A stretch of DNA of 45,093 nt from Deltaproteobacteria bacterium. GTDB taxonomy: Bacteria > Myxococcota_A > Polyangia > Polyangiales > JADJMO01. How positions within the stretch are numbered: the stretch's first letter is position 1; each line of letters starts with the position of its first letter. Below are positions 1 through 45,093 of the stretch, piece by piece. The position numbers and the translations under genes are program-made. The stretch spans positions 1 to 45,093 of the forward strand of contig JALHOE010000047.1 of assembly GCA_022843175.1 (NCBI GenBank), read 5' to 3'. The notes beneath the pieces were generated by a model. It had not been told where the DNA came from. It did no database searches and saw nothing but the letters and a program-made list of their open reading frames with translations.

Positions 1-21
1 CTTCGTTTGCGGCTCTGGCGT

Positions 22-102
22 CCAACCGCCAACCCGCGTTGGGGTATTTGAACACCCCGTCCGGCTGCCTTGGCAGTCGCGTACCGGCGAAGAGGAGCCG
101 GT
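22..102. other. cluster of short perfect hairpins, unassigned
   Basis: Several adjacent short inverted repeats are visible: CCAAC/GTTGG (22-26 with 38-42), GGGGT/ACCCC (about 40-58), CTGCC-TT-GGCAG (65-76) and ACCGGC/GCCGGT with an 8-nt loop (83-102). There is no convincing ORF. The stretch could be the 3' end of a structured RNA whose start lies left of the window, or unrelated GC-rich hairpins. I do not recognise it as tmRNA, RNase P or SRP RNA. Confidence 0.3.
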
Positions 103-117
103 CGTTCCATACCGTCT

Positions 118-259
118 AATCCTGTATCGCGGCGTGCTACCGGTGAGGCGCTCGCTGACGCGCGCGCCTAGCATGTCGAACAGGCGCGCGCGTGAGCGAG
201 CGCCCAATCCTGTATCGCGGCGTGCTACCGGTGAGGCGCTCGCTGACGCGCGCGCCTAG
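118..259. repeat. 54-bp exact direct duplication carrying three hairpin-repeat copies
   Basis: Bases 118-171 and 206-259 are the same 54-bp sequence, 88 bp apart. Each ends in one forward copy of the 26-nt palindromic repeat (146-170 and 234-258). An inverted copy lies between them at 182-204. The second copy ends on CTA, which read on the minus strand is the TAG stop (256-258) of the M23-like lipoprotein gene. The exact identity implies a recent duplication or recombination between hairpin copies. Confidence 0.93.
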
Positions 260-963
260 ATCTTCGGGAGCACTTCGCCGTTGGTGTAGCCGCCGAGGGC
301 TGTGCGGACCTCGCCCTCGCGGAGGATGAAGGTCCAGTCGTCCTGCTCGACCTCGTTGTCGAGCAGGAGCCCGAGGTGCAGGTGCGGAACGCCGCGCGCG
401 GTGCCCGAGGTGCCGAGCGCCTCGCCGGGCTCGACGTGACGCTTCTTCTTCGCGGACTCCGGTTGCTCGAACGCGACGGCCGAGAGGTGCGCGTAGTAGG
501 CGTGGGTGATCTTCTTGCCCTTCCACGCGATCGGCTGATCGAGCGTGAGGCGCACGCAGTAGGGCGAGTCCTTGGGGCCGGTCCAGCGGGTGTGGCCCTT
601 CTCGGCGTAGTCGACGGTGGCCGCGGCGATCGCGTACACCGCGCGCGGCGAGCCGACGAGATCGAGGCCGGTGTCGCCCGCGTAGCCCGCGAAAATTCCG
701 CCGGGCATCGGGTTGCGGAGATGGAGGGCGCGGAGCGAGCCCGAGCGCGGACCGAGCGACACCGGCTCCTCGCTCGTGGACGCGGTGGGCGCGGGAGGTA
801 CGACGAGGTCGGGCACCTCGGACGGCGACGCGGACGGCTTGGGCGGCGCCGTCTTTACGAGCCAGGGAACGCGCACGACCGGTAGGTACACGCGGGGCGG
901 AGGCGGCGGCTCGCTCGCGCAGGCGCCCGTCGCCACAGCCAGGGAGAGGAGCAGTCGACGCAT
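256..963 (-). CDS. M23-like (LytM fold) lipoprotein, probably catalytically altered
   Basis: This is a 235-residue predicted lipoprotein. A short signal peptide ends in a lipobox with Cys15, followed by a Pro-rich linker (about 18-65) and a C-terminal domain resembling M23 endopeptidases. The M23 hallmarks seen are Tyr-Ala-His (His159) and the His-Leu-His pair (His194, His196) followed by Leu-Gly. The first zinc-ligand motif, normally H-x-G-x-D, reads D-T-G-L-D (97-101), so the usual His ligand is Asp. The protein may bind metal differently or be a non-catalytic peptidoglycan-binding or regulatory M23 homologue. I chose ATG at 963 because it sits directly before the signal peptide; an upstream GTG at 990 adds nine non-hydrophobic residues. 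The TAG stop lies inside a palindromic repeat. The fold assignment is fairly sure; activity is not. Confidence 0.75.
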   Translation of the reverse strand: MRRLLLSLAVATGACASEPPPPPRVYLPVVRVPWLVKTAPPKPSASPSEVPDLVVPPAPTASTSEEPVSLGPRSGSLRALHLRNPMPGGIFAGYAGDTGLDLVGSPRAVYAIAAATVDYAEKGHTRWTGPKDSPYCVRLTLDQPIAWKGKKITHAYYAHLSAVAFEQPESAKKKRHVEPGEALGTSGTARGVPHLHLGLLLDNEVEQDDWTFILREGEVRTALGGYTNGEVLPKI

Positions 964-1018
964 CACCGCTCCGACACCGCGAGCCCGCACGGTCTTGGAG
1001 GGTACTCGCTCAGGAGGG

Positions 1019-1102
1019 TGCCGAAGGAGGGGGTTGAACCCTCACTCCCTTTCGGGAAACGGATTTTGAATCCGCCGCGTCTGCCAGTTCCGCCACTTCG
1101 GC
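1019..1102 (-). tRNA. tRNA-Leu (anticodon CAA)
   Basis: On the minus strand the gene begins GCCGAAG at 1102 and its 3' acceptor strand CTTCGGC ends at 1020, with discriminator A at 1019. The anticodon stem GCGGA/TCCGT encloses the loop TTCAAAA, giving anticodon CAA (reads UUG). A long variable arm (CCCGAAAGGG) and a T arm with GGTTCAACCCC are present, as expected for a class II leucine tRNA of 84 nt. The CCA end is not encoded, since the discriminator is followed by CCC. No integrase or att duplication is seen beside it. Confidence 0.96.
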
Positions 1103-1160
1103 TTGCGTCCGAGGATGTAGCCAGCATTCGCCCGGCGCTCAAGCCGCGCGATACGAAACG

Positions 1161-1287
1161 CCGGGAGCCGCGCGCGTCAGCGAGCGGGTCGTCGCGTCAC
1201 GAACAAACGAAGGGGCCGCGGGCGTCAGCCCGCGGTTGCTCCACGACCACGCGCGCCGAACACCCGCTCCCTGACGGTCGCGGCTCC
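1161..1287. repeat. second palindromic repeat family, inverted pair around a perfect GTCA-loop hairpin
   Basis: Between ppdK and the tRNA, an arm starting GGGAGCCGCG (1163 onward) and ending GAGCGGGT is matched in inverse by CACCCGCTCC...CGGCTCC (1261-1287). Between them lies a perfect 20-nt hairpin (1215-1234) with 8-bp stem CCGCGGGC/GCCCGCGG and loop GTCA. The core at about 1170-1186 carries the same GCGCGCGTCAGCGAGCG segment as the 26-nt repeat family, so the two families look related. A second inverted pair of this type is at 28601-28682. No ORF is supported between 1103 and 1309. Confidence 0.8.
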
Positions 1288-1309
1288 ATACGGAGTGACG
1301 GCGACGGCG

Positions 1310-4078
<2,769 letters not shown>

Positions 4079-4149
4079 GGCTCTCCACGCGGTCGCCCGC
4101 GGCGCCGCTGGGCGCGACGATCCGTCGGCGGGCGCGGCCCGACAAGCGC

Positions 4150-4749
4150 CTACTGGAGGGTGACCTCAGCCGCACGCTTCCGGCGCTTGACCACGGGCTT
4201 CTCACCGTCGGGGGTGTCGCCGAACAAGGAGCCCTCGGGGGGCGGCTCCCAGTGGTTGCGCGTGGCGCCCGACTCGTTGACCTGGAAGAACAGCGTCCGC
4301 TTGACCCGGCCATCGTCGAAGGTCTCGACCGCCATCATCCAGAACCAGTGATTCACCGGAGCAGCCTCGCCGAACAGGGTGAGCTGCCGCTCGTCGGCGC
4401 GCTCGGCGGCCATCGCGCGCACGTGGCGCATCGGCGGGCGGAGCGGCGAGCCCCGATACACCCGCACCGGCAGGTGCTCGACGAACGTGGTGAAGGACAG
4501 GCCCTCGCGGCGCACCCGCAGCCAGGGCGACTCGGCGCCCTCGGCGAGGTGCTGCAGCGCGTGGCAAAAGCGCTCGTGGGCCTTGCAGCCGAGTCCCCAG
4601 TTGGTGTCGCCCTCTTCGCGGTGGGCCTCGGAGAACGCGCGATTGCGCGTCTCAATCGCCACCTGCGCGAGCAGCGCGAGCCGCCGCGCCCGGAGCACCG
4701 GTTCGACCTCCCAGGGCTTGGCCGTGACGGATGACGAGCTTGCCTGCAT
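4150..4749 (-). CDS. hypothetical protein, 199 aa
   Basis: I do not recognise a family. The 199-residue product is soluble-looking, with no signal peptide or membrane segment. It is rich in Arg, Glu and aromatic residues, with an N-terminal helical part, a central strand-rich part and a basic tail (K-R-R-K-R near the C-terminus). Codon use is as biased as its neighbours, which supports it as real. It lies between the second SPFH gene (51 nt upstream in transcription order) and ppdK (71 nt downstream), all on one strand, so it may be cotranscribed. The ATG at 4749 sits in the loop of a 6-bp hairpin (4741-4758) and has no clear Shine-Dalgarno sequence. Other upstream ATGs are out of frame. Confidence 0.75.
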   Translation of the reverse strand: MQASSSSVTAKPWEVEPVLRARRLALLAQVAIETRNRAFSEAHREEGDTNWGLGCKAHERFCHALQHLAEGAESPWLRVRREGLSFTTFVEHLPVRVYRGSPLRPPMRHVRAMAAERADERQLTLFGEAAPVNHWFWMMAVETFDDGRVKRTLFFQVNESGATRNHWEPPPEGSLFGDTPDGEKPVVKRRKRAAEVTLQ

Positions 4750-4758
4750 GTTCAGGCA
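4741..4758 (-). promoter_or_regulatory. inverted repeat with the start codon in its loop
   Basis: TGCCTG-N6-CAGGCA is a perfect 6-bp inverted repeat. Read as minus-strand mRNA, the loop is AACAUG and contains the start codon of the 199-aa gene. Just upstream are two direct repeats of ATGCATCA (4773-4780 and 4788-4795). It could be an operator or a translation-limiting hairpin. It contains GTTCAG, as in myxobacterial LexA boxes, but the match outside that hexamer is poor. Confidence 0.35.
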
Positions 4759-4800
4759 TGATCCGGCAGAAATGCATCACGAGTCAATGCATCAGGCGCA

Positions 4801-6057
4801 CTACGTCTTGGGAGCCCCCAACCGCTGAATCGCCTGCACCACGTCCACCCCCGTGGCCGCCTTGATCTGCGCGTTCGCGCCGATCGCGAGGCGGGCCGTG
4901 CTGGAGCCCTCGCCGCCGCCGGGGAGCACCGTGATCCTCCCGATGGTCAGCGGGCTGCCGACGCCCGCGAGCTGAGGGGCGAGGGGGAGCAGCGTCTGGA
5001 GGGCGAGCACCCGACGCGCGTCGGGGCCGGCGGTGCGATAGGTCTCGACCAGCGCGCGGAGGGCGGCCGCTTCGGCCTTGCCGCGCTCGAGCAGCTTGGC
5101 GGAGTCCGCGCGCGCGGCCTCTTCCTGGGCTTTGCGCGCGGCCTCGGCCGGCTGAACGACGTCGGCCTCGAGCTGGCGCTTCACCTGCAACGCGCGGGCT
5201 TTCTGCCGCTCGATCTCCGCGTTGGTCTGCGCGACCCTCGCGGCGACCTCGGCCTCGGCCTCGGCGATCAGCGCGGCGCGCGCGGTCTGCGCGTTGACCA
5301 TGCGCTTGTTCACGTCCTGCCGCGCGATCTCGAGATCGGCGTCGAGCTTCGCGACCTCGGCGGCCGCGCTGTTGCGAGCCTGCTGCTCGGCGGCGTCGGC
5401 CTGCATCTTCGCCTCGGCGATCGTCGCCTCCTGCTTCACCGACGCGCCACGGATGCGGCCGATCGAGTTGAGGTAGCCGACCTCGTCGGTGACGTTCTGA
5501 ATCTTGAGGGTGTCGAGCACGAGGCCGACGCGCGCCATGTCGTGCTCGGCCTCTTCGAGGAGCGTCTGGGCGAAGCGGACCTTGTCCTCGTTGACCTCTT
5601 CGGGCGTGAGCTGGGCGAGCACGCCGCGCACGTTGCCCTCGAGGGTCTCGCGCGCGATCCGCGCGATCTCCTGCTGCGTGCGGCCGAGGAAGCGCTCGAC
5701 GGCGTTGAGCAGGCGCGGCTCGTCGCCGGGCAGCTTCACGTTGGCGACGCCCTGCACGTTGAGCGGGATCCCGCCCTTGCAGTACGCGCCGCGGACCTGC
5801 ACCTCGATCGCCATGTTGGAGAGGTCCATTCGGTCGACGCGCTCGAGGAGCGGGATGCGAATGCCGCGGCCGCCGCGGATCACGCGGAAGCCGACCTCTT
5901 TGTCCTGGCCGCTGCCGAGGCGCGCGACGCGCCGTGCGCCGGAGAAGATCAGCGCCTCGTTGGGCGCGCTCACGTAGAGGAGGTTGCGCACCACCCACGA
6001 CAGCGAGAGCAGCACCACGATCGCCGTGAAGGCGAGCACGATCAGGATCGGGATCAT
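4801..6057 (-). CDS. SPFH/flotillin-like membrane protein (second of pair)
   Basis: This is a 418-residue stomatin/prohibitin/flotillin-family protein. One N-terminal membrane helix (residues 1-23) is followed by A-P-N-E-A-L-I-F-S-G, typical of flotillins. An SPFH domain (about 25-200) and a long Ala/Glu/Arg-rich coiled coil (about 205-345) with the usual E-A-E-A-E-V pattern come next, then a C-terminal oligomerisation segment. Bacterial flotillins organise membrane microdomains and are commonly paired with NfeD proteins, as here. The ATG at 6057 overlaps the stop of the preceding SPFH gene by 4 nt (ATGA), so translation is probably coupled. It resembles its neighbour through the whole length (shared A-Q-L-T-P-E-E-V-N-E-D), so the two are tandem paralogues that may form a mixed scaffold. 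Its cargo in this organism is unknown. Confidence 0.9.
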   Translation of the reverse strand: MIPILIVLAFTAIVVLLSLSWVVRNLLYVSAPNEALIFSGARRVARLGSGQDKEVGFRVIRGGRGIRIPLLERVDRMDLSNMAIEVQVRGAYCKGGIPLNVQGVANVKLPGDEPRLLNAVERFLGRTQQEIARIARETLEGNVRGVLAQLTPEEVNEDKVRFAQTLLEEAEHDMARVGLVLDTLKIQNVTDEVGYLNSIGRIRGASVKQEATIAEAKMQADAAEQQARNSAAAEVAKLDADLEIARQDVNKRMVNAQTARAALIAEAEAEVAARVAQTNAEIERQKARALQVKRQLEADVVQPAEAARKAQEEAARADSAKLLERGKAEAAALRALVETYRTAGPDARRVLALQTLLPLAPQLAGVGSPLTIGRITVLPGGGEGSSTARLAIGANAQIKAATGVDVVQAIQRLGAPKT

Positions 6058-7316
6058 CGCGCCACCTTCCCCGAGACGTTCCCCGAGACGAGCGAGGCGA
6101 CGTCGACGCCGAGCGCGTGTCCCACTTCTTCGAGCACCTTGGAGACCGCGGCGGGGTAACTGGCGATGAGGCCGGCGTATGCCGAGCCGTCGCCCCCGTC
6201 GACGATCTCGAGCGAGCCGATCTGCGTCGAGTTGACGCGCTGAATCGCGGCCTCGACGAGCGTGCGGAGCTCCTGCAGCACGTAGAGGTCCTTGGCGTCG
6301 GAGCCCGCGGCCTGCCACTCCTTGGCCACGGCGGCGAGCGCCCCGGCGGCGGCCTTGCCGTTCTCGATATAGGGGGCGGCGTCGCCGCGCGCGCGTGCCT
6401 CGGCCGACTGGCGATTGGCCTCCGCGGGCAGCACCACGTCGCACTCGAGGCGGAGCTTCTCGAGCTCGCCGCGCTGTTGCTGGAGCAGCTGCTCGGCGAC
6501 GGCGCGCGCGGTCTCGGCGGCGACCTGCGCCTCGTTCTCGACCGCGCGGACCCGCGCCTCGAGCCCGGCGAGCTCGGCGCGGACCTCGTTGCGCTTCTGC
6601 AGCACCCGGGTCTCCTCGACCTTCTGCGCCATCTCGGCGCGGCGGCGCGCGTTGGCCTTCTCTTCCTGGATGCGCTGCTCGGCGGCGTTCTCGGCGTTCT
6701 TCGCGTCGCGGATCATCTCGGCGATCCGCGCGCGGCCGAGGTTGACGAGGTATTGCTGATCGTCGCTGACGTGCTGCACCTTGAGGACGTCGAGCTCGAG
6801 GCCGAGGGTCTCGAAGTCGTCCTTCGCGTTGACCATCAGCGTCTGGGCGAACTTGAGGCGGTCCTCGTTCACCTCTTCGGGCGTGAGCTGGGCGAGCACC
6901 TCGCGGAGGACGCCTTCGAGCGTCTGCTGCGCGACGAGCGCCACCTGCTCCATGCCGGAGCCGAGGAACCGCTCGACCGCGTTGCGCACGTGCACCGGGT
7001 TGCTCGCGAGCTTCACGTTGGCGATCGCGTGCACGTTGAGGGGAATGCCGCCGCGCGAGTAAGCGCCCTGCACCGCGACCTCGACCGGGATGAGACGCAT
7101 GTCCATGCGCGCGACGGTCTCGAGGAGCGGCACGCGCACGGCGCGCCCGCCATGGAGGATGCGGTAGCCGACCTCCGAGCCGTCCTTCAGGCGGTGCTTG
7201 CGACCCGCGAAGATCAAGATCTCGTTCGGCTTGCACACGTAGAGGAAGCTCTTGAGGATCCACACGAGGAGCGCGAACCCGAGGACGGCCCCGAGCGCGA
7301 TGATCAACGCGCTCAT
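6054..7316 (-). CDS. SPFH/flotillin-like membrane protein (first of pair)
   Basis: This is a 420-residue flotillin-type protein. It has an N-terminal hydrophobic helix (about 3-25), then C-K-P-N-E-I-L-I-F-A-G, an SPFH domain (about 27-205) and a coiled coil (about 210-340) rich in E, R, A and Q. A C-terminal segment with Gly/Asp turns and a predicted helical tail follows. I chose ATG at 7316 because it directly precedes the membrane helix; the open frame extends 22 residues upstream to 7382 without a membrane-compatible sequence. It lies 85 nt downstream of nfeD, and its TGA overlaps the next SPFH start. By family knowledge the NfeD partner carries an OB-fold domain that works with flotillins in the membrane. 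The pairing with a paralogous SPFH protein suggests a hetero-oligomer; this is inferred. Confidence 0.9.
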   Translation of the reverse strand: MSALIIALGAVLGFALLVWILKSFLYVCKPNEILIFAGRKHRLKDGSEVGYRILHGGRAVRVPLLETVARMDMRLIPVEVAVQGAYSRGGIPLNVHAIANVKLASNPVHVRNAVERFLGSGMEQVALVAQQTLEGVLREVLAQLTPEEVNEDRLKFAQTLMVNAKDDFETLGLELDVLKVQHVSDDQQYLVNLGRARIAEMIRDAKNAENAAEQRIQEEKANARRRAEMAQKVEETRVLQKRNEVRAELAGLEARVRAVENEAQVAAETARAVAEQLLQQQRGELEKLRLECDVVLPAEANRQSAEARARGDAAPYIENGKAAAGALAAVAKEWQAAGSDAKDLYVLQELRTLVEAAIQRVNSTQIGSLEIVDGGDGSAYAGLIASYPAAVSKVLEEVGHALGVDVASLVSGNVSGKVAR

Positions 7317-7401
7317 CGCCGTGCCGGAGTCGATGCCGCCAAGGTCTTCGGGGAGAACGGATGTGGATTTGGGAGCGATCACGCGCCGAGCATACGCCCG
7401 G

Positions 7402-7920
7402 TTACGCGATCTCGTCCGGCGCGCGCGAAACCCGAGCGATCCCGCCCTCGATGTCCTCGATCACCACTCGCGCGCCGAGCGCGAGGGGCTGGTCCCCACC
7501 CATCGCCATGAGGTCGAGCGTCTGCCCTCGCAGCGCGACCCGCACCTTGCCGATGCGCCCCTTCTCGAGCGGCACCAGCACCTCGCCGATGCGGCCGATC
7601 GCCTCGTGCTCCGACGAGCCGCTCGACACCTGCCCGCGCTTGAGCGCGCGCAGCACCAGCGCGGCGAACGCGCCGGACGCGACGCCGGCGCCGCTGGCGA
7701 TCGCGAGGACGACCATGCTCGACGCGAGGTGGAACAGCGTGAGGAGGAGGCCGGAGATTCCGAACGCGAGCGCGAGGAACGTCCAGAAGCGCGGCGAGAG
7801 GAACAGCAGATCGCTGTCGCCGTCGCTGTCGCCGTCGGCGTCCGCGTCGTGACCCATCACCGCCTGGACCAGCAGCATTCCCGCGCCGATCACCAGGGCA
7901 GCGATGTAGATCACGAGCAT
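7402..7920 (-). CDS. NfeD family membrane protein with OB-fold
   Basis: This is a 172-residue short NfeD-type protein. TM1 is at about 3-23, then an acidic Asp/Ser/Gly loop of alternating D residues (about 25-37), encoded by a GTC/GCC microrepeat at 7801-7850. TM2 is at about 45-65 and TM3 at about 68-92. A beta-rich OB-fold domain (about 105-170) begins I-G-R-I-G-E-V. Length and order match the NfeD proteins that accompany flotillins, not the long protease-fused form. Its ATG (7918-7920) overlaps the TAA of glyS by one base (TAATG), so it is translationally coupled to glyS, an unusual partner. The flotillin-like genes follow. The acidic loop could bind divalent cations; that is speculation. 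Confidence 0.88.
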   Translation of the reverse strand: MLVIYIAALVIGAGMLLVQAVMGHDADADGDSDGDSDLLFLSPRFWTFLALAFGISGLLLTLFHLASSMVVLAIASGAGVASGAFAALVLRALKRGQVSSGSSEHEAIGRIGEVLVPLEKGRIGKVRVALRGQTLDLMAMGGDQPLALGARVVIEDIEGGIARVSRAPDEIA

Positions 7921-10043
7921 TAGGTGCCTTCGAGGAGCTCGAGGCGGGCGACGCGGCGGAGGGCGCCGGCGATCGTCGCGAGCATGCGTAGCCGATTCTC
8001 CCGCACCGCGAGGTCCTCGGCCATGACGAACACGCCCTTGTCCTTGTCGAAGAAGGTGTCGATCGGGTCGGCGATCGCGGTGGCCGTGGCTTCGACGGCC
8101 TTGCGGTAGTCGCCGCTCTCGGTCGCGCGTGCGATCACGCCGCGGGCCTCGGCGTACGCCGTCCACAGCGCCTTCTCGGACGGGTGATCGAAGCGCGCCG
8201 GATCGGGCTCGCCGGGTGCGACGTCCTTGGTGATCTTCGATGCGCGCTTGAACGCGGTGGCGAGGCGCGCGAAGGCCGGCGTGCCGCGCGCGTCGCGGAC
8301 GGCGCCGATGCGGCCGCGGAGATCGGCGAGGTCGTCGAAGCCGGCCTCGATGCACGCCTCGACGATGTCGCGCGGGGCGCGGTAGCCGGCGAGCGCTTCG
8401 GCGTTGCCGCCGGCGTCGACGGCCTCGTCGAACAGACCGACCAGGCGCGCCTTCATGAACGCGTGCAGCTCGGGCTCGAGCTCGGCCCACGGCTTGGGGA
8501 GCTTCTCGTGCGCCTCGTAGGCGACGCGAGCCATGTCGACGAGGCCGGGGAGCTTGCCGCCGATGCCGCGCGCGAGGGCGACGAGGTACGCGGCGACGGC
8601 GCGGTTGAACGCGCGGCGGATCGAGAACGGATCGTTGGCGCCGGTGGGCGCGAGGCCGACCGCGAAGCCGCCGACGAAGTGGTCGAGCTTATCGGCCAGG
8701 CCGAGGAACAGGCCGATCGGCCCGATGTTCGCGAGCGCGTCGGGCTCGAGCCAGTGCGCGGCGATCGCGTCGGCGACCTCCTTATCGACGCCGGTGGCGA
8801 GCGCGATGTCGCGGCCGGCGTGGCCCTGCATCTCCGGGAACTCACCGACGGTGAGCGAGGTGAGGTCGGCCTTGCAGAGGCGCGCGGCCTCGCCGATCTT
8901 CGAGGTGTCCGCGCCGGAGCGGGCGGCGAGGTCTTGCGCGATCTTCGCGATGCGCTCGACCTTCTGCGCCACGGTGCCGAGCTTGGCGTGATAGCGCACC
9001 GACTCGAGCTTCTTCGCGTACGTGGCCAGCCCGGCCTTGCGGTCGGTCTCGACGAAGAAGCGAGCGTCCGAGAGGCGCGCGCGCATGACGCGGTCGTTTC
9101 CCTTGCGGATCGTGTCGGCCGCGAGGTTGGTGTTGACCACCGCGAGGTACTTGGGGAGCAGCTGCCCCTTCTCGTCGCGCGCGCCGAAGTAGCGCTGGTG
9201 GGTGCGCATGACGTCGAGGATCAAGCGATCGGGCAGCGCGAGGAACGCCGGGTCGAACCCGCCGTCGACGACGAACGGCTCCTCGACGAGGCCGCCGTTC
9301 TCCTCGACGAGGAACGGGTCTTCCTGCAGCTTCCCGCCCACTTCTCGGGCGCGCGCGCTGAGGCGCTCGACCATCGTGCGCTTGCGCGCCGCGACGTCGA
9401 CCTGCACGTGGGCCTTCGCGAGGCGCTCGACGTATTCGCCGGGCGTGATGAGCTCGATGGCGTCGGGCGCGAGGAAGCGGTGACCGCGCGTGGCGCGACC
9501 GCTCCTCACGCCGGCGTAGGTGAGGTCGATGACGTCGCCGCCGAGCAGCGCGACGAGCCAGTGAATCGGCCGACCGAAGGCGACGTCGCTCGAGCCCCAG
9601 CGCATCGACTTGCGGAAGGGGAGCTCGGCGATCGTGTCGGTGAGCGCCTTGCCGAGGAGCTCGCCCGCGGGGCGCCCCTTCTCGCTGCGGCGACCGGCGA
9701 CGTATTTGCCCTTGGGGGTGTCGACGAGCTTCAGCTGCGAGACGTCGATCCCGAGCTTCTTGGCGAACGCCTCGCCGCCCTTGGTCGGCTTGCCCTCTTT
9801 GTCGAACGCCGCCGTCGCGGGCGGGCCGGTCATCTCTTCTTCGATGTCCGGCTGGCGATCGGCGATGCCCTCGACGATCACCGCGATCCGACGCGGCGAG
9901 CCGAGCGGCTTGATCGCGCCGTGGGCGAGCCGGAGCGCCTCGAAGCGCTTGGCGAGGAGGGCCGGCAGCGCGGCGAGCGCGCCATCGACGAACGAGGCCG
10001 GCAGCTCTTCGCAGCCGATTTCCAGGAGAAGATCAGACGGCAT
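7920..10043 (-). CDS. glyS: glycyl-tRNA synthetase beta subunit
   Basis: This is a 707-residue beta subunit of the bacterial alpha2beta2 glycyl-tRNA synthetase, which charges tRNA-Gly in the cytoplasm. The diagnostic N-terminus L-L-L-E-I-G-C-E-E-L-P (4-14) is present. The central HD-like region and the C-terminal anticodon-binding-type helical domain are intact, and length fits the family (about 690-710). The frame stays open upstream to 10556, but the family N-terminus fixes the ATG at 10043. The catalytic alpha subunit gene (glyQ), usually directly upstream of glyS, is not here; the upstream gene is a divergent lipoprotein 42 nt away. The TAA stop overlaps the nfeD ATG, so glyS leads an operon with nfeD and the flotillin pair. 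No T-box leader fits in the 42-nt gap. Confidence 0.96.
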   Translation of the reverse strand: MPSDLLLEIGCEELPASFVDGALAALPALLAKRFEALRLAHGAIKPLGSPRRIAVIVEGIADRQPDIEEEMTGPPATAAFDKEGKPTKGGEAFAKKLGIDVSQLKLVDTPKGKYVAGRRSEKGRPAGELLGKALTDTIAELPFRKSMRWGSSDVAFGRPIHWLVALLGGDVIDLTYAGVRSGRATRGHRFLAPDAIELITPGEYVERLAKAHVQVDVAARKRTMVERLSARAREVGGKLQEDPFLVEENGGLVEEPFVVDGGFDPAFLALPDRLILDVMRTHQRYFGARDEKGQLLPKYLAVVNTNLAADTIRKGNDRVMRARLSDARFFVETDRKAGLATYAKKLESVRYHAKLGTVAQKVERIAKIAQDLAARSGADTSKIGEAARLCKADLTSLTVGEFPEMQGHAGRDIALATGVDKEVADAIAAHWLEPDALANIGPIGLFLGLADKLDHFVGGFAVGLAPTGANDPFSIRRAFNRAVAAYLVALARGIGGKLPGLVDMARVAYEAHEKLPKPWAELEPELHAFMKARLVGLFDEAVDAGGNAEALAGYRAPRDIVEACIEAGFDDLADLRGRIGAVRDARGTPAFARLATAFKRASKITKDVAPGEPDPARFDHPSEKALWTAYAEARGVIARATESGDYRKAVEATATAIADPIDTFFDKDKGVFVMAEDLAVRENRLRMLATIAGALRRVARLELLEGT

Positions 10044-10085
10044 GGGACGCGCGCACGCTATGTGGGCGCCGGAGTATCGTAAAGA

Positions 10086-10496
10086 GTGCGCTTGCGGGGT
10101 CTCTCCTTCACGGCGTTGTTCGCGCTCGCGCTCGTCGGGTGCGATCGGGGCGTGGGCCCCGAGACGAGGCCCGTCGAGGTGCACGGCCTGCCGACGTGCC
10201 CGCCGAAGTCGTCGTACGTCCGGCCGCTGGTCGTGCGGTTCGATCGCGATCGCATCCTGTTCGAGGACTCCTTCACCACGCAGACGCGCGTCGACACCCC
10301 GTCGGTCCCGACGCTGACGGTCCCGCGGACCCGCATGAAGGCGACGATCCGCGTCGGCCTCTGCGCCCGCACCTCGGTGGCCACCTGGGATTGCTCGGCC
10401 GCGACGTGGCTGACGTCGACGACGGTGAGCCTCGACGCCCGGTCCGCGGTCGCCACCGTGACGATGCCCAGCGCAAGCGCACTTTGCGCGCCTTAA
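10086..10496 (+). CDS. small hypothetical lipoprotein
   Basis: This is a 136-residue predicted lipoprotein. Arg-rich n-region, hydrophobic core and lipobox L-V-G-C with Cys19 lead into a beta-rich domain with four further Cys residues (two near 38 and 93, others near 103 and the C-terminus). I recognise no family. The start is GTG at 10086, with GGAG at 10071-10074 eleven bases before it. It is divergent from glyS with only 42 nt between the starts, so both promoters must overlap or lie inside the genes. The next gene downstream (eight-cysteine lipoprotein) starts 88 nt after its stop, and the two could be cotranscribed. Low-complexity is absent and codon bias is normal, supporting a real gene. 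Confidence 0.7.
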   Translation: MRLRGLSFTALFALALVGCDRGVGPETRPVEVHGLPTCPPKSSYVRPLVVRFDRDRILFEDSFTTQTRVDTPSVPTLTVPRTRMKATIRVGLCARTSVATWDCSAATWLTSTTVSLDARSAVATVTMPSASALCAP

Positions 10497-10584
10497 CCGG
10501 GAAAATGGCGATGGCGCTTGCGAACGTTCAGTCGCCGGCGTAAGACCCGCGCCCACATCCCCTCACCCTCCCCGGAGTGATCCC

Positions 10585-11484
10585 ATGCGCGCCTTCCTCG
10601 CTGCCTGCTTCGTCGCCTCGTTTGCCCTCACCGGCTGTGCCGTCAACGCCGATCACGAGGACGCGGAGTCCGAGGGAGACACCACCGAGAACGCGGGCGC
10701 GCTGTCGCTCTACGGCGAGAAGCTCGTCGGCGCGTTCAACACGACGTCCACGTCGGCCGACTTCGACAACATCGTCCTCAAGTCGGACGGCACGTACCTC
10801 AGCACCAAGACGATCTGGTGCATCAAGGCGCCGTGTGAGCCGCTCCGCGACGAGGGCAAGTTCATTGGCTACAAGCCGGTGAAGGGCAGCTACATCGGCG
10901 GCCTGCGCCTCCTCTCCAAGAAGAGCGGCAAGTCGACGCACTACCGGGTGAGCCTCGGCGCGGCGAACGAGTCGTTCAAGCTCGCGAAGAGCGGCACCGC
11001 CAACTGGCACAAGTACGAGTCGGTCGGCACCTACTGCCAGGCCGCGGCCGACTGCAACGGCCAGTCGTACATCACGGTGAAGTGCCTCGGCTACGCGACC
11101 TGCGAGGCCGGCAACAAGTGCGGCTACCGCTGCGGCGTCGAGCCGAAGAAGTGCGATCTCAGCGATCCGACGAAGCGCTACGTCGGCACCAGCAAAGAGA
11201 TGTGCATGGTCATCCGCTACACGTGCGACTTCGCCGCGGGCGAGACCTCGTTCAGCGACGACTGCGGCTGCGGCTGCACCGTCGCGCCGAAGGCGGCCTG
11301 CAAGCCCTCGGGCTGCAGCGGCCAGGTCTGCAGCGACAAGAGCGTGATCACCACCTGCGAGTTCCGGCCGGAGTACGCCTGCTACGCGAAGGCGACCTGC
11401 GAGCGCAACGCCGCCGGCGCCTGCGCCTGGCGCGACACGCCCGAGCTCAAGTCCTGCCTCGCCGCGCCGCCCCCGGTCGAGTGA
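10585..11484 (+). CDS. lipoprotein with C-terminal eight-cysteine-cluster domain
   Basis: This is a 299-residue lipoprotein. The signal peptide has lipobox L-T-G-C (Cys18), followed by an acidic linker (about 22-38) and a beta-rich domain (about 40-145) with one W-C-I-K-A-P-C pair. A Cys-dense region (about 150-235) follows, and then a C-terminal module with exactly eight Cys between C-K-P-S-G-C and S-C-L. The spacing C-x4-C-x4-C, then C-E-F...C-Y-A-K-A-x-C, G-A-C-A-W matches the eight-cysteine-cluster domain of myxobacterial secreted proteins as I know it. Function is unknown; the disulfide-rich pattern suggests an extracytoplasmic, stable fold. ATG at 10585 is the only sensible start. The stop is followed after 8 nt by the first of four hairpin repeats, which probably end its transcript. 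Confidence 0.82.
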   Translation: MRAFLAACFVASFALTGCAVNADHEDAESEGDTTENAGALSLYGEKLVGAFNTTSTSADFDNIVLKSDGTYLSTKTIWCIKAPCEPLRDEGKFIGYKPVKGSYIGGLRLLSKKSGKSTHYRVSLGAANESFKLAKSGTANWHKYESVGTYCQAAADCNGQSYITVKCLGYATCEAGNKCGYRCGVEPKKCDLSDPTKRYVGTSKEMCMVIRYTCDFAAGETSFSDDCGCGCTVAPKAACKPSGCSGQVCSDKSVITTCEFRPEYACYAKATCERNAAGACAWRDTPELKSCLAAPPPVE

Positions 11485-11492
11485 TTCGGCGA

Positions 11493-11655
11493 TAGGCGCT
11501 CGCTGACGCGCGCGCCTATTGGGTGGTGGTCACCGACAGGCGCGCGCGTAAGCGAGCGCCTATCGGTCACCCTATTGGTGCGATCACAAAGGCGCTCGCT
11601 GACGCGCGCGCCTATTGGCGGTCGGTCCCACAGGCGCGCGCGTGAGCGAGCGCCT
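11493..11655. repeat. four copies of the 26-nt palindromic repeat in two inverted pairs
   Basis: Forward copies lie at 11493-11518 and 11590-11614, and inverse copies at 11538-11562 and 11632-11655, alternating forward-inverse-forward-inverse. Arms are TAGGCGC/GCGCCTA with inner stem CGC/GCG; loops are TGAC in the forward copies and (read in the same sense) TTAC and TCAC in the inverse ones. The cluster fills the 212-nt gap between the eight-cysteine gene and prfC. The alternating arrangement resembles BIMEs, the paired REP elements of enterobacteria. Confidence 0.95.
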
Positions 11656-11696
11656 CACGCCGCCGATGGCCGACTTGTGCTAATTGAGGCGGCCCG

Positions 11697-13343
11697 ATGT
11701 CCGACCCGAACCTCGCCCGCGAGATCCGCCGTCGCAAGACGTTCGCGATCATCTCGCACCCGGACGCCGGCAAAACCACGCTCACCGAGAAGCTCCTGCT
11801 CTACGGCGGAGCCATCCAGCTCGCCGGCGCGGTCAAGGCCAAGCGCGGCCGCGCCGCCGCGGTGTCCGACTGGATGGACCTCGAGCGCGAGCGCGGCATC
11901 TCGATCACGTCGTCGGTGCTGCAGTTCCCCTATCACGGGCTCCAGCTCAACCTCCTCGACACGCCGGGCCACGCCGACTTCAGCGAGGACACCTACCGCA
12001 CGCTCCACGCGGCGGACGGCGCGGTGATGATCCTCGACTGCGCCAAGGGCGTCGAAGCGCAAACGAAGAAGCTGTTCCGCGTCTGCCGTCAGCGGTCGAT
12101 GCCGATCTTCACCTTCGTCAACAAGATGGACCGCCCCGGCCGCGAGCCGTTCGATCTCATCGGCGAGGTCGAGTCCGTGCTCGGCATCGGCGTCTATCCG
12201 ATGACCTGGCCGATCTACCGCGGGCCGCACTTCGCCGGCGTGTATCACCGCGTGTCGAAGAAAGTCTGGCTGTTCGAGTCGGCCAAGCAGGGTTCGAGCG
12301 CGCAGTCGGGCTCCGCCGTCGCCGACGCGGTCGTCACCGGCGTCAACGATCCCCTGCTGCGCGAGGCGCTCGGCCAAGAGGGCTTCGATCGCTTGCAGGA
12401 GGAGTCCTCGCTCCTCGACGAGGCGGGCGACGCGTTCCACCGCGACAAGTTTGAGGCCGGCGAGGTGTCGCCGATGTTCTTCGGCTCGGCGATGAACAAC
12501 TTCGGCGTCGAGCCGTTCCTCAACGAGTTCTGCGAGCTCATGCCGCCGCCTCCGCCGCGCGCGTCGAGCCAGGGCCCGATCCCGCCCGATCAAGACGACT
12601 TCTCCGCGTTCGTCTTCAAGATCCAGGCGAACATGGACAAGCAGCACCGCGACCGCATCGCCTTCATGCGCGTGTGCAGCGGCAAGTTCGAGCGCGGCAT
12701 GAAGGTGCACCACGTGCGGACCGACAAGCCGATCCGGCTCGCCAACCCCACCACCTTCCTCGCGCAGGAGCGCACCATCGTCGAAGAGGGCTACGCGGGC
12801 GACGTCATGGGCGTCTACGACCCGGGCATCTTCGAGATCGGCGACACCGTCACGAGCGGCAAGAAGTTCGCGTTCGAGGAGATCCCCTCGTTCGCGCCCG
12901 AGCACTTCGCGCGCGTGGTGATGGCCGATCCGCTCCGTCGCAAGCAGCTCAAGAAGGGCCTCGAGCAGCTCGCGCAAGAGGGCACCATCCAGCTCTATCG
13001 TCCGCCGGAGGGCCGCGAGGGCGACGCCATCCTCGGCGCCGTCGGGCGTCTGCAGCTCGAGGTCGTGAAATACCGCCTCGAGAACGAGTACGACGCGAAG
13101 GTCCGCCTCGAGACGATGAACACCGAGTTCTGCCGGTGGGTCACCCACGAGGACGGCACGCCGCTCACCAACGAGCAGCTGCTCGACTTCGACCGCCTGC
13201 GGGTCGGCATCCCCGCGGTCGACGTGCGCGGCCGCGGCGTCATCCTCTTCCAGGGCGAGTGGCAGCTCAACTCCGCGAAGCGCGAGTTCCCGAAGCTCCG
13301 CTACACCGAGACGGCGCGGGGTGTGATCGCGACGCAGGCGTGA
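11697..13343 (+). CDS. prfC: peptide chain release factor 3 (RF3)
   Basis: This is a 548-residue translational GTPase that recycles RF1/RF2 from the ribosome after peptide release. The G domain shows all motifs: P-loop H-P-D-A-G-K-T-T near residue 21, switch I R-G-I-S-I-T-S-S, D-T-P-G-H near 86 and N-K-M-D near 141. RF3-type domain II and a C-terminal alpha/beta domain follow. S-V-L-Q-F after switch I and the absence of EF-G domain IV favour RF3 over EF-G. Length fits (about 530-550). ATG at 11697 follows TTGAGGCGG as a possible ribosome-binding site. The gene has its own upstream region full of hairpin repeats, so it is probably transcribed independently of the gene before it. Assignment is secure. 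Confidence 0.96.
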   Translation: MSDPNLAREIRRRKTFAIISHPDAGKTTLTEKLLLYGGAIQLAGAVKAKRGRAAAVSDWMDLERERGISITSSVLQFPYHGLQLNLLDTPGHADFSEDTYRTLHAADGAVMILDCAKGVEAQTKKLFRVCRQRSMPIFTFVNKMDRPGREPFDLIGEVESVLGIGVYPMTWPIYRGPHFAGVYHRVSKKVWLFESAKQGSSAQSGSAVADAVVTGVNDPLLREALGQEGFDRLQEESSLLDEAGDAFHRDKFEAGEVSPMFFGSAMNNFGVEPFLNEFCELMPPPPPRASSQGPIPPDQDDFSAFVFKIQANMDKQHRDRIAFMRVCSGKFERGMKVHHVRTDKPIRLANPTTFLAQERTIVEEGYAGDVMGVYDPGIFEIGDTVTSGKKFAFEEIPSFAPEHFARVVMADPLRRKQLKKGLEQLAQEGTIQLYRPPEGREGDAILGAVGRLQLEVVKYRLENEYDAKVRLETMNTEFCRWVTHEDGTPLTNEQLLDFDRLRVGIPAVDVRGRGVILFQGEWQLNSAKREFPKLRYTETARGVIATQA

Positions 13344-13376
13344 CCGTCGACTGCGCGTGCTAGCCTGTCATTCGCG

Positions 13377-13943
13377 ATGAGCGCGAACCCGTCGCGTTGG
13401 GCCGTCGACTTCATCGAATACCTGCGCTTCGAGCGCGAGGCGGCCGAGCGCCACGAGCTCATCGACGGCGAGATCGTCGCGATGGCCGGCGCGAGCCGCC
13501 GTCACAATCTCCTCTGCGGTCGGCTGCACGATGCGATCCGCCCTTCGTTGGGCGCCGGCCCCTGCATCCTCGAGCGCTCCGATCAACGCCTCGGGGTGAA
13601 CGCGGCGGCCAGGGGATGGGTCGGGTATTACCCCGACCTCTCGGTGTACTGCTCCGACGAGACGCATCCCGTCGACGCCGACACGAGGGTGAACCCCACC
13701 TTGCTGGTCGAGGTCACGAGCCGGACGACCGAGAAAAAGGACCGCGGGGTCAAGCTCGAGGACTACCTGCAGATCGACGCGCTCCGCGAGTACCTGATCG
13801 TGTCGCACGAGCGGCAGGAGCTCGAGCTGTGGACCCGCGGCGAGGCGGGTTGGACGCGCCGGCTCGTCACCGAGGGTGCGCTCACGCTCGCGAGCGGCGC
13901 GGTGCTCGCGATCGATGTCCTGTACGCGAACCTGCCGCAGTGA
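13377..13943 (+). CDS. Uma2 family protein (DUF820, restriction-endonuclease-like fold)
   Basis: This 188-residue protein has the Uma2 pattern. E-R-H-E-L-I-D-G-E near residue 23 and a Y-Y-P-D-L-S-V core near 83 are followed by P-T-L-L-V-E-V-T-S-R-T-T-E-K-K-D-R (about 104-120). L-R-E-Y-L-I-V-S closes the motif set. In this family the Asp of P-D-L and the Glu of V-E-V act as PD-(D/E)XK metal ligands; both are present, so the fold is intact. Such genes are abundant in Polyangia and cyanobacteria, often in many copies, and their biological role is unsettled. ATG at 13377 lies 33 nt after prfC. No partner antitoxin, methylase or transposase is adjacent. Calling it an active nuclease would go beyond the sequence. 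Confidence 0.88.
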   Translation: MSANPSRWAVDFIEYLRFEREAAERHELIDGEIVAMAGASRRHNLLCGRLHDAIRPSLGAGPCILERSDQRLGVNAAARGWVGYYPDLSVYCSDETHPVDADTRVNPTLLVEVTSRTTEKKDRGVKLEDYLQIDALREYLIVSHERQELELWTRGEAGWTRRLVTEGALTLASGAVLAIDVLYANLPQ

Positions 13944-13969
13944 CCGCCGGCTGGTGATAGAAAGCGGGG

Positions 13970-14509
13970 GTGGATTTCGCGCTCGACCCCGCCCGCTCCT
14001 CCGTCACGCTCCGCACCCGCGCCGGCGGCCTGTTCTCTGCGCTCGCGCACGATCTAGAGCTCAAGGGCGAGGTCGCGCGTGGCAAGGCGTCGAACGAGGG
14101 CGAGCGCTGGCACGGCGAGCTGGTGGTGCAGCCGAGCGCCATCAAGGTCGTCGGGGCGCTCAAGCGCGGCGCCGTCGATCACAAGGTGCTCTCGGCCTCC
14201 GACATCCGCGACATCGAGCACAAGATCGTCGCCGAGGTGTTCGGCGGGATGAACGAGCTGGTGATCCGCGGCGAGGGCACCGCCGCCGCGCCGACCGTGC
14301 GGGTGGTCGGCAAGCAGGAGACTCGCGCAGACCTCAAGATCACCGTGCGCACCGACGGCGCGGCGCGCGTGTTCACCGCCAAGGGCACGGTGTCGATCAA
14401 GGGGCTCGGCTTCGCCGAGGTGAAGGGGCCGCTCGGGGCGTTCGTCATCAAGGACAACGTCGAGGTCGAGGCGACGGTGACGTTCTTCGCGTCGGATGTG
14501 CCGGCTTAG
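13970..14509 (+). CDS. YceI-like domain protein
   Basis: This 179-residue protein resembles the YceI lipid-binding beta barrel. It opens with D-P-A-R-S-S-V and has A-H-D-L-E-L-K-G-E near residue 25. A D-H-K-V-L-S-A-S-D-I-R-D-I segment near 67-80 and alternating strands reach a C-terminal V-E-V-E-A-T-V-T-F. Unlike many YceI proteins it has no signal peptide, so it is probably cytoplasmic or membrane-associated. The start is GTG at 13970, with AAAGCGGGG immediately before it; no in-frame ATG precedes the barrel. It lies 26 nt after the Uma2 gene. Its stop is followed by a hairpin repeat shared with the convergent DUF362 gene. Family identity is moderately sure; the bound ligand is unknown. Confidence 0.75.
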   Translation: MDFALDPARSSVTLRTRAGGLFSALAHDLELKGEVARGKASNEGERWHGELVVQPSAIKVVGALKRGAVDHKVLSASDIRDIEHKIVAEVFGGMNELVIRGEGTAAAPTVRVVGKQETRADLKITVRTDGAARVFTAKGTVSIKGLGFAEVKGPLGAFVIKDNVEVEATVTFFASDVPA

Positions 14510-14528
14510 CGTCGTTGGGTACGGCTTC

Positions 14529-14549
14529 GGCGTTCGCTGACGCGCGCGC

Positions 14550-14552
<3 letters not shown>
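14529..14552. repeat. 26-nt palindromic repeat at a convergent junction
   Basis: This forward copy has a degenerate left arm (GGCGTTCGCTGAC core) and ends in CTA. That CTA is the minus-strand TAG stop codon of the DUF362 gene (14550-14552). It lies between the converging YceI and DUF362 genes, which are only 40 nt apart. The loop is TGAC. Confidence 0.9.
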
Positions 14553-16106
<1,554 letters not shown>

Positions 16107-16369
16107 GACGCAGAGCGTAGCACCGGGGGAGAAGCGAGCGCGACGCGAGCAATGAGGGGCCGTTCTCGGGCCGCCGCCACCCGCTCGGCACCCTGCTCGC
16201 GCTGCGCCCGATTGCGACGACGCGAGCAGTCTCGACCGCAAGAAATCGTGCCTCCGAAGCGCAACGCAGCGGAGGCTCGGTCATCCAGCATCGGCTCCCC
16301 TTTGTGTGCGCGCGAGCGGCTGCGTGGAGCTCGCCCCCTTCGCTACGACCAGTCCCTCAAGGAGTCCCC
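16107..16369. promoter_or_regulatory. divergent intergenic region with one hairpin
   Basis: This 263-nt gap separates the starts of the DUF362 gene and the poly-HAMP kinase and should hold both promoters. I see an inverted repeat GCCTCCG/CGGAGGC (16250-16276, 13-nt loop) that could be an operator. I see no convincing -35/-10 or sigma54 boxes. AAGGAG at 16359-16364 is the ribosome-binding site for the kinase start. Confidence 0.4.
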
Positions 16370-23362
<6,993 letters not shown>

Positions 23363-23378
23363 CCACCGCGAGGTCTTC

Positions 23379-25370
23379 TTGACCGCTGCGAGCCCCGTGA
23401 GCGACCGCGAACATCGCGAACAATCGGGCGAGGAGTCCTCTCCCCGCCCCACGGCGCGCGCCGAGCAGGAGACGCTGCAGGCGAGCATCCTCATCGTCGA
23501 CGACCACCCGGCGAACCTGATCGCGCTCGAGGGCATCATCGAGCCGCTCGGCCAGCGCATCGTGAAGGCGAGCTCGGGAGAAGAGGCGCTCAAACGTCTC
23601 CTCTCGGAGGAGTTCGCCGTCATCTTGATGGACGTGCAGATGCCGGGCCTCGACGGCACGCAGACCGCGCGGATCATCAAGGAGCGCGAGAGGACGCGCC
23701 ACATTCCGATCATCTTCCTCACCGCGATCAGCCGTGACCAGGCCAACATCTTCCGCGGCTACTCGGCCGGCGCGGTCGACTACCTGCTCAAGCCGTTCGA
23801 TCCCGACATTCTCCGCACCAAGGTGCAGGTCTTCATCGACCTGTGGGGGCGAGGAAAGCGGCTCGAGCGGAGAGAGGCGGTGATCCGGCAGAAGGAGCGC
23901 GAGCTGCTCGAGCGCGCGAGCGAGATCCGCTTCCAGAACGTCACCGACTCCATGCCGTTGTGCGTCCTCGCCGGGCGCCCGGACGGCGAGGTGTATTGGT
24001 GCAACCACGTCTGGAAGGACTACACCGGGCTGTCGCTCGAACAGACAGCGAAGGGCGGCTGGCTCGACGCCGTCCACCCGGACGACCGGAGCGCGCTGAT
24101 CGCCGCGCGCACCGAGCTGATCGAGGGCGGCCGCGAGCTCGTCGTCGAGCATCGCCTCCGCCGCGCGAACGACGGCGCGTTTCGCTGGTTTCTGATGCGC
24201 GCCGTCCCCGAGAACGACGCGCGCGGGAACCCGGCCGGCTTCATCGGCACGATGACCGACGTCGACGACCAGAAGCGCGACCGCGAGCACCTCGCGGAGT
24301 TCAAGGCCACCCTCGACGCGACGCTCGACTGCGTGCTGATGATCCAGGGGGCCGATCTCGGCGTCTGCTACGCGAACCACGGCGCGGTGACGCAGCTCGG
24401 ATACACGCGCGACGAGCTCGACGCGCTGACGATCGGTGCGCTGCAGCCGGAGGTCACCGAGGAGCGCTTTCGCGAGATGGTCGCGCCGCTGCAGAGCAGC
24501 GCCGAGGGCTCGCTCACCTATCAAACGAGCTACCGGCGCAAGGACGGCGACGAGTTCCCCGTCGAGGTGCTCCTCCAGTACGTCGCGTTTGGTTCCCGCG
24601 GCGGTCGCTTCATCTCGGTCGCGCGCGACATCCGCGAGCGCGTGCGCGCCGAGCAGGCGCTCCGCCGCGCCAACGAGGCCAAGGACGCGTTCATCGCGGC
24701 GGCCTCCCACGAGCTGCGCACGCCGCTCGCCGCCGCCAAGGCGCAGGCGCAGCTCGCGCTCCGCCGCCTCAAGGACGACCCCGAGGCGCCGCCGGCCAAG
24801 TCGCTGCGCACGATCACCGGTCAGATCGATCGCATGGCGAAGCTCGTCGAAGATCTGCTCGATGTCAGCCGCGTGCAGATCGGCCGTCTCTCGCTGGAGA
24901 TCGCGCGCTACGAGCTGAGCGCGTTGGTCCGCGAGGCCGCCGAGCGTGTCCAGGCGCTGAGCGAGCGGCATACGATCGAGCTCGTCCTTCCCGACACGGT
25001 CGAGGTGGACGGCGATCGCAGCCGGGTCGATCAGGTCATCACCAACCTCCTGTCGAACGCGATTCGCTACTCGCCGCGCGGGGGTCGGGTCGTCCTTACG
25101 GTCGAGCCCGAGGCCAATCACGTCCACCTGTTCGTGCGCGACTTCGGGATCGGTATCCCACCCGAGAAACAAGGCCTGATCTTCGAGCGATTCGGGCGCG
25201 CGCACGGCGCGAAGTACGGCGGCCTCGGGCTCGGATTGACCATCGCGCAGGGCATCGTCGAGCAGCATGGCGGCGAGATCTGGGTCGAGTCCGCGGGGGT
25301 GCCCGGAGAGGGCAGCACGTTCCACGTGCGCCTCCCGAAGTCCGCCCTGGTGCGTGCGAAGCAGGCGTAG
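23379..25370 (+). CDS. hybrid histidine kinase, REC-PAS-PAS-HisKA-HATPase
   Basis: This is a 663-residue soluble kinase. An N-terminal receiver domain (about 36-152) has V-D-D and phospho-acceptor Asp85 (L-M-D-V-Q-M-P-G). A short coiled coil, PAS1 (about 182-304, with H-P-D-D-R) and PAS2 (about 307-425) follow. HisKA has His444 (S-H-E-L-R-T-P-L), and HATPase runs about 545-660 with an N-box, F-G-I-G-I-P and G-L-G-L-G-L-T-I. The start is TTG at 23379 with GAGG at 23370-23373; GTG at 23397 is a weaker alternative. It begins 16 nt after the poly-HAMP kinase, so the two are almost certainly cotranscribed. A receiver at the N-terminus of a kinase suggests it is itself a phosphorylation target, plausibly of the upstream kinase or its receivers. 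No DNA-binding output protein is adjacent. Confidence 0.92.
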   Translation: MTAASPVSDREHREQSGEESSPRPTARAEQETLQASILIVDDHPANLIALEGIIEPLGQRIVKASSGEEALKRLLSEEFAVILMDVQMPGLDGTQTARIIKERERTRHIPIIFLTAISRDQANIFRGYSAGAVDYLLKPFDPDILRTKVQVFIDLWGRGKRLERREAVIRQKERELLERASEIRFQNVTDSMPLCVLAGRPDGEVYWCNHVWKDYTGLSLEQTAKGGWLDAVHPDDRSALIAARTELIEGGRELVVEHRLRRANDGAFRWFLMRAVPENDARGNPAGFIGTMTDVDDQKRDREHLAEFKATLDATLDCVLMIQGADLGVCYANHGAVTQLGYTRDELDALTIGALQPEVTEERFREMVAPLQSSAEGSLTYQTSYRRKDGDEFPVEVLLQYVAFGSRGGRFISVARDIRERVRAEQALRRANEAKDAFIAAASHELRTPLAAAKAQAQLALRRLKDDPEAPPAKSLRTITGQIDRMAKLVEDLLDVSRVQIGRLSLEIARYELSALVREAAERVQALSERHTIELVLPDTVEVDGDRSRVDQVITNLLSNAIRYSPRGGRVVLTVEPEANHVHLFVRDFGIGIPPEKQGLIFERFGRAHGAKYGGLGLGLTIAQGIVEQHGGEIWVESAGVPGEGSTFHVRLPKSALVRAKQA

Positions 25371-25428
25371 CTACGGCTCTGTCGCACCCTTGACACCGTG
25401 ACGTACGCGATAGGTGCATTAGGCTCCT

Positions 25429-26322
25429 GTGACTGTGAAGTTGCGCGCCATCCTCGTCTCCCTCGCCGTCACCGTCGTCGCCGCACCCGCACTCGCGCAG
25501 CCATCGTCGGTCGAACCGCCGATACCCGCGAAGATTCACGACGAGCCGAAGAAGCTCGAGTGGAAGCATCCCAAGTTCTCCACCGTCGAATACATCGCGA
25601 CGGGCACGCTGCTCGCCGGCCTCGGCGCGGCGCAGCTGTTCATCAAGGCGCCCGACACGCATTGGCGCGGCGGCATCCTCGTCGACCAACAGGTGATCGC
25701 GCTCGGCCGCGCCGACACGACCGACGGTGAGATGAAGGCGCGCCGCGCCAGCGACTACCTCCTCTACGGCATGTTCGCGTGGCCGTTCCTCGACGCCGGC
25801 GTCGCCCTCGCGCGGAGCAGCCCCGAGGTCGCGTGGCAGATGTCTCTCATCAACACGCAGTCGCACGCGCTCAACGGGCTCGTGACGTTCCTCGTCAAGC
25901 GCACCGTCGGCCGCGAGCGCCCGAACGAGAGCAACAACTCGAGCTTCATGTCCGGCCACGCGTCGACGGCGTTCACCAGCGCCGGCTTGGTGTGCGCGCA
26001 CCACAGCGCGCTGCCGCTCTACGGCAACAAATACGCGGACACCGGCGCGTGTGTGACCGCGATGATGGCGGCCACGGTGACCGGCTCGCTGCGCGTCGTG
26101 GGCAACGTGCACTACGCGTCAGACGTGTTCGCGGGCGCATTGGTGGGTCTCGCTTCGGGTTGGCTGTTGCCGAAGATCGTGCACTACGGCGGGTTCTCGA
26201 GCTCGACGACGGATGTCGCCAAGAGGAAGACCGAGAAGCCGCGCGCGATCGTGGCGTGGAGCGCGGCGCCCGTCGCCATCCCAGGCGGCGCGATGGTCAC
26301 GGTGAACGGCCTGACGTTCTAG
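25429..26322 (+). CDS. exported PAP2-family acid phosphatase/lipid phosphatase
   Basis: This 297-residue protein has a cleavable signal peptide (about 1-23, cut after A-L-A). The three PAP2 phosphatase motifs are present: K157-x6-R164-P165, S-G-H with His177, and R222-x5-H228. Motif two reads M-S-G-H instead of the usual P-S-G-H. The catalytic residues Lys, Arg, both His and the C3 Arg are intact, so activity is likely, on a phospholipid, isoprenyl phosphate or other phosphoester in the cell envelope. Hydrophobic segments around 95-115, 145-160 and 205-240 suggest membrane attachment. The start is GTG at 25429 or the GTG two codons later, and a perfect TTGACA lies at 25390-25395 but with only a weak -10. 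It is 58 nt after the kinases and need not be in their operon. Confidence 0.88.
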   Translation: MTVKLRAILVSLAVTVVAAPALAQPSSVEPPIPAKIHDEPKKLEWKHPKFSTVEYIATGTLLAGLGAAQLFIKAPDTHWRGGILVDQQVIALGRADTTDGEMKARRASDYLLYGMFAWPFLDAGVALARSSPEVAWQMSLINTQSHALNGLVTFLVKRTVGRERPNESNNSSFMSGHASTAFTSAGLVCAHHSALPLYGNKYADTGACVTAMMAATVTGSLRVVGNVHYASDVFAGALVGLASGWLLPKIVHYGGFSSSTTDVAKRKTEKPRAIVAWSAAPVAIPGGAMVTVNGLTF

Positions 26323-26333
26323 CCGCTGCGGCT

Positions 26334-26413
26334 GGGCCTGCGTCTGCGCGTGGGCCTGCGTCTGCGCGTAGGCGCGCGCGGTCGCGCCCGCCCGGCGGGG
26401 GGGGGTGGGGGGG
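26334..26413 (+). repeat. 18-bp tandem duplication and G9-T-G7 run
   Basis: An 18-bp unit beginning GGGCCTGCGT is repeated exactly at 26334-26351 and 26352-26369. It is followed by a run of nine G, one T and seven G (26397-26413). The G run lies in the 3' untranslated part of the PAP2 transcript and could form a G-quadruplex. The region is the convergent junction of PAP2 and the Cys-rich lipoprotein gene. Confidence 0.85.
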
Positions 26414-26417
26414 CGGA

Positions 26418-26443
26418 TAGGCGCGCGCGTCAGCGAGCGCCTA
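26418..26443. repeat. 26-nt palindromic repeat at a convergent junction
   Basis: This is a full inverse copy with both arms (TAGGCGC and GCGCCTA) and loop GTCA (TGAC in the forward sense). It lies 95 nt after the PAP2 stop and 62 nt beyond the stop of the convergent Cys-rich lipoprotein gene. Confidence 0.95.
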
Positions 26444-26505
26444 ACCCGTAATGGCTCCTCGCGGGGTGCTCGACCTCTTTGGATCGGGCTCCCCCCCGAA
26501 AGGAT

Positions 26506-28494
26506 TCAGAGACCGCCGCAGTCCGCGCTCGTCTCGCAGGCGTTGAAACAGGAGCTCTTGCACGAGTAAGTCGAGCTGGTGATGCAGAAGTTCTTCGTGT
26601 TGCAGGTCTTCGCGTTGCAGCAGACGGTCGACGTCCCGTAGCAGTTCGATCGGCAGACGACCGCGTCGGTGCCGCTGCAGTAGTACTTCGAGCCGCACTG
26701 CGCGGTGCCGCACGAGGTGCCGGGCGCGTACGAGAGCGGCTTGCAGCCGCCGCACGCGTTCTGCGTGCCGGCGACGCAGGTCGTGCCGTTGTTGCCCGCG
26801 TTGCACTTCCAGGTGCCGCACGTCGCGCTGGTGCACGCGGTGCCGGGCGAGCCGCCCGTCCACTTGATGGCGCTCGGCTGGCAGACGCCGCACTCGTTGA
26901 GCGCGTCGCCCACGCACACGAGCGCGTTCTTGTCGGCCGCGCACTGCATGGTGCCGCAACCGGTGGCCCCGCACTTGGTTCCGATGCTGCCGGTGATGGG
27001 CATGCACCCGCCGCAGATGTTGGGCGTGTCGCCCTCGCACTTCAGCGACTTGTCGGCCTGACAGCGCCAGGTGCCGCAGGTGCCGCACGCGGCGTCCTTG
27101 GTGCCGGGCAGCGCGCCACAGCCACCGCATGCGTTCTTCGCGACGCAGTCGGTGCACTTGCCCGTCGAGGTGTCGCACTCCGGCGTCGGCGCAGAGCACT
27201 GCGCGTTGCTCGAGCAGGTGGTCGTGCAGACGCCGGCGCCCGTGCAGCCGAACGCGCATGCGGTGCCGCTCGTCCAGTTACCGGTCGCGTCGCACGTTTG
27301 CGGGATGCTGCCGCTGCACTGCTTGGCACCGGGCACGCAGACTCCGCTACAGACGCCTTCGCCGCTGCACACGTTGCACGTGGCCGTTGTCGTCCACGCG
27401 CCGCCCGCGGAGCACGTCTGCGACTCACGACCGCTGCAGCGCTTGGCGCCGGGGACGCACGCGCCAGCGCACGCGCCGCCGCTGCAGACGAACGGGCACA
27501 GCGTCTTGTCGACCCACGTCGCCGAGGCGGTGCACTCCTGCACCGAGCGCCCGCTGCACTGCGTGGTGCCCGCGAGGCAGACCACGCACTTGCCCGACGT
27601 TCGATCGCAGATCGGCAGCGACGGGTTCGTGCACTCGGTCTCGGCCTTGCAGCCGGCGCACGTGCCCGCGTCGCAGCTGAACTCGCAGGGCGACGCGGCG
27701 CTCACCCACTTGCCCGTCGCGTCGCACGTCTGCGGCGTCTTGCCGGAGCACTGCTTGCTGCCCGGCGTACACTCGCCGGCGCAAACACCGGCGCTGCACA
27801 CGAACGGGCATGCGGTCCCGGGGATGTAGGTGCCGCTCGCGTCGCACGTCTCCGGCACGAGGCCGTTGCACTGCTTCGCGCCGAGCGTGCACTTGTCGAC
27901 GCACGCTCCCTCGGCGCAGACGCTCGCGCACGCGGTGCCGAGCGTGCGCTTACCGCTCGCGTCGCACGTCCACGGCGTGGTGCCCTCGCAACCCTTGGTG
28001 CCCGGGGTGCACTCGCCTCCGCACGCGCCGGACTGACAGACGTACGTGCACGGCGCCTCGTCGAGCCAGGTGCCGGCCGAGTCGCACTTCTGCGGCGTCT
28101 TGCCGTCGGCCTTGCACTGAGTCGCGCCGGGGGTGCAGCTGCCGCTGCACGCGCTGCCGAGGCAGAGGACCTTGCACACCTCGACGTCGGCCCAGCCGCT
28201 GCCGACGGCGTTGCACTGCTGAAGCAGCGTGCCGGCGCAGCGCCGCGTCGCCGGCTCGCACAGCTTCGGGCCGGTATCGACCGGGGTCGACGTGTCGGCG
28301 CCGCCGTCGGGCATGGAGCTGTCGGGGACCGTGGAGTCCTGCTCGGGCGCGCCGCTGTCGACGCTCGGCGTCGACGTGTCGACGGCGATGGAGGCGTCCT
28401 CGCTCGGGTTGGTTTGTTCGATCCCGACGATCAGCTGACAGCCGCTCGTGGCGACACCGATCACAACCGCAAGAGCACGTACAGCGCGCGACAT
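26506..28494 (-). CDS. large Cys-rich repeat lipoprotein
   Basis: This 662-residue lipoprotein has a signal peptide ending S-G-C (Cys19), then an acidic, Ser/Thr/Asp-rich linker (about 25-75). A first array of about eight degenerate repeats of roughly 45 residues follows, with pattern C-x-P-G-A-K-Q-C-S-G...P-Q-T-C-D-A-T-G-x-W...C-x3-C-x4-C. A second array of four to five repeats is built on C-G-G-C-x-P and C-G-x-W-x-C. The even, heavy Cys content points to many disulfides and a rigid, surface-exposed stalk. I know such Cys-repeat lipoproteins from Polyangia without assigned roles. ATG at 28494 is preceded by GAGGAG. The upstream open frame to 28731 is not conserved in character and crosses repeats. 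It probably sits on the outer membrane. Confidence 0.85.
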   Translation of the reverse strand: MSRAVRALAVVIGVATSGCQLIVGIEQTNPSEDASIAVDTSTPSVDSGAPEQDSTVPDSSMPDGGADTSTPVDTGPKLCEPATRRCAGTLLQQCNAVGSGWADVEVCKVLCLGSACSGSCTPGATQCKADGKTPQKCDSAGTWLDEAPCTYVCQSGACGGECTPGTKGCEGTTPWTCDASGKRTLGTACASVCAEGACVDKCTLGAKQCNGLVPETCDASGTYIPGTACPFVCSAGVCAGECTPGSKQCSGKTPQTCDATGKWVSAASPCEFSCDAGTCAGCKAETECTNPSLPICDRTSGKCVVCLAGTTQCSGRSVQECTASATWVDKTLCPFVCSGGACAGACVPGAKRCSGRESQTCSAGGAWTTTATCNVCSGEGVCSGVCVPGAKQCSGSIPQTCDATGNWTSGTACAFGCTGAGVCTTTCSSNAQCSAPTPECDTSTGKCTDCVAKNACGGCGALPGTKDAACGTCGTWRCQADKSLKCEGDTPNICGGCMPITGSIGTKCGATGCGTMQCAADKNALVCVGDALNECGVCQPSAIKWTGGSPGTACTSATCGTWKCNAGNNGTTCVAGTQNACGGCKPLSYAPGTSCGTAQCGSKYYCSGTDAVVCRSNCYGTSTVCCNAKTCNTKNFCITSSTYSCKSSCFNACETSADCGGL

Positions 28495-28600
28495 CGCAAT
28501 CTCCTCGGACAGAAGGTAGTTCGGGCGACTATCCCCGTGGTCCCGGCGCAGGGCAAGCCGCCTGGCGTTACCAAGAAAAATCAACGTCCACCGGATGCGC

Positions 28601-28682
28601 CGGGAGCCGCGACCGCCAGGGAGCGGGTTGTCGATGGTTGTCAGTGCCCAATACAACCCGCCTCGCTCACGCTCGCGGCTCC
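28601..28682. repeat. second palindromic repeat family, inverted pair
   Basis: The left arm (28601-28630, starting CGGGAGCCGCG and ending GAGCGGGTTG) is matched in inverse by the right arm (28654-28682, starting CAACCCG and ending CGGCTCC), around a loop of about 23 nt. The same arms occur at 1163-1287. It lies between the Cys-rich lipoprotein (start 28494) and the stop of the membrane-protein gene (28980), both minus strand, so it is in the 3' region of the latter. Confidence 0.85.
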
Positions 28683-28850
28683 ACCTGACGACGGCCCCTT
28701 CGGCGGTGGGTATCGAGCGTATTGCCATCAAGACGACGCGGATCCGACCTACCGCGTGTGGTCCGGCACGACCGACCCATCGTGCTGTGGTCCCAAGGGC
28801 GGACCCAGTAGTGAGTCGGTAGTGCGGCAGCCGAGGAATAGGTGGAGCGC

Positions 28851-28976
28851 CGCAACCGCAACCGCAGGCCCAGGCGCACGCTCAAGCGCAGGCGCAGGCG
28901 CAGGCGCAGGCGCAGGCGCAGGCGCAGGCGCAAGCGCAAGCGCAAGCGCAAGCCCAAGCCCAGCCGCAGCCGCCCG
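28851..28976. repeat. 21-unit hexanucleotide tandem array
   Basis: There are 21 consecutive 6-bp units. The centre is seven exact CGCAGG units (28887-28928) followed by four exact CGCAAG units (28929-28952), with degenerate units on both sides. The array ends three bases from the stop codon of the membrane-protein gene. The minus-strand frame reads as a run of Leu-Arg and is not a gene. The rest of the 485-nt gap (28495-28979) holds the inverted pair at 28601-28682 and nothing else I can support. Slippage makes the array a probable strain-variable locus. Confidence 0.93.
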
Positions 28977-28979
28977 CCG

Positions 28980-29630
28980 TCAGTACCTCCACCCGAGCAC
29001 GCCCATACCGACCACGTTCATCGCGACCGCGACCCCGTAAATCGCCCCGATCGCGATCGGTCTCCTCTCCGAGCGCATCGCCAGCACGAGGATCGTCGCG
29101 ACATAGAAGTGGAAGTACCCGAACAAGAAGATCAGCCACACCCCGGCGAAGGAGCGGTTCCAGAACGGGTACTCCCACACCAGCAGTCCGCCGACGTTCA
29201 GCATCCACTCCACAGCCACGCAGAACGCCGAGTACGCGATCGCCCAGAACCAACGATCGGGCAGGCCGAGGATCTTCGCGTCGCGCTCGGTCGACAGCGT
29301 GTGGAAGAACACCAGGCCGGCGAGCGCGAACATGAACATGATCTCGAGGTTCCACCCGACCATCGTGCGGAGCGCCGTCTTGCCGGGCGCCGTCCACAGC
29401 GCCGAGCGGTGGGTCAGGTTCAGGATCCAGCCGTTGATCGTCTCGTTGACGAAATCCATCCCGAACAGCGTGAGGCCGGCGTGGATCGCGTCCCACTTGC
29501 CGGTGCGTCGCGCGCGCGCCGCTTCCTTCGCGTAGAGGTAGAGCACGATCGCGAGCAGCGGGATCGCGTACCACTCGAGCGTCGACGGGTCGCGGAGCCG
29601 CTCCAACGCTTGTTCGGAGGCTTTGGTCAC
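28980..29630 (-). CDS. six-helix integral membrane protein, unknown function
   Basis: This 216-residue protein has about six membrane helices, near residues 20-36, 50-72, 93-113, 124-148, 160-186 and 191-213. It has polar signatures between them: F-V-N-E-T-I-N-G-W, G-W-N-L-E-I-M and A-V-E-W-M-L-N. I recognise no family. The conserved-looking acidic and Asn residues inside helices (Glu, Asn, Trp) could line a small-molecule site. The start is GTG at 29630; the nearby ATG at 29640 is out of frame. It is divergent from the TetR gene, and a 20-bp palindrome lies in the shared 104-nt gap, so it is probably co-regulated with the TetR-glycyl radical operon and may transport or sense the substrate. 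That link is inferred from the layout only. Confidence 0.78.
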   Translation of the reverse strand: MTKASEQALERLRDPSTLEWYAIPLLAIVLYLYAKEAARARRTGKWDAIHAGLTLFGMDFVNETINGWILNLTHRSALWTAPGKTALRTMVGWNLEIMFMFALAGLVFFHTLSTERDAKILGLPDRWFWAIAYSAFCVAVEWMLNVGGLLVWEYPFWNRSFAGVWLIFLFGYFHFYVATILVLAMRSERRPIAIGAIYGVAVAMNVVGMGVLGWRY

Positions 29631-29660
29631 GCGTGAGCATCCCGCCCGCCGGTGGGGGTG

Positions 29661-29680
29661 GGCATGATCTCGGTCATGCC
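29661..29680. promoter_or_regulatory. candidate TetR operator
   Basis: GGCATGA-N6-TCATGCC is a perfect inverted repeat with 7-bp arms in the gap between the divergent membrane-protein gene (start 29630) and the TetR gene (ATG 29735). Size, symmetry and position are typical of a TetR-family operator controlling both directions. Confidence 0.6.
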
Positions 29681-29734
29681 GGCCGGAGCGCGGCCTTGCC
29701 GAAGTTGACCAAGCGCCTAAACCTATCGCCCAAG

Positions 29735-30361
29735 ATGCAGGATCGGACCCGCCTGAAGATTCTCGGCGCCGCGGACCGGCTGTTCGGCGAGCTCGGCTTC
29801 GACGCGACGACCACGCGCGACATCGCCGAGCGCTCCGGCGTCAACAAAGCCCTCATCCACTATCACTTCGGCACCAAGGACGAGCTCCTCGAGGCGCTGC
29901 TCGACGGCTACTACGCGCGCCTCACCGCCACGCTGACGGCGGCCCTCGGCAAGCGCGCCTCGATCCGGGAGCAGGCCGAGGACGTGGTCGACGCCTATGC
30001 GGACTTCCTCGCGGAGAACCGCACCTTCTGCTGCATCGTGCAGCGCGAGGTCGCGAGCGGAAGGCACGTCGAGCGGATCGTGGAGCGCACGCTCCCCGCC
30101 TTTCAGCTCGGAGTGCAGTGGCTCGCGGAGCTCTCGCCGCACGCTCCGGACGATCTCGAGCTCACCCACGTGCTCACCAGCGTCTACGGCATGGTGGTCA
30201 CCTACTTCACGCACGGACACGTGCTCCAACGGCTCAACGGCGTCGATCCGTTCGCGCCCGCGGCGCTCGAGAGCCGCAAGCGCCACGTGCGCCGCGTCGT
30301 CGCGCTCCTGTTCCGCGAGCTGCGGCGCAAGCCGGCACCCAAGAAAGGAAAGCGTCGATGA
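29735..30361 (+). CDS. TetR/AcrR family transcriptional regulator
   Basis: This 208-residue regulator has an N-terminal TetR helix-turn-helix (residues about 5-50). It reads I-L-G-A-A-D-R-L-F...T-T-T-R-D-I-A-E-R-S-G-V-N-K-A-L-I-H-Y-H-F-G-T-K-D-E-L, very close to the family consensus. The all-helical C-terminal ligand-binding domain has two adjacent Cys near residue 98. I took ATG at 29735, just before the HTH; TTG at 29696 has a better ribosome-binding site (GGAG 29685-29688) and would add 13 basic residues. The stop overlaps the start of the glycyl radical enzyme gene (ATGA at 30358-30361), so regulator and enzyme are cotranscribed and coupled. It probably represses its own operon and the divergent membrane-protein gene through the palindrome at 29661-29680. 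The ligand is unknown. Confidence 0.92.
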   Translation: MQDRTRLKILGAADRLFGELGFDATTTRDIAERSGVNKALIHYHFGTKDELLEALLDGYYARLTATLTAALGKRASIREQAEDVVDAYADFLAENRTFCCIVQREVASGRHVERIVERTLPAFQLGVQWLAELSPHAPDDLELTHVLTSVYGMVVTYFTHGHVLQRLNGVDPFAPAALESRKRHVRRVVALLFRELRRKPAPKKGKRR

Positions 30362-32871
30362 GCGCGCTCCACCCGAAGAACGCGGCGCAGAAGGAGCGGC
30401 TGCTCCGCGCCGAGCACTGGCTCTGCATGGAGCGCGCCCGCTACTACACCGAGGCGCACCGCGAGACCGAGGGGCAGCACCCGTCGTTGCGCGCGGCGAA
30501 AGCCCTCGCGCGCGTCCTCGAGAAGATGACCGTGCGCATCGAGCCCGACGAGCTCCTCGTGGGAAACCGCTCCACCAAGCTCATCGCGCCGCCCATCGCC
30601 CCCGAACGCGGCGACTTCACCTTCGTGTTCGAGCACCTCTTCGACGAGCTGAGGGCGTTTGGCTACCGCATCGAGCCGCACGACGAGCGCGTGCTCTTCG
30701 ACGAGCTCATCCCCTACTGGAGGGGCAAGACGGTGCGCGACGCGAAGATCGCCGCGCTCGAGTCGCACCAGCTCTCGAGCAAGCTCGACCTGTCGCCGGG
30801 GGAGGTGCGCCGCAAGCTGCGTAGCTTCGGCGTGCGCAAGCTCGTGCGGCTCGTCGACGAGGACACGCCGGAGACGCTCCGCGCGCGCGCGGTCCGCGCC
30901 GGTCGCCTGGCGCTCGAGCTGCCGCGGCTGGTCCGGGCGGTGCGCGCGGGCGCCGGGGACAACCTCAAGGGCCGCGGTCGCTGCACCGACACGCAGGCCC
31001 ACATCGTCCTCGGACACAAGAACGTGCTGCGCCTCGGGTTCTCGGGCATTCGCGAGCAAGCGCGCACGCGCATGGAGCACGCGCGCGACGACGGCGAGCG
31101 AGCGTTCCTCGAGAGCGTCGAGATCGTTTGCGACGCGATGCGCGCGTTCTCCGAGCGGTTCGCGGCGTTGGCGCGCACCGAGGCGAGCGCCGTCGCCGAT
31201 CCCGAGCGGCGCGCGGAGCTCGAGGGCATCGCCGACGCGTGCAGCCGCGTGCCCTGGCTCCCCCCGCGAACCTTCGCCGAGGCCGTGCAGTCGATGTGGT
31301 TCACGCAGAACGCGGCGATCATCAGCTACGGCGCGGGCAGCGGCATCACGCCCGGCCGCGTCGACCAGCTGCTGTTCCCGTACTTCGAGGCCGACCTGGC
31401 GAGCGGCGCGCTCACGCGGGCGCACGCGCTGCGGCTGCTCGAGGAGCTCATCGTCAAGTTGAACAACAACGTCGTCATCTGGCCCAACCTCGGCGGGGCC
31501 AAGCTCAACCACCTCGGCTCCGACGTCGAGAACATCACGCTCGGCGGGGTCGACGCGCACGGCAACGACGCGACCAACGAGCTCACCCACCTGTTCATCG
31601 AGGCGCTCGCCAACACCAACCTCGCGACCACCGCGTCGTTCCGCGTCTCGCAGAAGAGCCCGCGGGAGTTCGTGCGACAGGTGGTGGCGATCCACCGCCG
31701 CTCGAACTCCCCGGCCTTCCTCAACGACGAGACGGCCATCGCGGCGTTGGTCCGCGATGGATACGCCCTCGAGGACGCGCGCCAGTACTGTCTCGTCGGG
31801 TGCGTGGAGCCGAGCGGAAACGGCGACACCTACGGCGCGACGGGGGGCTCGAAGGTCTACTTCCCCACCGCGCTCGACATGGTGTTCAACCGGGGCCGGA
31901 CGACCTTCTTCGGCAACCGCGACGGCGTCGACACCGGGGATCCGTCGCAGATGGCCTCGTTCGACGAGGTGCTCGCGGCGTTCTACCGCCAGCTCGATTC
32001 GCTGGTGGAGTGGGTCACCGAGGCCACCAACCTGCGCGACGCGATCTGGGCCGAGCGGTTCCACAACCCGCTCATCTCGAGCACGATCGACGGCTGCATC
32101 GACAACGCGAAGGACATGACCGCGGGCGGCGCGCGCTACAACTTCGGCGCGGTCGGCGGCGGCGGCCTCGGCACGGTGGTGGACTCGCTCGCCGCCATTC
32201 GCAAATTCGTCTTCGAGGACCGCGTGGTCACGATGGCAGAGCTCGGCGAGGCGCTCGCCACGGACTTCCGCGGACGCGAGGCGCTGCGGCAGCGACTCTC
32301 GAGCGGGCCCCGCTTCGGCAACGACCTCGACGAGGTGGACAGCCTCGCGCGGGAGCTCGTCGCGCGCTTCTGCGCGAAGGTGCGCTCGCGAAAGACCGCG
32401 TGCGGCGGCCACTACAAAGCGAGCCTCATCTCCTATGGACTCAACGTCTACGAGGGCGCGCTCGAGCCGGCGACACCCGACGGGCGCCGCGCGGGCGAGC
32501 CGCTGTCCAACAGCATGTCGCCGAGCAACGGCGCCGAGCGAAGGGGCCCGACCGCGGCGCTGAGCTCGCTCGCGCGCATCGATCACACGGCGATCGGCTA
32601 CGGCAACTCGGTCAACATGCGCCTCCCGGTCGGCCTCCTCGCAACCGAGAAGGGCGTCGACAGCGCCGCGCACCTCGTTCGCGCCTACTTCGACAAGGGC
32701 GGCTTCCACCTGCAGTTCAACACCGCCGACTCGGCCACGCTGCGAGCGGCGCAGCGCACGCCGGACGCGTACGCCGATCTCATCGTGCGGGTGTCGGGTT
32801 ACTCCGCGTACTTCACGCGCCTCGGGCGCCGGATTCAGGACGACATCATCGGTCGCACGGAGCTCGCGTGA
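30358..32871 (+). CDS. glycyl radical enzyme (pyruvate formate-lyase superfamily), substrate unknown
   Basis: This 837-residue enzyme has a PFL-like domain (about 10-700) and a C-terminal glycine radical domain (about 720-837). The active-site loop is V-G-C-V-E-P, with thiyl-radical Cys482 and Glu484. This Cys-x-Glu arrangement marks dehydratase, lyase and decarboxylase members (glycerol dehydratase, choline lyase, arylacetate decarboxylases), not true pyruvate formate-lyase, which has two adjacent Cys. The radical loop R-V-S-G-Y-S-A has Gly814. I-S-Y-G-A-G-S-G-I-T-P-G-R occurs near 320-332. After the Cys the sequence is S-G-N-G-D-T-Y-G-A-T-G-G-S, which I cannot place in a known subclass. ATG at 30358 has AAAGGAA before it. 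Its stop overlaps the activase start by 4 nt. These enzymes are killed by oxygen, so it implies anaerobic or microaerobic use in this organism. Confidence 0.93.
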   Translation: MSALHPKNAAQKERLLRAEHWLCMERARYYTEAHRETEGQHPSLRAAKALARVLEKMTVRIEPDELLVGNRSTKLIAPPIAPERGDFTFVFEHLFDELRAFGYRIEPHDERVLFDELIPYWRGKTVRDAKIAALESHQLSSKLDLSPGEVRRKLRSFGVRKLVRLVDEDTPETLRARAVRAGRLALELPRLVRAVRAGAGDNLKGRGRCTDTQAHIVLGHKNVLRLGFSGIREQARTRMEHARDDGERAFLESVEIVCDAMRAFSERFAALARTEASAVADPERRAELEGIADACSRVPWLPPRTFAEAVQSMWFTQNAAIISYGAGSGITPGRVDQLLFPYFEADLASGALTRAHALRLLEELIVKLNNNVVIWPNLGGAKLNHLGSDVENITLGGVDAHGNDATNELTHLFIEALANTNLATTASFRVSQKSPREFVRQVVAIHRRSNSPAFLNDETAIAALVRDGYALEDARQYCLVGCVEPSGNGDTYGATGGSKVYFPTALDMVFNRGRTTFFGNRDGVDTGDPSQMASFDEVLAAFYRQLDSLVEWVTEATNLRDAIWAERFHNPLISSTIDGCIDNAKDMTAGGARYNFGAVGGGGLGTVVDSLAAIRKFVFEDRVVTMAELGEALATDFRGREALRQRLSSGPRFGNDLDEVDSLARELVARFCAKVRSRKTACGGHYKASLISYGLNVYEGALEPATPDGRRAGEPLSNSMSPSNGAERRGPTAALSSLARIDHTAIGYGNSVNMRLPVGLLATEKGVDSAAHLVRAYFDKGGFHLQFNTADSATLRAAQRTPDAYADLIVRVSGYSAYFTRLGRRIQDDIIGRTELA

Positions 32872-33617
32872 GCCCGAGCGAGGACTGCCGCGTCTTCGAC
32901 ATTCAGCGCTTCTCCATCCACGACGGCCCCGGCATTCGCACCACGGTGTTCCTCGAGGGCTGCCCGCTGCGCTGCGCCTGGTGCCAGAACCCGGAGTCGT
33001 TCGTCAGCGACGCGGCCCGCGCGATGACGCCCGCGGCGATCGTGGCCGAGGTGCTGCGGGATCGAGACTTCTTCGCGGTGAGCGGCGGCGGCATGACCGT
33101 ATCGGGCGGAGAGCCGCTGCTCCACCTCGCGCCGGTTCGCGCGCTGCTCGCGGAGGCCAAGCGCCATGGCCTGCACACCTGCGTGCAGACCTCGGGCGCG
33201 GTGCCCTCGGAGAATGTCGCGGCGGTGCTCGGGCTCGTCGACGTGTTCCAGTTCGACCTCAAACATATGAACGCCGAGCGCCACCGCGCGCTCACCGGCG
33301 CGACCAACGAGCGCATCCTCCGAAACGCGACCCTCTTGGTGGAGCGCGGCGCCACGGTGCAGTTCCGCACGCCCCTGGTGCCGGGCGTCAACGACGACGA
33401 GGAAAACCTCAACGCCCTCGCGCAGTTCTTCACCGGGCTCGGGATCACGACGATGGAGCTGGTCCCGTATCACCGGCTCTACCTGGAGAAGTACGCGTCG
33501 CTGGGTCTTCGGGCCCCGCGCGAAGATCTCGAGCCGCCATCGCCGAGCGAGCGTCGGCGCGCAGCGGAGCGTTTGCGCCGGGACGGCGTGCTCGCCCACG
33601 TCGACCCCCACGAATAG
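32868..33617 (+). CDS. glycyl radical enzyme activase (radical SAM), minimal PflA-like form
   Basis: This 249-residue radical SAM protein installs the glycyl radical on the upstream enzyme. It starts F-D-I-Q-R-F-S-I-H-D-G-P-G-I-R-T-T, characteristic of activases. It has C-x3-C-x2-C for the 4Fe-4S cluster (C-P-L-R-C-A-W-C, about 30-37) and S-G-G-E-P-L near 80 for SAM binding. Between the cluster and that motif there is no Cys-rich ferredoxin-like insertion, which most activases of dehydratase-type glycyl radical enzymes carry; length and layout match PflA. The start is GTG at 32868 overlapping the enzyme stop (GTGA), with GGAG five bases before. The TAG stop is the first three bases of an inverse palindromic repeat. 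Its assignment as activase is secure from sequence and context. Confidence 0.94.
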   Translation: MSPSEDCRVFDIQRFSIHDGPGIRTTVFLEGCPLRCAWCQNPESFVSDAARAMTPAAIVAEVLRDRDFFAVSGGGMTVSGGEPLLHLAPVRALLAEAKRHGLHTCVQTSGAVPSENVAAVLGLVDVFQFDLKHMNAERHRALTGATNERILRNATLLVERGATVQFRTPLVPGVNDDEENLNALAQFFTGLGITTMELVPYHRLYLEKYASLGLRAPREDLEPPSPSERRRAAERLRRDGVLAHVDPHE

Positions 33618-33716
33618 GCGCGCGCGTAAGCGAGCGCCTATCCCGCAGGCGCTCGCTTACGCGCGCGCCTATCTCGCAGGCGCTCGCTTACGCGCGCGCC
33701 TATCTCGCAGGCGCTA
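33615..33716. repeat. three palindromic repeat copies plus a truncated fourth at a convergent junction
   Basis: There is an inverse copy at 33615-33640 and forward copies at 33647-33671 and 33678-33702, then a truncated copy keeping only AGGCGCT (33709-33715). The forward copies form a 31-bp direct tandem. All loops are of the TTAC type. The activase stop TAG (33615-33617) is inside the first copy, and the M13 peptidase stop (33714-33716) overlaps the end of the truncated one. Confidence 0.95.
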
Positions 33717-35819
33717 CCAAACCTCGCAGCGATCCGCGCGGACCATTTTGCTCCCCGCCTTGCACTGAAACGCGCTCGCGAACTCCGGCATGTTGCTCAC
33801 CGGCCCGTTCACCCGCCACATCGGCGGCGAGTGCGGATCGACCTTGGTGAGCATCGCGCGGTACTGCGGGCGCGCGTTCTGGCACCACGCCTGGGCGTAG
33901 CCGAGGAAGAACTGCTGGTCGGGGGTGAAGTTGCCGACCGCGGGCGCGTCCTTGTGGGCGGATTTGTACGCGAGGTACGAGAGCTTGAGGCCGCCGAGGT
34001 CGGCGATGTTCTCGCCGAGCGTGAGCTTGCCGTTCACCTTGAGCTCGTTCTTCGGATCGGGGTCGGGCAGGGCGACGTAGCCGTCGAACTGCTTGACCAC
34101 GCACGACGCGCGCTTGTCGAACTCCTTGTTCACCTTCGCCGTCCACCACTCCGACATGTTGCCGTCGCCGTCGAACTGGCGGCCCTCGTCGTCGAAGCCG
34201 TGGGTGAGCTCGTGGCCCATCACCATGCCGATCGCGCCGTAGTTGAGCGCGTCGGGCGCCTTCTTGTTGTAGAACGGCGGCTGGAGGATGCCGGCGGGGA
34301 ACGACATCTCGTTCATGTTCGGGTCGTAGCCCGCGTTCACCGTGCTCGGCGGCCAGTACCACTCCTTGCGGTCGAGCGGCTTGCCGATCTTCGCGAGCTG
34401 GCGCTTGGTCTCGAACGCCTCGGCGGCGAGCACGTTCTTGGCGTGCGCCTCGCGGCTGATCACCAGCGTGTCGTAGTTACGCCACGCGTCGGGGTAGCCG
34501 ATCTTGTTCTTCACCTTGTGCAGCTTGTCGAGCGCGCGCTTGCGGGTGACGTCGTCCATCCAGGGGATCTGCTCGAGATCCTTCTGCATGATCGCCTCGA
34601 TCTCGCCGATCATCGCCAGCGTCTCGGCCTTGCCGTCGGGCCCGAAGGTGGCCTTCACGAAGCCCTGACCGAGCGCCTCTCCGAGCGAGGCCTCGGTCGA
34701 CTTCACGCAGCGCTTCCACCGCGGGAGGATCGCCTTGGCGCCGCTCAGGTTCTGCGAGGTGAAGCGGAAGTCCTCCTCGACGAACGCCTTCGGCAGCGAG
34801 CCGGCGCGCTCCTGCAGCACGTGCCACTTGAGGTACACCCGGAGATCCTCGGGCTTCTCCTTCTTGAGGTCGCCGAGCTTCTTCGCGGAGTTGAGCGACA
34901 CGACGTTGATCGGCGCGTCGGCCGCGACGTTGAGGCCGGTGACGAACGTCTCGAAGCCGAAGTCCGGCGCGAGCTTCACCAGCTGCTTGAGCGTCATCCG
35001 GTGGTAGACCTTCTTCGGATCGCGCCGCTCGACGCGGGTCATGGCCGCGCTCGCGAGCTGGGTCTCGATCTTCATGATCGTCTTCGCCGACTCGGACTCG
35101 AGCCCCGCGAGCGCGAGCATCTTGCCGACGTGCTCGACGTACGCGGCGCGGATCTCGTCGGGCTTCTTGCCCTTGTCGAAGTAGTAGTCGCGGTCGGGGA
35201 GGCCGAGGCCGCCCTGGTCGAGCTGGCCGATCACCTGCGTCGCGTCCTTGTAGTCCTGGCCCGAGCCGAACCCGACGAGCGGGTGGAGGCCGAGCGCGTA
35301 GAGCGCGCGCACCGTGGCGGCGAGGTCCTTGCTGTCCTTGAGGCCGTCGATGGTGGCGAACGCCTCGGCGAGCGGCTTGAGGCCGCCCTTCTCGATCGAC
35401 TCCTCGTCCATGCACGTCGTCCAGTAGTCGGCGAGCTTCTTCGCGTAGGGGTCGCTCGCGTTCTTGCCGGCGGCGTAGCCCTCGAGGATCTCCTTGAGAA
35501 CCTTCTGATTGCGCTCGTCGATGTCGTGGAAGCTGCGGCTCCACGAGGAGCGGTCCTCGGGGATCGGCGTGCTCTTCATCCAGCTGCCGCACGCGTAGGC
35601 GTAGAAGTCGTCGCACGGGCTGACCGAAGTATCGATCGCGTTCGCGTCGACGCCCGCGGGGGCCGCCTTGACGGGCAGGGCCGGCGGCGGGGGCGGCTTC
35701 GCAGCCTCAGCCGGAGCCGGGGGCATCGGGATCGGCGTGTCGACCGGGGGGCGGGGGGACGCGCTGCAGGCGACGATGCCGAGGGACAACGCGCCGACGA
35801 ACGAGCGGGCGAGGGACAT
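33714..35819 (-). CDS. M13 family metallopeptidase lipoprotein (neprilysin/PepO type)
   Basis: This 701-residue lipoprotein has lipobox I-V-A-C (Cys18), then a Pro/Ala linker (about 22-60) and the M13 N-terminal domain starting C-D-D-F-Y-A-Y-A-C-G-S-W (about 69-80). The catalytic domain carries H-E-L-T-H (His536, Glu537, His540), the third zinc ligand in G-E-N-I-A-D-L-G-G (Glu603) and the C-terminal C-x-V-W signature (C-E-V-W). N-A-G-Y-D-P-N-M-N-E near 500 matches the substrate-binding N-A-[YF] motif. It should cleave oligopeptides outside the inner membrane. Length fits the family (about 650-750). ATG at 35819 starts the signal peptide. It is divergent from two large metalloprotease genes, with a CRP-type site 59 nt upstream, suggesting joint control of a proteolytic set. 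Assignment is secure. Confidence 0.95.
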   Translation of the reverse strand: MSLARSFVGALSLGIVACSASPRPPVDTPIPMPPAPAEAAKPPPPPALPVKAAPAGVDANAIDTSVSPCDDFYAYACGSWMKSTPIPEDRSSWSRSFHDIDERNQKVLKEILEGYAAGKNASDPYAKKLADYWTTCMDEESIEKGGLKPLAEAFATIDGLKDSKDLAATVRALYALGLHPLVGFGSGQDYKDATQVIGQLDQGGLGLPDRDYYFDKGKKPDEIRAAYVEHVGKMLALAGLESESAKTIMKIETQLASAAMTRVERRDPKKVYHRMTLKQLVKLAPDFGFETFVTGLNVAADAPINVVSLNSAKKLGDLKKEKPEDLRVYLKWHVLQERAGSLPKAFVEEDFRFTSQNLSGAKAILPRWKRCVKSTEASLGEALGQGFVKATFGPDGKAETLAMIGEIEAIMQKDLEQIPWMDDVTRKRALDKLHKVKNKIGYPDAWRNYDTLVISREAHAKNVLAAEAFETKRQLAKIGKPLDRKEWYWPPSTVNAGYDPNMNEMSFPAGILQPPFYNKKAPDALNYGAIGMVMGHELTHGFDDEGRQFDGDGNMSEWWTAKVNKEFDKRASCVVKQFDGYVALPDPDPKNELKVNGKLTLGENIADLGGLKLSYLAYKSAHKDAPAVGNFTPDQQFFLGYAQAWCQNARPQYRAMLTKVDPHSPPMWRVNGPVSNMPEFASAFQCKAGSKMVRADRCEVW

Positions 35820-35877
35820 GGGCGGGAGCGTTCCGCCTGTTGGCGGCGCGCTTCAAGAGCGCTTTCTGCGGCTCGTC

Positions 35878-35893
35878 TGTGATGTAGGTCACA
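35878..35893. promoter_or_regulatory. candidate CRP/FNR-family binding site
   Basis: TGTGA-N6-TCACA is an exact match to the two half-sites of the CRP consensus. It lies 59 bp before the M13 start (minus strand) and 187 bp before the first metzincin start (plus strand) in a 260-nt divergent gap. No clear -10/-35 pair is seen. A hairpin GCGCT-TCAAG-AGCGC lies nearby at about 35850. Confidence 0.5.
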
Positions 35894-36079
35894 CCCGGCC
35901 CAGCAAAACTGTACCGCTCACCGACTGTGCCGGTTTCCCCGTGAAAAAGTCTCCTTCGGTCAACACCGGTTCATCCGGGGGTGGCGGGGAGGCCCGCTTT
36001 CATGCAGGATGCGCGGCCTCGTGGGGTTGGGCCGGCTCTCTCGTGCACGCGGGGAGCTCGAGTCGCTTTGGAGGATCCA

Positions 36080-39000
36080 ATGGCGCAGTGGCGTGGTCTT
36101 GTCGCAACGGTCGGGTTGATGGCCGGTCTTCTCGCGAGCGGCAGCTCTGGCTGCGCGAACGAGGCAGAGCCGATCTCGCAGGTGCAGCCGAACGCGCTCC
36201 ACAAGTCCACGTTCGTGCGGCGCGACGCCGACGGCGCGTACCGCGCGGACAGCGACTCCTGGTATTTCCGCGGCACCATTATCGACGTGCCGACCACCAG
36301 CTCCGTCGCCTTCATCGGCGCGGCGTCGGACATGTCGCGCGTGAAGTGGCGCATCGAGGAGTCGTTCCTCCTCGCGGTCCGCGAGGATCCGGACATCCTC
36401 GAGTCGGGCGACAAGTCCGGCGGCGTCATCGCGGCCTTCCCCATCACGAGCCACTTCGACATCCGCCGCGCCTACAACGCGCAGACCGGCGAGGAGCAGA
36501 ACCTCCTCGTCGAGAACACCACCGATCGCCCGTGGTACCAGCGCGATTACATCCGCGTCGACTGGTCGCGCAACACGATCAGCGAGAAGACCTGGACGTT
36601 CCCCGGCATCGAGCGCTTCTCGGCCGCGAGCTACTTCGTGCAGGACAGCAGGGACAAGGACGCGCCGGTCTTCAAGGACGACTACTTCGACATCACCGCG
36701 CGCTACACGATCTTCCCCGACATCGAGACGTGCTTCTACGTCTACCGCGACTTCAACTGCGGCCCGGCCGACATCGCCGCCCGCATCTCCTTCATGAAGG
36801 TGCCCGCGCGCGAGTTCGTGCCGCGCGAGTACCCGGACCGCATCACCGTCACCGACAAGAACGGCGACGCGATCCGCACCGTCAGCGGGACGCCGGTCAC
36901 GCTGCCGATGTTCGATCAGTACGGCGTCTTCCGCACCGAGCGCGCCGTCTACGACCAGCGCTTCGGCCCGCTCGAGAAGAAATACATCTACCGGATGAAC
37001 CAATGGAACATCTGGCAGGAGTGGTTCAAGAAGGGCCCCGACGGCAAGGTGCTCAAGGGCGCGGACGGTAAAGAGGTCCTCCTCCCGTACGGCGAGCGCA
37101 AGGTCCGCCCCATCGTCTACTTCCTCAACGCGGAGTGGCCGAAGGAGCTGTGGGGCGTGGCCGACAAGGTGGCCACCCAGTGGAACGACGCCTTCTCCGA
37201 GGCGGTCGCCGCGTCGCGCCTCCTCGAGAAGAAGCCGGGCTCCGCGATCGCGCACAGCGAGCTGCGCGCCGAGGTCGACGCGATGGGCGCGCGCAACGAG
37301 CGCGTGTTCATCCTCTGCAAGAACAACCCGGTCCTCGAGGGCGATCCCGCGGAGTGCGGGCCCAAGGGCACCGTCGCGCGCATCGGCGACCAGCGCTTCT
37401 CCTTCATGTACTGGGTGCACAAGCCGCAGGGCGGGGGGCTCCTCGGCTTCGGCCCGAGCTACGCCGACCCGATCACCGGCGAGCTCTTCTCGGCCGCGGC
37501 CTACGAGTACGGCGGTGAGAACGACCGCTACGCCCAGAGCGGCGTCGAGGTCGTCAACCTGCTCATGGGGAAGTGGACCGAGTTCGACTACGCGAACGGC
37601 ATCCACACCGACGTCTACGCCAAGCGCCTCGCCGCCGGCGAGGTGCCGGGCCCGATGGAGTCCGCCGCGACCGACAAACCCGCGGCCACGCCGGGCTCCA
37701 AGGACTTCGATCTCTTCAAGCTCCAGGCGCAGGTCGACAAGTCGCTCGACCGCCCGCTCCTCAGCACCGTCGCGCTCAAGGGCGTCCCGATCGCCACCGG
37801 CGGCTCCGCCGTCGACACGCTCGGGCGCATCAAGGGCACCAAGTTCGAGCGGCTCCTCTTCGACAACCCCGAGCTCAAGCCGCTCATCGGCAAGGCCAAG
37901 ACCGACAAGCTCGACGACGGAGACATCCGCAAGCTGTTCGACCTCATGGTCGGCCAGGATCCGGTGAAGCGCGATCGCAAGCGCCTCGAGTTCCTCGGCA
38001 AGCACGGCTGCTACTTCACCACCGAGTTCGCCGACGACGCCGTGGTGGGCATCGCCAAGGAGCTCGCCGACAAGTACGGCAAGGGCGAGACGCCCGCCGA
38101 GGAAGAGGCGATCCAGAAGAAGATCTGGCAGGAGATCCGCGAGCGCGTGCTCCTCGGTCTCGCGCAGCACGAGGTCGGTCACACCCTCGGCCTCCGCCAC
38201 AACTTCGAGGGCTCGATCGACGCGCTCAACTTCCACGACGAGTTCTGGAAGCTCAAGGGCGACAACCCGAAGTACGGCGCCCCCGCGACCGACGCCGAGA
38301 AGAACGGCAAGGTCACCGAGTACCAGTACTCGACGGTCATGGACTACGGTTCGCGCTTCAACAGCGACGTGCACGGTCTCGGCAAGTACGACTACGCGGC
38401 CATCCGCTTCGCCTACGGCGACGTCGTCGAGTCGTGGCCCGCGGGCACCGTCGCCGACCCGCTCTACAACGCGCCGCCGAACAGGTTCAAGACGCCGATC
38501 TTCAACGGCTACAGCGCCGAGGTCCTCCAGCACATCAACAAGGACGTGCGCCACTACACGCAGCTCCCCGGCGAGCTGAAGGGCGGCACCAAGGCGCTGG
38601 CCATGGGCGGGCGACAGCTGCGCCGCTTCAGCGACGTCGTCGCCGCCGCGCAGGCGCTCTATCAGGCGAGCGCGGGCAAGCCTTCGGCGGTGAAGACCGG
38701 CAGCCACAGCGGCGCCGATCCGAGCAAGGCGATCGACGTCGTGCCCTACCGGTTCTGCTCCGACGAGCTCGCCGACACGACCGACCACCCGCTCTGCCAC
38801 CGCTGGGACACCGGCCTCGACCAGTTCGAGATCGTTCGCGACGCGATGGAGCGGTACAAGCAGTACTACATCTTCGACGCGTTCTCGCGCGGTCGGGTCA
38901 ACGGCTTCTCGCTCGCCAACGGCTACCTCGGCAAGCTCGTGAGCCGCTACTTCCTGCCGGTGCAGATGCAGTACGCGCACTGGATGTTCTTCCAGGGCGA

Positions 39001-40069
39001 GCGCAACAAGCTGTGGAAGGAGCTCGACGGCGACGGCGCCGGCGTGGCCAACGGCTACATCTCCGACAAGGACTGGTTCAAGGATCCGGGCGGCGGTCTG
39101 CCCGCCACCGTCGCCACATACTGGGGCCTCGACCGCCTGGTCGACGTCCTCGCGACGCCGGACCTCGGCACCTACCAGGACTACAACAGCGACGGCATCT
39201 TCCGTCAGGCGGCCGGCGTGTACGCGTGCGGCAGCGGCCCCAACCCGGTCGCGTGCAAGTCGAGCGCGACCCAGCTGGTGCTCGATCTCGGGAGCGGCGC
39301 TCGCTACCTCAACACGCAGTACGAGCGCGGCACCGGCTCGAGCTACTTCATGCGCATCTCGAACGCGGGCGGCATCTACGACAAGATCGCCGCGCTCCTC
39401 GCGCTCACCTACGACGGCACGAGCTTCCTCGGCCGCGACGTCACCAACGACCTCACCTATCGCGTCGGGTTCTACCTCGCGTATCCCAAGGCGATGACGG
39501 CGGTGTTCGGCGGCATCGCGTCCGAGACCCACGACAACTACTCGTGGCGTTGGTCGATCTCGGGCTCGAAGGTGACGCTGATGTCGCCCGACGTGTTCGC
39601 GACCCGCGGCGCGCTCGACGGCATCCCCGAGCCCGCCAAGCTCGCGGGCAAGCCCGTCGATTCGCAGTGGTACTTCTTCTACAAGGCGTACGCGCTGTAC
39701 TTCTCGATGGCGCAGTTCAAGTCGAGCTTCGCCCAGTCGTACAACGACGCGGTCCGCGTCTACTGCACCGGCTGCGGCGAGGGCTTCACGCCCGGCGCCG
39801 GCACCACGGTGGTGAAGTTCACCGACCCGCTCTCCGGCAAGGAGTACGCGGCGGTCGACTTCGGCACCGGGCGCTTCAGCCCCGGCGCGCAATTGGTCAA
39901 GAAGGGCATCGAGCTGGTGAAGCTCTACGACGAGGCGAGCAAGCGTCCCTCCGAGGATCCCGATCGCAGCGCCGCGGTCGCCGATGCGCTCAGCGCGCTC
40001 GCCTACCACATCGAGACCCTCGATCTCGTTCGCGGTCTCTACGCCGAATACGGCGCGACGTCGTTCTGA
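36080..40069 (+). CDS. giant zinc-dependent metalloprotease lipoprotein A (DUF4953-like metzincin)
   Basis: This 1329-residue lipoprotein has signal peptide with lipobox ending S-S-G-C (Cys25). A large beta-rich N-terminal part (about 30-600) precedes the metzincin signature H-E-V-G-H-T-L-G-L-R-H (His697, Glu698, His701, His707) and a Met-turn-like V-M-D-Y (about 755). The phrase G-L-G-K-Y-D-Y-A-A-I-R-F-A-Y-G after it is typical of the zinc-dependent metalloprotease group with DUF4953. The remaining roughly 550 residues are unassigned and contain a C-x2-C (C-T-G-C) near 1230. The start ATG at 36080 follows GGAGGA. By family knowledge it would be a surface or periplasmic endopeptidase. It is followed 44 nt later by a full-length paralogue, with which it shares every domain, so the pair is a tandem duplication. 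DUF numbers are from memory, not a search. Confidence 0.9.
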   Translation: MAQWRGLVATVGLMAGLLASGSSGCANEAEPISQVQPNALHKSTFVRRDADGAYRADSDSWYFRGTIIDVPTTSSVAFIGAASDMSRVKWRIEESFLLAVREDPDILESGDKSGGVIAAFPITSHFDIRRAYNAQTGEEQNLLVENTTDRPWYQRDYIRVDWSRNTISEKTWTFPGIERFSAASYFVQDSRDKDAPVFKDDYFDITARYTIFPDIETCFYVYRDFNCGPADIAARISFMKVPAREFVPREYPDRITVTDKNGDAIRTVSGTPVTLPMFDQYGVFRTERAVYDQRFGPLEKKYIYRMNQWNIWQEWFKKGPDGKVLKGADGKEVLLPYGERKVRPIVYFLNAEWPKELWGVADKVATQWNDAFSEAVAASRLLEKKPGSAIAHSELRAEVDAMGARNERVFILCKNNPVLEGDPAECGPKGTVARIGDQRFSFMYWVHKPQGGGLLGFGPSYADPITGELFSAAAYEYGGENDRYAQSGVEVVNLLMGKWTEFDYANGIHTDVYAKRLAAGEVPGPMESAATDKPAATPGSKDFDLFKLQAQVDKSLDRPLLSTVALKGVPIATGGSAVDTLGRIKGTKFERLLFDNPELKPLIGKAKTDKLDDGDIRKLFDLMVGQDPVKRDRKRLEFLGKHGCYFTTEFADDAVVGIAKELADKYGKGETPAEEEAIQKKIWQEIRERVLLGLAQHEVGHTLGLRHNFEGSIDALNFHDEFWKLKGDNPKYGAPATDAEKNGKVTEYQYSTVMDYGSRFNSDVHGLGKYDYAAIRFAYGDVVESWPAGTVADPLYNAPPNRFKTPIFNGYSAEVLQHINKDVRHYTQLPGELKGGTKALAMGGRQLRRFSDVVAAAQALYQASAGKPSAVKTGSHSGADPSKAIDVVPYRFCSDELADTTDHPLCHRWDTGLDQFEIVRDAMERYKQYYIFDAFSRGRVNGFSLANGYLGKLVSRYFLPVQMQYAHWMFFQGERNKLWKELDGDGAGVANGYISDKDWFKDPGGGLPATVATYWGLDRLVDVLATPDLGTYQDYNSDGIFRQAAGVYACGSGPNPVACKSSATQLVLDLGSGARYLNTQYERGTGSSYFMRISNAGGIYDKIAALLALTYDGTSFLGRDVTNDLTYRVGFYLAYPKAMTAVFGGIASETHDNYSWRWSISGSKVTLMSPDVFATRGALDGIPEPAKLAGKPVDSQWYFFYKAYALYFSMAQFKSSFAQSYNDAVRVYCTGCGEGFTPGAGTTVVKFTDPLSGKEYAAVDFGTGRFSPGAQLVKKGIELVKLYDEASKRPSEDPDRSAAVADALSALAYHIETLDLVRGLYAEYGATSF

Positions 40070-40113
40070 TCGGCGCCCTGCAAAAGCTTCCCTGACTGGT
40101 TGTGGAGGAAACG

Positions 40114-43100
40114 ATGGCCTCGAAGTTCTTGCGACTCGCCGGAATGCTGACGCTCCTCGGAGCGCTCGGGAGCGGCTCTGTCTCGTGCGCGGGCGAACGC
40201 GACGAGATCAGCCGCGTGCAACCGAACGCGATCCCGAAGTCGATGTTCGTGGCGAAGGACGGCAACGGCGCCTACCTCGACGGCGTCGAGAGCTGGTACT
40301 TCCGCGCCACGGTGATCGACGCGCCGGCGGCCAACTCGGTGCCGGCGTACATCGGGACGGCGGGCGACATGGCCCGCTTGAAGTGGAAGATCGAAGAGAG
40401 GTTCCTCCTCGCGATCCAGGAGAACCCGGACGTCGAGGGCACCGGCGACGTGAAGGGCGGCGTCGTCGCGGCCTTCCCGATCGTGAGTCACTTCGACATT
40501 CGCCGTCAGTACAACGCCAACACCGGCGAAGAGGCGAACGTCGTCGAGGAGAACACGACCGATCGCCCGTGGTGGGCGCGGGACTACATGCGCGTCGACT
40601 GGTCGAACAACAAGATCAGCGAGGCGGGCTTCGTGTTCCCGGCCTACGAGTCGGTGAGCGCGGCGACGTACTACGTGCAGGACGAGAAGGACGAGAACCA
40701 CCCGATCTTCACCAAGGACTACGTCGACATCACCGCCCACTACACGGTGAAGCCCACGCCCTCGACCTGCTACTACATCTACCGCTCGTACACCTGCGGC
40801 ACCGGCCAGGTCTCGGCGCGCCTCTCGTTCATGAAGGTGCCCGAGCGCGACTACCTCCCGCGCGACTACCCGGATCGCCTCCCCATCCTCGACGAGGAGG
40901 GGCAGACGATCCGCTCGCTGAGCGGCACGCCGTACTCGCTGCCGATGCAGGACCAGTTCGGGTTCTTCCGCGTGGAGCGCGCGATCTACGACCAGCGCAT
41001 GGGCACGCTCGAGAAGCGCTACGTCTACCGCGCGCGGATCTGGAACATCTGGCAGTCGTGGTTCGTGCGCGACAACGGCAAGATCGTGTTCGAGGACGGC
41101 ACCGCGCTCCCCGAGACCGAGGCGCGGTCGCTCATCGCCTACGGCAAGAAGAAGCCGAAGCTCCTGCCGTACAACGAGCGCAAGGTCCGGCCGATCGTCT
41201 ACTTCATCAACCACGATTGGCCGAAGGACATGCTCCCGATGGCGCGCGACGTGGCCAACGGCTGGAACGACGCGTTCCAGGAGACCGTCGCCGCCAATCG
41301 CCTCCTCGAGAAGAACCCGACGGTCGCGATGGGAGATCTCCGCGCCGAGGTCGACGCGATGAAGGCGCGCAAGGAGAACGTCTTCGTCCTCTGCGAGAAC
41401 AACCCGGTCAAAGAGGGCGATCCCGAGGCGTGCGGGCCCGTCGGCACCGTCGCGCGGCTCGGCGACCAGCGCTTCTCGTTCATGTACTGGGTGAGCAAAC
41501 CGCAGCCCACGGGGCCGCTCGGCCTCGGTCCGAGCTACTCCGACCCGATCACCGGCGAGCTGTTCTCGGCGGGCGCGCACCTCTACGGCGCGGCGCTCGA
41601 CACCGCGGCGCAGAAGGGCCTCGAGATCGTCAACCTCCTCAACGGCAAGTTCAAGGAGAACGACTACATCGAGGGCGTCGCGACCGACGAGTACGCCAAG
41701 CGCTTGGCGAAGGGCGAGGTCCCCGGCCCGTCGTCCGCGTTCAAGGACACCGTGCCCGGCACGCCCGGCTTCGATCTCGAGAAGCTCAAGGCGCGCGTCG
41801 AGAAGACGCTCGACCGCCCGCTCCTCGACACCATCGCCAAGAAGGGGCTCCCCGAGGCGAAGGGCCCGTCCGGTCTCGATCGCATCAAGATGATCAAGGG
41901 CACGCCGCTCGAGCGCGCCATCCTCGACAACCCGGAGACGCGCGCGATGCTCGGCAAGCCGCGCGACGCGGCGCTGTCGGACGACGATCTCCACGCCGCG
42001 ACCGACCTCCTCTTCGGCAAGGATCTACGCCGCGAAGAGGACGAGCGCGCGCGCTTCCTCGGCGAGCACAACTGCTTCTACCCGACGGACTTCGCCGACG
42101 ACGCGATGTTCGGCCTCGCCAAGGAGCTCCTCAAGAAGTACGGCAAGGGCGGCAACGCCGCCGAGGACGAGGCGATCCAGAAGAAGATGTGGCAGGAGAT
42201 CCGCCACTACTACGCCCGTCAGGTCATGGAGCACGAGGTCGGCCACACGGTCGGCATGGCCCACAACTTCGAGGGCTCGAGCGACGCGATCAACTTCTTC
42301 GACGAGTTCTGGAAGCTCAAGGGCGACAAGCCGAAGTACGGCGCGGCGATGACCGACGCGGAGCGCGACGGCAAGCTCGTCGAGTTCCAGTACTCGACGG
42401 TCATGGACTACACCTCGCGGTTCAACAGCGAGATCCACGGCCTCGGCAAGTACGACTACGCCGCCGTGCGCTTCGCCTACGGCGACGTCGTCGAGGCGTG
42501 GCCGGCCGGCAAGGTGATCGACCCGCTCTATTCGGTCGATCCCACGAAGTTCCAGTTCAACCTCGGGTTCCAGGGCTACAGCGCCGAGTACCTCGACGGC
42601 ATCAACCGGAACTACCGGCACTACACCCAGATCCCCGGCGAGTTCGCCGACGGCACCAAGTCGCTCTTCAAGATGGGCCGCGAGCTCCGCAAGTTCGGCG
42701 ACGTCTACCAGAACGCCTCCGAGCAGTGGCGTCACGTCGCGGTCGAGAAGCGCGGCGGCGTGAAGACCGGCGCGTGGAAGCCCACCTCGGCCAACGCGAA
42801 GATCTACGACATGTCGAAGCCGATCGACGTCGTTCCCTACCGCTGGTGCGGCGATCAGCTGGCGGGCTCGGTCGGGCGCCCGATGTGCGAGCGCTGGGAC
42901 ACCGGCATCGACGGGTTCGAGGTCGTGAAGGACGCGATCGACCGCTACCGCTCGTACTACGTGTTCGACGCGTTCGTCCGCGGTCGCGTCGACGGTTTCA
43001 ACCGCCTGCGCAGCTACCTCGGCACCGTGTCGAGCCGCTACTTCAGCCACGTCCACCGCCACTACATCCACTGGCTGTTCAACGGCGTGTACGGCGCGCG

Positions 43101-44178
43101 TCCCTACTACTGGGCCAACGTGCTCAACAAGAACAGCGACGGCGTGAAGAACGGGTGGATCACCGATCCCGATTGGTACAAGGACCCGGCCGGCGGTCTC
43201 CCCGCGAGCACCGCGGTCTACTGGGGCCTCGATCGGATCGTCGACGTGCTCGGCGCGCCGGACGTCGGCACCTACGCGGCAGATCCCGTCACCGGCGTGT
43301 TCGCCCAGACCGCGCCGACGATCTTCGGCTGCACCGCCGAGGGCAGCCCGACGCGCTGCCCCACCGACGCGAGCCAGTTCACCCTCGGGATCGAGGACGG
43401 CGCTCGCTACCGCTACACCGTCTACGACACGTCCACCGGTTACTACGGCATGGACAGGGTCAAGGTGATGGGCTCGTTCTACGACAAGATGGCGGCGCTC
43501 CTGTCGGTCACCGACAGCAACGCGAACTTCGTCGGTCAGGACACGACCAACGCCACGAGCTATCGCATCGGCTTCTACCTCGCGTATCCCCGCGCGCTGT
43601 CCACGGTGTTCGGCGGCATTACCACCGACAACCTCGACCAGTACGCGTGGCGCTATCAATACGACGCGGCGACGAGCAAGCCCACGTTCACCTCGTCGGA
43701 CGTGTTCGCCCAGCTCGGACGCGACGACTGGGCCGATCCCGACCCCACCAAGCTCGCCGGCAAGCCGGTGAACTCGGAGTGGTTCCTCTACTACAAGGCG
43801 TACGCGCTGCTCTTCTCGATGGCGGAGTTCCAGGCGAACTACTCGCAGTCGTGGAACGACGCGGTGCGCGTGTGGTGCGTCGGCTGCGGCGAGGCGTTCA
43901 ACCCCGGCGCGTCGATCCCCACCACCGCGTTCGTAAACCCGCTCTCGGGCAAGGAGTACGCGGCGATCAAGTACGGCGACGGGCGCTCCTCGCCCGGCTT
44001 CCAGCTCATCGAGCGCGGCAAGGTGCTCGCCAAGGCGCTCGCCGACGCCAACCTGCTCGCCGAGTCGCCGGAGAAGTCCGCGCGGGTCGCGAGCGCGACG
44101 GCGGCGCTGAACGAGCATGTAAAGCTGCTCGATCTCGTGCGCGGCCTCTACGCGGTGTACGGCTACTCGCGGTTCTGA
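40114..44178 (+). CDS. giant zinc-dependent metalloprotease lipoprotein B (paralogue of A)
   Basis: This 1354-residue lipoprotein has lipobox S-V-S-C (Cys25). It aligns with protein A end to end, for example at V-Q-P-N-A near 35, N-T-T-D-R-P-W near 150, R-K-V-R-P-I-V-Y-F near 360 and a C-terminal L-D-L-V-R-G-L-Y. Its metzincin motif is H-E-V-G-H-T-V-G-M-A-H (His707, Glu708, His711, His717), with V-M-D-Y-T as the Met-turn, and G-L-G-K-Y-D-Y-A-A-V-R. All zinc ligands and the catalytic Glu are intact, so both copies should be active. The start ATG at 40114 has GGAGG at 40104-40108; an upstream start four codons earlier is less likely. Divergence between the copies suggests different substrates or a processing cascade. 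It is cotranscribed with A and ends before two hairpin repeats. Confidence 0.9.
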   Translation: MASKFLRLAGMLTLLGALGSGSVSCAGERDEISRVQPNAIPKSMFVAKDGNGAYLDGVESWYFRATVIDAPAANSVPAYIGTAGDMARLKWKIEERFLLAIQENPDVEGTGDVKGGVVAAFPIVSHFDIRRQYNANTGEEANVVEENTTDRPWWARDYMRVDWSNNKISEAGFVFPAYESVSAATYYVQDEKDENHPIFTKDYVDITAHYTVKPTPSTCYYIYRSYTCGTGQVSARLSFMKVPERDYLPRDYPDRLPILDEEGQTIRSLSGTPYSLPMQDQFGFFRVERAIYDQRMGTLEKRYVYRARIWNIWQSWFVRDNGKIVFEDGTALPETEARSLIAYGKKKPKLLPYNERKVRPIVYFINHDWPKDMLPMARDVANGWNDAFQETVAANRLLEKNPTVAMGDLRAEVDAMKARKENVFVLCENNPVKEGDPEACGPVGTVARLGDQRFSFMYWVSKPQPTGPLGLGPSYSDPITGELFSAGAHLYGAALDTAAQKGLEIVNLLNGKFKENDYIEGVATDEYAKRLAKGEVPGPSSAFKDTVPGTPGFDLEKLKARVEKTLDRPLLDTIAKKGLPEAKGPSGLDRIKMIKGTPLERAILDNPETRAMLGKPRDAALSDDDLHAATDLLFGKDLRREEDERARFLGEHNCFYPTDFADDAMFGLAKELLKKYGKGGNAAEDEAIQKKMWQEIRHYYARQVMEHEVGHTVGMAHNFEGSSDAINFFDEFWKLKGDKPKYGAAMTDAERDGKLVEFQYSTVMDYTSRFNSEIHGLGKYDYAAVRFAYGDVVEAWPAGKVIDPLYSVDPTKFQFNLGFQGYSAEYLDGINRNYRHYTQIPGEFADGTKSLFKMGRELRKFGDVYQNASEQWRHVAVEKRGGVKTGAWKPTSANAKIYDMSKPIDVVPYRWCGDQLAGSVGRPMCERWDTGIDGFEVVKDAIDRYRSYYVFDAFVRGRVDGFNRLRSYLGTVSSRYFSHVHRHYIHWLFNGVYGARPYYWANVLNKNSDGVKNGWITDPDWYKDPAGGLPASTAVYWGLDRIVDVLGAPDVGTYAADPVTGVFAQTAPTIFGCTAEGSPTRCPTDASQFTLGIEDGARYRYTVYDTSTGYYGMDRVKVMGSFYDKMAALLSVTDSNANFVGQDTTNATSYRIGFYLAYPRALSTVFGGITTDNLDQYAWRYQYDAATSKPTFTSSDVFAQLGRDDWADPDPTKLAGKPVNSEWFLYYKAYALLFSMAEFQANYSQSWNDAVRVWCVGCGEAFNPGASIPTTAFVNPLSGKEYAAIKYGDGRSSPGFQLIERGKVLAKALADANLLAESPEKSARVASATAALNEHVKLLDLVRGLYAVYGYSRF

Positions 44179-44193
44179 TTCCCGGGCGGCGGG

Positions 44194-44259
44194 TAGGCGC
44201 TCGCTCACGCGCGCGCCTATTCGGGTGCGTCAGCCAGGCGCGCGCGTCAGCGAGCGCCT
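44194..44259. repeat. inverted pair of the 26-nt palindromic repeat at a convergent junction
   Basis: There is a forward copy at 44194-44219 (loop TCAC) and an inverse copy at 44236-44259 (loop GTCA). They fill the 97-nt gap between the convergent metalloprotease B and bactofilin genes. Confidence 0.95.
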
Positions 44260-44275
44260 TCCGCCGCGAACCCCT

Positions 44276-44629
44276 TCACTCCAACTCCGCCATCGTGCAC
44301 TGCCCCTGAAACACTGCGCCGCGCTCGATCGAAATCTGCGGCGAATGGAGGTTCCCCACCACCTTGCCCGGCGCGTAGATCTCGATGGCGGTCTTCGAGC
44401 GGATGTTCCCGTTGAACTCGCCGCCGCGGACGATCACCGTCGCGACGTCGACCTCGGCGTGGACATCGGCGCCGTCGCCGATGATGAGGGTGTCGTCGCT
44501 GCGGATCTCGCCGTGGAACGCGCCGTCGATCCGCACGCAGCCGTCGAACGAGAGCTTGCCCTCGAACCGGGTGCCGCGACCGAGCAGCGCGGTGATCTCG
44601 GTCGACCCCCGCGAACCCGCCTGATTCAT
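44276..44629 (-). CDS. bactofilin family cytoskeletal protein
   Basis: This 117-residue protein has the bactofilin core. A short tail (1-10) is followed by I-T-A-L-L-G-R-G-T-R-F-E-G-K-L-S-F-D-G, then a regular right-handed beta-helix with short turns such as I-G-D-G-A-D-V-H-A-E-V and V-V-G-N-L-H-S-P. No signal peptide or membrane segment is present. Bactofilins polymerise without nucleotide; in myxobacteria they shape cells and position chromosome or division proteins. ATG at 44629 gives the usual short N-terminus; the longer frame to 44692 is Arg-rich and unlikely. It stands alone, divergent from an exported protein and convergent with metalloprotease B. No ParA or M23 gene is next to it, although bactofilins are often near M23 peptidases. 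Confidence 0.92.
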   Translation of the reverse strand: MNQAGSRGSTEITALLGRGTRFEGKLSFDGCVRIDGAFHGEIRSDDTLIIGDGADVHAEVDVATVIVRGGEFNGNIRSKTAIEIYAPGKVVGNLHSPQISIERGAVFQGQCTMAELE

Positions 44630-44796
44630 TGGGCGCGACTGTAACGGTCGGTCGCCGTGCGGGCAAAACAGACGTTTCCGCCGGGCACGCAACCGCGCGT
44701 CAGCAATCGAACGCCCGGGCCCCCCGGCGCCCCGTCAGCCGGGTGACGGAGGCCGTTTTCCCCGGGCAAACCCACTCAATTCCTGCCGAAACCAGC

Positions 44797-44813
44797 TGGG
44801 ATCGAAACTTGCT
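44797..44813 (+). promoter_or_regulatory. candidate sigma54 (-24/-12) promoter
   Basis: Bases 44799-44813 read GG-N10-GC within GGGATCG...TTGCT, with the exact -24/-12 spacing and a full TTGCT at -12, but two mismatches in the -24 element. It lies about 70 nt before the GTG at 44885. The rest of 44630-44884 shows no gene or repeat. Confidence 0.3.
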
Positions 44814-44884
44814 GTGAGGCCGCCGCCGCCGGAGCTACCGTCCGCGCAGTCGTCGGGCCGACTGGCCCCCAAGGAGTACCGACC

Positions 44885-45093
44885 GTGATCACCCGCTCGC
44901 TCCAACTTCGCACCGCCCTCGTCCTCGTAGGCGCCGCCACCGCGCTCTGCGCGACCAATGCCTTCGCGCAGCCGGCCACCCCGCCGGCCGCGGGCACCGC
45001 CGCGCCGACGACTCCGGCCCCGGCACCGGCTGCCGGCACCGAGGATCCGACGAAGAAGAAGCCGGCGACCCCGGGCGCCACGGAGACGACCCC
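44885..45093 (+). CDS. exported Pro/Ala-rich protein, 5' part only
   Basis: Only the first 69 codons are in the window. Residues 1-30 form a Sec signal peptide with a hydrophobic core (L-V-L-V-G-A-A) and an A-F-A cleavage site followed by Gln-Pro. The following sequence is Pro/Ala/Thr-rich linker ending in K-K-K-P-A-T-P. The start is GTG at 44885, with AAGGAG at 44871-44876 eight bases before it. The functional domain lies beyond the window edge, so no role can be given. A possible sigma54 promoter precedes it. Confidence 0.75.
   Translation, partial: MITRSLQLRTALVLVGAATALCATNAFAQPATPPAAGTAAPTTPAPAPAAGTEDPTKKKPATPGATETT

Follow-up and report, generated by a model that had tools for sequence, protein, structure and literature searches.

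Layout of the locus

The window, which is the whole 45,093-nucleotide stretch of DNA that was analysed, contains two intact ORFs in tandem on the forward strand, gene A (36080..40069, 1329 aa) and gene B (40114..44178, 1354 aa), which are separated by 44 nt and are each preceded by a GGAGGA-like ribosome site. The predicted products, both giant metzincins and probable lipoproteins, were 57% identical and were sisters in the tree with a support of 97/97; A and B are paralogues that originated by duplication. B matched 187 of the 317 genomes of the class at an E value of 0.001, and hence the pair is not a chance reading frame. A foreign origin was rejected on the basis of composition, as the GC and GC3 of A and B (0.67 and 0.96) did not differ from those of the neighbours.

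Both proteins have a signal-peptide-like hydrophobic start with the first Cys at residue 25. The predicted signal peptide, together with Cys25 as the putative lipidation site, spans 36080..36154 in A and 40114..40188 in B (forward strand). This Cys was present in 79 of 81 rows of the family alignment, the other two being gaps. Position -3 of the lipobox carries Ser in A and in B, a departure from the usual consensus. On the signal-like start and the conserved Cys, and allowing for this Ser, the lipoprotein assignment made in an earlier note on this DNA was judged probable. In the mature proteins, the +2 residue is Ala and the +7 residue is Pro or Glu. The Myxococcus lipoprotein rule, as given in the excerpts available of PMC3222651, links Lys at +2 to the inner membrane and Ala at +7 to the matrix, which leaves the outer membrane as the default for A and B. 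As predicted from these residues, the proteins are most likely attached to the outer membrane. They are probably exposed at the surface.

On the reverse strand, divergent from A across a gap of 260 nt, is a gene (33714..35819) for a 701-aa M13 (neprilysin/PepO-like) peptidase with a lipoprotein-like start. Both Pfam M13 domains were detected (E values of 3.4e-115 and 4.8e-75) together with HELTH and ENIAD zinc motifs, and PDB entry 9eyg was matched at an E value of 1.8e-138. The layout described in the earlier note, with two giant paralogues that retain HEVGH and a divergent M13 lipoprotein-like protein, was therefore borne out. The further proposal of three surface metallopeptidases sharing one control region as a unit was not supported. 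An M13 gene was found by tblastn (E value of 1e-5) at only 1 of 101 giant-metzincin loci, a set in which some loci are the same stretch twice, and this one locus was the window itself. Five close orthologues of A and B were single genes in other surroundings, and a bactofilin gene directly adjoined the M13 gene, with no metzincin between, in relatives G182 and G185. A conserved M13-A-B unit was rejected on the tblastn result, and the M13 gene is probably an ordinary neighbour outside the system. A scan of 35700-45093 for sigma-70-like promoters found none, a result of little weight in so GC-rich a genome.

Downstream of B is a bactofilin gene on the reverse strand (44276..44629; Pfam PF04519, E value of 9.7e-27) whose start is uncertain, the ORF extending to 44692. 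Among the papers listed for bactofilins and the outer membrane, none appeared to concern this system. The last 209 bases of the window (44885..45093, forward strand) resembled the start of a barrel gene and, from the translation, are the probable 5' end of a barrel partner, with a GTG start, a signal peptide and an Ala/Pro-rich linker, that runs off the contig. The remainder probably lies at contig C165 of genome G000 from base 1, at which the gene after the barrel is the peroxiredoxin-like gene also seen in this position in G182, G183 and G185; no exact overlap of 15 bases or more was found between the two contig ends. As an opposite-strand bactofilin gene lies between this reading frame and B, and the contig end truncates it, the assignment of this barrel to the system is drawn from synteny.

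The arrangements in G182 and G185 suggested that A and B probably came to lie between the bactofilin and M13 genes through a lineage-specific insertion, a reading that rests on synteny since the composition of A and B is like that of their neighbours. The alternative is a loss of A and B in both relatives, and the neighbourhood alone does not separate the two. In G184, of the same genus, the M13 gene, a close bactofilin and the barrel all lacked a good match, and this genome was uninformative on the history of the site.

Metzincin core and flanking regions

The zinc-binding motif of A is HEVGHTLGLRH (residues 697-707; 38168..38200) and that of B is HEVGHTVGMAH (residues 707-717; 42232..42264). 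Each is followed on the forward strand by the Met-turn STVMDY, at residues 751-756 in A (38330..38347) and 761-766 in B (42394..42411). Within HExxHxxGxxH, the three His residues and the Glu were identical in 81/81 rows of the family alignment and the Gly was present in 77/81, while the Met and Tyr of the Met-turn were identical in all 81. AlphaFold2 models were obtained for residues 30-1229 of A (pLDDT of 86.4, pTM of 0.92) and for a core of residues 330-830 (pLDDT of 83.1, pTM of 0.79). In a VIA comparison of the core model, rows 1 to 32 were metzincins by name (MMPs, ADAMs, fragilysin, astacin types and ulilysin), entries counted here as members of the metzincin clan. The best row was the karilysin catalytic domain (Z of 9.5, rmsd of 3.9, 143 aligned residues); row 33 was the protease OgpA (Z of 5.2) and the next row was an unrelated fold (Z of 3.4). 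Foldseek searches of the PDB detected no match at an E value of 0.001 for either the 1200-residue or the core model, and a VIA re-alignment of the 1200-residue model gave a top Z of 4.8, for the Bacteroides fragilis toxin. Sequence searches of the PDB with A alone and with the family profile found nothing below an E value of 0.05, the best profile results being MMPs and other metzincins matched at the level of the motif. By motif conservation and the fold of the predicted model, A and B are metzincins, in agreement with the earlier note; the enzymes look active and would be expected to bind zinc and to be catalytic.

The Pfam model PF16313 (DUF4953, Met-zincin) was matched by A at 40.2 bits and by B at 31.2 bits, against a curated cut-off of 24.2, with coverage of only ∼30 of its 316 positions, and by 21/21 members of set A1 at an E value of 0.1. 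An NCBIfam scan of A and B gave nothing above the cut-off. DUF5117 (PF17148) was unlisted for A and B in single-sequence Pfam scans at an E value of 10 and was detected by profile-profile comparison at 7.6e-18. This was one of three profile matches to DUF5117-DUF4953 proteins, the others having E values of 3.2e-15 and 3.7e-13, and their order was kept. The DUF5117-like part spans residues 212-488 of B (40747..41577, forward strand; hhalign probability of 99) and takes in the strand and helix with which the metzincin core begins. Among 19 column shuffles the best E value was 0.07; these controls covered the whole-profile comparison. As judged from these profiles, A and B are enlarged members of the DUF5117-DUF4953 metzincin family.

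The ∼1330-residue architecture was conserved in Myxococcota, and the flanks were conserved family-wide, with an end-to-end best match in 69 of 79 loci (the best 79 of at least 264 confirmed stretches). The earlier note had counted more than 500 unassigned residues on each side of the core, which held only for single-sequence Pfam scans; profile comparison assigned part of both flanks to DUF5117 or DUF4953. It had also advised structure prediction of the flanks and had suggested that they could contain novel domains that capture prey or polymer. The model of A has an N-terminal barrel-like part that resembled lipocalin, PsbO and designed-barrel folds ambiguously at Z values of 2 to 3; a fold name was rejected as too weakly matched (all Z values below 5). 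With flanks that are family-conserved and partly DUF5117/DUF4953 homologues, the binding-domain proposal was not supported as worded.

A putative barrel family that accompanies the metzincins

Giant metzincins were detected in 74 of 135 Myxococcota genomes, often in several copies. A profile search on stop-to-stop frames found tandem copies in 17 of the best 79 of at least 264 confirmed loci; two matches were present in 18, from which L121 was removed as one broken gene. At locus L083, two metzincin genes lie ∼4 kb apart.

The distribution of the metzincins was compared with that of a barrel family, using thresholds of 1e-30 for the protease and 1e-10 for the barrel. Both were present in 69 of the 135 genomes and neither in 61; five had the protease only (G174, G201, G323, G345 and G372, with a barrel match in G174 just beyond the threshold at 1.5e-10) and none had the barrel only. 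The sampled genomes are related, so that a Fisher value for this co-occurrence is no true probability, and the barrel profile, derived from members that adjoin metzincins, favours that kind. Within five families, genomes with both and genomes with neither occurred side by side, and two of these families also had one protease-only genome each. In the class sample, 25 of 26 metzincin-free genomes had no barrel match even at an E value of 0.001, the exception (G066) having a weak partial match at 6.7e-4.

Adjacency was computed on the 59-genome class sample only. A metzincin match lay within 600 b of 34 of the 45 barrel hits, on the same strand in 34/34 pairs, and the barrel gene was upstream in 30. 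The remaining 11, the window genome's own included, had no metzincin match within 600 b, several being at contig ends or fragments. The input comprised all 45 barrel places and 88 of 98 metzincin places (omitting the 7 weakest and 3 others of G174), and the omission can only lower the count. No barrel match was detected in the stretches around close orthologues of A and B.

The barrel model has 304 positions. Pfam OMP_b-brl was matched by 2 of 18 members (best E value of 1.4e-6), a general NCBIfam barrel model by one (1.9e-5), and a single PDB outer-membrane protein matched the family at an E value of 0.015. Phe or Tyr was the final residue in only 5 of 18 aligned ends. Pfam scans, one of 5 members and one of 18, revealed no TonB-dependent receptor domain. 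The family appears to be outer-membrane beta-barrel-like, with the fold predicted from these matches. Overall, the distribution and adjacency suggest that the giant metzincins and this unnamed barrel family work together, and the two may be in physical contact.

Proposed function and comparison with known systems

On balance, we favour a reading in which A and B are outer-membrane-anchored zinc endopeptidases, exported as lipoproteins, that work with a dedicated barrel. The proteins would undergo Sec export and lipidation, would be transferred to the outer membrane and would there associate with the barrel, which may display the enzyme or take up or release products; the presumed substrates, extracellular or envelope proteins, would be cut in the metzincin cleft. 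More tentatively, the lipoproteins and the barrel could form a near-obligate two-part surface machine across Myxococcota, gained or lost together, in which the barrel presents the protease or lets its peptide products through. Such a machine would correspond, for protein digestion, to the Sus-type systems of Bacteroidota.

Co-occurrence and adjacency would fit equally well if A and B faced the periplasm from the outer membrane and processed or quality-controlled envelope proteins, with the barrel as substrate or client. Surface exposure does not follow from lipidation alone, and the genomes of the class sample had one to three barrel hits each and often several metzincin matches, both of which suit this arrangement. 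A large multi-copy family with tandems in 17 of the best 79 of at least 264 loci, absent from 61 of 135 genomes, argues weakly for a nutritional or interaction role rather than housekeeping, and we regard the periplasmic alternative as the less likely of the two.

It is improbable that A, B and the M13 protein are jointly controlled surface enzymes that digest prey as one set and carry novel binding domains in their flanks. The divergent layout with its common 260-nt gap and the lipoprotein-like starts of all three would agree with such a set, and Myxococcus xanthus vesicles contain, according to the portion available of PMC4158809, an M13 peptidase and an M10A/M12A peptidase, of which the second may or may not belong to the giant-metzincin family. 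The confinement of M13 to 1 of 101 loci, the bactofilin-M13 neighbours without A and B in G182 and G185, and the family-wide, partly DUF5117/DUF4953 flanks speak against it. It is similarly improbable that A and B are ordinary DUF4953-type metalloproteases that degrade proteins without a special partner, the link to the barrel reflecting genome kinship. The Met-zincin model PF16313 exists and is passed by A and B, and absence from whole families accounts for part of the co-occurrence; however, presence and absence were joint inside five families, 34 of 45 barrel hits lay beside a metzincin on the same strand, and 25 of 26 metzincin-free class genomes lacked a barrel at an E value of 0.001.

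To our knowledge, few enzymes for extracellular proteolysis are known in predatory and scavenging Myxococcota. The family considered here has intact active sites, was found in 74 of 135 genomes, is often multi-copy and is genomically linked to a barrel, and in our scans no curated Pfam or NCBIfam model dedicated to either partner gave it a name. If the favoured pairing is true, removal of the barrel would leave the proteases lost, mislocalised or silent. Open-access literature searches found nothing under DUF4953 or DUF5117, on a surface lipoprotein, beta-barrel and metalloprotease in myxobacteria, or on a zinc-dependent metalloprotease with myxobacterial vesicles or Sorangium lipoproteins. 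The papers listed on metzincins in myxobacteria appeared to be off topic, and combinations of at least two of Met-zincin, metzincin, DUF5118, PF16313 and PF17148 brought up only work on mini-zincins.

The core fold and zinc site of the model of A are those of metzincin catalytic domains such as karilysin/MMP and fragilysin (Z of 9.5 for karilysin and of 6 to 7 for fragilysins), whereas sequence similarity is confined to the zinc-motif region and the core is interrupted by a helical insert. The divergent neighbour belongs to the M13 peptidases (PepO, Zmp1 and neprilysin) as an ordinary protein of full length; no relation to A and B was seen, and the zinc site differs (HELTH...ENIAD). The DUF5117-DUF4953 proteases (PF17148 and PF16313) share with A and B, in the same order, the DUF5117-like part, HExxHxxGxxH, the Met-turn and the block that follows, and a C-terminal D-G-D block. 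In comparison with five such proteins, whose open frames are of 897 to 980 residues, A and B (∼1330 residues) add the N-terminal barrel-like part, ∼160 additional, mostly helical residues that lie after the DUF5117-like part and ahead of the zinc helix, a longer C-terminal part, a lipoprotein-like start and the barrel partner. SusC/SusD-type pairs consist of an outer-membrane barrel and a surface lipoprotein, and the placing of a barrel gene beside a lipoprotein gene is as observed here, a likeness of working only. In contrast to SusC/SusD, the barrel family described here is small (304 positions), Pfam shows no TonB-receptor domain in it, and its lipoprotein partner is a protease.

Family identity and motifs of the tandem metzincins

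The two giant metzincin lipoprotein-like genes of the window, A (36080-40069, plus strand; 1329 aa) and B (40114-44178, plus strand; 1354 aa), were intact, lay 44 nt apart in the same direction and were 57% identical. The start of the divergent M13 gene (33714-35819, minus strand), which encodes a full-length PepO/neprilysin-type peptidase of the ordinary kind, was 260 nt away from A. Both A and B contained HExxHxxGxxH, with STVMDY 43 residues downstream, and the coordinates and motifs that the earlier note gave for these genes were correct. The zinc ligands, Glu, Met and Tyr were identical in 81/81 rows of the family alignment, which has a mild bias since one of the three scan patterns supplying most rows includes the HExGH motif. 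One member of the second tandem pair described below (L007:5614-10014 and L054:10018-14484, two family loci) had the motif HEMGHLMSMEH, in which the Gly is changed to Ser and the three His are kept, and is possibly a changed enzyme. A family gene at another locus (L121:4395-8702) was in two frames with the break at the zinc motif, probably because the gene is broken or was misassembled, and one in-frame stop was present within the metzincin match in a few other genomes.

The flanks of the catalytic core had been described as unassigned, possibly with new binding domains. This description holds for Pfam, which detected only ~30 residues of A and B above cut-off, as DUF4953 'Met-zincin', but not for profile comparison. 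When a profile of 21 aligned relatives was set against five DUF5117-DUF4953 proteins encoded in other genomes of this class, positions 221-487 matched with a probability of 99 and an E value of 7.6e-18. Separate comparison of the parts starting at the zinc motif detected matches for the zinc/Met-turn block (81-row alignment; E 3.2e-15) and the C-terminal block (21-row alignment; E 3.7e-13). For the whole-profile comparison, controls were column-shuffled, reversed or unrelated, and none did better than E 0.07. A and B are thus enlarged DUF5117-DUF4953 proteases. In 69 of 79 loci (from the 80 best among 264 confirmed stretches), the best match began no later than position 30 of the 1328-position profile and reached at least position 1280, indicating that the flanks are part of the giant family and not added modules; eight of the other 10 loci were on contigs of <12 kb, and some genes were plainly cut. 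The window's genome also had a DUF4953 motif match of 24.8 bits at contig C18:33055-33231 (L150), within an open frame of 1069 aa that was absent from its giant-family matches.

An AlphaFold2 model of A residues 30-1229, built with 81 sequences (pLDDT 86.4, pTM 0.92), had a beta-rich N-terminal part, a helix-interrupted core and a mostly helical C-terminal part. For the core alone (residues 330-830; pLDDT 83.1, pTM 0.79), the best VIA alignments were to metzincins (rows 1-32, assigned by name) and the protease OgpA (row 33), with Z falling from 9.5 to 5.2, and unrelated folds followed from Z 3.4. Foldseek alone detected nothing at E 0.001 with either the large or the core model.

Association with a barrel-like family

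Clustering of genes surrounding the family loci identified a beta-rich family, mostly of 300-500 aa and with a signal peptide in several members, whose gene was the immediate, co-directional neighbor of the metzincin gene. Its profile matched 36/101 loci searched. Pfam OMP_b-brl recognized 2 of 18 members (best E 1.4e-6), one member was a general outer-membrane barrel protein in NCBIfam (1.9e-5), and we infer a barrel fold for the family. Whole genomes were searched with the barrel profile at E 1e-10 and the metzincin profile at E 1e-30. Both families were present in 32 of 59 genomes of a class sample (protease only, 1; neither, 26), 42 of 86 of a phylum sample (5; 39) and 69 of 135 in the union (5; 61), and a barrel alone in none, for a barrel profile trained on metzincin neighbors and genomes that are related. 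Genomes with both and with neither coexisted in five families, two of which also held one protease-only genome each. At E 0.001, barrel matches in the class sample were detected in 33/33 metzincin genomes and in 1/26 metzincin-free genomes, the latter marginal and partial. Of the 45 barrel hits in this sample, 34 had a metzincin match no more than 600 b away, in every case on the same strand; the barrel was upstream of the metzincin in 30 of these, and the other 11 hits had no metzincin match that close. In one genome (G254), ~5 kb and a few genes separated the barrel gene (L190:7137-8363) from another giant metzincin gene (L190:13320-17564), a looser linkage than the direct adjacency elsewhere.

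In the window's genome, the single barrel hit covered bases 148-1059 of contig C165, right at its start. It was followed by the same peroxiredoxin-like gene that neighbors the barrel in the relatives G182, G183 and G185, where the barrel adjoins bactofilin. Just beyond bactofilin at the window end, a plus-strand frame from GTG 44885 translated into what looks like a signal peptide with an Ala/Pro/Thr-rich linker behind it, and a similar linker opened C165. This frame and the C165 barrel probably belong to a single gene; no exact overlap of at least 15 bases was found between the window and C165 ends. If this is right, the genes run M13(-), A(+), B(+), bactofilin(-), barrel(+).

Distribution, duplication and the bactofilin-M13 junction

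B was matched in 187/317 genomes of the class (E 0.001). A scan of named genome contigs confirmed 264 stretches, of which the best 80 gave 79 loci; their labels were mostly Myxococcales, Myxococcota or Deltaproteobacteria, the rest being other myxobacterial names, plain bacterium or proteobacterium, and one Bdellovibrionales. In 17 of these 79 best loci the family was present as two genes, which always shared a strand. A second tandem pair in the window's genome (contig C150) adjoined isc-like genes (named by start sequences), an arrangement also found in G183, G184 and G185. Five genomes of the order had one match each, with 56-58% identity to B and differing surroundings. A and B were sisters in the tree (support 97/97), which argues that they were duplicated in the window's lineage after its split from those five genomes.

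The earlier note had placed three surface metallopeptidases under one control region. M13 was detected by tblastn in 1/101 family loci, namely the window, and called genes in 98 loci agreed. Bactofilin directly adjoined M13 in G182 and G185, with no metzincin in between, and none of G182-G185 had a listed match near 57% to B. Entry of A and B into this junction in the window's lineage is the simplest reading; the same arrangement would arise if they had been lost from it in other lineages. Under insertion or loss, a control region common to A/B and M13 is not a conserved feature, and the proposal is not supported. In G183, a Mur-ligase-like gene (named by sequence) was seemingly located between bactofilin and M13 (L166:8552-9894, L147:7843-10680), as read across a contig break. 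Window genes in 16370-33617, including those for a 2330-aa protein, a TetR regulator and a glycyl radical enzyme, were missing at the same place in G185 (L149), where counterparts of the 14550-16106 gene and M13 adjoin, a second lineage-specific difference. The PFL-like glycyl radical enzyme fell short of the cut-off of every NCBIfam model listed and, with a probable radical-SAM activase (named by start sequence), forms an anaerobic-type pair at 30358-33617.

Predicted location and proposed role

The N termini of A, B and M13 resembled lipoprotein signal peptides, and the N-terminal Cys was kept in 79/81 family rows, the remaining two being gaps. In Myxococcus xanthus, +2 Lys is reported to mark many inner-membrane lipoproteins and +7 Ala many matrix ones (PMC3222651). 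Because both were absent from the mature starts (A, CANEAEPI; B, CAGERDEI; M13, CSASPRPP), our guess under this rule from another myxobacterium is an outer-membrane location by default. A report on M. xanthus vesicles lists MXAN_0805 as an M10A/M12A peptidase (PMC4158809).

A and B would be outer-membrane lipoprotein proteases that may cut extracellular or envelope proteins, with the barrel displaying the protease or being fed by it. The main rival reading would make A and B periplasm-facing processing enzymes and the barrel their client. The literature searched by topic gave no prior description of the giant lipoprotein form or of the barrel partner that nearly always accompanies it; the protease core is of an already known kind.
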